Source: an uncultured Alphaproteobacteria bacterium (GTDB taxonomy: Bacteria > Pseudomonadota > Alphaproteobacteria > Methylaequorales > Methylaequoraceae). From it: a DNA stretch of 64,000 nucleotides. Both the position numbers and the translations under genes were made by a program. Positions 1 through 64,000 of the stretch are shown in pieces. The notes beneath the pieces are model-generated. The model made no database searches. It saw nothing but the letters and a program-made list of their open reading frames with translations, and was not told the DNA's origin. Location of the stretch: NCBI GenBank assembly GCA_902522465.1, contig CABYVV010000007.1, positions 1-64,000 of the forward strand, in the 5' to 3' direction. The number at the start of each line of letters is the position of its first letter. Position 1 is the first letter of the stretch.

Positions 1-500
1 ATAGCAGTTTGATCTGCTAGAGATTCTTGGTTCCTTGAAAAAGAAAGAAGTTTTGCATTGCCTAATTGTTGGCTTCCCATGAGTAGGGCAGAACCAGCTT
101 CAACAGCTCCTCCTGCTATAGCACCAACAGCTAGTAAAGATGATAAAATACTTATTGCTGTTGTTTTTTCAACTTGAATTTGTCTTTTTTGGAAATGTCC
201 ACCAATTATATGTCCAATTTCGTGAGAAATTACACCAGCAATATCGTCGACTTCTTTACTTTTTAAAAGTAGTTCTGTTGTAAAAAAAAAATTTTTGTCA
301 GGGGTTACGAAAGCATTTATATATTTTTGGTTATCAATGTAGAAATTTAAATTATCTTTTTCGAGTTCCGTATCTTTAGTTAATATCCTGCTAATTTCTT
401 TTAAAAAGTTTTCTACCTCTGCATCTCTAATAACCTTCAATGAATTGGCATTTGAAGAACAAAAAAACACTACTATAAAAAAAGTTATTAGTATTCTCAT
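1..500 (-). CDS. M48-family metalloprotease, C-terminus cut by window edge
   Basis: The reading frame opens with ATG at 500 and runs off the left edge, so only about 166 residues are visible. It starts with a hydrophobic signal peptide (MRILITFFIVVFFCSS). The zinc-protease motif HEIGH follows near residue 91 (SHEIGHIIGGH), then a Gly/Ala-rich helix, and further on LADQ, where this family places its downstream metal ligand. This is the M48 pattern of BepA/YfgC or LoiP-like periplasmic proteases, which handle outer-membrane protein quality control. Only 26 bases separate it from the divergent aminotransferase gene, so the two promoters must overlap. Which M48 subfamily, and whether TPR repeats follow, cannot be seen. 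Confidence 0.85.
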   Translation of the reverse strand, partial: MRILITFFIVVFFCSSNANSLKVIRDAEVENFLKEISRILTKDTELEKDNLNFYIDNQKYINAFVTPDKNFFFTTELLLKSKEVDDIAGVISHEIGHIIGGHFQKRQIQVEKTTAISILSSLLAVGAIAGGAVEAGSALLMGSQQLGNAKLLSFSRNQESLADQTA

Positions 501-526
501 AAAAATTAGTTTAATTTAATCTCCGA

Positions 527-1687
527 ATGAATAATAGAAAATATTTCCCATCAAAAAGATCTAACATTGATTCATTTTATGTTATGGATTTATTATACAA
601 TGCTAATAAGCTAGAAGCGAATGGTAAAAAAATTTATCATTTAGAACTTGGTGAACCTCAACCAAAAACTCCTACAAAAGTACTTAAGGAAGCATCAAGA
701 TTGTCATCTTTGTCTTTACCAGGATATACACCTTCCAATGGAATCCAGATTTTAAGAGAGGAAATTTCAAAGTATTATGATAAAGAATATAAGCTAAAAA
801 TTGACAAAGAACAGATTTTTGTAACCACTGGTTCATCAGGGGCTTTCTTATTAACATTTTTATGTTGTTTTGATGCCGGTTCACGAGTTGGTATTTTTAA
901 TCCTGTTTACCCTGCATACAGAAATATACTTAAATGTTTAGATATTGAAGTAGTAGAACTTGGGCCTAATTCAAATAAAATTGATCAAATAGATTTAAAA
1001 TTGATTGAAAGAAATAAAATTGATGGATTAATAATTTCTAACCCAAACAATCCCAATGGACAATGTTTTAATGATATAGATTTGAAATATATTTACGATC
1101 ATTGTGAGAAAGAAGATATTTTTCTGATATGTGATGAAATTTATCATAAAATTGAATATGAAAATAAAGTTAATTCAATACTAAACATTGGAAGAAATGC
1201 GATAGTTGTTAATAGTTTCTCAAAATATTTTTGTATGCCAGGTTGGAGGCTAGGATGGGTTATAATACCAGAAAGTTTAAAGAAGAATTTTCTAAAATTA
1301 TCACAAAACCTTTTTATTTCCTCAGGAAATATTGCTCAATATTCTGCAATAAAGGTATTTGAATGTTTGAATGAGTTAAACGAATTAGTAAATGAATATC
1401 ATCATACTCGAGATTCGGTTTATCAAATTATCAAAGATATACCTGCAATTGACTTTAAGTTACCCAATGGATCTTTTTACTATTACTTAGACATTACTAG
1501 AACAGGATTAGATTCTTTTAATCTTGTTCACAAATTAATGCATGAAACTGGTGTTGTTCTTACTCCAGGAAAAGATTTTGATAAGACGTTTGGTGATAAA
1601 ACTGTAAGACTATCTTTTTCATCAAAGTCTGAAGTTGTTTTAGAGGCTACTGAATTGATTTATGATTGGTTTAAAAAATATTATTGA
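527..1687 (+). CDS. Class I/II pyridoxal-phosphate aminotransferase
   Basis: A 386-residue fold-type I aminotransferase of the usual length. Visible landmarks are GYTPSNG (substrate-side loop), SNPNNPNG (PLP phosphate and pyridine region), DEIYH (the Asp that binds the pyridine nitrogen), SFSKYFCMPGWRLGW (the PLP-binding Lys in SxSK) and VRLSFS near the C-terminus (the carboxylate-binding Arg). It should move an amino group between an amino acid and a 2-oxo acid in the cytoplasm. The amino-acid substrate cannot be deduced. The stop overlaps the end of the convergent RNase E/G gene by 7 bases. Confidence 0.88.
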   Translation: MNNRKYFPSKRSNIDSFYVMDLLYNANKLEANGKKIYHLELGEPQPKTPTKVLKEASRLSSLSLPGYTPSNGIQILREEISKYYDKEYKLKIDKEQIFVTTGSSGAFLLTFLCCFDAGSRVGIFNPVYPAYRNILKCLDIEVVELGPNSNKIDQIDLKLIERNKIDGLIISNPNNPNGQCFNDIDLKYIYDHCEKEDIFLICDEIYHKIEYENKVNSILNIGRNAIVVNSFSKYFCMPGWRLGWVIIPESLKKNFLKLSQNLFISSGNIAQYSAIKVFECLNELNELVNEYHHTRDSVYQIIKDIPAIDFKLPNGSFYYYLDITRTGLDSFNLVHKLMHETGVVLTPGKDFDKTFGDKTVRLSFSSKSEVVLEATELIYDWFKKYY

Positions 1688-3693
1688 TTCCACCAACCTT
1701 GTCTTTTTTCCTCTTTTTTGTCTTTGTTTTCAGGAGGAATTTTGATCTTGTCAATTTTATTGGTTCTTTTCCTCAGTTTTTTCTCTGACTCAATTTCAAT
1801 TGATTTTTCTTTATCTAAGTCCTTAGCTTTTGCTCTATAACTTACTCTTTTTTTTCTTTCGTTATCATCATTAGGATTTTTAACAATGTCTTTCTTTTCA
1901 ACTTTAGTTTTTGAGACTTTTAAGTAATCTGTAAAATCTTCAATGTTATTTTTTTCATGACAATTTTTAAATAAAATTTCTGTGGCAGAGCATATAAGAA
2001 ATTCATTTTCACTCAAGTTAGGATAATGTTTTATAGAAACCTTTTTCGAAAAAGATTGATTTGAATCTTTTCTTTTTTCTGATATTACATCTGAAAGTTT
2101 TTTTCCTGCTAAAAGGAAAATATTTTTATAACTGGGATTATATGAAAACTCATTACAAACTTTAATTAGTTGTTCAAATAGGAAGTTTGTTGAAGTTACG
2201 CTGCCATATCCATTACATACATGGCACCTTGAAGACATAACCATATCAGTAGTTACTTTTAATCTTTGTCTTGATAATTCTAATAACCCAAAATTACTGA
2301 TTCTTCCAATTTGTACTCTGGCTCTGTCTTCTTTTACACATTCTTTTAACTTCTTTTCAACTTTGAAATTATGTCCTCTATCAAGCATATCAATGAAATC
2401 TATAACTATTAGCCCTGCTAGATCTCTAATTTTTAATTGCTTACTAATTTCTTCTGCTGCCTCTAAATTAGTTTTGAATGCTGTGTCTTCAATATTTCTT
2501 TGTTTTGTATATTTTCCAGAGTTTATGTCAATTGAAACTAATGCCTCTGTTTGATTTATGACAAGATATCCTCCTGATTTTAAATTCACCGTTGGATTAT
2601 TAATTCCAATTATTTTTTTTTCTAAACCAAAGTTAGTAAATAAAGGTTTTTTATCATCATACATTTTTATTGATTTTACCGAGTTTGGTATAAATTGCTT
2701 AATAATTTCTCTTGATTTTTTTAAAGTGGATTTTTCATTCACCAGAACTTCGCTATATGTTGAATCATAATAATCTCTCAAACATCTTTTAATAATATTG
2801 TCTTCTTCATGAATAAGACATGGTGCATTTGATTTTATTGTTTTGGTTGTAATCTCGGTCCATAACTTAATCAAGGAACTATAATCTCTTTTGATTTCTT
2901 TTGTACCCATAATTTGTCCAGCGGTTCTAATAATAACTCCCATGCCTTTTTTTATATTTAGTTTATTTAACATTTCCTTCAGCTTTCTTCTTAATTTAAG
3001 ATCCTCAATTTTTCTTGAGATTCCTCCACCCTTATTAGTATTAGGCATTAAAACACAATATTTTCCAGCAAGAGATAATCTTGTAGTAACAGCTGCACCC
3101 TTATTTCCTCTCTCCTCTTTAACAACTTGTATTAAAATCACTTGATTGCTTTTGATTACTTCCTGAATGCTGTACTTTCTGTGATAAATAATTTCATTTT
3201 TTTTTGGTGTTGGTCTAAATCTTTTTTTCTTTCTTATTTTTTGATGAGGAAATTCATCAATGGGTTTGTAATTGAAGAAATCAAAAACTTTTGACAAAAA
3301 ACCTTTCTGATCAGTTAACAGTTTTTCTTGAGAATTTACATTGTCTTGATTACTGATAAAATCCTCTTCCTCTTCGTCCTCTTCATCCATGGGAACAGTT
3401 TTAGATGCTTCAAGTTCTTGCTGAAGTAATTTTTTTTTATCTGCTGTAGGTATTTTAAAGTAATCAGGATGAATTTCATTGTATGCTAAAAACCCATGTT
3501 TATTACCCCCATAATCAACAAAAGCCGCTTGTAATGAGGGTTCAACTCTTACAATTTTAGCTAAATAAATATTACCCTTAATTCTATCATTTTTTATTTT
3601 TTCAGACTCATAGTCTAGTAGACTATTATCCTGAATCATCGCAACTCTGATCATGTCTTTTTGAGATGCATCTATTAACATTTTCTTCTTCAT
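1681..3693 (-). CDS. rne: Ribonuclease E/G family endoribonuclease
   Basis: A 670-residue RNase E/G protein that cleaves single-stranded A/U-rich RNA in mRNA decay and rRNA/tRNA maturation. The N-terminal S1 domain (about residues 35-200) is interrupted by an acidic insert (EEDEEEED) typical of alphaproteobacterial RNase E. The catalytic domain follows, with DLAGLIVIDFIDM holding the metal-binding Asp. The zinc-link CHVCNGYG is near residue 500. After it there is only about 150 residues of Lys/Glu-rich tail ending in RQGWWNQ, a short version of the degradosome scaffold. It sits head-to-head with amiC, a common alphaproteobacterial arrangement. RNase G is less likely because of the insert and tail. 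Confidence 0.93.
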   Translation of the reverse strand: MKKKMLIDASQKDMIRVAMIQDNSLLDYESEKIKNDRIKGNIYLAKIVRVEPSLQAAFVDYGGNKHGFLAYNEIHPDYFKIPTADKKKLLQQELEASKTVPMDEEDEEEEDFISNQDNVNSQEKLLTDQKGFLSKVFDFFNYKPIDEFPHQKIRKKKRFRPTPKKNEIIYHRKYSIQEVIKSNQVILIQVVKEERGNKGAAVTTRLSLAGKYCVLMPNTNKGGGISRKIEDLKLRRKLKEMLNKLNIKKGMGVIIRTAGQIMGTKEIKRDYSSLIKLWTEITTKTIKSNAPCLIHEEDNIIKRCLRDYYDSTYSEVLVNEKSTLKKSREIIKQFIPNSVKSIKMYDDKKPLFTNFGLEKKIIGINNPTVNLKSGGYLVINQTEALVSIDINSGKYTKQRNIEDTAFKTNLEAAEEISKQLKIRDLAGLIVIDFIDMLDRGHNFKVEKKLKECVKEDRARVQIGRISNFGLLELSRQRLKVTTDMVMSSRCHVCNGYGSVTSTNFLFEQLIKVCNEFSYNPSYKNIFLLAGKKLSDVISEKRKDSNQSFSKKVSIKHYPNLSENEFLICSATEILFKNCHEKNNIEDFTDYLKVSKTKVEKKDIVKNPNDDNERKKRVSYRAKAKDLDKEKSIEIESEKKLRKRTNKIDKIKIPPENKDKKEEKRQGWWNQ

Positions 3694-3820
3694 TTAAATT
3701 CCTTATATATCTATGTGAGTAATTAATCTTATAATATACTAAAAATTCAAAAAAAAAATCGAGATGTTGATTTTTTTAAAAAAAAAACACTATATTTAGT
3801 ATAACAAACTTTATTTTAAA

Positions 3821-4882
3821 TTGATTAATTTTTTTAAATTCATAATTTTTTTTATTTTTTATTGTAATCAAGCATATTCTGATGAATTAGTAAATTTAAG
3901 ATTTGGATCTAATGAAGAAAAAAAAAGAATAGTCTTAGATTTAAAAAGAGATGTGCCTTTTGATCACAGAATAGATAAAAACATTATTGAGATAATTTTT
4001 AAAACAAAAATAAGTATAAATAGTAAAGTCAAGGCGAAAGAAAATCTAGATTCCATTTCATTTGATAAACCAAAAAATAAGCTTGTGCTCAAGTTTAAAC
4101 GTAATATTTTTAATACAAATATATATTTGCTTAAAAAAAAACAAAACACTTATTCAAGAATAGTTATAGATTTTACATTAAAAAATAATAAAAAAAGAAC
4201 CATTGTAATAGATCCAGGTCATGGAGGAAAAGATTCTGGTGCAGTGGGATTATATAAAAATCTTGAAAAGAATATAACATTAAAAGTTGGTTTGATTTTA
4301 AAAGAAAAATTCAAGAAACAAACAAACTTTAATGTGATTCTAACGAGAGAAAAAGATTTTTTCCTAAAACTTAGAAATAGAACCAAAATTGCAAAAAAAA
4401 ATAACGCAGATATCTTTTTATCCTTACACGCAGATTTCAATAAAAATTCAAGAGCTAGAGGAATTTCACTCTATACTTTGTCTGAAAGAGCTTCAGATAA
4501 AGAAGCTGCCGCTTTGGCCAGAAGAGAAAATAGATCAGATTTAATTGAAGGTGTTGATTTGTCTGGAGAAAGTTCAGAAGTAACATCAATTCTATTAGAT
4601 TTAACAAAAAGAGATACTCTTAATCAGTCTAGTCTTTTAGTGAATTTTTTAATTAAAGCCTTTAAAAATGAAATGAATTTATTACAAAGAACTCATAGAT
4701 ATGCAGGATTTGCAGTTCTGAAATCATTAGATATTCCCTCGGTTTTAGTAGAAATGGGCTATCTTTCTAATAAATATGATTCAAAACTATTGGTGAATGA
4801 AAATTACCAAAAAAAACTAGCTGACAAAATTGTTAAGGCAGTGATTGAATATTTTAATTGGAAAGATAAAAATAACATATAA
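3821..4882 (+). CDS. amiC: N-acetylmuramoyl-L-alanine amidase
   Basis: A 353-residue exported amidase that cuts the amide bond between MurNAc and L-Ala, mainly in septal peptidoglycan splitting. It has a signal peptide (ending near AYSDE), an AMIN-type domain (about residues 25-110) and an Amidase_3 catalytic domain from about residue 127. Zinc and catalytic residues are visible in IDPGHGGKDSG (His), the Glu of NLEKNI, SLHADF (His) and VLVEMGYLSN (Glu). The start used is TTG; no ATG lies near enough to keep the signal peptide. Nine bases separate it from mrcA, so the two cell-wall genes are probably one transcript. Confidence 0.92.
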   Translation: MINFFKFIIFFIFYCNQAYSDELVNLRFGSNEEKKRIVLDLKRDVPFDHRIDKNIIEIIFKTKISINSKVKAKENLDSISFDKPKNKLVLKFKRNIFNTNIYLLKKKQNTYSRIVIDFTLKNNKKRTIVIDPGHGGKDSGAVGLYKNLEKNITLKVGLILKEKFKKQTNFNVILTREKDFFLKLRNRTKIAKKNNADIFLSLHADFNKNSRARGISLYTLSERASDKEAAALARRENRSDLIEGVDLSGESSEVTSILLDLTKRDTLNQSSLLVNFLIKAFKNEMNLLQRTHRYAGFAVLKSLDIPSVLVEMGYLSNKYDSKLLVNENYQKKLADKIVKAVIEYFNWKDKNNI

Positions 4883-4891
4883 GATTTTGAA

Positions 4892-7249
4892 ATGTTAAAA
4901 ATAGTTACAAATACATTAATGCTTTTGATGATTGGAATGATTTCGGGATTTTTATTCCTAATTTTTATCATTTATATTTTTGGAAAAGATTTGCCCAATT
5001 TTGATAAGCTTTCTTACTACCAACCTAGGTTGGTTTCCAAAATATACACATCTAATGGAAACTTTTTAGAAGATTATTCAAATGAAAATAGAATCTTCGT
5101 TAGATATGAAGAAATTCCAACGGAACTGATTAATTGTTTTTTAGTATCAGAAGATATTAATTTTTATAATCATATTGGCATAGACGCTAAGGGTATATTT
5201 AGAGCATTCGCTAAAAATTTAAAAAAAATTTTTAGTAATAAAAGACCTGAAGGTGCTTCAACAATAACACAACAAGTTGCAAAAAACTTCTTACTGACAA
5301 ACGAAATTTCATACAGCCGAAAAATCAAAGAAATAATACTAGCTATTAGAATGGAGAGAGTTTTAGAAAAAGAACAAATAATGGAACTTTATTTAAACGA
5401 AATTTATTTGGGAGGAGGTTCATACGGAATTAGATCTGCTTCGTTAAATTATTTTAATAAGTCTTTGTCAGATCTTGAACTCGAGGAAATGGCAATGCTG
5501 GCTGCATTGCCAAAAGCTCCCTCAACTTATAATCCATATAAAAATGAAATTAAGGCTTTAAAAAGAAGAAACTGGGTTTTAAAACGTCTACTAGATGAAA
5601 ATTTTATTTCTATTGATGAGTACTCATTAGTAATAACAAAGCCTCTAAACTTATCAAAATCAAAGAAAATTCTTAACAATAAGGCTTCATTTTTTAAAGA
5701 AGAAGTCAGAAGAGAAATAATTTCAATGTTTGATGAAAGTGCACTTTATGACAGTGGAATGACAATTATGACTAGTCTCGATGAGGATATTCAAGTTCAT
5801 GCAGAGGAGTCATTTATAAAAGGTATAAATGAGTTTTCGAAAAGACAGGGTTGGAAGGGACCTTTAACTAATTTGAATGTTAAAAAAGATTTTTTAAAAA
5901 AACTTAAATCTATTAAAAAGCCTGAAGGTCTTTTTGATAAACACCTAGGAGTAATTACTAAAATTAATAAATCCAGTGTTGAGGTTTTACTGAGAAAAGA
6001 TCAAAAAATTAGATTAAAGTCTGAAAATTTAAGTTTAATTAAAGAAAAAAATTTCAAGTTGACTGGAAAGTTTAAGGTGGGAGATGTTCTTGTGCTTGAC
6101 TTAGATAAAAACAAAAATAAATATAATCTTAGTCAAATTCCAAAAGTTAATGGTGGTTTAATAGTTTTAGAAAACAATACAGGAAGGATACTTGCCATGG
6201 TTGGTGGTTATGACGCAAGTTCGTCCTTTAATAGGTCAACTCAAGCAAAAAGACAACTTGGATCATCATTTAAGCCAATAGTCTATTTAGCGGCACTAGA
6301 AAATGGTTATTCACCTGTAAGTAAAATTTTAGATGCACCATTTGTGATGGATGATTATTCAAAAGATGGGATATGGAGACCAACTAATTATGGAGATAAA
6401 TTTTACGGATCTAGTACCTTGAGAATGGGTATAGAAAAATCAAGAAATTTAATGACTGTAAGACTTTCAGATCAACTAGGTCTTGATAAAATAGCAGATA
6501 TTTCTCTGGATCTTGGAATATACAAGAAGTTTCCTCCATTAATTTCTAGTTCACTCGGTTCTTTAGAAAGTTCACTAGTAAAAATAACTTCTGCTTATGC
6601 AACTCTGGCAAATCAAGGAATTAAAATAACTCCAGTATTAATTGATGCTATTTATGATAAAGATGGAAAATTTCTTTACAAAGGTGATATAAGAAAATGT
6701 TTACGATGTTCTCTTGATCCTAACACTGAAATTGATACAAAATTTCTTAATAATATAGCAAATCCGGAAATCAAAAACACAAGCAAAAAGATTTTTTCTC
6801 AAGAATCTTCATATCAAATGACTTCATTTTTAATGGGAGTTATTAAAAGAGGAACTGCAAAGAACATAAATAAGTTTGACTTTCAGGTTGCTGGAAAAAC
6901 TGGTACCACAAATGATAATCAAGACGCATGGTTTATTGGTTATAATTCAGAAATAACTATAGGCGTTTATGTAGGTTATGATGTGCCAAAATCATTAGGA
7001 AGATTTGAAACAGGTTCGAAAGTAGCTGCACCTATTTTTTATGATTTAATGAATAAGTTATACACAGAAAAAAAACCCAAGCCTTTTGTTATACCAGAAA
7101 ATATAAAATTTATTAATATCGACTTAAATTCGGGTAAACCTAGTAATAGTGACTATATAACTGAAGCTTTTAAAAATAATTTTAACTTTGATTATGATGA
7201 AAAAAGTAATAATAAAGATGGTAATTTTGATTTAAAGGGGTTTTACTAA
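4892..7249 (+). CDS. mrcA: Penicillin-binding protein 1A (bifunctional transglycosylase/transpeptidase)
   Basis: A 785-residue class A PBP that polymerises glycan strands and cross-links peptides in the periplasm. A single N-terminal membrane anchor (about residues 8-32) precedes a GT51 domain with the GASTITQQVAKN and NEIYLGGGSYG motifs. An OB-like insert (about 330-410) is followed by a transpeptidase domain carrying the SxxK serine (SSFKP), SRN and KTGTT. Length and order match alphaproteobacterial PBP1A. It lies between amiC and prfB and its stop is five bases before the RF2 start, suggesting cotranscription. Confidence 0.95.
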   Translation: MLKIVTNTLMLLMIGMISGFLFLIFIIYIFGKDLPNFDKLSYYQPRLVSKIYTSNGNFLEDYSNENRIFVRYEEIPTELINCFLVSEDINFYNHIGIDAKGIFRAFAKNLKKIFSNKRPEGASTITQQVAKNFLLTNEISYSRKIKEIILAIRMERVLEKEQIMELYLNEIYLGGGSYGIRSASLNYFNKSLSDLELEEMAMLAALPKAPSTYNPYKNEIKALKRRNWVLKRLLDENFISIDEYSLVITKPLNLSKSKKILNNKASFFKEEVRREIISMFDESALYDSGMTIMTSLDEDIQVHAEESFIKGINEFSKRQGWKGPLTNLNVKKDFLKKLKSIKKPEGLFDKHLGVITKINKSSVEVLLRKDQKIRLKSENLSLIKEKNFKLTGKFKVGDVLVLDLDKNKNKYNLSQIPKVNGGLIVLENNTGRILAMVGGYDASSSFNRSTQAKRQLGSSFKPIVYLAALENGYSPVSKILDAPFVMDDYSKDGIWRPTNYGDKFYGSSTLRMGIEKSRNLMTVRLSDQLGLDKIADISLDLGIYKKFPPLISSSLGSLESSLVKITSAYATLANQGIKITPVLIDAIYDKDGKFLYKGDIRKCLRCSLDPNTEIDTKFLNNIANPEIKNTSKKIFSQESSYQMTSFLMGVIKRGTAKNINKFDFQVAGKTGTTNDNQDAWFIGYNSEITIGVYVGYDVPKSLGRFETGSKVAAPIFYDLMNKLYTEKKPKPFVIPENIKFINIDLNSGKPSNSDYITEAFKNNFNFDYDEKSNNKDGNFDLKGFY

Positions 7250-7254
7250 GTACG

Positions 7255-8347
7255 ATGGAGATGTCAGATTTAATTTTGAGATTAGAGGGTTTAATTAAAA
7301 ACCTAAGGGGGTTTGTTTGAAAAGAAACAAATTGTAAATGAAATTGATTCTATTGATAAAAGACTACAAAACCCAGAAAATTGGAATAATCATGAATTAA
7401 TGAATCAAGATTTAAAAAAAAAAAATTATCTTGTAAAATTTCATGAATTAATAAAAAAAAATGAAAACAACTTTAGAGACACTTTAGAACTTTTAAATAT
7501 TTCAGAAAATGAAGGAGATAAATCCTTAGCAAGTGATTTACAGGTAGATTTACAAAAAATTGAAAAAAATTTAAGTAAATTATATCTTGAAACTTTGATG
7601 TCTGGTAAAGCAGACTCGAATAATTCATTGATTGAGATTCACTCAGGTGCTGGGGGAGTTGAATCACAAGATTGGGTAGAGATGCTTCTAAGAATGTACA
7701 CTAGATGGTGTGATTTCAGAGGATTCAAAACCGAGCTTGTTGACCAAAATGTTGGAGAGGAGGCAGGTTTTAAGTCAGTCACTTTTAAAGTAACAGGAGA
7801 AAATTCATATGGATGGCTCAAATTTGAAAATGGTGTTCACAGATTAGTTAGGATTTCACCCTTTGATTCGCAATCAAGAAGACATACAAGTTTTGCATCA
7901 GTTTTTTGTTACCCAGAGGTGCAAAATAATATAGTAATAGAAATCAATGAAAAAGAATTAAAAATTGATACATTCCGAGCTTCAGGAGCGGGTGGTCAAC
8001 ATGTCAACAAAACAGATAGTGCAATAAGAATTACTCATTTGCCAACAAAAATTGTTGTACAATGTCAAAATAGTAGATCGCAACATAGGAATAAATCAAT
8101 AGCACTAGAAATGTTAAAATCTAAGCTCTATGAAAAGAGATTAAAACAGGAAGAAGATGATAATAAAAAGAGTAGGTCAGAAAAAGGAGAAATTGGATGG
8201 GGAAATCAAATACGTTCTTATATAATGCAACCATACACAATGGTAAAAGATCATAGAACTGACAAACAAATTTCGGATGTAAATTCTGTTCTTGATGGAA
8301 AAATAGATGATTTTTTAGAGAATCAACTTATAAAATTTAATTTGTAA
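7255..8347 (+). CDS. prfB: Peptide chain release factor 2 (RF2), read through a programmed +1 frameshift
   Basis: RF2 recognises UAA and UGA stop codons and triggers peptide release. The main frame has the GGQ motif (SGAGGQHVNK) and a recognition segment around SRRHTSFAS. A naive start in this frame is TTG at 7313, but the true N-terminus appears to lie upstream in the zero frame: ATG at 7255 (or 7261) reads 21 codons to TGA at 7318-7320. After the G(F)V codon the ribosome would shift +1 at 7318 and continue E-K-K-Q, giving about 363 residues. The order AGG GGG, one codon, slip codon, UGA is exactly that of E. coli prfB, which autoregulates RF2. Confidence 0.93.
7303..7320 (+). promoter_or_regulatory. 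prfB programmed +1 frameshift site with GUU slip codon
   Basis: The zero frame reads CTA AGG GGG TTT GTT TGA. The Shine-Dalgarno-like AGGGGG lies at the canonical distance before the in-frame UGA. The slip codon is GUU, where almost all described bacterial sites have CUU, and the base after UGA is A rather than C. Confidence 0.85.
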
Positions 8348-8792
8348 TAAAATCTAAAACTTCTTTGGCATGACCTTTTACCTTAACTTTTTTCCATGCA
8401 TTTAATAGTATTAAATTTTCATCAAATAAAAAAGTTGACCTTTCAATGCCCATGTATTTTCTTCCATACATAGATTTTTCAACCCAAACATCAAAACTTT
8501 TGCATATTTTTAAATCTTCGTCAGATACTAAATTAATTTTTAGGTTATACTTTGCAATAAATTTTTGATGTTTTTCTAGAGTGTCTTTTGATACTCCTAT
8601 TACATTGGTATTTAATTTGCTGAATTCTTTTTGTAATTCTGAAAATTCCAAAGCCTCCTTTGTACAACCTGGTGTATCGTCTTTTGGATAAAAATATACA
8701 ACAAGTTTCTTACCTAAAAAATCATTTGATAATAAATCATTCCCATCGCTAAGAACAAATTTTAAATTTTGTAATTTTTCACCTATTTTCAT
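8337..8792 (-). CDS. bcp: Thioredoxin-dependent peroxiredoxin (BCP/PrxQ type)
   Basis: A 151-residue peroxiredoxin that reduces H2O2 and organic hydroperoxides using thioredoxin. The peroxidatic cysteine is in YPKDDTPGCTKEA, the standard PxxxTxxC active site of the BCP subfamily. No cysteine sits five residues after it (the position is Phe), so the resolving Cys would have to be elsewhere: the only other one, C94 in KICKS, is the alternative BCP position. The WV..SMYGRKYMGIERSTFL block is typical of BCP. The gene is cytoplasmic (no signal peptide) and its end overlaps the convergent prfB by 11 bases. Confidence 0.93.
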   Translation of the reverse strand: MKIGEKLQNLKFVLSDGNDLLSNDFLGKKLVVYFYPKDDTPGCTKEALEFSELQKEFSKLNTNVIGVSKDTLEKHQKFIAKYNLKINLVSDEDLKICKSFDVWVEKSMYGRKYMGIERSTFLFDENLILLNAWKKVKVKGHAKEVLDFITN

Positions 8793-8852
8793 AATAAACT
8801 AGTTTTTTATATTGTTTTTTTCCATTCCAGTTATATTAAAATCATAAATACC

Positions 8853-11753
8853 ATGAAATCAAAAAAAATTGTAAAGATATCATTATTTTTTTCGTTATTA
8901 TTTCTATTTTTATTAACGTCAATCTTTGGTTTTATTTTTATTATTTCATTAAAGCCAGTCAAGATAAATCTTTTGAATTATTTTGACAGAGAAAGCCGAC
9001 TAATAAAGAATGTTGAAATTAAAGAAATAGGAGATGTTTACTTAAGTTTTAATAAAGTAACCAAAAATTTTGAAGTATTAATAGAAGATCTTGTTATTAA
9101 AGATTCATATTTTCCAAGTGTTTTGATTGGTTTAGACCTTACATTAAAAAAAAAATTATTTAAAACTTCGATAAAAATTTTTGATAGTGAGTTAGAATTT
9201 GAAATTCCAAAGAATTTCCTCTCCTTTAAAGATTCACAACATAAAGATAATGTCCCTGAAAGTATTGATTTAAATTCATATTTCAAGTTTTTAAAAAAAT
9301 TTGAAAACATTCAAATAGTAAATAGTTCATTATCATTAAAACTGAATGAACAAACTACTGAAAAATATTTAGTTGATTTAAATTTTAAAGAATCTGAATT
9401 AATTTTTTCGATATCCGAAAAACAAAATGTAAATAATTTTTTATCAATTGATTATTTTGGCAGGTCAGACAAATATGATGTTTCTGTTGAATCTCAAAAT
9501 TTTAATTTTTATTTTTTAGAATATTTTAAAAAATTTGATTATTTCAAAATACAAAAACTTCTGTTAAGTGGTTCTTCAAAGCTTTCATTAAATAAAAACT
9601 TCACTTTCAATGAACTTTTTTTTAATTTTAAACTTAATGGAGAGATCAGCTATTCTTCTTTTGAAGGCAATAAAAATATTTCTTTTTCCGATTCACAAAT
9701 CATTGGTGAGAAAAATGAAAATAATTTAGACATAAGATTAGATTATTTATTTCTAGAATCAAAAATCAAATCGGTCTTAAGATTGAATTTAATGGAAAAA
9801 AAACAGTCAAAAGTCATTTTTAAATTAGACGCAATTAAAGTTTCAGAATTAATTGATATTTGGCCAAAAAATCTTAAGCCCTCTGTCTATAAATGGATGA
9901 AGGAAAATTCCAATGGAAATATTAGTAATTTTTTTTTAACTTTTTATATTTTTGATCAAGATAATAATTTTATTTTGAAAAAGTTGCAGGGTAATTTTGA
10001 CTTTGATGATACTAAAATTAGATATATGGAATCTATGCCTATAATTAATGATATAGACGGAAATGCCAAAATTTATGATGATAGAATTGTATTTTCAATA
10101 TTTTCAGGAGTTTCTCAAAGTTTAAATATAGATGAAGGAAATGTAGAACTATTTGATTTAAATACTGATGTTGAAAGAGCTAAAGTTGAATTACAAATAA
10201 ATGCAATAAATTATGATGTTGTCAAATATCTTGACTTATCGCCAATCAATAAAAAAAGTTACACGAAACTTAAAAACATAAATGGAAATACATTTGTAGA
10301 CTTGGAACTTAAATTTCCTCTTTTACTAGATCTCCCTGCAGAGGATATAGAATATAAATCAAATGTTGAAATAAAAAATGCAAAGTTTTCAGAGATTTTT
10401 AATAATTATGATCTTGAAAATTTTGAATTGAATATAAAAATTGATAATTCATCGGTCACGTATGCAGGAAGAGGTGATGTTTTCCAATCCACTGCAATCT
10501 TCTCGGGAAAGCAAATTAATGAAGCGGATCAAATCGTTGATAATATATCAGGTTCATATTTAATTAATTCCACAGTAGTTGAAAGTTTGTTGCCTAATAA
10601 TGACTTAAATTTTTTTGGTAAAATTCAAGTAGATTTTGGAATAACTGAAGATGAAAACGGGATAATGAAAATTGATGGCATTGGAGAATTAAGTGAAATG
10701 GAAATAGATTCAAACTTTCTAGGACCAAATTTAGATTTTTCTAATGGAAAGTTAAGATTTTTAATAAGGCCCTATGATGAATCGTATTCTGGTTTTTTTG
10801 ATATAAAAGCCAAAAATTTTGACTTTGAAGTAAATTCTATTTTTAAAGAGGATAAAATAACAGAAATTGATGTTCTTAGATTTAAATCTCCTAATCAGGA
10901 TTTTAAATTTAAATATAAGAATTATGACAACAGAAACTTTATTTTTTATGGAAATAAAATAAGTTTAAATAAAATTGATTTTTTTGAACAAAGTAAATTT
11001 GAATTTAATGATTTTAAATTTTCAATGGATGTTAACACAATAGAAATGGCAGGTGTAAAGTTTTCCAATTCTTCGATTGAAGTAAAAAAAGAAAACGGGA
11101 CTTTTAGTAAAATGAATATTAATTTAGTTGGTAAAGAGGATTTCCACAAAATTTTAATTGAGGATCAACAAAATAAAAAATTTATGATGGAATCTAACTA
11201 TTTACCATCTTTATTAAAAATTCTTGATATAGATTTAAACATTAAAAGAGGAAGTTTAAAAGTAGAAGGAGAGAAATTAGAAAATTCGTCAGAATATAAA
11301 GGTGTTATAGTTGGAAATGATATAGTGTTTCGTGATGCACCATTTTTAGCTAATTTTTTTAGCATTTTTTCATTAGAGGGTTTAACGCAAAAATTAAAGG
11401 ACGGAGGAATTATCTTTAAGGATTTTGATGCAAATTATAAATTATCTAATAAAAAGTTAACATTGGTAGATAGTCTTCTCAAAGGAAGTGAACTTGGAAT
11501 ACAATTTGATAGTGTGATAGGGATGCAGGATGATTATTTTATGATGAATGGTTCAATAATACCTGCTTATACAATTAATACACTATTAACAAAGTTTCCC
11601 ATTGTTGGTGATATTATCACAGCAGGATCACCAGAAGATGGTTTAATAGGAGCAAATTTCCGTGTAGAAAAAATTGAAGGAAAATATGAAGTTTTCTATA
11701 ATCCAATTTCTGTTTTTGTTCCTAATATTATCAAAAACTTTTTAAGCGATTAG
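8853..11753 (+). CDS. AsmA/YhdP-like (DUF3971) envelope lipid-transport protein
   Basis: A 966-residue protein with one N-terminal membrane anchor (about residues 7-32) and a very long periplasmic part made of repetitive beta-strand segments. The conserved C-terminal section contains DAPFLANFFSIFSLEGL, IQFDSVIG, NGSIIPAYTINTLLTKFPIVGDIITAG and FRVEKIEGKY. That end resembles the AsmA-like/DUF3971 family (E. coli YhdP and relatives), thought to bridge inner and outer membrane for phospholipid transport. Placement is by these end motifs and length. It lies between divergent bcp and convergent tyrS, and its last 12 bases overlap tyrS. Confidence 0.8.
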   Translation: MKSKKIVKISLFFSLLFLFLLTSIFGFIFIISLKPVKINLLNYFDRESRLIKNVEIKEIGDVYLSFNKVTKNFEVLIEDLVIKDSYFPSVLIGLDLTLKKKLFKTSIKIFDSELEFEIPKNFLSFKDSQHKDNVPESIDLNSYFKFLKKFENIQIVNSSLSLKLNEQTTEKYLVDLNFKESELIFSISEKQNVNNFLSIDYFGRSDKYDVSVESQNFNFYFLEYFKKFDYFKIQKLLLSGSSKLSLNKNFTFNELFFNFKLNGEISYSSFEGNKNISFSDSQIIGEKNENNLDIRLDYLFLESKIKSVLRLNLMEKKQSKVIFKLDAIKVSELIDIWPKNLKPSVYKWMKENSNGNISNFFLTFYIFDQDNNFILKKLQGNFDFDDTKIRYMESMPIINDIDGNAKIYDDRIVFSIFSGVSQSLNIDEGNVELFDLNTDVERAKVELQINAINYDVVKYLDLSPINKKSYTKLKNINGNTFVDLELKFPLLLDLPAEDIEYKSNVEIKNAKFSEIFNNYDLENFELNIKIDNSSVTYAGRGDVFQSTAIFSGKQINEADQIVDNISGSYLINSTVVESLLPNNDLNFFGKIQVDFGITEDENGIMKIDGIGELSEMEIDSNFLGPNLDFSNGKLRFLIRPYDESYSGFFDIKAKNFDFEVNSIFKEDKITEIDVLRFKSPNQDFKFKYKNYDNRNFIFYGNKISLNKIDFFEQSKFEFNDFKFSMDVNTIEMAGVKFSNSSIEVKKENGTFSKMNINLVGKEDFHKILIEDQQNKKFMMESNYLPSLLKILDIDLNIKRGSLKVEGEKLENSSEYKGVIVGNDIVFRDAPFLANFFSIFSLEGLTQKLKDGGIIFKDFDANYKLSNKKLTLVDSLLKGSELGIQFDSVIGMQDDYFMMNGSIIPAYTINTLLTKFPIVGDIITAGSPEDGLIGANFRVEKIEGKYEVFYNPISVFVPNIIKNFLSD

Positions 11754-13022
11754 TTCAACTAATCCGTATTTTTTTTTACCAACAAAAACTATCAAGTAAA
11801 AACCATTTTCTTTATCTGGATTTTCTAAAAAATTGTCTTTTGTGATCAAGAAATCTTTTTCATTTACAATGTCTTTATTAATTTTCACTGCACCCTGGTC
11901 GATTAGTCTTTTTGCTTGAGCATTTGATTCACATAAATTTAAATCAACTAGTATATTTTTTATCGAAATACCTTTGTCTAATAAGCTTTTTTTTAGTGCA
12001 ATCTTTTGTTTGCATGTTTCAATTATATCAGAATCAACTGTTTGCATGCTTAAAATGCTCTTGGCCTCAGCCTCTGCAATATTTGATTTTTCTTTTCCAT
12101 GACAAAGAGATGTTACTTCGTTAGCCAATAGTATTTTTAATTTATTAAGATCTTCACCTTTGTAATTAGAGAATTTCTTAATTTCATCAGAATCAATTTC
12201 AGTAAAAAGATTAAGAAATTTTATAACATCATCATCTGCAGTATTTCTCCAATATTGCCAAAAATCACTGACCGAAAACTTTTCTTCTGTTAACCATACA
12301 GCGCCTTTCGCTGTTTTACCCATTTTACTTCCACTTGAGGTTGTTATTAATGGTGAAGTAAGTCCAAACAGTTGTTTGTTTTTAATTTTTTTTACTAGAT
12401 CTATACCTGAAACTATATTTCCCCATTGATCTGATCCTCCAAATTGTATCATACAGTTATATCTCTCATTTAATACTAGAAAATCATAGGCTTGCATAAT
12501 TGAGTAATTAAACTCCAAAAAACTTAAATGTTGCTCCCGAATGAGTCTCTGTTTGATTGATTCCAAAGCTAACATTTTATTAACCGAAAATTTACTTCCA
12601 ACATCTCTGAGAAATTGAATAACGTTAAGTTTGTTTAACCATTCTAAATTATCAATAATTTCTGCACAATTTTCCTCGGAACTATTAAAAGATAAAAATT
12701 TTTTAAAAATTTTTTTCAAACTTTCTTTATTTTTTTCAATATCTTGGTGTTGTAAAATTCTCCTTGTCTCGTCTTTACCAGATGGATCACCAATTAGCGT
12801 TGTTCCGCCTCCTACCAATACAATTGGTTTGTGGCCACACTTTTGAAACAATCTTAGTAACATGATTGGTAGAAGTGAGCCAACATGCAAACTATCTGAT
12901 GTACAATCAAAACCAATATATCCTGAAGTTTTTTTTTGTAATAATTTCTTAATGCCATTATCGTCTGTTGATTGATGCCAAAATCCCTTTGAAATTGCTG
13001 AAGCTATAAAATCTTTTGTCAT
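11742..13022 (-). CDS. tyrS: Tyrosyl-tRNA synthetase
   Basis: A 426-residue class I aminoacyl-tRNA synthetase that charges tRNA-Tyr. The HIGH-like motif is in CTSDSLHVGSL, the tyrosine-binding helix contains YSIMQAYDFL, QFGGSDQWGNI is the classic TyrRS signature, and GSKMGKT is the KMSKS loop. A C-terminal S4-like RNA-binding domain follows (SNAQAKRLIDQGAVKIN). Length is standard for a bacterial TyrRS. Thirty bases separate its start from the divergent anmK, a pairing common in alphaproteobacteria. Confidence 0.97.
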   Translation of the reverse strand: MTKDFIASAISKGFWHQSTDDNGIKKLLQKKTSGYIGFDCTSDSLHVGSLLPIMLLRLFQKCGHKPIVLVGGGTTLIGDPSGKDETRRILQHQDIEKNKESLKKIFKKFLSFNSSEENCAEIIDNLEWLNKLNVIQFLRDVGSKFSVNKMLALESIKQRLIREQHLSFLEFNYSIMQAYDFLVLNERYNCMIQFGGSDQWGNIVSGIDLVKKIKNKQLFGLTSPLITTSSGSKMGKTAKGAVWLTEEKFSVSDFWQYWRNTADDDVIKFLNLFTEIDSDEIKKFSNYKGEDLNKLKILLANEVTSLCHGKEKSNIAEAEAKSILSMQTVDSDIIETCKQKIALKKSLLDKGISIKNILVDLNLCESNAQAKRLIDQGAVKINKDIVNEKDFLITKDNFLENPDKENGFYLIVFVGKKKYGLVELIA

Positions 13023-13052
13023 TGTTTTATTATAAAGGTTATAATAATTATC

Positions 13053-14168
13053 ATGAAAAAAAAAGAATATTGTTCTCTTGGTGTTATGAGTGGCACTTCA
13101 TTGGATGGATTAGACTTTTCGTTAATAAAAACTGACGGTATTTCAAAAATACAAGAACTATTTAATGAATATTTTAAATTTAATGTAAAATTCAAAGATG
13201 AAATAAAAAGTCTCATATGGAAATTTAATAAATTTGATGAAAGAAAAATACTAAATTCTGAGGAATTTAAAGTTTTAAACAAAAGGTTTTCAGAATTGGT
13301 AATCAAAAAGATAAAAAAATTTTTGTTAAAACATTCCATTAAAATATCCTCAGTTGATGTGATTGGTGTCCACGGAAATACGATGTTACACAATCCAAAA
13401 AAAGGAATTTCAATTCAACTTGGCGACCCTATATACATGTCATCAAAACTCAATGTAAAAATCGTTTCTAGTTTTAGGGATGAAGATTTACTTAACAAAG
13501 GGCAGGGAGCTCCACTTGTTCCAATTTATCATCAAATTAAATTTGCTGAAAGAAATAGAAATATCATGGTTGTAAATATTGGTGGGATTTCTAATTTTTC
13601 ATTTTTAATTGGTAAAAAAAAACTATTTGCCTCTGACATAGGCCCTGGTAATAAGTTAATTGACGAGTATTGTAATTTAAATTTGAATTGTGATTTCGAC
13701 AAAGACGGTCATTTTTCATCAAAAGGAGTGTTGATAAAAGATTTGGTAGAAAGCTGGAAAAAAAAAAATTTTTTAAAATCAAAATTCCCGACCTCTTACG
13801 ACAATTCTTTTTTTAAAATAAAAGACTATGTAAAAACTGGACTGAAAAATCATTATGATATACTAAGAACTCTGACTTTTTTCTCCGCCTATATCATTTC
13901 TTGTTTGTCTTTGAAAATAAATACTAGAATTGACAAGTGGATTTTCACTGGTGGTGGAATTAAAAATCATACTTTAATGAAAGATCTGAATTTTTTACTA
14001 GGTAAAAAAAATGTTGGGTCATCTTTATCATATGATTTAGACCCATTTTTTATCGAATCAAATGCGTTTGCTTTCATTTCAGTTAGAACTTTAAAAAAAT
14101 TACCATCATCATTTCCTAACACAACTGGTTGTAAAAGACCTTCTGTTTCCGGGAACGTATATTTTTAG
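13053..14168 (+). CDS. anmK: Anhydro-N-acetylmuramic acid kinase
   Basis: A 371-residue sugar kinase of the ASKHA fold that converts recycled 1,6-anhydroMurNAc to MurNAc-6-phosphate. Diagnostic motifs are GVMSGTSLDGLD at the N-terminus, GVHGNTMLHNP, GQGAPLVPIYH, VNIGGISNFSFL, DIGPGNKLIDEYC and the adenosine-binding FTGGGIKNHTLM. It is full length. It fits with the amidase and PBP genes upstream as part of peptidoglycan turnover. Its stop abuts the stop of the convergent hydrolase gene. Confidence 0.95.
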   Translation: MKKKEYCSLGVMSGTSLDGLDFSLIKTDGISKIQELFNEYFKFNVKFKDEIKSLIWKFNKFDERKILNSEEFKVLNKRFSELVIKKIKKFLLKHSIKISSVDVIGVHGNTMLHNPKKGISIQLGDPIYMSSKLNVKIVSSFRDEDLLNKGQGAPLVPIYHQIKFAERNRNIMVVNIGGISNFSFLIGKKKLFASDIGPGNKLIDEYCNLNLNCDFDKDGHFSSKGVLIKDLVESWKKKNFLKSKFPTSYDNSFFKIKDYVKTGLKNHYDILRTLTFFSAYIISCLSLKINTRIDKWIFTGGGIKNHTLMKDLNFLLGKKNVGSSLSYDLDPFFIESNAFAFISVRTLKKLPSSFPNTTGCKRPSVSGNVYF

Positions 14169-14801
14169 TTATTTTTGATCAATATATTTTTTAATTTTAT
14201 CTATAACTTTTTGTTCATTATTCAAAAAAAAATGATCGGCAAACTTTATTGTTTCCTGCTTAACTGTTATTGACTTTTGTTTATTAAGTTTCTTAACAAC
14301 ATCGTTAACATCATTATTATCAATTAAATTGTCTTTTTCTGCAGAAATTACCAAGCCAGATGCAGGACAAGGAGCTAGAAAATTAAAATCATATTTACCA
14401 ACTGGTGGACTTATCAAAATAAATTTTGGAATTTCTGGACGCCTCATTAAAAGTTGCATGCCCACCCATGCACCGAAAGATATTCCACATACCCAGTACT
14501 CTTTTGATTCTTGATTTTGATTCTGAAGCCAATCCAAAGCAATCGCTGAATCAGCAAGTTCTCCCTCACTACCGTCATGTTCACCATCTGATTTTCCAAC
14601 ACCACGAAAATTAAATCTCAGACTTGAAAATCCAATATCCGAAAAAAATTTATGAAGCTTAAGTGGTAAATGATTATTCATATTACCTCCGTGACCCGGG
14701 TGTGCGTGAAGAATTAAAACAGATGGAGAACTTGGCACGTTATTGTGTGTGTACCGAGCTTCTAGTCTTCCAATTGGACCATTTAGAAGGATTTCGGGCA
14801 T
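14169..14801 (-). CDS. Alpha/beta hydrolase of the small LHAHPGHGG family
   Basis: A 210-residue cytoplasmic alpha/beta hydrolase. The oxyanion region is LHAHPGHGGNMNNH, the nucleophile elbow is CGISFGAWVG (Ser in GxSxG), and the catalytic His is in KFADHFFLNN near the C-terminus; the charge-relay Asp is probably in SAEKDNLID. Related proteins are widespread in proteobacteria and usually annotated only as hydrolases. The substrate is unknown. It is divergent from cysE with about 60 bases between them. Confidence 0.85.
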   Translation of the reverse strand: MPEILLNGPIGRLEARYTHNNVPSSPSVLILHAHPGHGGNMNNHLPLKLHKFFSDIGFSSLRFNFRGVGKSDGEHDGSEGELADSAIALDWLQNQNQESKEYWVCGISFGAWVGMQLLMRRPEIPKFILISPPVGKYDFNFLAPCPASGLVISAEKDNLIDNNDVNDVVKKLNKQKSITVKQETIKFADHFFLNNEQKVIDKIKKYIDQK

Positions 14802-14864
14802 TTACAGTTGACTGATATGGTAGGATATAATAATAATAAATTTGTATAATACAAAAGTTTGATT

Positions 14865-15605
14865 ATGTCAAAAAATTTATTCAGCTTGATTATCTCTGAC
14901 CTAAGAGCGGCTAAAAATAGAGATCCAGCTGCAAGAAGCTACTTTGAGATTTTTTTTGCTTATTCAGGGTTTCATGCAACCCTTATCCATAGAATTTGTC
15001 ACTTTTTGTGGGGAATAAAATTGAAATTTTTGGCTAGATTTATTAGTAATTTATCTCGAATTTTAACTTCAATTGAAATACACCCTGCTGCAAAGATTGG
15101 TTATGGTTTTTTTATTGATCACGGTGCGGGACTTGTAATTGGCGAAACTTCAAAGATTGGCAGCAATGTTACTATATACCAGCAAGCAACATTGGGAGGA
15201 CTGACCCCTTCAGTTGACTCAGAATCTCAGAGAAATATTAAGAGACATCCAACAATTTGTGATAACGTAATAGTTGGATCTGGAGCCCAAATTTTAGGCC
15301 CAGTTATAATAGGAAAGAACTCAAGAATTGGAGCTAATGCAGTTGTTTTAAAGGATATTCCAGAAAATATTACATATGTTGGGATCCCAGCTAGAAAAAT
15401 AGAATCAAAAAATCTAAATGAAGAGTTTAATGCATACGGAATTTCTAAAGGGAAAATTGATGATCCAAATAAAAAAAGTATTAATGCTTTATACAAAGAA
15501 ATCTTCACATTAAATCAAAAAATAAAAGAATTAAAAAAACAGATTAATCAAAATTACAAGATACCACATGCTGAAATCAAAATCGATAATCCTAAAAAAA
15601 AATGA
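14865..15605 (+). CDS. cysE: Serine O-acetyltransferase
   Basis: A protein of about 246 residues that acetylates L-serine with acetyl-CoA, the first step of cysteine synthesis. An N-terminal helical domain (ARSYFEIFFAYSGFHATLIHRICHFLW) is followed by a left-handed beta-helix of hexapeptide repeats with the catalytic HGAGLVIGET, then a Lys-rich tail. A TTG six bases upstream (14859) could extend it by two residues, but ATG at 14865 is the natural start. Position just before the isc operon supplies the cysteine that IscS desulfurates. The partner cysteine synthase lies at 59.7-60.7 kb. Confidence 0.94.
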   Translation: MSKNLFSLIISDLRAAKNRDPAARSYFEIFFAYSGFHATLIHRICHFLWGIKLKFLARFISNLSRILTSIEIHPAAKIGYGFFIDHGAGLVIGETSKIGSNVTIYQQATLGGLTPSVDSESQRNIKRHPTICDNVIVGSGAQILGPVIIGKNSRIGANAVVLKDIPENITYVGIPARKIESKNLNEEFNAYGISKGKIDDPNKKSINALYKEIFTLNQKIKELKKQINQNYKIPHAEIKIDNPKKK

Positions 15606-15661
15606 AATAAAAGTTTAATTATCTGACAATTAAAAGGTTGTTTTATTATTTACTTACGTAA

Positions 15662-15676
15662 TTAGAATAATTCTAA
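15662..15676. promoter_or_regulatory. ICE-like (Irr) operator upstream of iscS
   Basis: A perfect inverted repeat, TTAGAA-TAA-TTCTAA, lies 116 bases before iscS. It matches the core of the alphaproteobacterial iron control element (TTTAGAAnnnTTCTAAA) bound by Irr. The outermost base of each arm does not match the consensus. A partial copy, TTAGAATTA, occurs about 65 bases further on. Assignment is by motif and position only. Confidence 0.55.
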
Positions 15677-15792
15677 GTTAATCTTTGATTATTATTGAAA
15701 AAAATGATAAAAGATTTACATAGTATATTAGAATTAAACATAATATAAAATGTAGAGAATAATATTAACTTTAATACGCAAAAAGAGTAAGT

Positions 15793-17010
15793 ATGAAGCA
15801 AATTAAAAACATATATTTTGATTATCAAGCTACGACTCCCGTAGACCCACGTGTTTTGAAAAAAATGATGCCTTATTTTGGAGAAATATACGGAAACCCT
15901 CACTCAAGAAACCATTCTTATGGTTGGGAAGCAGAGGAAGGAGTAGAGGTTGCACGAGAGCAAGTTGCCAATTTAATCGGAGCAAACCCTAAAGAGATCA
16001 TATTTACATCTGGTGCTACAGAGTCGAATAATTTAGCCATTAAAGGAGTTGCAGAATTCTATGGAGATAAAAAGAATCATATCATAACTTGTGTTACCGA
16101 ACACAAATGCGTTTTAGAATCATGTAGAAATTTAGATGGTAAAGGTTTTAAGATAACCTACCTCCCTGTTTCAAGCGATGGTCTAATTGATCTTGATTTA
16201 TTGAAAAAAGAGATTACCGATAAGACTTTACTTGTATCAATCATGGGCGTTCATAATGAAATAGGTGTCATACAACCACTGGAGAAAATCGGACAAATAT
16301 GCAGAGAAAATGAAGTTTTCTTTCACACAGATTGTGCACAAGCCATAGGTAAAATCCCGTTGGATGTTGAAAAAATGAATATAGATTTAATGAGCATTTC
16401 GGGTCACAAAATATATGCTCCTAAAGGAGTTGGCGCTTTGTATATCAGACGTAAACCTAGAGTTAGAATTTCTTCAATGATTAGTGGCGGAGGTCAGGAA
16501 AGAGGTATGAGGTCCGGTACTTTATCACCAGCATTGTGTGTTGGCCTTGGTGAAGCCTGTAATATCTATTCGCAAGAGATGGAACAAGAAAATAAAATGT
16601 TATCCAAATTTAAAAAAATGATGCTTGATGGTATAAGAAAAGCATGTCCTGATGTTTATCTCAATGGTTCTGAAATGTCTAGGGTACCCGGAAACCTCAA
16701 CTTAAGCTTTGCATATGTTGAAGGAGAATCTCTAATGATGGGAATAAAAAATCTTGCTGTCTCCTCAGGATCTGCTTGCACCTCCGCTTCACTCGAACCT
16801 TCCTATGTTCTCAAAGCTTTGGGAGTCGAAGAGGAGCTAGCTCACACCAGCTTAAGAATAGGATTTGGTAGATTTACAACTGAAAATGAGGTAAAATATG
16901 CTACAAAAACTATTGTGAGTGAAGTCATGCGACTCAGAGAACTTAGTCCACTTTGGGAAATGGCTCAAGAAGGAGTTGATATTAGTAAAATAAAATGGGC
17001 ACATCATTAG
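15793..17010 (+). CDS. iscS: Cysteine desulfurase IscS
   Basis: A 405-residue PLP enzyme that takes sulfur from cysteine as a persulfide for Fe-S clusters and tRNA thiolation. The PLP lysine is in [12 protein letters not shown], and the mobile active-site cysteine is in [17 protein letters not shown]. The GSACTS form and the long C-terminus ending in IKWAHH place it with IscS rather than SufS or NifS. It heads the operon iscS-iscU-iscA-hscB-hscA-fdx-iscX-mnmA. No iscR precedes it; the ICE-like box at 15662 is the visible candidate control site. Confidence 0.97.
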
Positions 17011-17032
17011 TACTTAGAAAGGAGATACGATT

Positions 17033-17422
17033 ATGGCTTACAGTAAAGAACTTTTAGATCACTACGAAAACCCAAAAAATGTTGGATCAATGGATAAGGA
17101 TTCAGCTGAAGTTGGTACTGGTCTTGTTGGTGCTCCAGCATGTGGAGATGTAATGAAACTTCAAATAAAGGTTAACAAAAAAGGAGTTATAGAGGACGCT
17201 AAATTCAAGACGTTTGGTTGTGGCTCCGCAATAGCATCTAGCTCTCTCATTACAGAATGGGTTAAAGGTAAGAATCTTGATGAAGCACACTCAATAAAAA
17301 ACACCGAGATAGCTAACCATCTTGCTCTTCCACCAGTGAAAATACATTGTTCTATTCTCGCTGAAGATGCAATTAAAGCAGCAATTGACGACTACAAAAA
17401 GAAGAATAGAAAAAACAGATAG
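17033..17422 (+). CDS. iscU: Iron-sulfur cluster scaffold IscU
   Basis: A 129-residue scaffold on which [2Fe-2S] clusters are assembled. The three cluster cysteines are present in APACGDVMKLQ, FGCGSAIASSS and KIHCSILAEDA. The HscA-recognised motif, LPPVK in E. coli, is present as LPPVKIHC. The gene has a strong ribosome binding site (AAAGGAGA) and lies 22 bases after iscS. Full length. Confidence 0.97.
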   Translation: MAYSKELLDHYENPKNVGSMDKDSAEVGTGLVGAPACGDVMKLQIKVNKKGVIEDAKFKTFGCGSAIASSSLITEWVKGKNLDEAHSIKNTEIANHLALPPVKIHCSILAEDAIKAAIDDYKKKNRKNR

Positions 17423-17442
17423 ACATTTATTTAAGATAACCA

Positions 17443-17766
17443 ATGATTACTGTTACCAGCAATGCTGTTAATCATATAAAAAAACTTTTATCTTCGAGAG
17501 ATAAGAAACCTTTAGGAATTAAGCTCTCCATAGAGACAAAAGGCTGCTCTGGACTATCTTACAGCATGGAGTTTGTAGATAGTCCAGACCAAAAAGATGA
17601 AGTTTTAAATGTAGAAGATGTCAAGATATTTATCGATCCAAAAGCCACTCTTTTTCTTCTTGGCACAACAATGGATTATGAGGAGGGCGTTCTAGAATCA
17701 GGTTTCAAATTTATTAATCCAAACGAAAAAGGCAGATGCGGTTGTGGAGAGTCTTTTCACGTCTGA
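17443..17766 (+). CDS. iscA: A-type iron-sulfur carrier IscA
   Basis: A 107-residue HesB/IscA-family carrier that delivers Fe-S clusters to apo-proteins. The three conserved cysteines are in KGCSGLSY and the C-terminal CGCGESF. Length and operon position, between iscU and hscB, are those of IscA rather than ErpA or SufA. Confidence 0.95.
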   Translation: MITVTSNAVNHIKKLLSSRDKKPLGIKLSIETKGCSGLSYSMEFVDSPDQKDEVLNVEDVKIFIDPKATLFLLGTTMDYEEGVLESGFKFINPNEKGRCGCGESFHV

Positions 17767-17775
17767 CACTTAATT

Positions 17776-18360
17776 ATGTCTACTAACTCCGTTTGTTGGA
17801 ACTGTCAAAATATTATACCTCCAAACGTCTTTTTATGTCAAAAATGTAATAAGATCCAACCTCCAAAACAAGTAAATGAGTTTAAATTATTAGGAATATC
17901 AGAAGAATTTGATTTAGATTTAGAGGAACTTGAAGACGCTTATTTAAAATTGCAACAATTATTTCATCCAGACAAATATTCGCAACTATCAGAAAAAGAG
18001 ATTAAATATTCAACACTTTTATCATCTATGATTAATGAAGCATATCAAAAACTAAATAGTTCAATATCAAGGGCTTCTGTGTTATTACAACTTAAAGGAA
18101 TAAATTCTCATCCAGAAGATAGTTCATTCAATGATTCTCAGGTTTTAGAGGAAGTAATGGAAATTCAAAATGAGTTTTTGGAGGCAGAAGATTCTGAACA
18201 AAAAAAGATATCAATTCAAAAACTTAACTCAAGGATTACAGAAACAATTGATGATTTATCAATATCATTTAAAAAACAAGATTATGAAATTGCTAAAAAA
18301 TTAAACATTAAATTATCATATCTTGAAAAAATTAAGGTAAATTTTAAAAAGCAGTTATGA
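17776..18360 (+). CDS. hscB: Co-chaperone HscB (J-domain) with N-terminal zinc motif
   Basis: A 194-residue J-protein that brings IscU to HscA and stimulates its ATPase. A zinc-ribbon-like CWNC...CQKC pair (residues 8-24) precedes the J-domain, whose HPD is in LFHPDKYS. A C-terminal helical IscU-binding domain follows. The cysteine-rich N-terminus is absent from E. coli HscB but known in mitochondrial and some alphaproteobacterial HscB. The stop overlaps the hscA start by four bases (ATGA), so translation is probably coupled. Confidence 0.93.
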   Translation: MSTNSVCWNCQNIIPPNVFLCQKCNKIQPPKQVNEFKLLGISEEFDLDLEELEDAYLKLQQLFHPDKYSQLSEKEIKYSTLLSSMINEAYQKLNSSISRASVLLQLKGINSHPEDSSFNDSQVLEEVMEIQNEFLEAEDSEQKKISIQKLNSRITETIDDLSISFKKQDYEIAKKLNIKLSYLEKIKVNFKKQL

Positions 18361-20150
18361 ATTTAATAAAAATAAAAGAACCATTGTCGTCAAATAATAG
18401 TGCTAATATTTGCATAGGAATAGATTTTGGAACAACTAATTCAGTTTGTTCAGTCAAAGTAAAAAATAAATTTAGCTTCATTAAAGACGAAAGTGGAACA
18501 AGTCTCATACCAACTTTAATTTTGTATGATAGAAAAACTAAAAAGTTTGGAAATCAAATCATTAAAAATGAAAGTTATTTTAATTCAATTTTTTCAGTAA
18601 AAAGAAATTTCACAATAGATTTTGAAAAAAAAAGATTTGAGGATGAAAACAATAATAAAATTTCTACTATCGAAGTATCAAAAGATTTTTTTATTTATTT
18701 AAAAAAATTATGTGAAAAAAATCTTAATCAGAATATTTTTGATTGTGTAATTTCTGTCCCCGCATATTTTGATGAAAAAGCAAGATCTGGAATAATGCGA
18801 GCTGCTTTTATGGCAGGTTTAAGAGTGAGAAGATTGATTAACGAACCAACAGCTGCAGCTTTTGCTTATGGACTTGAAAAAAAGAAGAAAGGTATTTTCT
18901 TTGTTTACGATCTAGGAGGGGGTACGTTTGATGTTTCATTACTAAAACTATCGGATGGTATATTTAAAGTAATTGCTACAAGTGGAGACCCAAATCTTGG
19001 AGGTGATGATTTTGATACTTTATTTGCAAAATGGTTAGTTGATAAATATTTTAGTGTCAATTTTGATGATTTAAGAGAAAAGGAAAAGTTTAAGTTAGTT
19101 AAAAAATGTAAATTATTTAAAGAAAAACTTTCAAATACACAAAATTTCAAAGAAGAACTGAAAGTAAATGATCGTTTAAAAGAAATTGAAATTAATATTG
19201 ATGACTTGAACAAATCTGTAGAAAAACTTGTAGATAGAACGATTAATATTTCGTCAGAACTACTCACCGAAGTGGATGTTCAAATAGATAAAGTAAACGG
19301 GTTTGTATTGGTAGGTGGCTCATCAAGATTAAAATGTATTTCAAAAAAAATTAAAGAAAATTTTCAGACTGATATCTTTGATGATGTAGATCCTGACCTT
19401 GTTGTTTCAAAAGGTGCAGCACTACATGGATATGAACTTTTAAATGGTTCTGCTAATGTGCTTTTAGATGTAACACCTCTTTCTCTTGGAATTGAAACTA
19501 TGGGAGGTTTAATGGAAAAAATAATATCAAGAAATACTCCAATACCTGCTATCAAGGAACAAACCTTTACCACTTATGAAAATGGACAAACTGCTATAAA
19601 ATTTACTATACTTCAAGGAGAAAGAGAAACTTCTGTTAATAATAGAAAACTAGCAGAATTTGTTTTGTCAGATATTCAACCTAAACCAGCTGGGATTCCA
19701 AGAATAAAAGTAATGTTTTCTCTTGATGCAGATGGAATCCTTTTCGTGACAGCCACAGATGAAGAAACCGGGGTTGAAAATAAGCTTTCAGTAAAAACTA
19801 ATGATGAGCTAGACTTGATTGAAATGCGAAAAATAGTGGAAAGTAGCATTAAAAATGCAAAAGATGATATACATCAAAGAATGATAATAGAGGCAAAAAT
19901 AAAAGCACAAAGTTTCTTAAATGAAATTGATTCAGTTAAAAAAGATATTGAATTACTCTGCTCAAAAAATGATATTAAAATAATAAATGATAAAGTGGCT
20001 TTGTTAAAAAAATCCATTAATAATGATGATTATGATATAATTAATCAACGAGTTGATGAACTTAACAAGGTAACAGAGCTTTTTGCTCAAAAAAGAATTG
20101 AAAAAGATTTTTCTGAAGTAGTTGGAAAAGATGTTGATGAGATTGAGTAG
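18357..20150 (+). CDS. hscA: Hsp70-type chaperone HscA
   Basis: A 597-residue specialised Hsp70 that releases clusters from IscU. The nucleotide-binding domain has GIDFGTTNSVCSV, the phosphate-2 loop YDLGGGTFDVSLL and the adenosine motif VLVGGSSRL. The substrate-binding domain has the conserved DVTPLSLGIET start. It is slightly shorter than DnaK, lacks a Gly/Met-rich tail and follows hscB, all of which point to HscA. Confidence 0.96.
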   Translation: MNLIKIKEPLSSNNSANICIGIDFGTTNSVCSVKVKNKFSFIKDESGTSLIPTLILYDRKTKKFGNQIIKNESYFNSIFSVKRNFTIDFEKKRFEDENNNKISTIEVSKDFFIYLKKLCEKNLNQNIFDCVISVPAYFDEKARSGIMRAAFMAGLRVRRLINEPTAAAFAYGLEKKKKGIFFVYDLGGGTFDVSLLKLSDGIFKVIATSGDPNLGGDDFDTLFAKWLVDKYFSVNFDDLREKEKFKLVKKCKLFKEKLSNTQNFKEELKVNDRLKEIEINIDDLNKSVEKLVDRTINISSELLTEVDVQIDKVNGFVLVGGSSRLKCISKKIKENFQTDIFDDVDPDLVVSKGAALHGYELLNGSANVLLDVTPLSLGIETMGGLMEKIISRNTPIPAIKEQTFTTYENGQTAIKFTILQGERETSVNNRKLAEFVLSDIQPKPAGIPRIKVMFSLDADGILFVTATDEETGVENKLSVKTNDELDLIEMRKIVESSIKNAKDDIHQRMIIEAKIKAQSFLNEIDSVKKDIELLCSKNDIKIINDKVALLKKSINNDDYDIINQRVDELNKVTELFAQKRIEKDFSEVVGKDVDEIE

Positions 20151-20153
20151 ATA

Positions 20154-20486
20154 ATGACGAAGATAATATTTATTGAACCAAATGGGAATGAAAAGACAAT
20201 TGAAGCTGAAAATGGGCTTTCGATCTTAGAAGTCGCTCATAACAACGGAATTGATCTTGAGGGAGCGTGTGAGGGTTCACTAGCTTGCTCTACTTGTCAT
20301 ATAATTGTTGAAAAAAGTTTCTTTGATAATCTCCCAGATCCGTCAGATGAAGAAGAGGACATGCTTGATTTAGCTTTTGGCTTAACTCATACCTCTCGAC
20401 TTGGTTGCCAAATCATAGTAGATGAAAAGCTTGAAGGTATGAAAGTTAAAATACCATCTGGGACAAGAAACATGAACGTAGAATAA
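20154..20486 (+). CDS. fdx: ISC-type [2Fe-2S] ferredoxin
   Basis: A 110-residue adrenodoxin-type ferredoxin giving electrons for cluster assembly. The cluster ligands are visible as [10 protein letters not shown] (C-x5-C-x2-C) and the later RLGCQI. It lies three bases after hscA and shares its last base region with the iscX start, the standard order in isc operons. Confidence 0.96.
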
Positions 20487-20686
20487 TGAAGTTAAAATGG
20501 ACTGATACAATTGAAATAGCCATCCTTTTGGAGGAAAAATTTCCCGATAAAGATAATGTAAATTTAAGATTTACAGATCTTCACTCATGGATAATGGAGT
20601 TAGATGAGTTTGAGGATGATCCAGAAAATTCCAACGAAAAGATTCTCGAGGCTATTCAAATGGCGTGGATTGATGAAAGAGATTAA
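20486..20686 (+). CDS. iscX: Fe-S assembly protein IscX
   Basis: A 66-residue acidic protein of the IscX/YfhJ family, which binds IscS and iron and modulates cluster assembly. The typical pattern is present: W near the start, AILLEEKFPDKDN, RFTDLHSWI and the C-terminal EAIQMAWIDERD. It overlaps the fdx stop by one base and the mnmA start by 14 bases. Confidence 0.95.
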   Translation: MKLKWTDTIEIAILLEEKFPDKDNVNLRFTDLHSWIMELDEFEDDPENSNEKILEAIQMAWIDERD

Positions 20687-21827
20687 TACACTCGACTTTA
20701 TTAAAGATAATGATCTTCCCGAAGTTGGAAGCAAAATTGTTGTTGCAATGTCAGGTGGGGTTGACTCGTCAGTGACTGCAGCCTTATTAAAGAATATTGG
20801 GTATAATGTTATTGGTGTCACAATGAAATTATATGAGGGGACATCTAAAAATAATTCTAAAACATGTTGTTCAGGAATAGACATTGCAGATGCAAGGAAT
20901 GTTGCAAAGAAGTTAGGTATAAAACATTACATTATCGATTATAAGGAAAAGTTTAAGGAAAACGTAATTGATAAATTTGTAAGTAGTTATATCGAGGGTA
21001 ATACACCAATACCATGCATTTTATGTAATCAAACAGTAAAGTTTACAGACTTAATTAATTTTACAAAAGCACTTAAAATTAACATTCTGGCCACTGGTCA
21101 TTATGTCAAAAGATTTCAAAACGGTGAAGATATAAATCTTTATCAAGCTGATGACGGATTGAAGGATCAAAGTTATTTTTTATTTGCAACTACACAAGAT
21201 CAATTGAAAACATTACGATTTCCTTTGGGAAGTTTTTCTAAAAATTATATCAGAGAATTAGCTATTAAATATGGTCTTTCTAACGCCAAAAAGCCTGATA
21301 GTCAGGATATTTGCTTTATTCCAGATGGTAATTACAGAGACTTTGTTAAAAAGAAAGACAAGAATGCATTTGCTAAAGGTGATATAGTTAATCTTGAAGG
21401 AGAGATAATAGGAAAGCACCAAGGAATAATTAACTATACAATCGGTCAAAGAAAGGGTATTGGAGTTGGTGGTTTAAAAGGAAGCAAAGAACATAATCCT
21501 TTCTATGTTATAAAAATAGATAAAACAACTAACCGAATAATAGTTGGTCCAAAAAGTAAATTAAAGAAATACTCAATCTATTTAAAAGAACTAAATTTTT
21601 TTACAAAAAAACAAATAAACTATGAATTTGACGCATTAATAAAAATTCGATCTGGTCAAAGATTGATTTCTGCAAAAGTTGAACTGGATAAAGACGATGT
21701 AAAAAATGGAGTAGTTAAATTAGAAGAACCTGAGTTCGGGGTAGCTCCAGGCCAAGCTTGTGTTTTTTATAATAATTGCAAAAGAATGATAGGAGGAGGT
21801 TGGATAACCTCTAGTGACTTTAAATAA
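20673..21827 (+). CDS. mnmA: tRNA-uridine 2-thiolase MnmA
   Basis: An enzyme of about 384 residues that installs 2-thiouridine at position 34 of Lys, Glu and Gln tRNAs, using sulfur passed from IscS. The PP-loop is AMSGGVDSSVTA, the catalytic cysteines are in IPCILCN and KPDSQDICFI, and the C-terminal barrel contains IGQRKGIGVGG. The start at 20673 (MKEINTLDF) overlaps the iscX stop; an upstream ATG in frame at 20604 lies inside iscX and has no family support. Cotranscription with the sulfur donor operon fits its role. Confidence 0.95.
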   Translation: MKEINTLDFIKDNDLPEVGSKIVVAMSGGVDSSVTAALLKNIGYNVIGVTMKLYEGTSKNNSKTCCSGIDIADARNVAKKLGIKHYIIDYKEKFKENVIDKFVSSYIEGNTPIPCILCNQTVKFTDLINFTKALKINILATGHYVKRFQNGEDINLYQADDGLKDQSYFLFATTQDQLKTLRFPLGSFSKNYIRELAIKYGLSNAKKPDSQDICFIPDGNYRDFVKKKDKNAFAKGDIVNLEGEIIGKHQGIINYTIGQRKGIGVGGLKGSKEHNPFYVIKIDKTTNRIIVGPKSKLKKYSIYLKELNFFTKKQINYEFDALIKIRSGQRLISAKVELDKDDVKNGVVKLEEPEFGVAPGQACVFYNNCKRMIGGGWITSSDFK

Positions 21828-21908
21828 CTAGACTGTGATAATTTTATTTACTTTTTTTTACTAATATATATCTAGACTTTGTCAATAATTTAATTAAGAT
21901 TTATTTGG

Positions 21909-21937
21909 TTGCAACCACATTACAACAACCCTATATT
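21909..21937 (+). promoter_or_regulatory. Probable sigma-70 promoter for the cytochrome c / PQQ dehydrogenase pair
   Basis: TTGCAA (21909-21914) and TATATT (21932-21937) are separated by 17 bases in the 180-base gap upstream of the cytochrome gene. The implied leader is roughly 75 bases. Confidence 0.45.
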
Positions 21938-22020
21938 ATACATATATTTGCTTTTTTGCATTTGTACAAACCGACTTTTAAAAACATCTTTATTGTTTTA
22001 AGTCTTTGTGGAGGAAGATG

Positions 22021-22332
22021 ATGAAAGGTCTATTCTTTGGAATATTAAGTCTTTGGCTTATTATTTCTAAAGCTGCTCTAGCTGGAGACATCGAAGCAGG
22101 TAAGGCTCGTTATGCACAAAACTGCGGAAATTGTCATGGTCCGGGAGGCATGGGATTAGCAAGTTACCCTAAGATTAAAGGTAAAGAAGTTCCATATCTC
22201 GTAGACAGACTAAAAACCTACAGAGCAGGTACCAAAGTTGGACCTAATTCCGATCTTATGATTATGATGGCTCAACCATTGTCTGATGTAGAAATTGCGA
22301 ATTTAGCCGCGTATTTGAATGCGCAAAAATAA
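22021..22332 (+). CDS. Small periplasmic class I cytochrome c
   Basis: A monohaem cytochrome c of about 103 residues. A signal peptide (MKGLFFGILSLWLIISKAALAG) is followed by the haem motif CGNCH and, 60 residues on, a Met (MMAQPLSD) as likely distal ligand. The start at 22021 places GGAGG six bases upstream; a TTG at 22006 would give a longer but poorly supported protein. It lies 36 bases before a PQQ-type dehydrogenase and is the obvious candidate to accept its electrons. Codons are richer in G and C than in neighbours, suggesting strong expression. Confidence 0.9.
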   Translation: MKGLFFGILSLWLIISKAALAGDIEAGKARYAQNCGNCHGPGGMGLASYPKIKGKEVPYLVDRLKTYRAGTKVGPNSDLMIMMAQPLSDVEIANLAAYLNAQK

Positions 22333-22368
22333 TAACATTAACATTAATAAAAAAAGGGAGATTATTTA

Positions 22369-23673
22369 ATGATTAAAAAATCTAAACTTTTATCAGCAGC
22401 GGTTGTAGCTACTGCAGCCCTAATGGCTTCACCAAGTCACGCTGATACAATGAATACCCCAAATATTAGTGCAATGTCTATCATGAATGGTTTAGAAAAC
22501 CCATGGGATATGGCTTTCACTAATGGTGGTGACATGTTTGTTACAGAAAAATGTAAAGGTTTATCTGTAAAAACAAGTTCAGGTTCAGTACACGCTCTTG
22601 CTGGTATGAAAGGTTCTAAAGGTTACGCAAGTACTTTTAATGATCTTTTCTGCTCTGGTCAAGCCGGTATGATGGGAGTTGCTTTAGATCCTAATTTTAA
22701 TAAAAACAGAAGGATTTATGTTGCATCTACATCAGATAAATACCACGGTAGTGGTTGTAAAACTAACTTCGAAAAATGTGATGGAAACATCATCATGAGA
22801 ATGGAAGTTAGCAAAGACATGAAAAGCGTTTCTAACCGTGTTGATATTGTAAAAGATATACAATACAAACCATTTGAGTCTAATCACCCATTCGGTGGTC
22901 CAGGTGCTCACAATGGTAATAGGTTACGTTTCGGTCCTGAGGGCTATCTTTGGGCAACTACTGGTGACCGTCACAGAGGTGTAGTACCACAATCACCAAA
23001 ATTACTAGGTGGTAACGTACTAAGAATCGATACTGATGGTAAAGCTCATCCAGGTAACAAGCCTCCAAGAGGTTTTGACAAGCGTATGTACACATACGGA
23101 CACAGAAATGTTCAAGGTATCGACTTCCGTCCAAGTGATGGAAGAGCATTTACTGCGGAACATGGTCCATGGCAGAATGACGAAATCACTGCACTAGTTA
23201 ATGGTGGTAACGGTGGATGGGACCCTCGTCCAAATGTTGGAGGCCGTGGTGATTGTCCAGACAAATACTGTGGTTACATGCCTAATCAAAAAGAAGGTAT
23301 GCTTCCTGCAAAACGTGCTCAATTCATGCCAATGAGTGACACACGTTTCAGTGACTTAATGCCACCAGCATGGAACAACAACGGTCTATCACAAGGTACT
23401 GGTTCTGCTGCTTTCTTAAAAGGCAGTAACTGGGGTTACTGGGAAGGTAGAATGGCTGTTGGAATCATGGGTATTGGTTTCGGTGGAACACCTTCTGGTA
23501 TGAGAATTGACGTTGTTGATATTGCTAAAGATGGCCAATCAATTAAAAGCGTTATTCACATGCCAACTGGCTTAACTAAGAGATTCAGAGGACTTCGTCT
23601 TGGTCCTGATGGGGCTCTATATGCTGCAGTAGATGAAGGAGAAATCTACAAAATCACTGCAACTGCAAAGTAA
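22369..23673 (+). CDS. Soluble PQQ-dependent sugar/aldose dehydrogenase-type beta-propeller
   Basis: A 434-residue exported protein (signal peptide ending SPSHADT) of the sGDH/Asd family, a six-bladed propeller that oxidises sugars or related compounds with PQQ. Family landmarks are GLENPWDMAF, GQAGMMGVALDPNF, GPGAHNGNRLRFGPEGYLW, GHRNVQGIDF, the metal/PQQ region EHGPWQNDEI and the final RFRGLRLGPDGALY. Cysteines are unusually numerous (FCSG, GCKTNFEKC, GDCPDKYC). It is not an eight-bladed methanol dehydrogenase (no XoxF-type Cys-Cys or tryptophan-docking repeats). The ribosome binding site is AAGGGAGA. Codon use suggests high expression. The substrate is unknown. Confidence 0.85.
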   Translation: MIKKSKLLSAAVVATAALMASPSHADTMNTPNISAMSIMNGLENPWDMAFTNGGDMFVTEKCKGLSVKTSSGSVHALAGMKGSKGYASTFNDLFCSGQAGMMGVALDPNFNKNRRIYVASTSDKYHGSGCKTNFEKCDGNIIMRMEVSKDMKSVSNRVDIVKDIQYKPFESNHPFGGPGAHNGNRLRFGPEGYLWATTGDRHRGVVPQSPKLLGGNVLRIDTDGKAHPGNKPPRGFDKRMYTYGHRNVQGIDFRPSDGRAFTAEHGPWQNDEITALVNGGNGGWDPRPNVGGRGDCPDKYCGYMPNQKEGMLPAKRAQFMPMSDTRFSDLMPPAWNNNGLSQGTGSAAFLKGSNWGYWEGRMAVGIMGIGFGGTPSGMRIDVVDIAKDGQSIKSVIHMPTGLTKRFRGLRLGPDGALYAAVDEGEIYKITATAK

Positions 23674-23682
23674 GTAAATAAT

Positions 23683-23717
23683 TTACTCGCGCCTGTTCAA
23701 GGCGCGAGTAACTTTTT
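23683..23717 (+). terminator. Strong intrinsic terminator after the PQQ dehydrogenase
   Basis: A perfect 11-bp stem, TTACTCGCGCC / GGCGCGAGTAA, with a seven-base loop is followed by CTTTTTC. It is one of the most GC-rich structures in the window and closes the two-gene transcript. Confidence 0.93.
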
Positions 23718-23845
23718 CATCCGTATACAATCTCAAAGAAATTTACTGAACCCTTGAAACAGAACATTTTTTCAGTAACATTCAATTTATTATTATTAGA
23801 CCTAGATCATAATTAGATTACTCGAATAAAATTATGGTAAATTTT

Positions 23846-23922
23846 GGCGGAGTAGCTCAGGTGGTTAGAGCAGCGGAATCATAATCCGCGTGTCGGGGGT
23901 TCAAGTCCCTCCTCCGCTACCA
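23846..23922 (+). tRNA. tRNA-Met (CAU), elongator type
   Basis: 77 bases including an encoded CCA. The cloverleaf folds: acceptor GGCGGAG/CTCCGCT (one G-U at the end), D stem GCTC/GAGC, anticodon stem GCGGA/TCCGC with loop ATCATAA (anticodon CAT), T stem GGGGG/CCCTC with TTCAAGT loop. The 1-72 pair and D-loop differ from initiator tRNA, and the body matches alphaproteobacterial elongator tRNA-Met rather than tRNA-Ile2. Its 3' half is duplicated at 26318-26369. Confidence 0.95.
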
Positions 23923-23927
23923 TGAAA
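23876..23927 (+). repeat. attL-like 52-bp direct repeat (3' part of tRNA-Met)
   Basis: Identical to 26318-26369 over 52 bases, from the anticodon stem through CCA and five bases beyond. This copy completes the functional tRNA gene, as at a tRNA-targeted integration site. Confidence 0.92.
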
Positions 23928-23984
23928 CGCCTACTCACATTGACATTCCAAGATGATCTGTTTTATAACAACACTCAACAAACC

Positions 23985-24001
23985 GAGTGAGTATGAGTGA
24001 G
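23985..24001. repeat. GAGTGAG pair, possible arm-type integrase sites at left end
   Basis: Two direct GAGTGAG copies at 23985-23991 and 23995-24001; the first is embedded in ACCGAGTGAGTAT, which recurs at the right end. They start 57 bases inside the left tRNA repeat. Confidence 0.5.
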
Positions 24002-24033
24002 GGTAGGGGTTATAATATTTTGTATCTTTCTGT

Positions 24034-25512
24034 TTAATTAGATCTATAAAACTTAAGTGCAGCAATAGTATTAGGACTTTCACCGATTATTAAAATACAT
24101 ACAAGTACAAAACTAGAAATATACAAAATTGGAACAAAGAATTTAAAAAAGTCGTTAATCCTTTTAACCTTGATACTGTCATTTAAGTACCTGTAAATAT
24201 AGATTGATCCAATAGTTGGTATACTCGAGAAAAAATAAGATAAAAGTATGATTAAATCCATAATTGTAAGATAAGACAACTTTGGTAAATCTTTATCAAC
24301 TATGAACGTGTATGCAATTAGTGAAAGTAGGCAAACTATACTTACAGTAAGACGTGCCTCAATTTCTTTTGGATTTATCCAAAATACACTCCAAGAGACT
24401 AATAAAATGATAATAATAGGAAGATAAACTTTTGATAGAAAGTACATATAGTTTCTCTCAATATTTGTGATATAGGTTATTCCAACCTGATACGTATCTG
24501 CTCCTACATCCTTGACATAAAAATAATCATAACCTATTGAAATTTTCTCCCATTCCTGCATTTTTAAATTTTCAAAACCTCTTATTAGTTCCTCTATAGT
24601 GTAAGGACTAAAATATGGAAGAGTCCTGTATGTCGCACTTAGGTTATTAGAATTACTTTGAAATTTAAAAATAATTTTTTGTGAATCAAATGGGAATGAT
24701 TTGAAATCAAAATTAGATTTAAATGTTCCAATTCCATCGATTTCTTTGCGTATCTCTAAATAATCACTGCCATCATCGAAAAAATTTGGCATAAAATCCA
24801 GTTCATACAAAATCTCAGTTGAATCACCTTCTAATGAAACTTTATTTGCTATAATTATATCAGGTTCGTAAATATCTAAATCTTGGAATTTTTCTTTTTT
24901 ATATTGACAAAAATAAGTCCAATCTTCTTTCTTTAGTTTTGAATCAAATTTCTTTGCTTTTTCATAAATTCTTCTTCCTAATTTGGTTATTCTTTGGTCA
25001 TCCCAAACTAACGTATGTAAAAAACTTACTTTATATCTTGATAATTTTGAATCAATTTGATCAATTTCTCGTGTTTCAAAGTTAACTAAAACATATTGGA
25101 CATCATATTCTTTTTCTAAAAGTTGAATTTCTTGTTCGTAAAATTTTATAATAATATCTTTATTCTCTAATTCTTTTTCGATTTCATCATCGTTCAAATC
25201 TCTAACCTTTTTGTGATTTAATTCCAGTATAGTTGTATTGGGTTCTATCTGAAATTTTTCATAAACTTCTGGATGCAAAGACTCTAAAATAATATTGTTC
25301 TCTAATGTTCTTTCTAGTTTCATTTCATTTAAATCCCATTTTAAAAAAATTCCACTCATTTTTTCCTTTCTTATGTCTGGTTCATCAAGTGAAAGTTTAT
25401 AAGTTTCTTCTTTAATTAAATTATAAAGTTCTCCACATTCATCAAAATTATCTAATGAATAAACCTTACTAAAAAAAGAAAGGATTAAGGAAAACATTAA
25501 TATTCTTTTCAT
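24034..25512 (-). CDS. Pentameric ligand-gated ion channel (Cys-loop superfamily, prokaryotic) with PDZ-like N-terminal segment
   Basis: A 492-residue exported membrane protein. After a signal peptide (1-19), residues about 50-125 look like a PDZ domain (NTTILELNHKKVRDLNDDEI resembles the ILEINGKxV carboxylate-loop side). A charged linker (about 140-205) leads to a beta-rich ligand-binding domain with the Pro-loop FPFDSQ at 273. Four membrane helices follow: M1 about 358-377 with the conserved Pro, M2 about 385-405, M3 about 413-439, M4 about 455-477. SWSVFWINPKEIEAR and LPKLSYLTIMD closely resemble GLIC/ELIC (WSVFW, LPRLxYTT.ID). The two Cys-loop cysteines are absent, as in bacteria. Cation-selective gating is plausible; the ligand is unknown. 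It overlaps the upstream PrsW gene by four bases. Confidence 0.87.
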   Translation of the reverse strand: MKRILMFSLILSFFSKVYSLDNFDECGELYNLIKEETYKLSLDEPDIRKEKMSGIFLKWDLNEMKLERTLENNIILESLHPEVYEKFQIEPNTTILELNHKKVRDLNDDEIEKELENKDIIIKFYEQEIQLLEKEYDVQYVLVNFETREIDQIDSKLSRYKVSFLHTLVWDDQRITKLGRRIYEKAKKFDSKLKKEDWTYFCQYKKEKFQDLDIYEPDIIIANKVSLEGDSTEILYELDFMPNFFDDGSDYLEIRKEIDGIGTFKSNFDFKSFPFDSQKIIFKFQSNSNNLSATYRTLPYFSPYTIEELIRGFENLKMQEWEKISIGYDYFYVKDVGADTYQVGITYITNIERNYMYFLSKVYLPIIIILLVSWSVFWINPKEIEARLTVSIVCLLSLIAYTFIVDKDLPKLSYLTIMDLIILLSYFFSSIPTIGSIYIYRYLNDSIKVKRINDFFKFFVPILYISSFVLVCILIIGESPNTIAALKFYRSN

Positions 25513-26162
25513 TTATATTTCTTTTCTTTTTCTGTTAATTTTAGTTTTTGTTTTTCCTTCAACTCATTATGCAGTCTTTTAGTATTTAAAAAAATAAAAA
25601 TTAGCAATCCTATTCCTAGTAAACTGTAACTAATCAAAAAATTATATGATGCATGAATAACTATTGGAATAAAAATACTCTTTAGAAGATAGGATTTTTT
25701 TTCTGAAAAAAAGTGTAAACCAAAATAGAAACCCATTGTTATTCCACAAAATGCATGTAACGGAATTGCAGTGACAGATCTGATCATTGCAATTTCCATA
25801 GAATCATATCCCATTAAATATACATATTCATAATTTTCTAATGTAGCAAAACCTAGTGATATTAATGTTCCATAAACAATGCCATCCATTGGTTCGTTGA
25901 AATGAGATTGTTTACGGATATAAAAATATAGTGCTAAGAATTTTAAAGTTTCCTCTGTAAAACCAGCAATATAAGTAACAGAGGAGGGATCTTTATTGCT
26001 AAAAATTAACAATTGATTTAGTATGCCTGCTGGAAAAATTAGAAGAATACCAACAACAAAGGATTTGATTATCATTCCACTTGGTTCCTTAAACCTATCA
26101 CTGTAGATAATGTAACTTAGAATTATAAGCGGTGGGGCAAAAGTCATTAAAAAAATATTCAT
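25509..26162 (-). CDS. PrsW-family intramembrane metalloprotease
   Basis: A 217-residue multi-pass membrane protein of the PrsW/CPBP-like group. The putative active-site motifs are intact: EETLK at residues 70-74 (EExxK), a Glu-Asn in TLENYEYV (109-110), HAFCG at 136-140 (HxxxG) and IVIHASYNF with His 170. About seven hydrophobic helices are apparent. PrsW of Bacillus performs site-1 cleavage of the anti-sigma factor RsiW. Its stop overlaps the start of the channel gene (ATGA), so the channel is translated right after it. No sigma or anti-sigma gene is nearby, so the channel or a host protein could be the substrate (inference). Confidence 0.87.
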   Translation of the reverse strand: MNIFLMTFAPPLIILSYIIYSDRFKEPSGMIIKSFVVGILLIFPAGILNQLLIFSNKDPSSVTYIAGFTEETLKFLALYFYIRKQSHFNEPMDGIVYGTLISLGFATLENYEYVYLMGYDSMEIAMIRSVTAIPLHAFCGITMGFYFGLHFFSEKKSYLLKSIFIPIVIHASYNFLISYSLLGIGLLIFIFLNTKRLHNELKEKQKLKLTEKEKKYK

Positions 26163-26248
26163 AATAAGATAATCATAATAAGTAATTTTTTAAAATTCAA
26201 TTTAACGGTGTCTAAAACTTATTAGTAAATTAATATAAATAGAGATAT

Positions 26249-26268
26249 GAGTGAGTGTACCGAGTGAG
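26249..26268. repeat. GAGTGAG pair, possible arm-type integrase sites at right end
   Basis: Direct copies at 26249-26255 and 26262-26268; the second lies in ACCGAGTGAGTAT (26259-26271), identical to the left end. They finish 49 bases before the right tRNA repeat. Confidence 0.5.
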
Positions 26269-26317
26269 TATTTGTCATAAATGTATAGTTTACAAGGGTT
26301 TGGAGTTGTGTCACAAT

Positions 26318-26369
26318 GAATCATAATCCGCGTGTCGGGGGTTCAAGTCCCTCCTCCGCTACCATGAAA
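26318..26369 (+). repeat. attR-like 52-bp direct repeat (tRNA-Met 3' fragment)
   Basis: An exact copy of 23876-23927. The 5' half of the tRNA is missing, so this is not a functional tRNA gene but the displaced 3' end left by integration. Confidence 0.92.
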
Positions 26370-26394
26370 ATAATAACAGATGATAGGTATGTAA

Positions 26395-27120
26395 ATGGTG
26401 ATTTTCCTTAAAACGTTAAGAAAAAAAATTAAAAGTTCTTATATTTTTAACATCTTACAAAATTTATTTTTTACTCCATTAAAATCATATTCTGATGCGT
26501 TCGGAGAAGATCTATTTGTTAATAATTACTTTAGCAATATCTCAAAAGGAATTTACGTTGATGTTGGTTGTAATCAACCAAAAATTAATTCCTTAACTTT
26601 TAAACTACATAAAAAAGGATGGAATGGGTTAAATTTTGATATTTCAGAAAGATGTATAAATCTTTATAATTTTTTTAGGAAAAATGACAAAAATTATAAC
26701 ATATCAGTCGGTAATAAAGAAAAACTAGTAAATTCCTTTATATTTTACGAAAACTGCACCATGAACACTGTTGATGAAAATTTTAAAAAATATACAACTA
26801 AAAGTGTTAACAAAGACCCTGAAACTAAAAAAATTTTTCAAAAAACACTTAACAGAATATTACTTGAAAACAAGATTTCAAAATTTGATTATCTGAATAT
26901 TGACGTAGAAGGATATGAGATTAATGTTCTTGAGGGGTTTTCAATTAAGCAATTCAAACCATCTTTAGTTTCAATTGAAATACATGACAAAGATTGTCCA
27001 CCAATAAAAAATAAGATTTATAAATACTTTATAAAGAATAATTATAACTTAGTTGCAATATACGGATGGACATATTTTTTTGAATTTAAAGAGAATAAGA
27101 AAATTCATTTTGAAATTTAG
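26395..27120 (+). CDS. FkbM-family SAM-dependent methyltransferase
   Basis: A 241-residue methyltransferase. The SAM-binding motif I region is YVDVGCNQPKINSLTFKLHKKGWNG, with the FkbM-type LNFDIS acidic strand, and the later FDYLNIDVEGYEINVLEGF is the family hallmark. FkbM enzymes O-methylate sugars in surface glycans or natural products; the substrate here is unknown. The gene begins 26 bases after the right tRNA repeat and is the first gene of an accessory-looking stretch. An accessory role in surface glycan modification is plausible. Confidence 0.85.
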   Translation: MVIFLKTLRKKIKSSYIFNILQNLFFTPLKSYSDAFGEDLFVNNYFSNISKGIYVDVGCNQPKINSLTFKLHKKGWNGLNFDISERCINLYNFFRKNDKNYNISVGNKEKLVNSFIFYENCTMNTVDENFKKYTTKSVNKDPETKKIFQKTLNRILLENKISKFDYLNIDVEGYEINVLEGFSIKQFKPSLVSIEIHDKDCPPIKNKIYKYFIKNNYNLVAIYGWTYFFEFKENKKIHFEI

Positions 27121-27177
27121 TTTCCTCAATCTCTCAAATTCATGATACAATAAAAATGTTCATAGTAGAGTTTTATA

Positions 27178-27489
27178 ATGATTATATATAAGAATTTAAG
27201 AAAATTGATTAACTCTCTGGTTTTTCTATCTTTAATTTTTTTTTCAAATTTCTCGAACTCCTTAAATTCCTTAAATTTTGACCAAAACATTTGCAGTAAC
27301 GAAGAAAATAACAAAAATTTTGTAGATTGTGAGGTGCAATGTTTTTGTGACAGAGATGTTTGTAAATTTAAAGATTCACTAGGAATTTTTTATAGATTTC
27401 AGTTGGAAAAAAATAAAAATATTACTTTAATCACAAAAGATAAATTAATAGAACAAAATTCAAATTCTCCGCCAAACTCCCTTTCTTAG
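27178..27489 (+). CDS. Small secreted cysteine-containing protein, unknown
   Basis: 103 residues with an N-terminal hydrophobic signal (about residues 10-28, ending SNFSNS). The mature part has five cysteines (NICS, DCEVQCFCDRDVC), mostly in one cluster followed by a short strand-rich end. No family recognised. It lies 33 bases before the outer-membrane protein gene on the same strand and may share its transcript. Being secreted, the cysteines could form disulfides or bind metal (inference). Confidence 0.55.
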   Translation: MIIYKNLRKLINSLVFLSLIFFSNFSNSLNSLNFDQNICSNEENNKNFVDCEVQCFCDRDVCKFKDSLGIFYRFQLEKNKNITLITKDKLIEQNSNSPPNSLS

Positions 27490-27522
27490 ATATTAGATTT
27501 ATAACAAAAGAAAGGAATAATT

Positions 27523-28554
27523 ATGTTTAAGTTAACAGTATTTTTAGCTGTTTTTGGATTAGTTGAGGCAGTTTACTCTCACGATTTGCATTTAGCAGAT
27601 AGTCATGGACCAATTTCACTTATGGGAGATCATACTCATAAAAAAGGTGAAGTTATGTTTTCTTATCGCTTTAGTAAAATGGAAATGAATAAGTTAATGA
27701 ATGGAACAAAACAATTAAGTGCAAATCAAGCAATGACCAGCCCTAATGGTGCTTCAAATGGAAAAGGGTCGTATATGAACTCACCAACACACATGAAAAT
27801 GGATATGCATATGTTGGGAGCAATGTATGCTCCAAGTGATTACTTAACTTTAATGGTTATGGGTAGCTTTATGAATAAAGAAATGACACAAAAAAGAATG
27901 CCAATGGTGGGTAATACAAATTTTGATGTGAATTCGTCTGGAGTAGGTGACATAAGGTTCACTGGTCTTGTAAATTTACTCGACGGCAAGTTTACAAAAT
28001 CACACATTGGAATTGGAATTAGTTTTCCAACAGGTAGCATTGATAAAAGAGATAACACCCCTGCATCGTCAAATGCAAGATTAGGTTACTCAATGCAAAA
28101 TGGATCTGGAACATTTGATCCTTATATTTTCTTAAATAATGTTAATAGTTACGGTAGATTTAAAGTAGGAGAACAATTTTTTATAAAGTCACCTGCAACT
28201 GGTAAAAATTCAAAAAATTACAAATACGGCACAAAATATGATGCTTCTCTTTGGACTTCATACAGATGGATTAAAAATATAAGTACCGCAGTAAAACTTA
28301 ATTATAATTTTCAAGAAAAAATGGAAGGTCAGGATAATGAAATGAACCCTAGAATGAGTCCGGCTATGGATTCAAGAAATAAAGGATATCAGAAACTTAA
28401 CCTAGGTGTTTCCGTAAATCTAGTAAATCATTTAAAATTTTTAAAAAATAATAGGTTTGGCATTGAGGGTTTATTTCCTCTTTATTCTAGGTATAGAGGT
28501 ATTCAAATGAAAGATGACTATAAAATAATTATTGGATGGCAATACGGATTTTAG
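27523..28554 (+). CDS. Met/His-rich outer-membrane beta-barrel protein (GDHTHKKGE family)
   Basis: 343 residues with a signal peptide (cleavage near VYSHD). The mature start is His-rich (HDLHLADSH) and leads into ISLMGDHTHKKGEVMFSYRFSKMEMN. Methionines are very frequent, e.g. MKMDMHMLGAMY. Alternating hydrophobic strands and the terminal IIGWQYGF (final Phe) are those of an outer-membrane barrel. Related proteins with the GDHxHxxGE motif occur in many marine proteobacteria and are annotated as transporters. Met/His enrichment hints at copper or other metal handling, but that is inference. A ribosome binding site GAAAGGAA precedes the ATG. Confidence 0.75.
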   Translation: MFKLTVFLAVFGLVEAVYSHDLHLADSHGPISLMGDHTHKKGEVMFSYRFSKMEMNKLMNGTKQLSANQAMTSPNGASNGKGSYMNSPTHMKMDMHMLGAMYAPSDYLTLMVMGSFMNKEMTQKRMPMVGNTNFDVNSSGVGDIRFTGLVNLLDGKFTKSHIGIGISFPTGSIDKRDNTPASSNARLGYSMQNGSGTFDPYIFLNNVNSYGRFKVGEQFFIKSPATGKNSKNYKYGTKYDASLWTSYRWIKNISTAVKLNYNFQEKMEGQDNEMNPRMSPAMDSRNKGYQKLNLGVSVNLVNHLKFLKNNRFGIEGLFPLYSRYRGIQMKDDYKIIIGWQYGF

Positions 28555-28623
28555 ATTGAATATAACTAAAAGTAGGTTGAAAAATTAAATTATTTATTCA
28601 TAATGATATAGGTAACAACTATT

Positions 28624-28914
28624 ATGATTAATTTTAAAAAATTTATTTTTTCTTTGGCATTCTACTTAGCTATATTTAATGATGCTAAATCTTTAAATTC
28701 TTTTGAGTTTGCTCTCTTAGGAATAGGAACAGCTTTTGTTGCTGATCAATATTTTGATTCATCATTAAATGAAAGCAATACTTTTGAACTAAAAAATGAA
28801 GTTGTCCAGAGATTCTACGAAAATCAAAGAAATTCAATTGCAAATGATTATTTTAAAACTTTGCCAATACAAGAACAATTATTGTTGATAGAAGAATTAG
28901 AGAAAAATTTTTAA
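28624..28914 (+). CDS. Small secreted or membrane-anchored protein, unknown
   Basis: 96 residues. An N-terminal signal-like helix (KFIFSLAFYLAIFNDAKS) is followed by a Gly/Ala segment (ALLGIGTAFVADQYF) and an acidic helical tail ending LIEELEKNF. No family recognised. It is first of three consecutive small envelope genes on the same strand. Confidence 0.6.
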   Translation: MINFKKFIFSLAFYLAIFNDAKSLNSFEFALLGIGTAFVADQYFDSSLNESNTFELKNEVVQRFYENQRNSIANDYFKTLPIQEQLLLIEELEKNF

Positions 28915-28954
28915 AAATTAAATAATTTATTAATAAGTCGTTAAAGGTTTATAT

Positions 28955-29428
28955 ATGTTTAAGAATTTATTAATCATAACCTTACTTTTTTATTCATTTT
29001 CCACAAAAAGCAACACTTTTAGTGAAGTATTTGGAAGTGAAGGAGCTGCTGGAATTGAAAACCCAAAGACAAGAAGTCTTAGTTACACCCTCCAATATTC
29101 TACTCTTATAGGTTCCATTGGGTATGTAGCTAAACAACTCCATGATACAGGCTTTTTGGAACCATTAGGATATACTCCCAAACAATTTGAGAAATTATCG
29201 CCACTAGCATACAAAAAGAATTTTATTACTGACAAACACTCAGCTTCAATAATCGGCGTGAATCAAAGAGTAGATGAATTAAATTATGTGAACAATCTAA
29301 AGAAAAAACTTGTTCAAAATAGATATTCAATAAGATCAATTGAATCTAGAAACACTGGTAATTTTGTTAAGTCAGTCAATAATATTTCTAATAGATTATC
29401 AGTGATTGAGAGATATTATGACAAATAA
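28955..29428 (+). CDS. Secreted protein of unknown function
   Basis: 157 residues. A signal peptide (about 1-20, LLIITLLFYSFSTKSNT) is followed by a mature part with a short hydrophobic patch (STLIGSIGYVAKQL) and a basic C-terminal half predicted helical. No family recognised. Its stop lies within the start region of the following lipoprotein gene, which suggests translational coupling. Confidence 0.6.
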   Translation: MFKNLLIITLLFYSFSTKSNTFSEVFGSEGAAGIENPKTRSLSYTLQYSTLIGSIGYVAKQLHDTGFLEPLGYTPKQFEKLSPLAYKKNFITDKHSASIIGVNQRVDELNYVNNLKKKLVQNRYSIRSIESRNTGNFVKSVNNISNRLSVIERYYDK

Positions 29429-29885
29429 ATGGAAATATTTAACTTTTTTGCTTCTATTTTTAACAGGTTCATGTTCTTCATTAAATATAGATAAAAGCTC
29501 TGTAATGAAAACAACATCTACTGCAGTTGGAGGTTATTTTGGATATGAACTATCTGATGGAGATTTACTTTCGACTACTATTGGATCAACAGTTGGTGCC
29601 ATAGTAGGTAACTATTTAGTTGATTTTATTAATCAAGATGATTATTACTTTTTTAAAGAAGAAACATTGAGAATTCTTGAAATCAACGATAATAATATCG
29701 CTGTAAACTCAGGTTATTGGAAAAACCCAAAAAGTGGAAACCGAGGAGTTGTAAAAATTATGGGACATTATGGTTCTCCAGAATGCAGATTAATTGAGAA
29801 TATTTATGTCAAAGGAGAATCAACTAATAACTCATACGGTACTGCCTGTAGAGAAAAAAGTGGTCAATGGGCAATGATAAGATAA
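29418..29885 (+). CDS. 17-kDa surface antigen-like lipoprotein with glycine zipper
   Basis: About 155 residues from ATG 29418 (MTNKWKYLTF); an ATG at 29406 would add four residues. The lipobox is FLTGSC (Cys 19). A Gly-rich pair of helices (AVGGYFGYELSDG, TIGSTVGAIVGNYL) forms a glycine zipper, and the C-terminus ends in TACREKSGQWAMI, matching the TACRxxxGxW ending of Rickettsia 17-kDa antigen-type proteins. Probably anchored in the outer membrane. A second, diverged copy of this family is at 51348-51842. Confidence 0.75.
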   Translation: MTNKWKYLTFLLLFLTGSCSSLNIDKSSVMKTTSTAVGGYFGYELSDGDLLSTTIGSTVGAIVGNYLVDFINQDDYYFFKEETLRILEINDNNIAVNSGYWKNPKSGNRGVVKIMGHYGSPECRLIENIYVKGESTNNSYGTACREKSGQWAMIR

Positions 29886-29929
29886 ATAATATATTTAAAT
29901 TTTTTTAAATTTTATTATATCATAATCTT

Positions 29930-30688
29930 ATGATTTTAATTTCACCTTCAAAAAATCTCAATTTGAGTAAAGAGTCGTATCTGTTTAAAGAAAGTAGACC
30001 ATTTTTTAAAAATAAAGCAAAAACTATTGTTCAAAAACTTAAGCTTCTAGATACCAATCAAATTGCTTCTTTAATGAATATTAGCGACAATTTAGCGGAA
30101 CTCAATTATAAAAGATTCCAAAACTTTTTTGATGCACCCATTGTTAAAAAACCTGCTATTTATTTGTTTTCAGGAGGAACATTTAATGGGCTATCAATAA
30201 GATCTTTTGATGATAATTCACTCCAATATGCACAGAAAAAGTTAAGAATTTTATCAGGTTTATATGGTATCTTAAGGCCATTAGATAGTATTCAACCATA
30301 TAGACTAGAAATGAGCACAAATACGTTAGATTTAATAGGAGAAAATCTTCATTCTTTTTGGAAAGAACTTGTAACGGAAAACTTAAATGATGAAGTAAAA
30401 AAAAATAAAATAAAGTTGCTTTTTAATTTAGCATCTAAAGAATATTTTACAGTTGTTAATGAAAACAAATTAAATTGTAAAGTAATAAACTTTGACTTTA
30501 AAAAAAAAAAGGAAAATAAACTTTCGAATATTGGTATGATGATCAAAAATTTAAGAGGAAGTATGGCAAAGTATATTTTAAGTAATAAAATAAATAACCT
30601 TGATCAACTTAAAGATTTCAACGATATAGGTTTTAAATATTCTGAAGTAGATTCAACAGCTAATAATTTAGTTTTCATCTCTAAATGA
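29930..30688 (+). CDS. yaaA: YaaA-family peroxide-stress protein
   Basis: 252 residues, the usual length for YaaA (DUF328), which in E. coli limits free iron and DNA damage during H2O2 stress. Conserved blocks are ILISPSKNLN at the N-terminus, LMNISDNLAELNYKRFQNF, the Tyr-rich LYGILRPLD.IQPYRLEM, and FNLASKEY. The stop overlaps the next gene's start by four bases. Confidence 0.9.
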   Translation: MILISPSKNLNLSKESYLFKESRPFFKNKAKTIVQKLKLLDTNQIASLMNISDNLAELNYKRFQNFFDAPIVKKPAIYLFSGGTFNGLSIRSFDDNSLQYAQKKLRILSGLYGILRPLDSIQPYRLEMSTNTLDLIGENLHSFWKELVTENLNDEVKKNKIKLLFNLASKEYFTVVNENKLNCKVINFDFKKKKENKLSNIGMMIKNLRGSMAKYILSNKINNLDQLKDFNDIGFKYSEVDSTANNLVFISK

Positions 30689-31605
30689 TAAGAAAAAATG
30701 TAGTTGTGCAAATACCTTGCCTTAATGAAGAGGCCAGTGTGGGAAACGTAATAAAAAAAATAAAAAAGATTTTGCCAAAATCTAGGATTATTGTTTATGA
30801 CAATGGTTCAGATGACAATTCTATTAGTGTATCAAAAAAAAATGGTGCTGAGGTTCGTTATGTAAAAAAAAGGGGAAAGGGTAATGTTGTAAGGCAAATG
30901 TTTTCCGAAAAAATTGAAGCTTCATTCTTCGTTATGGTTGATGGAGACGATACCTATGATGTAACAGAATTAAATGAAATTATTAAGAAAATGGATAAAT
31001 ATAATTATGATATGATGGTAGGAAAAAGAATACACAACGATAGAATGGCCTATAGAAAAGGTCATGTAATTGGCAATCAATTTTTTTCAAAGTTTGTAAA
31101 TATTTTTTTTGGAAATGATATCACAGATATTTTTTCTGGTTTCAGAATTTTTTCCAAAAGATTTGTAAAAACCTTTCCTTTGATTTCACAAGAATTTGAA
31201 ATTGAAGCAGAATTAACAATACATTCTCTGGAACAAAAACTATCTGTTTCTGAATTTGATTGTATTTATAGTGCAAGAATTGAAGGATCATTCAGTAAGT
31301 TAAATACTTTTAAAGATGGAGCAAAGATTCTTAGATTAATTTTAATTTTGATTAAGGATGAAAAACCTTTATTTTTCTTTTCCTTAATTAGTTGTTTCTT
31401 TTTAATTTTATCATTATTTATTGGAATTCCGGTAATCAAAGAATTCTATATCACTGGATTAGTTCCAAAAATACCATCTGCTATACTTGCAGGATGTACA
31501 ATGATATTAAGTTTCTTAAGTTTTTTTTCTGGACTAATTTTAGATCTTGTTAAGAAAGTAAGATTTGAAAATAAAAGGATGAACTATCTTCTTTATAAAG
31601 ACTAG
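30685..31605 (+). CDS. GT2 glycosyltransferase with C-terminal membrane helices (GtrB/DPM1-like)
   Basis: 306 residues. The GT-A fold opens with VVQIPCLNEEASV and has DNGSDDNS (nucleotide binding) and MVDGDDTYD (DxD-type metal site). Two membrane helices lie near the C-terminus (about 226-252 and 264-290). This layout is that of polyprenyl-phosphate sugar transferases such as GtrB or DPM1-like enzymes, feeding surface glycan synthesis. The sugar is not predictable. The start overlaps yaaA by four bases. Confidence 0.85.
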   Translation: MIRKNVVVQIPCLNEEASVGNVIKKIKKILPKSRIIVYDNGSDDNSISVSKKNGAEVRYVKKRGKGNVVRQMFSEKIEASFFVMVDGDDTYDVTELNEIIKKMDKYNYDMMVGKRIHNDRMAYRKGHVIGNQFFSKFVNIFFGNDITDIFSGFRIFSKRFVKTFPLISQEFEIEAELTIHSLEQKLSVSEFDCIYSARIEGSFSKLNTFKDGAKILRLILILIKDEKPLFFFSLISCFFLILSLFIGIPVIKEFYITGLVPKIPSAILAGCTMILSFLSFFSGLILDLVKKVRFENKRMNYLLYKD

Positions 31606-31607
31606 TT

Positions 31608-31874
31608 TTATCTGATAGGTATTTTAATGCTCTTCTTTGGTTTGATGTTTAAATTCTTACTTAATATTTTTTTTTTATTTTCATTAATTAACCAAATCAT
31701 TTGCATGGCTAAAGAATGAAGTTTTTTAGCTTTTGATTCTCCAGAAATTATTCTTGCAAATTGTCTTTTACTTATTCCTAAAAGTTCAGAGGCTGTATTA
31801 ATTGAAAGATCATTTTTTTTCATCCAATCTTTTATTTCTTCTGGAGTAGGGTTATTGATGTCTGAAAATAACAA
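31608..31874 (-). CDS. Small helix-turn-helix (XRE-type) DNA-binding protein
   Basis: 88 residues. One HTH is clear: SINTASELLGISKRQFARIISGESKAKK. A helix with WLINENKK and a basic tail follow. The start is TTG at 31874, one base after the symporter stop; the next in-frame Met would remove 16 residues. It lies downstream of the symporter pair on the same strand and could regulate it, but this is inference from position. Confidence 0.65.
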   Translation of the reverse strand: MLFSDINNPTPEEIKDWMKKNDLSINTASELLGISKRQFARIISGESKAKKLHSLAMQMIWLINENKKKILSKNLNIKPKKSIKIPIR

Positions 31875-31875
31875 T

Positions 31876-33489
31876 CTAATTTTTTCCTAAATATGCAATT
31901 TTAGTGAGTTTATTGAATTTCTCATCATTTTTAATTTTATTGATTTCTTTATCCTTAATGGAAATTAATATTATAGATATGAATGAGACAGTAACTGTAA
32001 ATAAAGCAGGATATTTATAAGGAAAAATAGCGTCTTCAAAACCTAATATTTCAACCCAAATTGTTGGACCTAGTACAACTAAAATGACAGTTGTTATTAA
32101 ACCAATCATTCCTCCATAATATGCTCCATTTGTTGTAAGATTTTTCCAAGTTATAGTTAATAATAAAACAGGAAAATTTGTGCTTGCAGCAACTGCAAAA
32201 GCTAAACCAACCATAAATGCAACGTTTTGCTTTTCAAAAAAAATTCCAAGAGAAATTGCTAATAAACCAATAATCACACTTGAAAGTTTCGAAACTATTA
32301 ATTCTTTTTTTTCGTCTTCTTCCCCTTTTTTTACAACATAAACAAAAAAATCCCTTCCTATAGCAGAGGCTCCAGCTAAAGTAAGTCCAGAAACAACTGC
32401 AAGAATAGTTGCAAATGCCACAGCAGAAATAAATCCAAGAAATAAATCACCTCCAATTGAATGTGATAAATGAATAGCAGCCATATTATTAGATCCTAAT
32501 AACCCTCCCGATTCATCAAGGTAAATACTATTTTGTGATAAAAAAACAATAGCTCCAAAACCAATAATAAAAGTTAATAAGTAAAAATAACCTATAAAAG
32601 AAGTTGCGTAAAATGCAGAGATTCTGGCACTTTTTGCATCTGGAACTGTAAAAAAACGCATCAATATATGTGGCAATCCAGCTGTTCCAAAAATCAATGC
32701 TATTCCAAGAGAAATTGCAGAAATAGGGTCAGATATAAGTTTTCCAGGAAATAATATTTCTTCTTTACTGCTATGCACTTTTATTGCTTCACTTAAAAGA
32801 TTACTTAAACTAAACGAAAATTCTTTAAAAACTAAAAATGCTAGTACTGAAGCTCCAAATATTAAGAGAAATGCTTTAATAATTTGCACCCAAGTTGTTG
32901 CAATCATTCCTCCAAAGCCTACATAAATAATCATCAATATTCCTACTATCCAGACTGCTAGGTCATAAGGCAATCCAAATAAAATTTGAATTAAAGAACC
33001 TGCTCCAACCATTTGAGCTATTAAATATAACAAAATCGTAATTAAAGTACCAATACTTGATAATATCCTTATTTTGGACTGTCCAAGTCTAATAGATGTA
33101 ACATCTGCAAATGTATATTTTCCTAAATTTCTTAATCTTTCAGAAATAAGGAATAAGATTATTGGCCATCCTACAAGAAATCCAATTGAATATATTAATC
33201 CATCAAAGCCGGAAAGGAAAACTAATCCTGAAATTCCTAAAAAAGATGCAGCAGACATGTAATCACCAGCTATAGCTAAGCCATTTTGAAACCCTGAAAT
33301 TTTTCCACCTGCAGCATAATAATTTTCTTTTTTATTTGTCTTTTTAGATGCAAAGTAAGTAATTAAAAGTGTTACAAACACGAATAAAATAAAAATTATT
33401 GCAGCAAAATAGTTGCTATTATTTATTTTGCTTTCAGCATAAGAATTCAAAGGTAATAAGATAAAAAAAGTTAAGTATAGAAGAATCAT
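31876..33489 (-). CDS. actP: Sodium/solute symporter of the acetate permease (ActP) type
   Basis: 537 residues with about 13 membrane helices, SSS family. Typical blocks are [75 protein letters not shown] and the [15 protein letters not shown] loop. An N-terminal signal-like helix and the adjacent DUF485 protein match the yjcH-actP pair of E. coli, which takes up acetate and other short carboxylates. The exact substrate (acetate, propionate, pyruvate, glycolate) is uncertain. Confidence 0.87.
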
Positions 33490-33770
33490 TCTTTTACATT
33501 TTCTTTAATTTTATCAAGAAAGTTGTTCGCAATGATTGTGTATAAAAAAGTAAGAAATATAGAAAAAACTATTATCGACAATCCAACTATAATTCCTGTT
33601 GTAATATAGGAATCAAATAGAAAAATAGCCAATAAGTTTGGAGCGAAACCAATAACTATAATGAAGGAAAAATAAATTAATAGAACTACGATGGAAAATG
33701 AAAAGGCAATAAGTTTATTTAAAAAAATAAATTTTAGATAACTTTTTTCTTTTATAGTATTTTTTTTCAT
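33486..33770 (-). CDS. DUF485 small membrane protein (YjcH-like), symporter partner
   Basis: 94 residues with two long hydrophobic helices separated by a short loop ([43 protein letters not shown]). This is the DUF485 architecture found directly upstream of ActP-type symporters. The stop overlaps the symporter start by four bases. It likely aids or stabilises the transporter. Confidence 0.85.
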
Positions 33771-33775
33771 AGATT

Positions 33776-33801
33776 AAAGCCAAGCGGTTAAGCTTGGCTT
33801 T
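33776..33801 (-). terminator. Intrinsic terminator after the aldehyde dehydrogenase
   Basis: A perfect 10-bp stem, AAAGCCAAGC / GCTTGGCTTT, with a six-base loop lies between the aldehyde dehydrogenase stop and the DUF485 gene. A clear U-run is lacking in the minus direction, but position and stem suit termination. Confidence 0.75.
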
Positions 33802-33810
33802 ATTTCAAGG

Positions 33811-35328
33811 TTATAGGTTTACGGTTACGGCTTTAACTTCTGTATAATTTTTCAGAACTTCATGACCCATTTCTCTACCCCAACCTGATTCTTTATATCC
33901 ACCAAAAGGTAAGGAAGCGTCAAAAATATTATGACAATTAACCCACACAGTTCCAGATCTTATTTTAGCAGCTAATTTATGTGCAACACTTATATTTTTG
34001 GTCCAAACACTTGCTGCAAGACCAAAGTTTGTATTATTGGCAGTTTCTGCTATTTTTTCAAGATTTTCGTCTGTGAATGGTTGAGCACAAACAACAGGTC
34101 CAAATATTTCTTCTTTAACAAGTGTCATATCATGATTAGTTTTAGAAAAAACAGTAGGGTGAACGAAGTGACCTCCGCTTGAGTTGTCATATTTTCCTCC
34201 TGCAACTACTTGTCCACCTTCAGATTTACCGGACTCTATGTATCCTGCAACCTTTTTATATTGTTCGTCTGAAACTAATGGACCCATCTCTGTTGACGCA
34301 TCCATACCAGGACCAACTTTAATATTTTCCGCAATTTTTGATATTCCTTCAGTAACTTTATCAAAAACCTTTTCATGTGCTAAAAGTCTTGATCCTGCAC
34401 AGCAGCATTGCCCATGATTAAAGAAAATAGCACTTGCTGCCCCAGCAATAGCCGCATCAATATCTGCGTCTGGGAATATAATAGTAGGAGACTTACCACC
34501 TAGCTCTAAAGATACCTTTTTTAGGTTTCCAGAGGCTGCCCTTGTAATAATCTTTCCAACTTCTGTTGATCCAGTAAAGGCTACTTTATCAACGTGAGGA
34601 TGTTCGGCTAGTGGAGCTCCTGCTTCTTCACCAAATCCCGTAACTACATTTAATACACCTTCAGGTAGAAGATTAGAATCATTTATTATTTCCATTAACC
34701 TCAAAGCAGATAATGGTGTTTGTTCAGCTGGTTTAAGAACAATAGTGCATCCTGCGGCTAACGCAGGAGCTATTTTCCAGGCAGCCATTAGTAGTGGGAA
34801 ATTCCATGGAATTATTTGACCACAAACTCCAACTGGTTCTCTTAATGTATAGCTATGATATTGAGCACCAGGAGTATACAAACATGAATAGGGTATTGTA
34901 TTTCCTTCAATTTTAGTAGCCCATCCAGCCATATATCTAAATATATCAGATGATAGTGGAACATCAGCAGCACCAGCCACTGCGACAGGTTTTCCATTAT
35001 CTAAAGATTCAAGTTGAGCTAACTCTTCGTTATGCTCATCTATAAGATCTCCAATTTTCCAGATAATTTTACCCTTTTCATTGTTAGGTAATGATGACCA
35101 TTTTCCTGAATCAAACGCTTTTCTTGCGGCAGAAACAGCTAAATCAACATCATTTTTATCGCCAGCTGCACAAGTTGCTATCTTCTTTCCAGTAGCAGGA
35201 TCTTCAACATCAAAAGTTTTTCCAGATTTAGAATCAACCCAATTACCATTGATATATAATTTTTGAGTTTGTTTTAAAAATTTACCAACATTATCGTTTA
35301 CTGTATAATTCAGTATAGAAGCGTCCAT
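33811..35328 (-). CDS. NAD(P)-dependent aldehyde dehydrogenase
   Basis: About 505 residues, ALDH superfamily, oxidising an aldehyde to its acid. NAD-binding and catalytic landmarks are PWNFPLLMAAWKIAPALAAG, the Gly-rich FTGSTEVG, the general base Glu in SLELGGKSP, the nucleophile Cys in FNHGQCCCAGSR and EIFGPVVC. The sequence resembles the betaine/phenylacetaldehyde/acetaldehyde-type group; the substrate is not clear. ATG at 35328 has GGAGGA eight bases upstream, whereas a TTG at 35343 would place that ribosome site inside the gene. It has its own promoter and terminator. Confidence 0.92.
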   Translation of the reverse strand: MDASILNYTVNDNVGKFLKQTQKLYINGNWVDSKSGKTFDVEDPATGKKIATCAAGDKNDVDLAVSAARKAFDSGKWSSLPNNEKGKIIWKIGDLIDEHNEELAQLESLDNGKPVAVAGAADVPLSSDIFRYMAGWATKIEGNTIPYSCLYTPGAQYHSYTLREPVGVCGQIIPWNFPLLMAAWKIAPALAAGCTIVLKPAEQTPLSALRLMEIINDSNLLPEGVLNVVTGFGEEAGAPLAEHPHVDKVAFTGSTEVGKIITRAASGNLKKVSLELGGKSPTIIFPDADIDAAIAGAASAIFFNHGQCCCAGSRLLAHEKVFDKVTEGISKIAENIKVGPGMDASTEMGPLVSDEQYKKVAGYIESGKSEGGQVVAGGKYDNSSGGHFVHPTVFSKTNHDMTLVKEEIFGPVVCAQPFTDENLEKIAETANNTNFGLAASVWTKNISVAHKLAAKIRSGTVWVNCHNIFDASLPFGGYKESGWGREMGHEVLKNYTEVKAVTVNL

Positions 35329-35372
35329 TTCAATTTCCTCCAATTATTAAATTACAATTAAGTCTATTATTT

Positions 35373-35401
35373 ATATTACCAATTGACTTGATTAATTACA
35401 A
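35373..35401 (-). promoter_or_regulatory. Probable sigma-70 promoter of the aldehyde dehydrogenase gene
   Basis: On the minus strand TTGTAA (35401-35396) and TAATAT (35378-35373) are exactly 17 bases apart, about 45 bases before the start codon. Confidence 0.5.
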
Positions 35402-35454
35402 CAATAGATGTTGAAATTGGTGAATATTAACAATTAAATTTTGTATAGTGGTAT

Positions 35455-35928
35455 TTAAAGTTTTGTTGGGTTTGGGGTATTCCCATACACTTTAACAGGA
35501 TCGAATACTTTTTCTTTTTCCGTAAATTCTAACTCATGAGTGAAATTATTATTCTTAGTTAAGAGTTTTCTGTAAAAGCATGATTTATATCCAACATGGC
35601 AACTAGCCTTAAGACCATCAAGTTCTACTTTGAAAATGACACAGTCTTGATCATCATCGATCTTAATCTCTTTGATCTTTTGTTTAAGACCACTTGTTTC
35701 TCCTTTTCTCCAAATTGCTTTTCTACTCCTAGACCAATAATGTGCTTCTTTTGTTTCTATTGAAAGTTCAAAAGCTTTGATATTCATATATCCGTGCATT
35801 AGTACTTCATTGCTTGTTTTGTCGACCGTGATAACAGGGATTAATCCATTATTATCGAACTTAGGTTGAAGATGATTTCCTTCCTCAACTTCATGTACAG
35901 AAATTCTTTTATTGAACGTTTCAATCAT
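35455..35928 (-). CDS. hisI: Phosphoribosyl-AMP cyclohydrolase
   Basis: 157 residues, the third enzyme of histidine synthesis. The core is LIPVITVDKTSNEVLMHGYMN, AHYWSRSRKAIWRKGETSG and the metal/catalytic region DQDCVIFKVELDGLKASCHVGYKSCFYR with its three Zn cysteines. It is the monofunctional form without HisE. Its start overlaps the folE stop by one base; folE-hisI is a recurrent alphaproteobacterial pair. Confidence 0.95.
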   Translation of the reverse strand: MIETFNKRISVHEVEEGNHLQPKFDNNGLIPVITVDKTSNEVLMHGYMNIKAFELSIETKEAHYWSRSRKAIWRKGETSGLKQKIKEIKIDDDQDCVIFKVELDGLKASCHVGYKSCFYRKLLTKNNNFTHELEFTEKEKVFDPVKVYGNTPNPTKL

Positions 35929-36536
35929 TAATTCATTATAAAATTAAGAAATCTTTTTTGAAGGTTAATGTCTGAATTAAAAGCCCCTAAAAAAGAATTA
36001 GTAATTGTAGATACATTTGGTTTCCCAACTCCACGGGTGGTCATGCATTGATGAACAGCTTTAATGTAGACAGCAACACCTCTGGGCTTCATTGAATTTT
36101 GTATTGCATTTGAGATTTGTTGAGTCATTGTTTCTTGGGTTTGAAGCCTTCTCGCAAAAATTTCAACGGTTCTGGCAAGTTTTGAAATTCCAACAACTTT
36201 TTTGACGGGAATATAGGCAATATGTGCTACCCCAATAATTGGAACCATATGGTGTTCACAATGTGAGTTAAATGGGATATCTTTTAGCATTACCATATCT
36301 TTATACCCCTGCACATCCTCGAATGTTTTCGAGAGGTATTTTTCAGCAGATTCCTTGTATCCAGAAAAAAATTCTTCGAAAGCATTAATGACTCTTTTCG
36401 GTGTTTCTTTTAGGCCTTCTCTTTCAGGATCATCACCTGCCCATTTTATAAGAGTCTCTACAGCTTTCTCTGCATCTTCTCTGCTAACTTTGCTTTGAAG
36501 TGCTAATTTAACATTTTTAGTGGAGTCAGAGTCCAT
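35928..36536 (-). CDS. folE: GTP cyclohydrolase I
   Basis: 202 residues, catalysing the first step of tetrahydrofolate (and other pterin) synthesis. The zinc and active-site residues are in FNSHCEHHMVPIIGVAHIAYIP and the later HQCMTTRGV. The N-terminal GDDPEREGLKETPKRV is typical. It lies divergent from the fhcA homologue with a 105-base gap that contains an inverted repeat. Confidence 0.96.
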   Translation of the reverse strand: MDSDSTKNVKLALQSKVSREDAEKAVETLIKWAGDDPEREGLKETPKRVINAFEEFFSGYKESAEKYLSKTFEDVQGYKDMVMLKDIPFNSHCEHHMVPIIGVAHIAYIPVKKVVGISKLARTVEIFARRLQTQETMTQQISNAIQNSMKPRGVAVYIKAVHQCMTTRGVGKPNVSTITNSFLGAFNSDINLQKRFLNFIMN

Positions 36537-36602
36537 AACTTATTCTACTTTCTATCTTAAACATTATTTACTAAATATCTTGTGTTAAAAAAAAAATTTT
36601 AA

Positions 36603-36620
36603 AGTATTATATTTAATACT
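36603..36620. promoter_or_regulatory. Inverted repeat between folE and fhcA, possible operator
   Basis: AGTATTA-TATT-TAATACT is a perfect 7-bp inverted repeat with a four-base spacer in the divergent intergenic region, 22 bases before the fhcA start. In such AT-rich DNA it could be chance. Confidence 0.3.
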
Positions 36621-36641
36621 ACTTAAAATTAAAATTGCAAA

Positions 36642-38291
36642 ATGAAATTTAAAATCATAAATGGAATAGTCTTTGATCCTTCCCAAAAAATTAATAATGA
36701 AAAACTAGATATTTACGTAAGTGACGGGAAAATTGTAAAACCAAGTAAATATGAGGTATCAGACTTCAAAAAAACTTATGATGCTAAAGGTATGTATGTA
36801 ATGGCAGGAGCAATAGATATACATTCTCATATTGCTGGTGGAAATGTAAACAATGCTAGAATGTTGTCTCCAGAGATACATGCTAATTTTATGGAAAATA
36901 ATTTAGGAAGAAAAAAAAATTTACCTGGATTTAACTCACGTTGGACTTCTGAAGGAACTGGCTATAGATATGCAGAAATGGGATTTACTACCGTGATTGA
37001 GCCGGCAGTCTTACCAATTAATGCTTTTTTAACTCAGCTAGAATTAGAGCAAATTCCAATGATTGATAAAGGTTGTCTTGGCATTGTTGGAAATGACAAT
37101 TTTCTTCTTGATGCGCTAAATAAAAAAAAAGGTCAATCATTTATTGATGATTATGTTGCTTGGAATATTAATTCATCAAAATGTATTGGTCTTAAAGTAA
37201 TTAATGCAGGAGGCACAGAGTTTTTTAAATATACAGGTGAATCTGAAACGTTTGAATTAGATGACGTAGTTCCTCAATATGGAGTAAGTTCTAGAGAAAT
37301 TTTAAAGTCCTTGAATATCGCGAATGAAAATCTAAAAATTCCTCATCCTGTTCATGTTCATTGTAATAATTTAGGGATGGCAGGAAATATTAACTCAATA
37401 CTCAATACAATTGATGCATCTGAAGGAAGAAGAATGCACCTCGCCCACATACAATTTTATGGTTATGGAAACAAAGGAAAAAAAGGTTTTTCTTCATGTG
37501 CGTTTGAATTGGCTGAGAAGGTAAACAAAAATAAAAATATTTCCGTAGATATTGGACAAGTGATTTTTAAGCCTACAATGACAATTTCTTCTGATTTATG
37601 GAAACAAAATCAGGCAAAAACTTATGCAAATCCTAACAAATGGATTCTTTCTGAAATAGAAGATGGAGGAGGGGGTGTTGTGCCTTATGAGTATAAGGAA
37701 AAAAACTTTGTAAATGCTTTGCAGTGGGCAATAGGTTTAGAATTATTCTTATTAATAAAGGATCCATGGAGAGTTTTTTTAACAACCGATCATCCAAATG
37801 GTGGTCCATTTACTTCATACCCTTACTTAATTAGATTGCTAATGGATTTTGACTATAGAAATTCACAAATTGAAAAAATTAATAAAACGGCAAATAAAAT
37901 TAGTAATCTTAAACATTTAAAAAGAACTTATAGTTTTTATGAATTAGCAATTATGACGAGGGCTGCACCTGCTAGGATTCTTGGTTTAAAAGACAGGGGT
38001 TCATTAAAGGTTGGTTCTATTGCAGACATTGCGGTTTATAATCCTAACAAACCAATAGATAAAATGTTTGAAAGTGCTGAATTAGTATTTAAAAATGGAA
38101 TTGAAATTGTTAGAGGAGGAAAAATAACCCAACATTTAAATACATCAACAAAATTTCTGGAATTAAATTACGATAAAAAAATACATATTAAAATCAAGGA
38201 GTGGTTAGATAATTTCTACTCATTAAATTTAAATGAATTTGAAGTTGAGGAAAGATTTTTCAGGGAAAATAATTTTCAAAATATAAATTAA
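36642..38291 (+). CDS. fhcA: Formylmethanofuran dehydrogenase subunit A homologue (FhcA/FmdA)
   Basis: 549 residues of the FwdA/FmdA/FhcA amidohydrolase family. In methylotrophs FhcA is the hydrolase part of the formyltransferase/hydrolase complex that releases formate from formyl-methanofuran-type carriers. The binuclear metal site looks intact: HSH at 61-63, the carboxylatable Lys in GLKVINAGG (185), His in VHVHCNN (238/240) and LAHIQFYG (269), and Asp in TTDHPNGGP (383). MLSPEIHANFM and GTGYRYAEMGFTTVIEPA are family-specific. FhcB, FhcC and FhcD are not next to it. Its end overlaps the convergent RND gene by four bases. Confidence 0.88.
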   Translation: MKFKIINGIVFDPSQKINNEKLDIYVSDGKIVKPSKYEVSDFKKTYDAKGMYVMAGAIDIHSHIAGGNVNNARMLSPEIHANFMENNLGRKKNLPGFNSRWTSEGTGYRYAEMGFTTVIEPAVLPINAFLTQLELEQIPMIDKGCLGIVGNDNFLLDALNKKKGQSFIDDYVAWNINSSKCIGLKVINAGGTEFFKYTGESETFELDDVVPQYGVSSREILKSLNIANENLKIPHPVHVHCNNLGMAGNINSILNTIDASEGRRMHLAHIQFYGYGNKGKKGFSSCAFELAEKVNKNKNISVDIGQVIFKPTMTISSDLWKQNQAKTYANPNKWILSEIEDGGGGVVPYEYKEKNFVNALQWAIGLELFLLIKDPWRVFLTTDHPNGGPFTSYPYLIRLLMDFDYRNSQIEKINKTANKISNLKHLKRTYSFYELAIMTRAAPARILGLKDRGSLKVGSIADIAVYNPNKPIDKMFESAELVFKNGIEIVRGGKITQHLNTSTKFLELNYDKKIHIKIKEWLDNFYSLNLNEFEVEERFFRENNFQNIN

Positions 38292-41200
38292 TCCTTATCT
38301 ATTAATTGAAAAAAAAATGGAGTTACAAACAAAGTTAAAAAAATTGAAAAAATTATGCCAGAGATTAACACAATTCCAATCGTTAATCTAGATTCATATC
38401 CTGCTCCGCTACCGATAACTAATGGAATTATTCCTATTACAGTTGAGAATCCAGTCATCACAACGGGTCTAAATCTAATTTTACATGCTTCAATAATTGA
38501 TTCGTAAGACTTATTTCCTTTTAGTTTTAATTGTCTTGCAAATTCAACAATTAAAATTCCATTTTTAGCAGAAATTCCTGTTAATATTATCAAACCAATT
38601 TGGCTAAAAATATTTAAAGAATTATTTAAAAAAAAAATTGTTGTTAGTGGTGCGATTAATGTTAGCGGCACTGATAGCATTATAATGAGAGGATACTTGA
38701 AACTTTCAAATTGTGCACACAAAACTAAATAGACAAAAGTTAAGGATACCAAAAATAAGAAATAAAATTGATTCATTGATTTTTGGTATTCTTTACTCTG
38801 ACCTTTAAAATCTATTTTATAGTTGCCTTTTAGATTTTTCATTGAAATGTCTTCTAAATATTTTATCGCTTCTCCTAACGAATAATTTTTGCTTAAACCT
38901 GCACTTAGAGTAATTGATCTCATTTTATTATATCGATTTAATTCTTTTGCTTCTGATATTTCCTTAAATTCTAGTAAATTATCTAATCTTATATAATTTC
39001 CAGTTGAAGATTTAACCTCAAATGAACCAACATTTCTAATGTTTTGTCTGCTTTCCTTTTTAGCCTGGACAACAACATAATATTCTTCACCGTCTTCAAT
39101 GAAGGTATTAATTTTTCTGCCAGCTAATAGTATTTCCAGTGTTCTTCCAATTTCAAAATTAGAAACATTAAGATCAGATGCCTTATTTTTGTCGATTCTT
39201 ACCTTTATTTGTGGTCTATTTTTTTTATAGTCTATTCTTGTAAAAAGAAAGTTTTCATTTTTTTTGATTATATCAAGAATAATGTTCATGTTTTCAAGAA
39301 TATTAGGATAAGTATCTCCAGAAATAACAAATTGAAGTTGTTGTCCTGACCTTCTTTGTCCAAGCCCTCTAGGAGGAAAGATTATTACTTTAGAGTCAGT
39401 TATATCATTTGAAATAGTTTTAAATTCATCAATTATTTCCCATATTTTTCTCCTCTCATCCCAATGATTGAGAACAATTATTCCAAGACCATCACTAAAG
39501 TTCTCTGTTCCAGAAAAACTTCTCGGAACTCTTAGAAGGATGCGTTTAGCTTCATTAGTTTCATTGAACTTTATTAACTTTTCTTCAAGTTTAAGCATTT
39601 GTTCAACTGTGTTGTCAAAGGTACTTCCCTCCGGTGATTCCATGACCATGATGAAAACCCCTCTATCTTCTTGAGGTGCAAATTCTTTCGAAATTTTGTT
39701 GTAGAAATAAAAAGAAAAATAAATCACTGGTATAACAAGAAATAAATAGAAGATTTTTTTTTCTAACAAGAACTTTAGTGTATTTATGTAGACATTCTCA
39801 AATCGCCTTGCTGTTTCCTTTTTTTTGTTTGATGAAAGTATTTTTGAACATAGCATTGGGGTTAAAGTTAATGAAATAATAGTCGAAAAGAAAACAGCAC
39901 CTATAACTGTTATAGCAAGTTCTTCAAATAGTTTTGCTGTATCTCCTTGTAAAAATATTATTGGCATAAAAATGCTTATAAGCACAATTGAAGTAGAAAA
40001 AATTGCAAATAATACTTCTTTAGAGCCTTTGATAGCGGCAACAAATTTTGAATGACCTGCTTCAATTTTCTTATGAATATTTTCCAACATAACAATTGAA
40101 TCATCAATCACCAGACCTGTACACAAAACTAATGCAAGTAAAGTTATTAAATTTAAAGAGAAACCGAAGTAATTAAGAAAAATAAAAGTAGAAAGAATCG
40201 AAATGGGAACTGTAAGCATGGGTATAAAAGTGCTTTTAAAATCTCTTAAGAAAATTAAAATGATTATCGTAACTAGTAGCACCGCGAAACAAAGAGTAAA
40301 TATTACTTCACTTAAAGCTTCAGATACAAACAGAGAGGTATCATAACTTTGATAGATATTTATATTATTTGGAAGTTCTTTTTTAATTTTAATAAATTCA
40401 TTTTTTACTTTGTCAGTGACTTCAATCAAATTTGCTGATTTTTGCTTTAATATGCCTAACCCTATCATTTCTTCAGCATTTCCTCTGAAAATCTGTCTAG
40501 TTTCTTCTGGACCAATTTCAATTTGTGCTACATCTCCAAGTCTTACGAATGAGAAATTATTTTCTTTTTTTAAAACTAAATTTTTGAAATCTTCGACAGT
40601 TTTATAACCACTATCGAGTTTGACTGTATAATCTCTATATTTTGACTCAATTCTTCCAGCTGGTATTTCAACATTTTCATTTAATAGTTTTTGCTCAATT
40701 TCTGTAACTGAAAGTCCAAATTGAGATAATAGAAAAGGGTCAATCCATATTCTTAAAGATTTTTTTTTTCCTCCAGAAATTCTGACTTTTGCTACCCCTG
40801 GAATTACCGACAATCTATCTACTAGAAATCTTTCAGCATAATCCGTAAGTTCAAGTTGGTTTATATCGTTAGATGTTAGATTCAACCACATGATAGCATT
40901 TGTATCTGAGTCAATTTTTGAAATTTCTGGTGGCGAAGAGTCTTTTGGTAGATTCTCTAAAATTCTTGAAATAGCATCTCTTACATCATTCGCTGCTTCA
41001 TTTATTTCTTTATCTGCTTTGAATTCGATAGTAACTTTTGATCTTCCGTCTCTACTTACAGAAGAGATTGATTCGATACCGTCTATGCCGCTTATCTGTC
41101 CTTCTATTATTTCTGTTATTTTAGTTTCAACTATTCCTGATGCCGCGCCAGGGTAGAGAGTATCAATTGTAATTTCAGACCTTTCAATATCAGGAAATTG

Positions 41201-41305
41201 TCTCAAAGGTAATTTATCTAATGATAGGAAACCAACTATAATTAAGAATATAGCAAGGACAGAGCAGAACACTGGTTTTTTGATAAAAAACTCTGAAAAA
41301 TTCAT
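38288..41305 (-). CDS. RND-family multidrug efflux permease (HAE1 type)
   Basis: 1005 residues, AcrB/MexF-like inner-membrane drug/proton antiporter. It starts with FFIKKPVFCSVLAIFLIIVGFLSL, has the large periplasmic porter loops, and the TM4 proton-relay acid pair is in TGLVIDDSIVMLENI. A second domain repeats the fold (GISAKNGILIVEFA). It shares four bases with the membrane-fusion protein gene upstream. No outer-membrane TolC-like gene lies nearby, so a channel from elsewhere would be needed. Confidence 0.92.
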   Translation of the reverse strand: MNFSEFFIKKPVFCSVLAIFLIIVGFLSLDKLPLRQFPDIERSEITIDTLYPGAASGIVETKITEIIEGQISGIDGIESISSVSRDGRSKVTIEFKADKEINEAANDVRDAISRILENLPKDSSPPEISKIDSDTNAIMWLNLTSNDINQLELTDYAERFLVDRLSVIPGVAKVRISGGKKKSLRIWIDPFLLSQFGLSVTEIEQKLLNENVEIPAGRIESKYRDYTVKLDSGYKTVEDFKNLVLKKENNFSFVRLGDVAQIEIGPEETRQIFRGNAEEMIGLGILKQKSANLIEVTDKVKNEFIKIKKELPNNINIYQSYDTSLFVSEALSEVIFTLCFAVLLVTIIILIFLRDFKSTFIPMLTVPISILSTFIFLNYFGFSLNLITLLALVLCTGLVIDDSIVMLENIHKKIEAGHSKFVAAIKGSKEVLFAIFSTSIVLISIFMPIIFLQGDTAKLFEELAITVIGAVFFSTIISLTLTPMLCSKILSSNKKKETARRFENVYINTLKFLLEKKIFYLFLVIPVIYFSFYFYNKISKEFAPQEDRGVFIMVMESPEGSTFDNTVEQMLKLEEKLIKFNETNEAKRILLRVPRSFSGTENFSDGLGIIVLNHWDERRKIWEIIDEFKTISNDITDSKVIIFPPRGLGQRRSGQQLQFVISGDTYPNILENMNIILDIIKKNENFLFTRIDYKKNRPQIKVRIDKNKASDLNVSNFEIGRTLEILLAGRKINTFIEDGEEYYVVVQAKKESRQNIRNVGSFEVKSSTGNYIRLDNLLEFKEISEAKELNRYNKMRSITLSAGLSKNYSLGEAIKYLEDISMKNLKGNYKIDFKGQSKEYQKSMNQFYFLFLVSLTFVYLVLCAQFESFKYPLIIMLSVPLTLIAPLTTIFFLNNSLNIFSQIGLIILTGISAKNGILIVEFARQLKLKGNKSYESIIEACKIRFRPVVMTGFSTVIGIIPLVIGSGAGYESRLTIGIVLISGIIFSIFLTLFVTPFFFQLIDKD

Positions 41306-42303
41306 TTTAACTTAACTTTTGTACCTTCTTTAATTTTATTTATTCCTTCGTAAATAACTAGGTCTTTTGAGTTGATTCCACTTAAAATTTCAGTCAATCC
41401 ATTTTCTTTTAGACCTATTTTTATTTTTTTTTTTGTCACAAAGTTATTTGTGTCTAGAACATAAACAAAAGAAACATCATCTTTTGATAAAACAGAATTC
41501 TCTCTAATTAAAAGTGCAGTTCTTTCCTCTAAAGGAATTTTAATATTAACCATCATCCCAGGTTTTATCTTGTCGTTTGTATTTTTGATTTTACCGATTA
41601 CTTTAAATGTTCTTGTTTGCTGATCAACTGCAGTGTCTACAACTGAAATAAGTCCACTGATATTTTTTAACTTGTTAGATTCGACATCTAAAATAAAATC
41701 TTCACCAATTTTGATTTTATCAGAATAACTTTCAGGAACAAAAAATTGGATTTTTAGAAAATTTATGTCATAAATTTGTGTTATTTCCTCTCCGGGCTGA
41801 ATAAATGAACCTTCGCTGTAATTCCTAATTCCTATAAAACCGTCAAATGGTGCCTTTATTTTTAAATCATCAATTCTTGCTCTAATTTCCTTTACTTTCC
41901 CATATAATTTTTTTTTTTCCATAAGTCTATTATCGAGTATTGATTGGGAGATATTACCTTTAATTGATAGCTTTTTTGCTCTATCATAATTTATTTCAGC
42001 TTCTTCTAATTCAACTTCTGCTTGTATTAAAGTTGCTTGTTCTTCATTATCATACAATTCAACCAACAATTGACCTTTTTTCACAAATTTTCCTTCTTCA
42101 AAATGAATCTTTTTTATTTTTTCTGAGACAACGCTTGTTATCTTTACTTCCTCGTTTGCTTTTACAGAACCCGGTATTTCAAGGGTATCTGAGATCTCTT
42201 TAAAAATTGGTTTTTGGGCTCCTACAGTAACAAGGCTTTGCGAATATAAATTTGTAAAAAAAAAAAAGTAAAAAATTATACTCTTTAAAATAAAAAAATT
42301 CAT
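41302..42303 (-). CDS. Periplasmic membrane-fusion (adaptor) subunit of the RND pump
   Basis: 333 residues of the HlyD/AcrA adaptor family. A signal peptide (ending near LYSQS) is followed by a lipoyl-like half (GSVKANEEVKITSVVSEKIKKIHFEEGKFVKKGQLLVEL), a coiled-coil hairpin (about 80-140), the second lipoyl half (APFDGFIGIRNYSEGSFIQPG) and a beta-barrel with VDTAVDQQTRTFKV and IKPGMMVNI. It overlaps the pump gene by four bases and begins right at the rpe stop. Confidence 0.9.
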   Translation of the reverse strand: MNFFILKSIIFYFFFFTNLYSQSLVTVGAQKPIFKEISDTLEIPGSVKANEEVKITSVVSEKIKKIHFEEGKFVKKGQLLVELYDNEEQATLIQAEVELEEAEINYDRAKKLSIKGNISQSILDNRLMEKKKLYGKVKEIRARIDDLKIKAPFDGFIGIRNYSEGSFIQPGEEITQIYDINFLKIQFFVPESYSDKIKIGEDFILDVESNKLKNISGLISVVDTAVDQQTRTFKVIGKIKNTNDKIKPGMMVNIKIPLEERTALLIRENSVLSKDDVSFVYVLDTNNFVTKKKIKIGLKENGLTEILSGINSKDLVIYEGINKIKEGTKVKLK

Positions 42304-42950
42304 TATCCTCTTAAATCCGAAATAATTTGTTTGTAATTGTTAGATTTAAAAATAGTTGAACCAGATACAAGTATATTAGCTCCAGCTTTTACAACTTCTT
42401 TAGCCGTATCTATATCGATACCTCCATCAACTTCTATGTCAATATTTCTCTCTCCAATTAAATATTTTACTTTTTTAATTTTTTCTATTTGATCATACAT
42501 AAATCTCTGTCCGCCAAAACCAGGTTCAACTGTCATTATTAATATTAGATCAACATCATCTATGTATTTTTCAATGACTTTAGCTGGTGTTGATGGCTTT
42601 AACGAAATTCCAACTTTCCTTTCATATTTTTTAATTAATTTTATTACATCTGTAACACATTCATCTATTTCATGGTGAATAGTAATAATGTCTGAACCTG
42701 AATTAATGAATTCTGGAATATACTTCATGACTGGATCAATCATCAAATGAACATCAAATATTTTTTTTGTGAACTTTCTTACAGATTTTACTATATCTGG
42801 CCCCATAGTTATATTTGGAACAAAGTGTCCGTCCATCACATCAATGTGAATGTAATCACATCCGGCCTTATCTAATAGAGTAACTTCTTGACCTAGTTTT
42901 GAAAAATCAGCTGATAAAATTGAGGGTGCAATTTTCACCTTTTTTTTCAT
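42303..42950 (-). CDS. rpe: Ribulose-phosphate 3-epimerase
   Basis: 215 residues, a TIM barrel interconverting ribulose-5-P and xylulose-5-P. Motifs include APSILSADFSKLG, YIHIDVMDGHFVPNITMGP with the catalytic Asp and metal His, VHLMI, TVEPGFGGQ, and EVDGGI with the second Asp. It overlaps the aldolase gene by four bases within the tkt-pgk-aldolase-rpe block, supporting a role in sugar-phosphate rearrangement. Confidence 0.97.
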   Translation of the reverse strand: MKKKVKIAPSILSADFSKLGQEVTLLDKAGCDYIHIDVMDGHFVPNITMGPDIVKSVRKFTKKIFDVHLMIDPVMKYIPEFINSGSDIITIHHEIDECVTDVIKLIKKYERKVGISLKPSTPAKVIEKYIDDVDLILIMTVEPGFGGQRFMYDQIEKIKKVKYLIGERNIDIEVDGGIDIDTAKEVVKAGANILVSGSTIFKSNNYKQIISDLRG

Positions 42951-43990
42951 AGTTTTAGATTCTCATGATCTTCTGAATATTTTCCTACGGTCGCACTCGA
43001 ATTAAGTTTACTTCTTTTAAAAAGTGCATTTTGTGAATCTAAAATATTTTTGTCTTCTCCTTTCCATGATGCAAGACAGGGTTGTTGTAATGCCCTTCCA
43101 TATGAAAAACTTAAATTCCAAGGTAAACTTGTATCTAGCTTATTCATTTCGTTTAAATGGGATGTTGCCAATTCATTTGATTGACCTCCAGACAAAAAAA
43201 CAATACCTGGAACTTCATTGGGAACTGATTTTTTGAGACATTTTAGTGTCATTTCAGCCACTTCAGATACCGAAGCTTGTGAAACAGCTTTTTTCCCTGA
43301 TATAACCATATTTGGTTTTAATAGAATTCCATCTAATGAAACATTATTTTTAATTAATTTCTCGAACAAAATTTTCTGTACTTCTGAAGTTACATCAAAA
43401 CATTTCTGAATTGAATGCGATCCGTCCATTAGTACTTCTGGCTCAACAATTGGAACCATGCCATTTTCTTGAACAATTTTGGCATATCTAGCTAAGTTTG
43501 AGCAATTTAAATCAATAGCAATGTCTGAGGGAACTGCTCCGTCTTCTTCGATATCTATAATTGCTCTCCATTTTGTAAAAACAGCCCCCATTTTTTTGTA
43601 TTCAATTAATCTTTTGCCTAATCCGTCTAAGCCCTCGGTTATTTTTTCTTTCGATTCCTTAGTCATCTGAATTGCTCCTGTGTCAACTTTAATTCCAGGA
43701 TAAATTCCTTGTTGATTTAAGTATTCACCAAACGGAATTCCTTCAGATGTTGATTGACGAATTGTTTCGTCATATAAAATGACACCACTTATAAAACTAT
43801 TCAAATTTTCTGTCTTAAAAAGTAATTCTCTATATTTTCTTCTATTTTCATAATTTGATGGTACATTAATGTCGTCAAACCTTTTTGTAATAGTGTTAGT
43901 ACTTTCATCAGCAGCCAAGATACCTTTTGGGGGTTTTGAGAGTCTTATTGCAATTTTATTTAAGTTGTTCTTTTCCATTTTTTTAAACAT
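42947..43990 (-). CDS. Fructose-bisphosphate aldolase, class I
   Basis: 347 residues of the animal/plant-type class I aldolase. Visible are KGILAADESTNTI, ISGVILYDETI, the Schiff-base Lys in GILLKPNMV, VFLSGGQSNE and WNLSFSYGRALQQPCLASW. A metal-dependent class II enzyme is excluded. The start overlaps the pgk stop; a Met four codons later (43978) is an alternative start just beyond the overlap. Confidence 0.96.
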   Translation of the reverse strand: MFKKMEKNNLNKIAIRLSKPPKGILAADESTNTITKRFDDINVPSNYENRRKYRELLFKTENLNSFISGVILYDETIRQSTSEGIPFGEYLNQQGIYPGIKVDTGAIQMTKESKEKITEGLDGLGKRLIEYKKMGAVFTKWRAIIDIEEDGAVPSDIAIDLNCSNLARYAKIVQENGMVPIVEPEVLMDGSHSIQKCFDVTSEVQKILFEKLIKNNVSLDGILLKPNMVISGKKAVSQASVSEVAEMTLKCLKKSVPNEVPGIVFLSGGQSNELATSHLNEMNKLDTSLPWNLSFSYGRALQQPCLASWKGEDKNILDSQNALFKRSKLNSSATVGKYSEDHENLKL

Positions 43991-45176
43991 TCAGACTTGA
44001 TAAACCAGGCATTACTTTGCCCTGAATAAATTCTAAAAAAGCACCTCCACCGGTAGATACAAAAGAAAAATCATTATAGTTGTTGGAATTATTTAACAAA
44101 GATATAGTATCACCTCCACCAGCAACTGAAAAGAAATTTTTGTTTTTATTAGCCTTTATTGCATTAAGAACAAAACATGTTCCTTCATCAAAAGGTTTTT
44201 TTTCGAATAGACCTAGTGGTCCATTCCATAACAAAATTTTAGTTTTAAGTATCTCATTGTGAAAAGACATTCTAGTTTGAGGTCCAATATCAACTATCGT
44301 ATCTTTTTTATCAATTTTTGTTGCTAATTTAGCTTCAGGTTTTTTTTTAAACTTTTTATCTGTTACTATAAAATCTGATGGTATTAATAATTTTTCTGAA
44401 TAATTACTTAAAATGTCTTTAGATATTTCAATCATTCTTTTTTCATAAACTGATTCTCCAATCTCGCAACCGTTCGCTAAAACCATGGTATTTGCCATTG
44501 CGCCACCTATAATTACTTTAGAGTACTTCTTTGCATAGAACTCTATTAGTTTAAGTTTGGATGATACTTTTGATCCACCAAGGACAGCAATGGAATCAGA
44601 TTCATTAGATAGTAAGAAAAGATTCTTTAAATTTTGTACTTCATGTTCTAATAGTTTTCCAGGAAATGAAGGAAGATATTTTGGAACTCCGGATATTGAA
44701 GAATGAGCTCTATGGCTACACGAAAAACAATCATTGATAAATATATCACCAAGTGAAGCAATTATTTTTGAGAACTTATCAACATTTTTTTCTTCTTCAG
44801 GGTAAAATCGTATATTTTCTAAAATTAAAATATCAAAATTTTTAAATTGCTCGTTTATCTCAAGTTTTTTTAAATTTTTTATATTGCTTTCTATAAAACC
44901 AACTTTTTTTTCAGTTAAAGCTTCAAAATCATCGATTAAAAATTTTAGTGATAAATTATCAGACCATTTACCTTTGGGTCTTCCAAAATGTGAAATAATT
45001 ATGATTTTTGCTTTTTGCTCCAAAAGTTTTTTAATAGTGGGTATAATTTTGATAATTCTTGTATTATCAGAGATTGTTTGATTATCCATAGGAACATTAA
45101 GATCTACCCTTAATATAACGGTCTTGTTAAAAACAAAATTAAAAGAGTCAGAGAATTTTTTTTTTAAAGTAATCAT
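43983..45176 (-). CDS. pgk: Phosphoglycerate kinase
   Basis: 397 residues, converting 1,3-bisphosphoglycerate and ADP to 3-phosphoglycerate and ATP, reversibly. It has RVDLNVPMDN, ISHFGRPKG, ENIRFYPEE, VLGGSKVSSKL, LWNGPLGLFE and VAGGGDTISLL. It overlaps tkt by four bases. The glyceraldehyde-3-phosphate dehydrogenase gene that often sits between tkt and pgk in alphaproteobacteria is absent here. Confidence 0.97.
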   Translation of the reverse strand: MITLKKKFSDSFNFVFNKTVILRVDLNVPMDNQTISDNTRIIKIIPTIKKLLEQKAKIIIISHFGRPKGKWSDNLSLKFLIDDFEALTEKKVGFIESNIKNLKKLEINEQFKNFDILILENIRFYPEEEKNVDKFSKIIASLGDIFINDCFSCSHRAHSSISGVPKYLPSFPGKLLEHEVQNLKNLFLLSNESDSIAVLGGSKVSSKLKLIEFYAKKYSKVIIGGAMANTMVLANGCEIGESVYEKRMIEISKDILSNYSEKLLIPSDFIVTDKKFKKKPEAKLATKIDKKDTIVDIGPQTRMSFHNEILKTKILLWNGPLGLFEKKPFDEGTCFVLNAIKANKNKNFFSVAGGGDTISLLNNSNNYNDFSFVSTGGGAFLEFIQGKVMPGLSSLNV

Positions 45177-47137
45177 TTTAATAATTTGTTGATAATTTTT
45201 TTATATATTTTTTCTTTTGTTAATGAAAAATGATCGAAAAGTTGATTTCCTTTACCTGACTCACCGAAGCTATCAATACCAAAGATTAAATCTTTTGGAT
45301 TAAGGTATTTATACCATCCCAATGTTGATGCTGCTTCAATAACTACTCTAGGTTTACTACCTAATACCTTGTTTTTATAACTTTTATTTTGTCTTTCAAA
45401 AGCTTCAATGCATGGCATGGAAACTAAATTTGATTGTATCCCAATTTCTGATAATTTTTGACTAATTTCAAAACCAATTGATACTTCAGACCCACTAGCT
45501 ATTAAAGTCAGCTTAGGTTTTTCAGTTTTTTTGAGTAAGTAGCCACCTTTTGAGGATAAATTAGTTTTATATTTTTTTCTAAGTAATGGTAAGTTTTGTC
45601 TTGAAAGAGCTAAAACAGAAGGTGTCTTTAGACTATTGACCGCAATTTCCCATGCTTCAAATGTCTCAACCGCATCACATGGCCTAAACACATTTAAATT
45701 AGGAATTGATCTAAGACCAGCAAGATGTTCAATTGGTTGGTGTGTGGGTCCGTCCTCTCCGAGGCCGATCGAATCATGTGTAAATACATAGATTACTCTT
45801 TGTTTCATCATTGCTGAAAGCCTTATAGAATTTTTACAATAATCAGAAAAAACTAAAAAAGTACCTCCGTAAGGTAAAAATCCACCATGTACCGCAATAC
45901 CATTCATAGCAGCTGACATGAAATGTTCACGAACACCATAATGAATATAGTTAAGACATTTTCCGTTAAGTTTTGATGATGATGTTTTTGTAAGATTTGA
46001 TCCAGTTAAATCTGCTGATCCTCCTATGAGATTTGTGATTTTTGTCGATAAAAATTCTAAAGAATTTTGTGAGGATTTTCTGGTTGCTTCATTTTTTGAG
46101 GATTTTATTATTTTTTCCAAGAATTTAATTGTATCTTTTGATCGGGTTAACTTTTTGATCTTCATTTGTTTTAAAATTTCTTTATGTTTTAAAGATTTAT
46201 TGAATTTATTTTTCCAATTTTTGTTAAATTTTTGGCCTTTTTTTCCAACTTTATTCCATTCTTTTAAAATTTGTTTGGGCACGAAAAAGTTTTTATTTGA
46301 CAAGTTGAGATTTTTTTTTGTAAGCAAAGACTCGTTTTTTCCAAGAGGAGATCCGTGGCATGACTCAGAACCAGCTTTATTAGGAGATCCAAATCCAATT
46401 AAAGTTTTGCAAGAAATAAGTGTTGGTTTTTCTGATTCTTTTGCTTTTCTTAATGCAATATCTATTTGATTAAAATTATGGCCATCGATTGCTATTGTGT
46501 TCCAATTGCTGGCTCTGAATCTTTTTTCTTGATCATCTGAACAAGTTAAATCAACAGAACCGTCAATAGATATTCTATTATTGTCAAATAGGACAATTAA
46601 TTTATTTAATTTTTGATGTCCTGCAAAAGATATAGCTTCTTGAGAAATACCCTCCATTAAACAACCATCACCTACTATACACCATGTTTTATGATCAAAT
46701 ATATTGCCAAACTTTAGGTTTAAAATTTTTTCAGCCATGGCCATTCCAACACTATTTGCAAATCCTTGCCCAAGTGGACCCGTTGTTGTTTCAATACTCT
46801 TGAGCAAACCAAATTCAGGGTGTCCTGCAGTTTTACTCCCTAATTGTCTAAATTTTTTTATTTGATTTAAAGTGCAATCTTTATAGCCTACTAAATAAGA
46901 CAGAGCATATAATAACATCGATCCATGACCGGCTGATAAAACAAACCTATCTCTATTTATCCAATCTGGATCTTGAGGATCAAATTTCATATGATTTTTA
47001 AAAAGAACAGTTGCAACATCCGCCATTCCCATAGGCATACCTGGGTGACCCGAGTTTGCTTTTTCAATTGCATCTATAGTCAGACCTCTGATGGCATTAG
47101 CCATTTCCTGCATTATTTTTTTATCTCTGCTAGTCAT
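45173..47137 (-). CDS. tkt: Transketolase
   Basis: 654 residues, a ThDP enzyme that moves two-carbon units between sugar phosphates. The N-terminus has ANSGHPGMPMGMADVA, the ThDP/Mg motif is IVGDGCLMEGISQEA with downstream DNNRIS, and the pyrimidine domain contains HDSIGLGEDGPTHQP. Full length. It starts the carbon block and overlaps the preceding propeller gene by eight bases, so it may be cotranscribed with the MxaD-like gene. Confidence 0.97.
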   Translation of the reverse strand: MTSRDKKIMQEMANAIRGLTIDAIEKANSGHPGMPMGMADVATVLFKNHMKFDPQDPDWINRDRFVLSAGHGSMLLYALSYLVGYKDCTLNQIKKFRQLGSKTAGHPEFGLLKSIETTTGPLGQGFANSVGMAMAEKILNLKFGNIFDHKTWCIVGDGCLMEGISQEAISFAGHQKLNKLIVLFDNNRISIDGSVDLTCSDDQEKRFRASNWNTIAIDGHNFNQIDIALRKAKESEKPTLISCKTLIGFGSPNKAGSESCHGSPLGKNESLLTKKNLNLSNKNFFVPKQILKEWNKVGKKGQKFNKNWKNKFNKSLKHKEILKQMKIKKLTRSKDTIKFLEKIIKSSKNEATRKSSQNSLEFLSTKITNLIGGSADLTGSNLTKTSSSKLNGKCLNYIHYGVREHFMSAAMNGIAVHGGFLPYGGTFLVFSDYCKNSIRLSAMMKQRVIYVFTHDSIGLGEDGPTHQPIEHLAGLRSIPNLNVFRPCDAVETFEAWEIAVNSLKTPSVLALSRQNLPLLRKKYKTNLSSKGGYLLKKTEKPKLTLIASGSEVSIGFEISQKLSEIGIQSNLVSMPCIEAFERQNKSYKNKVLGSKPRVVIEAASTLGWYKYLNPKDLIFGIDSFGESGKGNQLFDHFSLTKEKIYKKIINKLLK

Positions 47138-48083
47138 AATTTTTTTTTAAAATAAATCTACCGAAAGCTCTAGGACCTCCAGATGTTTCTATTTTTTTTT
47201 TTATTTTAAAACTATCTAAATCAATAAGAATAATATTATCTTGAAACCAACAAGCAACAACAATTAAATTTTCTGAGTAACTAATGTCGATTCCCTCTGG
47301 ATATTCACAAACATTAGAAAGAGTTGATATTCTTTTCCTCTTATTCATATCTATAATTGATATACTGTCATCACGTTGATTAGTAACATAAAGTTGATTG
47401 TTTTTTTTATTATGAATCACAGAGTATGGCCAATTTGAAACTTCGAAATTTTCGTAAACCTCTAAATTTTCTTTGTCAATTATCGAAACCGAATTTGATT
47501 GTACATTTGTAACTACTACGTAATCTAGATAATTTTCTGAATAAATTCCAAAAGGGGCCTTTCCGACTTGTATATTTTTAATTGATTTAAAATTCCTTGT
47601 GTCAATCACAGAAATATTGTCATCCTCTCTGTTTGCTACAAAAAGTTTATTTAAATTTTCATCTAAGTATATTCCAGCAGGAGATTTTCCAACTTTGATT
47701 TCATTTTTTATTTTTTCTGAATTTAAATCTATTACTGTAATAGTATTATCATACCAGTTGGACACAAATAATATATTAAATTTATTATCTAATGCTAGAC
47801 CCATTGGACTATTACCTGAGTTAACAAGTTTATTAGATTTTATAGAGAGGTTAACAATAGATACATTATTGCTTTCAGGATTAGCAACAAAGATTCGTTG
47901 TGATTGCTGATCAACTAAAATGCCTGCTGGTTTCATACCAACTTCTACTTCATCAATCTTCTTCATTGCTTCTAGGTCTATTACATCAAGCATGTTACTT
48001 TCTTGATTAGTAATATACGCAATGTCTTGTGTATTGGTTATTGAATGATTTAATAAAATAATAAAAAAAACAAAAAAGAACAT
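47130..48083 (-). CDS. Periplasmic YVTN/YncE-type beta-propeller
   Basis: 317 residues: a signal peptide (about 1-20), then about seven repeats of roughly 42 residues, each with a form of IFVANPESNNVSIVNL, LFVSNWYDNTITVIDL, LFVANREDDNISVID. Such propellers occur beside PQQ-dependent alcohol and methanol dehydrogenases, where their role is unclear. The start meets the stop of the MxaD-like gene. The name is by repeat pattern; the function is not established. Confidence 0.85.
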   Translation of the reverse strand: MFFFVFFIILLNHSITNTQDIAYITNQESNMLDVIDLEAMKKIDEVEVGMKPAGILVDQQSQRIFVANPESNNVSIVNLSIKSNKLVNSGNSPMGLALDNKFNILFVSNWYDNTITVIDLNSEKIKNEIKVGKSPAGIYLDENLNKLFVANREDDNISVIDTRNFKSIKNIQVGKAPFGIYSENYLDYVVVTNVQSNSVSIIDKENLEVYENFEVSNWPYSVIHNKKNNQLYVTNQRDDSISIIDMNKRKRISTLSNVCEYPEGIDISYSENLIVVACWFQDNIILIDLDSFKIKKKIETSGGPRAFGRFILKKNYD

Positions 48084-48610
48084 TATTTTTTTTCAATCGT
48101 ATTTTTTAACCCTTTTAGATTTTCTTTTATGAACTTTCTCACTAATTTTTTTGAATTCTCATCATTTAGTTCAGGAGGCGGATCATTACCCATAAAACCT
48201 CTGTAAAAACCAGCTTTATATTGAACAACAGTTTTTCCGTCACTAGACTTAACAAAAATTTTTGATGAATAGCTATTAACTGGTAATATCGAATTATTTG
48301 TTTCTAAAATTCTCCAGTTAACCATCATTTTTTCTTGATCTAGTTTCTCAAGTTTTTGTTTAACATTTTCTCCTGTTTTAAATGTTATCACTCTTTCAGA
48401 GCCAACTTCACCGCTTTGAGTTGTTATCTCTTTGATGTTTTCGTTCCAATTGAAATTTTTAAAATCACTTACAATCTTCCATACATCAGTAGCAGTGGCC
48501 TCTATTTCTATTGATTCAGACACCTTTTGTCTCGATGGTCCATGTGCGAACACACTATTATTGAAAAAGATAATTGCAAAAATAGCTAAAAAAGTTTTTT
48601 TGTGTAACAT
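48083..48610 (-). CDS. MxaD-like periplasmic SRPBCC-fold protein
   Basis: 175 residues with a signal peptide ending SVFAHG. The mature SRPBCC domain starts HGPSRQKVSESIEIEATATDVWKIVSDF and ends with FYRGFMGNDPPPELND, the signature of MxaD-type proteins found in methanol dehydrogenase (mxa/xox) clusters; MxaD is reported to help electron transfer from methanol dehydrogenase to its cytochrome. No methanol dehydrogenase is in this window. The ribosome binding site is AAAGGAA. It is followed immediately by the beta-propeller. Confidence 0.8.
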   Translation of the reverse strand: MLHKKTFLAIFAIIFFNNSVFAHGPSRQKVSESIEIEATATDVWKIVSDFKNFNWNENIKEITTQSGEVGSERVITFKTGENVKQKLEKLDQEKMMVNWRILETNNSILPVNSYSSKIFVKSSDGKTVVQYKAGFYRGFMGNDPPPELNDENSKKLVRKFIKENLKGLKNTIEKK

Positions 48611-48624
48611 AAATTTCCTTTTAA

Positions 48625-48819
48625 TTATAATATAATAAATTTATTTTTATCTTCTATAACTGATAATGCAACTAAGATTTCTGAATTTTCATCTTCAAGG
48701 TCAACAAGAACCGCGTGTATAAGGCCCGAGATTGTTTTTAACCTTTTAACCTTATACTTAGTTCTATTCATCTTTTTATCAGAAACTTTTTCTATAATTT
48801 TATCAATTAGAATATCCAT
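48625..48819 (-). CDS. Possible small hypothetical protein
   Basis: A 64-residue frame, basic at the centre (KKMNRTKYKVKRLK) and with a strand-rich end (IHAVLVDLEDENSEILVALSVIED). It has no signal peptide or recognised family and no strong ribosome binding site. It fills the otherwise empty gap before the MxaD-like gene, 14 bases away and on the same strand, which favours a real gene. Confidence 0.45.
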   Translation of the reverse strand: MDILIDKIIEKVSDKKMNRTKYKVKRLKTISGLIHAVLVDLEDENSEILVALSVIEDKNKFIIL

Positions 48820-48874
48820 AAAAAAACTGTAGTAATTTTTTATTATAAATTTAATAATTCATATTTAATAAAAT

Positions 48875-51355
48875 ATGAAAAATTTTTTTAAGATTATAAT
48901 CATACAATCCAAGTTAGTGATATTAATATATATTCTTTTGGGAATATTTTTAGGTATTTATTCAATTAAAAATTTAAAAATTAATACCTCAACTGATTCT
49001 TTAATTAATAACAACCTTGATTTTAAATTAAATCAAAAAAATCTAAAAAAATCTTTCGATATTTTGAACAATAACATTTTGATCAGAATCAAGTCTTTAG
49101 ATAAATCAAAGACTTCAGAAATATGTATAAAAATTGTAGAAGAATTAAAAAAGAGTAGTTCAATTTCTTTTGTTTATTCTCCTAATTTGGACAAAGTGTT
49201 TAAAAAAAACTTTTTTTTATTTCTCAATGAAATTGAAAAGGAAGAAATTGTAAATAAACTATACAAATATCAACCATTTTTATCTCAGATTAATAACAGT
49301 AAAAGTAAATTAGGTGGATTCAATAATCTTATTGAAATGTATTTAAAAGATGATTCTAAATCAGAAGAAAATGAATTTGATTTTATTTTAGAAACATTTT
49401 CTGAATCATTAACTAAAAGAGATTTTGTAAATTGGCAAAATCTTTTTTCATCAGAAGAGGAGGAATTCTTTATAATTTTCGGAGTAAATGAAAATCATAT
49501 TTCGAATAAAAATTTTAAAGAAATTTATACTTTTCTTAATAGTTTAAATAATAAATATCATTCAGATATTGTAGTTGATTACACGGGTGGCTTAGTTATA
49601 GATTATGAAGAAGTCTCTTCTGTATCAGAGGGGGCAATTGTATCTGGATTATTAAGTTTCTTATTGGTTGGTTTAATACTTTGGTTGGCATTTAGAATTT
49701 TTTTACCAATTTTTCTTTTACTTTTTACTATCTTTTTGGGTTTAGTAATTACTATCGGAGTGACCACATTTGTAATTGGGTCCTTAAATTTAATTTCAGT
49801 TGCTTTTGCCGTTTTATTTATTGGTCTCTCAGTAGACTTTGGTATTCAAGTATTTTCAAGAATTACCGAGGATAGGTTTACAAATGAAATTAAAAATATT
49901 GATTTAATTTCTAAGACTTTATTCATAGCATCCATACCTTCAGTTATTGGGTTTTTATCATTTATACCTACAGATTATATAGGTTTATCTGAACTTGGTA
50001 TGATTTCGGCTATTGGATTAATGGTTGGACTTGTTTTAAATATAAGCTTTTTACCTTGTATTATAAAGGTTTTCTCGAATAATTTAAAAATAACTTTTTT
50101 TAATTTTTCTAGTAATTCTTTTATAAAATTCCTCCAAAACAAAAAAAAAATAAATATTACTAAATTTATTTTTATTTCAGTTCTATTTTTCTCACTTTTG
50201 AATTTTAAAAAGATAAATTTTGATTCTGATGCATTGAATCTCAAGAATCAAGAATCACAATCAGTTTTACTTGCAAAAGAAGTAATTGAAAAAAATCCAA
50301 CATCCGATTACGTTGCGTCTATAATCTTTAATGATCAAGAAATTAATTTATTTGATAAATCCCACCCAATTTTCCAGAATAAAATCATAAAGTCATATTT
50401 CAGTTATTATAAAATTTATGATAATTATGAATCGGAAAATTTAGATTACCTTAAGTTTCTTCTTACAAACAATAATCCTTCACAACTTACAAAAAAAAAT
50501 TCAGAATTAAAGAGGTTTAAAGAACTCTTATTTAAGCTTGACAAAGAAAATGATAGTATAGAATCAAGTAGTTTTAGATTACTTCAAGTTATAAACGAAT
50601 TAGAAAAGCAAGGGCTACAAACAAAAGATATAGAAAAATTATTATTTGAAAAATTTGATGATTTAATTCTTTTTATTCAAGATCTAGGGAATGTTCCTGA
50701 AGGCTTATCTAATTCTATTCCGAATTATTTTAAGAAAAGATATGTTTCCGAATCTGGTATGCACAGAGTTGAAATTTTTCCCTCTAAGGATTTATCAGAA
50801 CCTAATAATTTAAATGAATTTGTTCAAGTGATTGAAAGTTATTTTCCTGAAGCAACTGGTATGCCAGTGGTTCAACAAAAGGCAGGTGAGGTAGTAATAA
50901 ATTCTTTTTTTAAAGCACTAACTATTTCTTTGATTTTTTTAATTGTTTTTTTATTCTTTATCTTCAAAAAATTTAAACATGTACTGATGTGTTTATTAAC
51001 TTTATTTTCAGGGTTCATTCTAACTACTTTTTTTATGATTATTTTAAAAATAAATTTTAATTTTGCAAATATGATAGCTTTACCACTTCTTTTTAGTTTA
51101 GGTGTCAGTTATCCTATATATTTTTTGAAAAGATATGATGAGTTAAAAAGTATAGAATCTGTCTATGAGTCGAATACTCCCTCTGCAATTCTTTTTAGTG
51201 GTTTAACAACAATTTGTTCATTTAGTACTTTGTATCTGTCTAATCATCAAGGGACATCTTCAATGGGTTTGCTTTTATTTTTTAGTCTCTTTAATACATT
51301 AATATCGTGTTTAGTTTTGTTGCCAATTTATATGCGATTATCAAAATTTAAATGA
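48875..51355 (+). CDS. MMPL/RND-superfamily exporter (HpnN-like topology)
   Basis: 826 residues with two repeats of one plus five membrane helices and large loops. The first set contains SEGAIVSGLLSFLLVGLILW and FIGLSVDFGIQVFSRI (TM4 acid). The second has the equivalent FANMIALPLLFSLGVSYPIYFLKRYDE, where the acid is not obvious. Proteins of this shape export lipids, including hopanoids (HpnN), but no hopanoid genes are here, so the cargo is open. It is monocistronic and its 3' end overlaps the lipoprotein gene by eight bases. Confidence 0.85.
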   Translation: MKNFFKIIIIQSKLVILIYILLGIFLGIYSIKNLKINTSTDSLINNNLDFKLNQKNLKKSFDILNNNILIRIKSLDKSKTSEICIKIVEELKKSSSISFVYSPNLDKVFKKNFFLFLNEIEKEEIVNKLYKYQPFLSQINNSKSKLGGFNNLIEMYLKDDSKSEENEFDFILETFSESLTKRDFVNWQNLFSSEEEEFFIIFGVNENHISNKNFKEIYTFLNSLNNKYHSDIVVDYTGGLVIDYEEVSSVSEGAIVSGLLSFLLVGLILWLAFRIFLPIFLLLFTIFLGLVITIGVTTFVIGSLNLISVAFAVLFIGLSVDFGIQVFSRITEDRFTNEIKNIDLISKTLFIASIPSVIGFLSFIPTDYIGLSELGMISAIGLMVGLVLNISFLPCIIKVFSNNLKITFFNFSSNSFIKFLQNKKKINITKFIFISVLFFSLLNFKKINFDSDALNLKNQESQSVLLAKEVIEKNPTSDYVASIIFNDQEINLFDKSHPIFQNKIIKSYFSYYKIYDNYESENLDYLKFLLTNNNPSQLTKKNSELKRFKELLFKLDKENDSIESSSFRLLQVINELEKQGLQTKDIEKLLFEKFDDLILFIQDLGNVPEGLSNSIPNYFKKRYVSESGMHRVEIFPSKDLSEPNNLNEFVQVIESYFPEATGMPVVQQKAGEVVINSFFKALTISLIFLIVFLFFIFKKFKHVLMCLLTLFSGFILTTFFMIILKINFNFANMIALPLLFSLGVSYPIYFLKRYDELKSIESVYESNTPSAILFSGLTTICSFSTLYLSNHQGTSSMGLLLFFSLFNTLISCLVLLPIYMRLSKFK

Positions 51356-51842
51356 GAACCCAATTGCCTTTTTCGTCTCTACAAGCAGTTGAGTCTTCTT
51401 CATAAACTTTTTTATTTTTTCTAATAATTTTTTTAAAATCTCTGCAGCTTTTTTGATCAATAGAATAATTATTAAGTGGGGTAATACTTCCTTCAGTTTT
51501 ATAACTATTTTTACTCTCCCAATTTGTAGAAATATTATCAGAATTATTATTTAATGAGTCTTCAATAACATTGTTAAATTCTTCTCTATCCTCTGCTTCT
51601 AATAATTCAACAATTTTCCCACCTAAGATATAACCTGTTGCACTTCCTAAAATTACTGCAATATCTTGAGAAATGCCTGAGCCTACTTTTGACCCAACAT
51701 AACCTCCTACTGCGGCTCCTATTAACTGACCAAAAATTTTTTTATCTTTTGTGTTTTCGCATGAAATAATTCCCAAAATTAATAAAAGGCTTACTAATCC
51801 AATGGATAATCTATTTTTGAACTTATATTTTCTCATTTTCAT
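51348..51842 (-). CDS. 17-kDa surface antigen-like lipoprotein with glycine zipper (second copy)
   Basis: 164 residues with a lipobox (LILGIISC), a glycine zipper (LIGAAVGGYVGSKVGSGISQDIAVILGSATGYILGGK) and the terminal STACRDEKGNWVLI. It shares this plan with the protein at 29418-29885 but is clearly diverged. It starts within the end of the DNA ligase gene, an odd partner, so coupling probably reflects compaction. Confidence 0.8.
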   Translation of the reverse strand: MKMRKYKFKNRLSIGLVSLLLILGIISCENTKDKKIFGQLIGAAVGGYVGSKVGSGISQDIAVILGSATGYILGGKIVELLEAEDREEFNNVIEDSLNNNSDNISTNWESKNSYKTEGSITPLNNYSIDQKSCRDFKKIIRKNKKVYEEDSTACRDEKGNWVLI

Positions 51843-53142
51843 TAAATCCTCTAAAACATTTAAACCTTGGAAATCTTAAACTCCAATTTTCACCTTCTTG
51901 GCTTTTACTTATAGAATCTGCTCTCACTTCAATAATTTTTCCAATTAAATTTCTTCTACCTTGCCAAAAATCTTCTCTTTGCTTATCTGAAAACCCTGAA
52001 CCTATATTAAGTTTAAAAAACTTTCCGTCCTCTTCGCCTTCTGCAATTAATGCACCTAACTTTCCTTTGTTTCGTCCTGTTCCCTCTTCAAAATTTGTTA
52101 CTTCCAAGGAGATTTCAATTACTGGTTTGAGTTTGAGCCAAGTTGTTGATCTTTTACATTCGTAATACGAATCTGGATCCTTTATCATTATACCTTCATA
52201 ACCATCGATGATAGCTTTGGTATTAAATTGTTTAAAAATGTTTTTACCATCATCTGTATCAAGATCTACAAGGCTCTTTTCGATTAATTTGATTTTATCT
52301 AATGTGCGCATATTCCTATCAAACCAATTTTCTAGGTGTTTAATTCTTTCAAAATATTTTTTTTTTTCAATACCAGATTTAAAGTTTTCAAACGTCAGGA
52401 TGTCAAATAAATATAGGGTCGCATCATCATTTTGAACAGTGCTTTTTCGATGAATTTGTTTCATTAGTTCTTGGAAATTTTTACTCACCACTTCACCATC
52501 TAAAACAATAGCTGAATTAATAGGATTTGTTTTAATACATTTTGACAATTCATTTTGAAGGTTTCTAAAATTTACCAATTCTTTTCCATTTCGGCTAAAA
52601 AAATCAACTCTTCCATCTGGATATAAAACAGAAATGACTCTTACTCCGTCTAATTTCACTTCTAAAAACTTTTTTCCTGTTAGTTTTTTTTTATGAGAAT
52701 CTGAATCTTGTGCTAATTGACAAGCAAAAACAGGAATAAGGAATTGATCAAAGTTATTTTTTTTCGCAACATTATTGATTGTTTTTTCTGATAAACCACA
52801 TCTCATATCTTTTTGTAAGATTCTTTTATAAAAGAAATTCCATTCATCTTTAGATGATTTATTCATTATTTCTAAAATCTTATCTCTAGCTGCATGACCT
52901 GTTAATTTTCTCGAACTTAAATCTTGAGAGAGTTTAAAAAAATTGTCCCAAGGTAATCCTTCACCATTTTCTTCTGAATTAGGAATTTTTTTTACACCGA
53001 ATGTTATTAGTTTATTATAGGCTAGTTCCATACCTTTAAAAAAAATTTCATTATTATTTTTCATTTCATCTAAAATTATTTGTTCTTTAGATAATCTAGA
53101 ACTAGTTAATTCCAATTCTTGGATAATTTTAAAAGTTTCCAT
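51823..53142 (-). CDS. ATP-dependent DNA ligase
   Basis: 439 residues. The adenylated Lys is in EVKLDGVRV (K163), with later nucleotidyltransferase motifs VDFFSRNGKE, LDGEVV, YEGIMIKD and TTWLKLKP. The N-terminal helical domain contains KLTGHAARDKI and LQKDMRCGLSEKTINNV, which resembles T4-type phage ligases, and an OB domain closes the protein (GRNKGKLGALIA). Bacteria replicate with NAD ligase LigA, so this is an accessory repair-type or phage-derived enzyme. It overlaps the upstream RecB-like nuclease gene by 14 bases. It is not the Lhr-associated ligase type by context (no helicase or MPE nearby). Confidence 0.92.
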   Translation of the reverse strand: METFKIIQELELTSSRLSKEQIILDEMKNNNEIFFKGMELAYNKLITFGVKKIPNSEENGEGLPWDNFFKLSQDLSSRKLTGHAARDKILEIMNKSSKDEWNFFYKRILQKDMRCGLSEKTINNVAKKNNFDQFLIPVFACQLAQDSDSHKKKLTGKKFLEVKLDGVRVISVLYPDGRVDFFSRNGKELVNFRNLQNELSKCIKTNPINSAIVLDGEVVSKNFQELMKQIHRKSTVQNDDATLYLFDILTFENFKSGIEKKKYFERIKHLENWFDRNMRTLDKIKLIEKSLVDLDTDDGKNIFKQFNTKAIIDGYEGIMIKDPDSYYECKRSTTWLKLKPVIEISLEVTNFEEGTGRNKGKLGALIAEGEEDGKFFKLNIGSGFSDKQREDFWQGRRNLIGKIIEVRADSISKSQEGENWSLRFPRFKCFRGFNENEKI

Positions 53143-53869
53143 CTATGACTCTCTGAATATTTGTTTGATATCTACAATACTTACAACTATTATGATTTAA
53201 GGGTAAATTGTCTGAGTTAAGAGTTTTATAAATAATTTCAAGTGTCGGTTCAATCCATAAAAGTTCAAGTTCTTTTTCAAATATAAGCAATTCAAAATCA
53301 ATTTTTTGATGGTTACTTGGAAAATTTTCCGATGCATTTAAATAAACAAGTACTCCTGAGTTACTAACATCTAAGGAGTTTTTAGATAAAAGATATGAAT
53401 AAAGAGACAACTGCTTCCAATATCCCGGCCATATTGAATCAGAATTAATATCTTTTTTTCTGGATGTACTTTTTATAATTACAGGAAAGAACTTCTCCGT
53501 TTCCTCACATTGCCATACGTCATCGAGACTTGCCTTTAACCTAAAATTAGTTTTTTTATGAATATATGAAATTCCTTTGAAAGGATGATTCCAATTATTA
53601 AGCGAATCAATATTGGAAGGGATTAATTTTCTTTTGATTTTTTTCGAATCAGGATAGACTTCTTGTTTCAATCTAAATTCGTTTAAAATATTTTTATAGT
53701 GATTAACAACAAAATTATTTATAACTAGAGGTGTTCCATGTGGTCTTTTAATACCATATTTTTGATCAAGATAAAAACACCTATTACAATCAAAAAATAA
53801 ATCAATTTTTGATCTACTAATAGAGAATGCATTCAAATTATCTTTTACGTATAACTTTCTTTTCCACAT
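53129..53869 (-). CDS. RecB/Cas4-like PD-(D/E)XK nuclease-fold protein with four cysteines
   Basis: 246 residues. The pattern resembles RecB-family Fe-S nucleases: CNRC at 28-31 near the N-terminus, LDD near 116, then VIIKSTS (K133), the RecB-type QLSLYSYLL (Q-x3-Y) and a C-terminal CKYC (229-232). The usual acid of (D/E)xK is Ile 131 here, so catalysis is doubtful or rearranged. The four cysteines could hold an Fe-S cluster. It is translated just before the DNA ligase (14-base overlap), suggesting joint action on DNA ends (inference). No cas genes or CRISPR are present. Confidence 0.7.
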   Translation of the reverse strand: MWKRKLYVKDNLNAFSISRSKIDLFFDCNRCFYLDQKYGIKRPHGTPLVINNFVVNHYKNILNEFRLKQEVYPDSKKIKRKLIPSNIDSLNNWNHPFKGISYIHKKTNFRLKASLDDVWQCEETEKFFPVIIKSTSRKKDINSDSIWPGYWKQLSLYSYLLSKNSLDVSNSGVLVYLNASENFPSNHQKIDFELLIFEKELELLWIEPTLEIIYKTLNSDNLPLNHNSCKYCRYQTNIQRVIDGNF

Positions 53870-54034
53870 TACAAAAATAATTACTTTGCTTTTTTAATCT
53901 TAAGCATTAGTTAATTTATAAAATCCTATCATTAATTGACATAGTAATACAAATTAAACTGATTAATTACTTAAAAATTAGTATCAAATGAAAATTAAAA
54001 TTGACAATTTCTTTTTTTTTGAAATTATCTTTTT

Positions 54035-54409
54035 ATGTACTTTTTTGCTCTTCTTTTACTTCCAAAACTTCTTTATTCGTTGGACCTAAACTTAATGTGT
54101 ACAAATTACAATGTAAATAACAAAGAAGTTGACGTAAAAGATATCTTTCTGCTTATGGATTCAGATTCGAAAAAAATTGAACTTGGTGGATTGTCCTTTT
54201 TTGCTGATCAAATTTTTATCACAAACTCTAACATTTCCTGGACAGCAAGTGACATAAATCTTTATCCAGATTCTAACGGAGAAATATCTGGAATTATTGG
54301 AAGATACTCTGGTGAATTAGTTTTGAATTTTAAAAAAAATCATGAAAAAAGAGGTAAATCTTTGATTTTTAATTGTCGTAAATTTAAGATGAAAGAAAGA
54401 AAATTTTAA
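54035..54409 (+). CDS. Small exported protein of unknown function
   Basis: 124 residues with a probable signal peptide (YFFALLLLPKLLYS) and a beta-rich mature part (MCTNYNVNNKEV, IFITNSNISWTASDI, LIFNCRKFKM) containing two cysteines. No family recognised. A stop 15 bases upstream limits the start to this ATG. Upstream poly-T runs make a sequencing slip possible but none is needed. The stop overlaps the radical SAM gene by four bases. Confidence 0.6.
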   Translation: MYFFALLLLPKLLYSLDLNLMCTNYNVNNKEVDVKDIFLLMDSDSKKIELGGLSFFADQIFITNSNISWTASDINLYPDSNGEISGIIGRYSGELVLNFKKNHEKRGKSLIFNCRKFKMKERKF

Positions 54410-55386
54410 TTCTCAAATAATTTTTCCTTTTCTACAAACTTTAAAATTTGTTTTTTACAAAAACTTTTAACTTCATTGTTTAATTCCTTTGATGAACGAC
54501 GAAAGCTTTGTTGAACATAGGCTGATTGAATAAAAGAATCCGAAGGTCTTATTTTTGAAAGTTTCTTTAAATATTTTGTTGGCATTCTGAAACTTCCTAA
54601 TGTGATTGAATGAATTTTTCTAATATCTAAATCTTTAAAAACTTCTTTAAAAAAAAACTCATATCTACTTTGATCTCCAAGCCAGATAATTGGATCAAAT
54701 CTCACTCCGATATTCCATCCTTTCTCTTGCAGAGATTTTATAACTGATAATCTTTTAACTAAATTAGGTGTTCCAGACTCAAATTCTTTTATGATAAATT
54801 GAGGGTTTAAACTAAAAGCTGGGATAAGATTATTAATAGGTTTTATAGCTGATAGAAGTTTTACATTTGTGCTTTTAGATCTTAATTCTAAAAACCCTCC
54901 ATCAAAAATATGAAAATTATTGACAAGATTTTCTAAAAAACCAGTAATATTCTCAAGTGCTAAACTATCACAATCATATCCTGAGAAAAAACATAACTTT
55001 TCTTTATTTTTTTTTATTAAAGTTTGAATAGGATTATAAAAATCCTCGTAATTTACAAATATTAGATAATTTGCAGAGTTAAACATACCTTGAAGATAGC
55101 AGTACTTGCAATCAAATGGACAGTTAAGCATGTGAGAAAAGTAGTAATTTTTTTTATAGCCAATGGTAAAATCTGGAGGAGTTTCTTTGATAAAACTATT
55201 TTCTTTTTTTGCAAGTATTAAGGATGGATATTTTTTTTGAATTCTAAAATTTTGGTTTGATGGGTTAAATACTTCAGAATAACTGTTACAAATAATAATA
55301 TTTTGAAATTTAATGCGTTCTAAGATTTTCTGAGTGTTTGAATGATTTTCTACTCTTTTCTCAATATATACATTGTCAATATTCAT
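54406..55386 (-). CDS. Spore photoproduct lyase-like radical SAM protein
   Basis: 326 residues. The radical SAM cluster motif is CPFDCKYC (C89, C93, C96). Flanking sequence (FSHMLNCPFDCKYCYLQGMF, DSLALENITG, LELRSKST, FSLNPQFI) is that of the SPL-like family found in non-spore-formers. Bacillus SPL needs Cys141 in its catalytic loop; the aligned position here appears to be Tyr137, with Cys139 two residues on. So UV-lesion (spore photoproduct) repair is uncertain. It overlaps the nucleosidase gene by four bases. Confidence 0.8.
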   Translation of the reverse strand: MNIDNVYIEKRVENHSNTQKILERIKFQNIIICNSYSEVFNPSNQNFRIQKKYPSLILAKKENSFIKETPPDFTIGYKKNYYFSHMLNCPFDCKYCYLQGMFNSANYLIFVNYEDFYNPIQTLIKKNKEKLCFFSGYDCDSLALENITGFLENLVNNFHIFDGGFLELRSKSTNVKLLSAIKPINNLIPAFSLNPQFIIKEFESGTPNLVKRLSVIKSLQEKGWNIGVRFDPIIWLGDQSRYEFFFKEVFKDLDIRKIHSITLGSFRMPTKYLKKLSKIRPSDSFIQSAYVQQSFRRSSKELNNEVKSFCKKQILKFVEKEKLFEN

Positions 55387-56174
55387 ATTCGTAAAAAATT
55401 TTTAAGCATTTGGATATTAAAAGATCCGTTTTCTTTATAATTAAATAAATCCTTTTTTAAAAAATTATACCTTGCAAAATAAAGTTTTAACAAAGATTTC
55501 ATTTGCTGTTTTTCAGTAAAAGAAAATTTTATCCCTTTGAATATTTCTTCAAATTCCTTGTTAATATATTGGAGATTATAATCTTCTATGTTCTCTTTTA
55601 TCTTATGCAAAGAATCACAAAGATTAATTATTTTTTTTTTATTACTAAATATTAAATCATATATTTTATGTTTATCATTAAAGTTAATTGATTCTTTTTC
55701 GTTATCTGAAATAATCTTTAAAACTTGAACTAGCTCTAGGCTTGAAAATTTGTTTGCAGAATAAAAAAATCCACTTGCTTCCATTTCGCTTAAAGACTCA
55801 TTGTAATCCAGATTTTCCTTTTCATAAGTTATACATTGAATGGATTTTAATTTTGAGTGCGCTACAAAGGGGTAATACATTTTATTGCTCGATGAATCTT
55901 TAATTTTATTGACTAGAAATAAGTCGCCTATTCTATGGTTTTTATGTCCTGCCAGACCAAGATTAATCCATATATTATTTTTTTGTTTATTAAAATCGAA
56001 AAAGGTTTTTATAACACTCATGGCTGAATTTATTTTGCCAATTCCCGAAATTGTGAGGCTAATACCTGCTGAATGATAAACTTTAAAAAGACTATCATTG
56101 TTACTTATTTTTAAATCAAAAAAATCAATGATTGGTCTACCTTCAGAGAGTGTGGCTACTAAAAAGTGAATCAT
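55383..56174 (-). CDS. MTA/SAH nucleosidase-like phosphorylase-superfamily protein
   Basis: 263 residues. The fold is suggested by an N-terminal FLVATLSEGRPIIDFFDL, the strand NIWINLGLAGHKNHRIGDLFLVNKI and the MTAN-type Met-Glu motif SEMEASGFFYSA. The C-terminal 70 residues are helical and atypical. Nucleosidases of this type cleave methylthioadenosine, S-adenosylhomocysteine or 5'-deoxyadenosine, the last being the radical SAM by-product. Coupling to the SPL-like gene by a four-base overlap fits clearance of inhibitory by-products (inference). Confidence 0.75.
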   Translation of the reverse strand: MIHFLVATLSEGRPIIDFFDLKISNNDSLFKVYHSAGISLTISGIGKINSAMSVIKTFFDFNKQKNNIWINLGLAGHKNHRIGDLFLVNKIKDSSSNKMYYPFVAHSKLKSIQCITYEKENLDYNESLSEMEASGFFYSANKFSSLELVQVLKIISDNEKESINFNDKHKIYDLIFSNKKKIINLCDSLHKIKENIEDYNLQYINKEFEEIFKGIKFSFTEKQQMKSLLKLYFARYNFLKKDLFNYKENGSFNIQMLKNFLRI

Positions 56175-56972
56175 CTATTTTTTTTTGAATTTCAGAGTCA
56201 TACGGTCGCTTTCTCCAATAGATTTAAAAAAAGATTTATTTTTATCACCATTGGCGTATCTTGGAGGCAAACTCCATACTCCTTTTGTATAATTTTTTAA
56301 ATCTTTGGGGTTTGCATTTATTTCACTTTTATCAACCAGTTGAAAACCGATCTTCTCAATATGTTTTATGAGATACTCTTCTTTAACATACCCTTTTTCA
56401 AAATCTTTTTTTGCTGATTCATTAGCCCTATGTTGAACAACTCCCAGAACGCCTCCTTTTTTAAGTGAATTGTAGATAGATTTTAATATATTTTCTGATT
56501 TTTTTTGGTCTAAAAAATTATGAGTATTTCTAAATGTTAAAACTAAGTCAAAGTATTCTATATCGCTTTCAAGTTTAAGATTTTTATCAATAAAAATCGT
56601 TTTGATTTTACCAAATTTCTTCTGATTTTTATCAAAATATTCATAAAATTCATTTTGAATTTTTGTTATTATGTCAATAGCATATTGTGGTTCTTTATAA
56701 GTCGCAACATAGAAATTATTTGTTTCTTTCATATAAGAGCTTAATATTTCTGTATACCAGCCCCTTCCTGGAACAATTTCAAGTACTTTCATGTTTTTTT
56801 CAAGTCCAAAGAAACTTAGTGTTTCGTAGGGATTTCTGTATACATCTCGCGTGATATTCTTATCATTTCTGTATTTATTATTTATTGCAGCTTTAAGTGC
56901 ATCGTTACTTTTTGATGTATTAAAATTAAAAATAATCACACAAAAAAGTATATATCTTGCAAAAACTTTCAT
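56175..56972 (-). CDS. Exported class I SAM-dependent methyltransferase-like protein
   Basis: 265 residues with an N-terminal signal-like helix (YILFCVIIFNFNTSKS) before a Rossmann methyltransferase domain: LEIVPGRGWYTEIL (SAM loop), FDLVLTFRNTHNFL, and GGVLGVVQHR. Similar secreted methyltransferase-like proteins occur in many proteobacteria. SAM is not expected in the periplasm, so the activity is puzzling unless the helix is only an anchor facing the cytoplasm. Its stop touches the nucleosidase start and it follows an unknown gene by three bases. Confidence 0.8.
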   Translation of the reverse strand: MKVFARYILFCVIIFNFNTSKSNDALKAAINNKYRNDKNITRDVYRNPYETLSFFGLEKNMKVLEIVPGRGWYTEILSSYMKETNNFYVATYKEPQYAIDIITKIQNEFYEYFDKNQKKFGKIKTIFIDKNLKLESDIEYFDLVLTFRNTHNFLDQKKSENILKSIYNSLKKGGVLGVVQHRANESAKKDFEKGYVKEEYLIKHIEKIGFQLVDKSEINANPKDLKNYTKGVWSLPPRYANGDKNKSFFKSIGESDRMTLKFKKK

Positions 56973-56975
56973 ATT

Positions 56976-57473
56976 CTAAATCACACTATCAATCATATCG
57001 TCTATTGAAAATTCTTTATTTATAGCTTCGCTTATTAGGCCTAAATCTGTTTCATTTTTTAAATCCCATCCTAAAGGAGCAGTCTTTGTTAATCCTGACC
57101 TACAGGCGTAGGCAAAAATTTTAAAATCTTTAAGTGCTATATCTGGATTATATTTTTTTGTATTATCGCCATCATAAGGGTCTTTTTTAAAAATTCCTTT
57201 TTCATTGGGTTTTACATCTGTTATCACAGAATAAATAAAGTGATTAAGAAGTAAAAAGGGATCCTTAGCTTTAACTTCTCCTAAAAACTGAATAAATGCG
57301 GTAGCCGTGATTTCTATTTCATCGGACTTAAGTTCGTCATAGTATTTGGTAAAAAAAGATATGAATTTTTTTGAACTTATAAACATTGCTACATCTCTCA
57401 CTATATAATCATAAACTGTATGAGATGCTATTATTTTAAATAACCAGATTGGACAAAACTTCCCTGTACTCAT
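56976..57473 (-). CDS. Conserved-looking protein of unknown function
   Basis: 165 residues, soluble, no signal peptide. A helical acidic protein with KFCPIWLFKIIASH at the start, a central FIQFLGEVKAKDPFLLLNHFIYSVI and an ending EFSIDDMIDSVI. No family recognised. It is three bases from both neighbours and so part of the 60.7-54.4 kb minus-strand run. Confidence 0.7.
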   Translation of the reverse strand: MSTGKFCPIWLFKIIASHTVYDYIVRDVAMFISSKKFISFFTKYYDELKSDEIEITATAFIQFLGEVKAKDPFLLLNHFIYSVITDVKPNEKGIFKKDPYDGDNTKKYNPDIALKDFKIFAYACRSGLTKTAPLGWDLKNETDLGLISEAINKEFSIDDMIDSVI

Positions 57474-57476
57474 TTT

Positions 57477-57770
57477 TTATTTCTTAGTAAAATTTTCTGC
57501 ATAGGACTTTTTAATTATTCGTCTTTTATTTGGTTGAAGAATCTCATATTTGTAATTATTTTTCTCTGCAAAATTTATAGCTGATTCTAAATCATCGAAG
57601 TATAACTTTATTTGTTTTTCTGGGTTTGAGCTTCCTGTCCAGCAAAACTTACTACTTATGAATGTTTCATTCATTTCGTTATTACTCAAACACCATCTTT
57701 TTGATGCATTCAGTCCTGATTGCATTGCTGACTTTGTAGGTTTGAAAATTAAAAATTTATTTTGCCTCAT
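57477..57770 (-). CDS. NDUFS4-like (ETC complex I 18-kDa) accessory protein
   Basis: 97 residues. The family pattern is clear: FKPTKSAMQSGLNASKRWCLSNNE, then FCWTGSSNPEKQIKLYFDDLESAINFAEKNNYKYEI. This matches alphaproteobacterial and mitochondrial NDUFS4, an assembly/accessory subunit of NADH dehydrogenase I. The location among sulfur genes, not in the nuo operon, is common for this gene in alphaproteobacteria. It overlaps metC by 14 bases. Confidence 0.88.
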   Translation of the reverse strand: MRQNKFLIFKPTKSAMQSGLNASKRWCLSNNEMNETFISSKFCWTGSSNPEKQIKLYFDDLESAINFAEKNNYKYEILQPNKRRIIKKSYAENFTKK

Positions 57771-58929
57771 AATTATTGAATCCTCTTTCTAAATCTTCTA
57801 TTAAATCTTTATTTGACTCTAAACCTATATGAATTCTAAACCAAAAAAGTGAATTATTATAGTTTTTTATTCCAGGTTTAATTTGCTTTAATGGAAGAAT
57901 CAAACTTTCATATCCACCCCAACTAAATCCAATTTTAAAAAAATGCATATTATCTAAAAAATTTTCAATTTTTCCAGTTTTACTTATTGCAAAAGTTATT
58001 AATCCATTTGAAGAATTAAAATATTTTTTCCATTGTGTGTGATATTTATTTTTTTCATCAGGAAGATATAGAATCTTTTTTACACATTTTTTTTTTTTAA
58101 GAAATAAAAATATCTCAAATGCATTTTGCTGGTGAATCCTTAAACGTGACTGTAATGTCCTTAAACCTCTTATTGCTAAAACACAACTTTCAGAAGAAAC
58201 AAAATCACCTATTCTTACAGCAGTTTGTTTGATTTTTTGATAATTTTCTCTTGAGCATGCTATTGCACCACAGAATGTATCTGAGTGACCTGAGAAATAT
58301 TTTGTACACGATTCAATAACTATATCGACTCCCCACTTTAAAGGGTTAAAACCTAAAAAAGTTGCCCAAGTATTATCAAAAAGGGTTGTTATTTTTTTTT
58401 CTTTAGCAATGTGTATAATTTCTTCAATCTGATCAATTTCATAATTTAATGATCCCGGAGACTCTAAATAAATAAGTTTAGTTCGTTTGGTAATATTTTT
58501 TTTAAAATTTAAAAAATCATTACTTTTGAAAAACTTGGTTTTAATCCCAAATTTTATAAGTTCTTTTTTACAAAAATTATATACTGGTTCGTAACAATTT
58601 TCTGTTACTAAAATCTCGTCATCTTTTGATAATTGTGAAAGCAAACTTATTGATATGGCTGACAAACCAGAACTAGTGATAACCGATGCCTCACTTTGAT
58701 ATAAATCGCTAATAACTTTCTCTAATCTTTTTATATTATAGCCACTGATCCTTCCATAGTAAGGCATATTAAATTTATCTTTTTTTGCCTTTAGGAATGA
58801 CTCATAATTATTAAAAATAATTGTAGAAGCTCTGTAAACAGGATCATTTAATGAACCATGATGAATATTTGGGTCGCTTCCAACTTTTATTAGTTTAGAT
58901 TCTAATTTTTTTTTCCCCATTCTGACCAT
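57757..58929 (-). CDS. metC: Cystathionine beta-lyase-type PLP enzyme
   Basis: 390 residues of the Cys/Met metabolism PLP family. YYGRISGYN (the phosphate-binding Tyr/Arg), SGLSAISISL, ESPGS and LFDNTWAT lead to the PLP lysine in ESCTKYFSGHSDTFCG. The SGHSD form points to MetC, which converts cystathionine to homocysteine; gamma-synthase or methionine gamma-lyase are less likely. A second Met (58920) is an alternative start. The gene overlaps sseA by 28 bases. Confidence 0.88.
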   Translation of the reverse strand: MVRMGKKKLESKLIKVGSDPNIHHGSLNDPVYRASTIIFNNYESFLKAKKDKFNMPYYGRISGYNIKRLEKVISDLYQSEASVITSSGLSAISISLLSQLSKDDEILVTENCYEPVYNFCKKELIKFGIKTKFFKSNDFLNFKKNITKRTKLIYLESPGSLNYEIDQIEEIIHIAKEKKITTLFDNTWATFLGFNPLKWGVDIVIESCTKYFSGHSDTFCGAIACSRENYQKIKQTAVRIGDFVSSESCVLAIRGLRTLQSRLRIHQQNAFEIFLFLKKKKCVKKILYLPDEKNKYHTQWKKYFNSSNGLITFAISKTGKIENFLDNMHFFKIGFSWGGYESLILPLKQIKPGIKNYNNSLFWFRIHIGLESNKDLIEDLERGFNNYEAK

Positions 58930-59735
58930 GACCCATCGTATAATTTAATTTTTTTAAATCCAAGTATTGAAAGAATAAAGATTATATTACATGCAGTTAT
59001 TCCAGATCCACAGTAACATACAATATTATCTTTTTTATTAATTTTATTTTTTAAAATTATATTTTCTAAATCTCTTAAATTTTTTAAATAACCATTCTTC
59101 TTGGTTATTTTATCAAATGGAATATTAATACTTGATTTAATATTTCCCTTTGTCAAACCAAGTCTGGGTTCTTCTTCTATTCCTTCAAATCTATTTTTTG
59201 GTCTTGCGTCTATGATTTTAAATTTTCTTTTTTTCAAGCTCTTTTCTAAATCTCTTTTTTTTATAACGAGATTAGATTTGGGCTTGAAATTAAATAAAGA
59301 ATTATTGTTTTTAAAATTTTTAATATGAGTGGTGTATTCTTTCTCTTTCCATCTTCTATATCCTCCATTGAGAATTCTTACATAAGGAAATTCAAAATAT
59401 TTGAATGAAAACCAGACACGAGTAGAAGAAAAAAAACCTACTTGGTCATAAACAATAATTTTATCATTCATCTGTATACTATTTTTTTTAATAAATTTTG
59501 AAAATTGATTGGCTGTTGGGAGCATATGAGGTAGTTTTGAACTAGGATCTGATAATTTGTCTATGTCAAAGAAAATTGCTTTTTCAATATGCGATCTTTC
59601 AAATTCAATTCTACCTCTATTAGGTTCTTTTAAATACCATCTACAATCAACTATTTTTAAGTTTTCAGAATTTTTTATTTTTCTGAGATGGTAAGGGTTA
59701 ATAATGAAATTTTGTAAAAAACTATTTATAGCCAT
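58902..59735 (-). CDS. sseA: Thiosulfate/3-mercaptopyruvate sulfurtransferase
   Basis: 277 residues with two rhodanese domains. The active-site Cys is in CYCGSGITAC, a loop of the CGSGVTA type that marks mercaptopyruvate sulfurtransferases. The inactive first domain has IVDCRWYLKEPNRGR and YDQVGFFSSTRVWF. It transfers sulfur to thiols or cyanide. It sits between cysK and metC and overlaps both, forming a sulfur-metabolism operon. Confidence 0.93.
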   Translation of the reverse strand: MAINSFLQNFIINPYHLRKIKNSENLKIVDCRWYLKEPNRGRIEFERSHIEKAIFFDIDKLSDPSSKLPHMLPTANQFSKFIKKNSIQMNDKIIVYDQVGFFSSTRVWFSFKYFEFPYVRILNGGYRRWKEKEYTTHIKNFKNNNSLFNFKPKSNLVIKKRDLEKSLKKRKFKIIDARPKNRFEGIEEEPRLGLTKGNIKSSINIPFDKITKKNGYLKNLRDLENIILKNKINKKDNIVCYCGSGITACNIIFILSILGFKKIKLYDGSWSEWGKKN

Positions 59736-60727
59736 TTTGGAATTGGAAGATTCTTTTCTTTTAAAAAATTTTTGTTAAAAATTTTGCTTTCATATTTTGT
59801 TCCATAATCACATAAAATTGTTACTATTTTTTTGTTTGGTCCAATTTTTTTACCTAATTTTATAGCACCAACAATATTTATCCCAGAGGAACCACCTAAT
59901 ATCAAGCCCTCGACTTCTATCATTTTAAATACAATACTAAGCGCTTCTTCATCAGAAACTTGAAAACACTCATCAATTATAACATTTTCTAAATTCTTCG
60001 TAATTCTTCCCTGACCAATACCTTCTGTAATTGAATCTCCACTTGACTTTAGTTTGCCGTACTTAAAGAAATTATGCATACAAGATCCCATTGGATCAGC
60101 TAAACCGATTGTAATGTTTTTATTTTTTTCTTTGAGAAATTCTGAAACACCAGAGATTGTTCCTCCTGTTCCAATAGCACAGATGAAACCATCAATACTA
60201 GAATTTAATTGATCCATTATCTCAGGACCAGTGGTTAGATAATGTGATTTTTTATTGGATAAGTTATCAAATTGATTTGCCCAGAAAACTCCTTTATCAT
60301 TTTTTAAAGATTTAGCTAAAGTTTCAGAAAATCTAATGTAATTTCCAGGGTTCTTATATGGTAAAGCATCAACTAATCTAAGATCAGCTCCACATAATTT
60401 AAGCATTTTTTTTTTTTCATCACTTTGTGTTCTTGGCATAACAATAATGGATTTCATTCCAAGAGAGTTTCCCACTAAACTTAACCCAATTCCAGTATTT
60501 CCTGCAGTTCCTTCAACAATAATACCTCCTTGTTCAATTTTTTTTTCTTTGAGAGCATCTTTTATAATCTGAAGTGCAGGTCTATCCTTTACAGATCCAC
60601 CAGGATTTAAAAATTCACACTTTCCATATATCTCGCATCCAGATATCTCAGAAGCAATTTTTAGTTTAATTAAAGGTGTATTTCCGATACATTCTGAAAA
60701 ATCTTTTTTTATATATTTATTTTGCAT
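59726..60727 (-). CDS. cysK: Cysteine synthase (O-acetylserine sulfhydrylase)
   Basis: 333 residues, fold-type II PLP. The PLP lysine is in NPGGSVKDRPAL, and TAGNTGIGLSLVGN, GTGGTISGVSEFLK (phosphate loop) and GGSSGINIVGAI are present. It makes cysteine from O-acetylserine (made by CysE, 14.9 kb) and sulfide. The form is closer to the CysK/CBS-like group; a cystathionine beta-synthase role cannot be excluded given metC next to it. Confidence 0.92.
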   Translation of the reverse strand: MQNKYIKKDFSECIGNTPLIKLKIASEISGCEIYGKCEFLNPGGSVKDRPALQIIKDALKEKKIEQGGIIVEGTAGNTGIGLSLVGNSLGMKSIIVMPRTQSDEKKKMLKLCGADLRLVDALPYKNPGNYIRFSETLAKSLKNDKGVFWANQFDNLSNKKSHYLTTGPEIMDQLNSSIDGFICAIGTGGTISGVSEFLKEKNKNITIGLADPMGSCMHNFFKYGKLKSSGDSITEGIGQGRITKNLENVIIDECFQVSDEEALSIVFKMIEVEGLILGGSSGINIVGAIKLGKKIGPNKKIVTILCDYGTKYESKIFNKNFLKEKNLPIPKWL

Positions 60728-60816
60728 TATAAAATCTTAATTATGATTGTTAACTTTTTTATGTTAAATCATATACAAAAAGTCAACAATAGTTTAATTT
60801 AAGGGTAAAGTGGCTT

Positions 60817-61677
60817 ATGAAAAATTTTTTACTTAGTTTTTTATTTATTATTCTTATTTTTAATTGTTCTAAGTCTCACTCCTTTCAAATTAAGTGGGTG
60901 ATTGATGGTTTGAATCAACCCGAGTCGGTAGTATATGACAAAAACACTGACGCAATTTATGTTTCGTCTATAAATGGTGACCCATTACAGTTAGATAAGA
61001 ACGGGTATATTTCTAAAATAAGTGTGAATGGACAGATATTAGAAAAAAAATGGGTATCTGGTTTAGACGCTCCAAAGGGACTAGCTGTATTCAAAAAATT
61101 TCTTTATATATCTGATGTTAACAAGGTGTGGAAGGTTTCATTAGAGGATAAAAAAAAAGAATTTTTTTCTGTTAATGATTCAGGTTTTCTTAATGATATA
61201 GCTATTGACAAAAATGGTGATATTTATATTTCAGACATGTTTAAGAATAGGATTTACAGATTAAAGAACAATAAATTAAGCATATGGAAACAAAGTAAAT
61301 TATTAGAATCACCTAATGGTCTACTTATTGAGGGGGATTTTATAATAATTGCAAGTTGGGGGAAAATTAAAGATGGTTTCAAAACGTTAGTTAAAGGAAA
61401 ACTTATTAAAGTTAATTTAAAAACAAGAGAAATAAAAAAGTTTTTCAGTACCCGTCCTATTGGAAACCTTGACGGCATTGTTTTTAATAAAAATCAGGGT
61501 TATTTAGTTACTGATTGGGTAAGTGGCAAACTACTAACAATAGATAAAAAAGGGATAGTCATAAATTCTAAAAATGTTAATAAAGGTTCAGCTGATTTAG
61601 AAATTCTTATGCATAAAGATTTGATTTTAATTCCTATGATGCAACATAATAATTTATCTGCATTTAAAATCAACTAA
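60817..61677 (+). CDS. Exported SMP-30/gluconolactonase-like beta-propeller
   Basis: 286 residues. The signal sequence ends in IFNCSKS, possibly a weak lipobox. Propeller blades recur: LNQPESVVYDKNTDAIYVSSI, LDAPKGLAVFKKFLYISDV, FLNDIAIDKNGDIYISDM, LESPNGLLIEGDFIIIAS. The N-D and P-N-G residues resemble the metal site of SMP-30/senescence-marker lactonases. Its substrate is unknown. Its stop is directly followed by the GTG start of the ABC gene. Confidence 0.78.
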   Translation: MKNFLLSFLFIILIFNCSKSHSFQIKWVIDGLNQPESVVYDKNTDAIYVSSINGDPLQLDKNGYISKISVNGQILEKKWVSGLDAPKGLAVFKKFLYISDVNKVWKVSLEDKKKEFFSVNDSGFLNDIAIDKNGDIYISDMFKNRIYRLKNNKLSIWKQSKLLESPNGLLIEGDFIIIASWGKIKDGFKTLVKGKLIKVNLKTREIKKFFSTRPIGNLDGIVFNKNQGYLVTDWVSGKLLTIDKKGIVINSKNVNKGSADLEILMHKDLILIPMMQHNNLSAFKIN

Positions 61678-62391
61678 GTGAAAAATACCTCTGTAAAAAC
61701 ATTAGGTTTGTCGAAAGCTTATGATAATAAAGTAATATTACAAGATGTTAGTTTAGAGCTTCCAACAAATGGAATATTTGGTATTCTTGGAAAAAATGGA
61801 GCAGGGAAAACCACACTTCTTGCTATGTTAATGGGTTTGATCACTCCAACAAAGGGTGAAATCTTTATTTATGGTAAATCTTTAAGAGATCATAAATATG
61901 AAATTCTCAAATTAATTAACTTTCAAAGTCCATATGTAGAACTCCCTAAAAAAATGACAGTTTTCCAAAATTTAGTATTTTACGCAAGACTTTATAATGT
62001 TAATAATTTTAAATCAAAAATATTGAAACTTTCTAAAGATTTGAAAATATCAGATTTATTGAAATATAGTTATGGAAATTTATCGTCTGGTCAAAAAACT
62101 AGAGTAAATTTGTGCAAAGCTTTGTTGAATAATCCGAGGTTATTATTATTAGATGAACCAACTGCTTCTTTGGATGTTTTAACTTCAGCTTTTATTAGAG
62201 AATACATTCTAGATTTCCAAAAAAAAAATAAATCTACGATAATTATAACTTCCCATGATTTAGTTGAAATTGAAAAAATGTGTAATTATTTAGTTTTATT
62301 AGATTGTGGAAAATTAACCTATAAGGGAAATTTAAAAAACCTTATTAAAAATAATAATTCTTTACTAGAATTTTTTTTACAAAATGATTAA
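61678..62391 (+). CDS. ABC-2 type transporter ATP-binding subunit
   Basis: 237 residues. Walker A is LGKNGAGKTTLL, the Q-loop NFQSPYVELP, the signature LSSGQKTRVNLCKAL, Walker B LLLLDEPTASLD and the switch His ITSHDLVE. It belongs to the CcmA/NodI-like ABC-2 group. The start is GTG at 61678, immediately after the preceding stop. It overlaps the permease by eight bases. Confidence 0.92.
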   Translation: MKNTSVKTLGLSKAYDNKVILQDVSLELPTNGIFGILGKNGAGKTTLLAMLMGLITPTKGEIFIYGKSLRDHKYEILKLINFQSPYVELPKKMTVFQNLVFYARLYNVNNFKSKILKLSKDLKISDLLKYSYGNLSSGQKTRVNLCKALLNNPRLLLLDEPTASLDVLTSAFIREYILDFQKKNKSTIIITSHDLVEIEKMCNYLVLLDCGKLTYKGNLKNLIKNNNSLLEFFLQND

Positions 62392-63175
62392 TAGAATTTA
62401 TGCCTTACTAATTCGCTATAAAAATATTTCTTTTGGTTCATTTCCAAGGCTATTAAGTATTTTTTATTGGCCTACAGTTCAAATTTTATTTTGGGGATAT
62501 TTCACAAATTTTTTTATGTCAAATAACGAGTTTGGTGTTTGGAGTGTTTTAAACATAATTTTATCTGCTGTTATATTATGGGATGTTTTGTTCAGAGGCC
62601 AGTTAGGGCTAACTATGTCTTTCTTTGAGGAGTTATGGTCAAGAAATTTGCCTAACTTGTTTATAACTCCAATTAAAGATTTAGAAATTGTCATAGGTCT
62701 TGTTCTTATAAGTCTAATTAGAACTATTATTGGGCTTACTCCAGCAGTATTCTTCGCTAATTATTTTTTTAATTTTCATCTTTTTGAGTTAGGTTTTTAT
62801 CTAGTTTTTCTTTTTTTTAATTTAATTGTTGTGGGCTGGGCAGTTGGTTTTATAGTTTCCGGATTAGTTTTAAGATATGGTCATGCATTTGAAGAATTAG
62901 CTTGGGCAATAATATTTATAATCTTACCATTTTCTTGTGTTTATTATCCATTAAGCTCATTACCTGAAATTATTCAAGATATTGTTCAAATTCTACCAAC
63001 AGTACATATTTTTGAATCGATGCGAGAGGTAGCAATAAATGGAAATTTCAATAAATATGATTTACTAAAAATAATTTTCCTCAATTTAGTTTATATATTT
63101 TTAAGTGTTTTATTTTTCTTAAAAATGATAAAGGTAGCCAGGTTGAAAGGTTTATTATTTAATCAAGGAGAATAG
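62384..63175 (+). CDS. ABC-2 type transporter permease
   Basis: 263 residues with six hydrophobic helices. FYWPTVQILFWGYF, FFEELWSRNLPNLFITPI, and FEELAWAIIFIILPFSCVYYPLSSLPE are typical of ABC-2 membrane proteins that export polysaccharides, lipids or drugs (NodJ-like). Together with the ATPase it forms one exporter; the cargo is unknown. Its stop lies five bases before that of the convergent glycosyltransferase. Confidence 0.87.
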   Translation: MINRIYALLIRYKNISFGSFPRLLSIFYWPTVQILFWGYFTNFFMSNNEFGVWSVLNIILSAVILWDVLFRGQLGLTMSFFEELWSRNLPNLFITPIKDLEIVIGLVLISLIRTIIGLTPAVFFANYFFNFHLFELGFYLVFLFFNLIVVGWAVGFIVSGLVLRYGHAFEELAWAIIFIILPFSCVYYPLSSLPEIIQDIVQILPTVHIFESMREVAINGNFNKYDLLKIIFLNLVYIFLSVLFFLKMIKVARLKGLLFNQGE

Positions 63176-63180
63176 GGTAA

Positions 63181-64000
63181 TTATTTAATTGTGTATCTTA
63201 TAGCGTTTTTATTACAAAACTCATAAAAAAATATGCATGATTCTCTGATTAAATTTACGTAGTCTTTTCGACCTAATAAAAGTAAAACTTTGTAAAAATT
63301 CATTTTATTAAACTTTGATTTTCCAATTATCCTTCTATACCATTTATCTGCTCTTCCCAATGATTTAATGCATGCAGTCTTTTTAATAAATTCATCGACT
63401 TCATCATTTTTCTTAAAAAAGTAAAACAAGGCAGCGTTATAATCATGTATTAATTGAGTTCTTTTACCAGTCATTATTCTATCTTGATCATTCTTTGGTC
63501 CATAAGAAGTTATATTTTCAATAAAACTAAAACTTCCATATTGAGATAGTTCAAGGACTAACGAAAAATCTTCTACAAAAATCTTGATATTGCATCCATC
63601 TGATTTCTTAATTGCTTTATTACAATACAAATTTGGTGTTGTTCCTGAAAAACTTGATTTAACAGTACTTAATAAAGGGTTGTTAATAGTCTTTATTTTT
63701 TTTATATTGCTTTCTTCATATTTAATTTTATTAAAATCTTCCAGTAATTTATATGAACTAAATGCAGCAACAGATTTTTTTTTGGTTATGGTTTTTAAAA
63801 GTATTTCGGTACAAAATGGAGCCATCACATCATCTCCACCTACAAGTTTCACATAATCACCTGTTGCCAATGAAATACCTACTTGTGTTGCAGAGGCCGG
63901 TCCTTTGTTTTTTTGCTTTAAAATTAATTTATTTTTCCATTTTCCAGTTTTTCTCTTTAAATATTCAAGTGACCCGTCTCTCGAGCCATCATCAATAAAA
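63181..64000 (-). CDS. GT2-family glycosyltransferase, N-terminus beyond window
   Basis: The frame stays open to the right edge, so the first in-window Met (63870) is not the start. Just inside the edge, the translation reads FIDDGSRDGSLEYL, then QKNKGPASATQVGIS and LATGDYVKLVGGDD, the N-terminal half of a GT-A fold with its DDGS nucleotide site and DD metal site. About 273 residues are visible. The C-terminal part (KTACIKSLGRADKWYRR onward) is helical and basic. Likely adds sugars to a surface glycan; the donor is unknown. Confidence 0.85.
   Translation of the reverse strand, partial: FIDDGSRDGSLEYLKRKTGKWKNKLILKQKNKGPASATQVGISLATGDYVKLVGGDDVMAPFCTEILLKTITKKKSVAAFSSYKLLEDFNKIKYEESNIKKIKTINNPLLSTVKSSFSGTTPNLYCNKAIKKSDGCNIKIFVEDFSLVLELSQYGSFSFIENITSYGPKNDQDRIMTGKRTQLIHDYNAALFYFFKKNDEVDEFIKKTACIKSLGRADKWYRRIIGKSKFNKMNFYKVLLLLGRKDYVNLIRESCIFFYEFCNKNAIRYTIK

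Follow-up and report, generated by a model that had tools for sequence, protein, structure and literature searches.

The window, the whole 64,000-nucleotide stretch of genomic DNA analysed here (64 kb), contains a single tRNA gene, tRNA-Met(CAT), whose 3' half recurs exactly at a spacing of 2442 bp. The repeated 52 bp begin at the anticodon loop, end 5 nt beyond the CCA, and form by far the longest repeat of the region. Between the two copies, no more than two ORFs reach 80 aa, and these encode a pentameric ligand-gated ion channel (pLGIC) and a PrsW-family protease (Table 1). The stop codon of the PrsW gene and the start codon of the channel gene overlap by 4 bp (ATGA), and neither the ORF list nor Pfam revealed an integrase or transfer gene between the repeats. 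An earlier note, made from the sequence alone, had described an exact repeat of the tRNA 3' half about 2.4 kb downstream, a cargo consisting only of a PrsW-like protease and a receptor-type channel, translational coupling of the two genes, and the lack of an integrase; the repeat coordinates, the ORF list with Pfam, and the ATGA overlap bear out all four.

Table 1 Features of the tRNA-Met locus, in coordinates of the window.
Feature	Coordinates	Strand	Evidence
tRNA-Met(CAT), integration target, intact	23846..23922	+	ARAGORN
Left 52-bp attachment core, anticodon loop to CCA plus TGAAA	23876..23927	+	Exact repeat
Left putative arm-type direct repeats GAGTGAG, +58 and +68 from core	23985..24001	+	Repeat analysis
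pLGIC, 492 aa	24034..25512	-	Pfam, ELIC match, AlphaFold and Foldseek, hydropathy
PrsW-family intramembrane metalloprotease, 217 aa	25509..26162	-	Pfam PF13367, motifs read from sequence
Right inner end of element, 93% identical to G005 element at equal position	26244..26317	+	Comparison with G005
Right putative arm-type direct repeats GAGTGAG, -69 and -56 from core	26249..26268	+	Repeat and shuffle analysis
Right 52-bp core (attR type), same sequence as left copy	26318..26369	+	Exact repeat
FkbM methyltransferase gene, host neighbour	26395..27120	+	Pfam; synteny in relatives

The channel and the protease

The channel matched Neur_chan_memb (PF02932) above the cut-off with an E-value of 3.6e-7 and Neur_chan_LBD (PF02931) just below it with an E-value of 2e-5, and its best sequence match in the PDB was ELIC (E=1e-17). 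An AlphaFold model built from ten sequences had a mean pLDDT of 58, with confident transmembrane helices and a poorly modeled N-terminal stretch of 110 residues; when the predicted structure was compared to the PDB using Foldseek, it matched GABA-A receptors with an E-value of 4e-19 and a probability of 1.00. The layout comprises a signal peptide, an N-terminal periplasmic extension of ~110 aa, a ligand-binding β-sandwich, and four transmembrane helices, and the Pro-loop reads FPFD. With its predicted ligand-binding domain, four-helix transmembrane domain, and Pro-loop, the protein is a pLGIC as judged from sequence and model. The N-terminal extension had no domain match and a pLDDT mostly below 50. 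A weak PDZ_2 match (E=0.0015, below the cut-off) was seen in the N-terminal domain of the distant channels of G287 and G364 (L212/L213); for the N-terminus of the window channel, where a PDZ domain was also considered, there was no such match and the pLDDT was low.

The solved prokaryotic pLGICs GLIC, ELIC, and DeCLIC respond to protons, amines, or calcium. They have the same ligand-binding β-sandwich, Pro-loop, and four transmembrane helices as the window channel, which in contrast to them is encoded together with PrsW on a putatively mobile cassette. DeCLIC, whose ligand response is described in the available text of PMC9897478, has an extra N-terminal periplasmic domain, and in this region its likeness to the window channel lies in the presence of such a domain. 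Within the class, pLGIC genes were detected at E≤0.001 in 11 of 385 genomes, with 6 above the curated cut-off, and one other genome among 145 relatives carries a pLGIC. No pLGIC was found in named phages and plasmids, nor in IMG/VR using peptide patterns. The closest relative of the window channel is encoded in G007 (47% identity over 200 aa), at the start of a contig and within an island that ends at tRNA-Thr beside a 451-aa integrase. This island also contains MrcB_N/AAA (5e-30) and McrBC (1e-31) genes, and the region encodes a protease with a match to an RT-protease model associated with defence.

The protease matched PrsW-protease (PF13367) with an E-value of 1.6e-32. With this match above the cut-off and the catalytic motifs EETLK, HAFCG, and HASYN, it is assigned to the PrsW family on the basis of its sequence. 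In Bacillus, PrsW is the site-1 protease that cleaves RsiW. The Bacillus protein shares the Pfam domain and the EExxK, HxxxG, and HxxxN motifs with the window protein; in contrast to it, the latter has no sigma or anti-sigma gene beside it in the cassette, its partner being the channel gene. PrsW is rare in the class (9 of 142 genomes), and the window PrsW was absent from all other genomes of the family that were searched. Neither the protease nor the channel matched PADLOC or PHROG.

The ATGA overlap, together with the lack of other genes between the repeats, implies that the two genes are co-expressed, and since few genomes of the class carry either family, a joining of the two by chance is unlikely though possible. 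The pair itself did not recur around ~40 further pLGIC genes or around 10 further PrsW genes, searched mostly with ~1.5 kb of flank. A conserved PrsW-pLGIC module is thus not borne out: the two genes were together nowhere else searched, one of the findings that the earlier note had named as counting against its proposal.

The tRNA-Met site in relatives and the ends of the element

Relatives were compared using one genome per species. The FkbM gene is syntenic at tRNA-Met in G001, G002, G004, G007, G009, G011, and G012, and it lies directly 3' of the tRNA where the site is empty. Four genomes of the same genus have such an empty site: in G001 and G002 the FkbM gene follows after 32-34 bp, and in G004 and G007 ~150 bp of non-coding DNA separate it from the tRNA. 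Other genomes have other occupants. G009 contains a 1.2-kb insert with a degraded 51-bp repeat (84%) and an FkbM-type methyltransferase as cargo, followed by the host flank as at empty sites. In two genomes from further genera of the family, a 1.9-kb insert (G019; repeat 94%) carries an Adhesin_E protein with small ORFs and a 1-kb insert (G017; repeat 92%) carries a secreted protein. G011 and G012 keep the left end and an 84-aa ORF and have lost the right repeat. A recognisable left end, full or partial, lies directly 3' of the tRNA at ~14 family loci among those examined. A search of 33 genomes for the left end of G019 gave meaningful E-values at no place other than tRNA-Met.

In G005 (98%), the contig begins within an element that shares 93% identity with the window element over 74 bp of the right inner end. 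The cargo at this end is a NucS_C-type PD-(D/E)XK nuclease that matched PDC-S02 in PADLOC (8e-30); the same ends therefore carry differing cargo. Similar ends with unrelated cargo, together with empty sites in relatives, therefore mark a real insertion hot spot, and the sequence comparisons identify the tRNA-Met site as one at which small integrase-less cassettes turn over. The PrsW and pLGIC genes are not fixed there. The tRNA-targeted insertion proposed in the earlier note thus stood up to the comparison of empty (G001, G002, G004, G007) and otherwise occupied sites (G009, G017, G019) that it had called for.

In the attP of lambda-type integrases, paired direct-repeat arms flank the core on either side, and the ends of the window element resemble the two halves of such a site. 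Tandem copies of GAGTGAG lie past the left core and before the right core (Table 1), and the left tandem had p=0.004 in shuffles. GAGTGAGT occurs three times in the 64-kb window, each time at an end of the island. The left and right ends also have ACCGAGTGAGTAT in common; a common 13-mer, as found in the two ends, was reached in 1 of 600 shuffles. The left boundary of the core is the same as in the tRNA-Met attP copies of IMG/VR phages.

Putative arms at corresponding distances were found in relatives: G019 has GTTTGACAC at +58/+68 and -68/-54, and G017 has GTT[AT]GACA at +58/+68 and -68/-55, the repeat sequence of the window arms differing from both. G021 and G016 have the +58/+68 pair too, and G009, G011, and G012 keep one repeat copy, at +58; empty sites contain no repeats at the arm offsets. 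G016, G017, G019, and G021 have homologous left ends, so that the geometry they have in common is not independent. The comparison of the window to G019 is more independent. Of 57 bases in the left spacers of these two, 23 are nevertheless the same (p=0.016), and the agreement at all four arm sites has a chance of ~2e-5 by a rough uniform-placement estimate. In anatomy, the ends of the window element thus correspond to a complete tyrosine-integrase attP, with a core and putative arms on both sides. From this anatomy it follows that the cassette would retain all that is required in cis and nothing that is required in trans.

Candidate sources of the integrase

The 3' half of tRNA-Met was found in 84 IMG/VR contigs, and in many of them the homology starts at the same anticodon position. 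Three of these phages have a Pfam-confirmed tyrosine integrase ~0.55 kb away, and in L133 a gene for a T7-like RNA polymerase adjoins the integrase gene. They show use of this attachment site by phages, but with a GC content of 47-50% versus 29% for the host, the three are not the helper of this host; no IMG/VR phage with a tRNA-Met attP had a GC content below 38%. Searches of IMG/VR and GTDB contigs with the right-end motif, the left-end motif, and the arm repeats identified no helper. Tandem-repeat matches in L273-L275 were considered and rejected because no tRNA lies nearby and no tRNA-Met core was seen. An autonomous relative with the same attachment ends was found neither in IMG/VR nor in 33 related genomes, collections that are incomplete for this clade.

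None of the tRNA-Met sites in the family has an integrase gene. The integrase-bearing islands of relatives occupy tRNA-Leu, tRNA-Ser, and tRNA-Thr, and there is in addition a family of 389-aa ORFs without a tRNA nearby; near the integrases of the genus, the arm motifs occur as isolated single copies at most. The host assembly, which is 87% complete, comprises 35 contigs with 1.33 Mb of sequence and contains two genes of the Phage_integrase family; at 314 and 306 aa, both products have the size of XerC/XerD.

Origin, role, and known counterparts of the cassette

We consider the feature to be a 2.39-kb non-autonomous, site-specifically integrated cassette that has attP halves as its ends and is moved in trans, a reading to which we assign a probability of roughly 0.7. 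The exact repeat, the empty or otherwise occupied sites of relatives, the conserved ends, and the lack of an integrase at the site are observed; from them we infer a helper acting in trans and current mobility. The ends would be the two halves of a full tyrosine-recombinase site, with the tRNA-Met core and two putative arm repeats per side. An integrase encoded on another element, probably on a temperate phage or an island since gone, would have recombined the attP of the cassette with the host tRNA-Met, leaving the tRNA whole and a second copy of the 52 bp at the distal end.

The earlier note had left the choice between a satellite mobilised in trans and a fixed remnant. A core and paired arms retained at conserved distances favour movement in trans over decay, and the finding of no helper stands against it. 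It seems improbable that a larger prophage or island at tRNA-Met decayed, losing its integrase and most of its genes and leaving two useful genes between the repeats. Such decay would suit the streamlined genomes and the lack of an integrase or a detected helper, and remnants do exist at the site, G011 and G012 keeping a left end without the right repeat. However, both ends of the window element have intact paired arms, its cores are identical over 52 bp, and G005, G009, G017, and G019 have the same small integrase-less form with differing cargo, so deletions would need the same endpoints each time. About equally doubtful is that the helper is not a phage but a genomic island of the same genus, with an integrase of the tRNA-Leu, tRNA-Ser, tRNA-Thr, or 389-aa family. 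Integrases of this kind are present in G001, G003, G004, G006, G007, G009, G010, G011, G019, and G020, and one such island carries the G007 pLGIC as cargo; yet none of them occupies tRNA-Met, their surroundings yielded neither a clear +58/+68 arm pair nor a matching arm sequence, and their presence does not follow tRNA-Met occupancy.

As cargo of a cassette moved in trans, the coupled PrsW-pLGIC operon would most likely be an accessory membrane sensor-effector. A signal in the periplasm or the membrane may act on the channel, and PrsW may cleave the periplasmic extension of the channel or a partner, so as to licence or release it. Membrane effectors and proteases are frequent in defence systems, and the operon could be an anti-phage system in which infection opens the channel or sets off cleavage by PrsW and so depolarises the cell, a role we regard as rather unlikely. 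It is made plausible by the candidate anti-phage nuclease in the sibling cassette of G005 and by the G007 pLGIC relative beside McrBC and the RT-protease-like protein, that is, by genomic company rather than by the two proteins themselves. Against it, neither protein has a PADLOC or PHROG match, the other tRNA-Met cassettes have cargo that is not defence-like, and the limited literature searched contained no link between PrsW or pLGICs and phage defence. The pair is also not conserved elsewhere, which tells against defence and would suit ordinary accessory sensing, in which the channel serves a small molecule, protons, or calcium, as the known responses of prokaryotic pLGICs would allow, and an unrelated protease joined the cassette by chance. 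The implied co-expression and the rarity of both families count against such a chance joining, and we rate ordinary sensing somewhat above defence, at a little less than even odds. It is a still more tentative proposal, and an improbable one, that streamlined marine Alphaproteobacteria carry a family of miniature cassettes, each no more than a split attP, with the tRNA-Met core and paired arms at fixed distances, and one or two cargo genes, that are moved in trans by phage integrases and shuttle single-operon anti-phage systems including a PrsW-licensed receptor channel.

The type of island, which the earlier note did not recognise, has counterparts in print (PMC7771536, PMC3146451). Cassettes that enter tRNA genes and leave a direct repeat of the tRNA are described, in the available text, for additive islands of Ca. 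Actinomarinales, streamlined marine Actinobacteria (PMC7771536), and those of Methylophilaceae have tRNA-Lys repeats (PMC10872708). As in these, the distal end of the window element carries a direct repeat of the 3' part of the tRNA (52 bp, exact), and the site is empty or contains other cargo in relatives. The elements at tRNA-Met differ: each is a single cassette, 1-2.4 kb long, whose conserved ends carry paired putative arms. For additive-island cassettes, the available text of the two reports makes no mention of arm-type sites or a non-autonomous attP (PMC7771536, PMC10872708). The cis-mobilizable elements, or ssrA islands, of Dehalococcoides likewise have attachment repeats without an integration module, and related elements are believed to move them or to move along with them (PMC3146451). 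They have integrase-bearing relatives in tandem at the same site, a serine recombinase, and tmRNA as target (PMC3146451), whereas no autonomous relative was found for the window element and its geometry suggests a tyrosine recombinase. Tycheposons, by the definition quoted in the available text of PMC10872708, have a tyrosine recombinase and span 4-200 kb. Those of Prochlorococcus and the Methylophilaceae fGI-3 at tRNA-Met (PMC10872708, available text) resemble the window element in tRNA-adjacent cargo, streamlined marine hosts, and use of tRNA-Met; membership was nevertheless rejected, the cassette having no recombinase and only 2.39 kb. Thus tRNA cassettes of additive islands and cis-mobilizable islands are known, and the present cassette is unusual in being so small, in its fixed arm geometry, and in its cargo.

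The locus suggests that very small genomes may swap single operons at one tRNA without integrases, keeping only the attachment site, and the conserved arm spacing provides a testable signature for non-autonomous cassettes. Known prophages are often absent from marine microbes, and cassettes of this kind may point to the phages that move them. A new role for bacterial relatives of nerve receptors would emerge if the PrsW-pLGIC pair turned out to serve as a unit in defence or signalling.

With regard to base composition, the island has a GC content of 27.1% and the window 28.8%; a foreign composition was considered and rejected, as 27.1% is ordinary for the window. Host genomes of this clade are streamlined, marine, and low in GC.

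The tRNA-Met neighbourhood

In the window's genus and some other genera a glucose/sorbosone dehydrogenase occupies the upstream side of tRNA-Met, and in G018, G025 and G029 it lies downstream; several genomes had none at the site when family loci were compared. Protein identity of the dehydrogenase is 81-97% across genera, and that of neighbouring genes there is mostly 40-80%. Just 3' of tRNA-Met, an 84-aa ORF (L042, L043, L050, L052) is common to cassettes or remnants of G011, G012, G021 and G028, and a 123-aa three-TM ORF (L045, L055) is common to G014 and G031.

Small ORFs, integrases and the G007 island

Beside integrases and tRNA-Met, several family genomes have a recurrent ORF, about 81-117 aa long, for a small membrane protein (MKDFLKIFKWFERN...). 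Common to G003, G011 and G019 (and G006) is a 389-aa integrase ORF (L186, L187, L188; about 396 aa when counted as open frame), with no tRNA nearby in the stretches retrieved at these loci and with restriction or DNA-methylase-like genes adjoining it in some. The tRNA-Thr island of G007, whose channel is the window channel's closest relative, carries a pLGIC, a TerB-like protein, a McrBC pair, two large coiled-coil membrane proteins and a trypsin-like protease matching PADLOC RT-Protease_XI.

Remote channels and an iteron-like array

The remote pLGIC homologues at L212 and L213 come from two related alphaproteobacteria and, judging from their weak PDZ_2 match, are possibly PDZ-pLGIC fusions. 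The GTTAGACAGA repeats of an IMG/VR locus, L273, look similar to the arm repeats (paired direct repeats flanking the tRNA core) of the G017 and G021 cassettes.

Coordinates of features; those of L050 and L051 follow the orientation used in the left-end comparison of tRNA-Met loci
Feature	Locus	Position
Glucose/sorbosone dehydrogenase adjoining cytochrome c	window	22006-23673
Same	L045, L047, L049, L051, L053, L056	
Small membrane protein ORF	L050	2806-3066
Same	L051	1794-2039
Same	L186	9761-10009
Same	L187	11492-11740
Same	L188	12340-12672
Same	L192	12575-12928
Integrase-bearing tRNA-Thr island	L192 (G007:C10)	1-14389
pLGIC, weak PDZ_2 match, periplasmic N-terminal domain	L212	8661-10013
Same	L213	7941-9326
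Short iteron-like repeat array	L273	1050-1130
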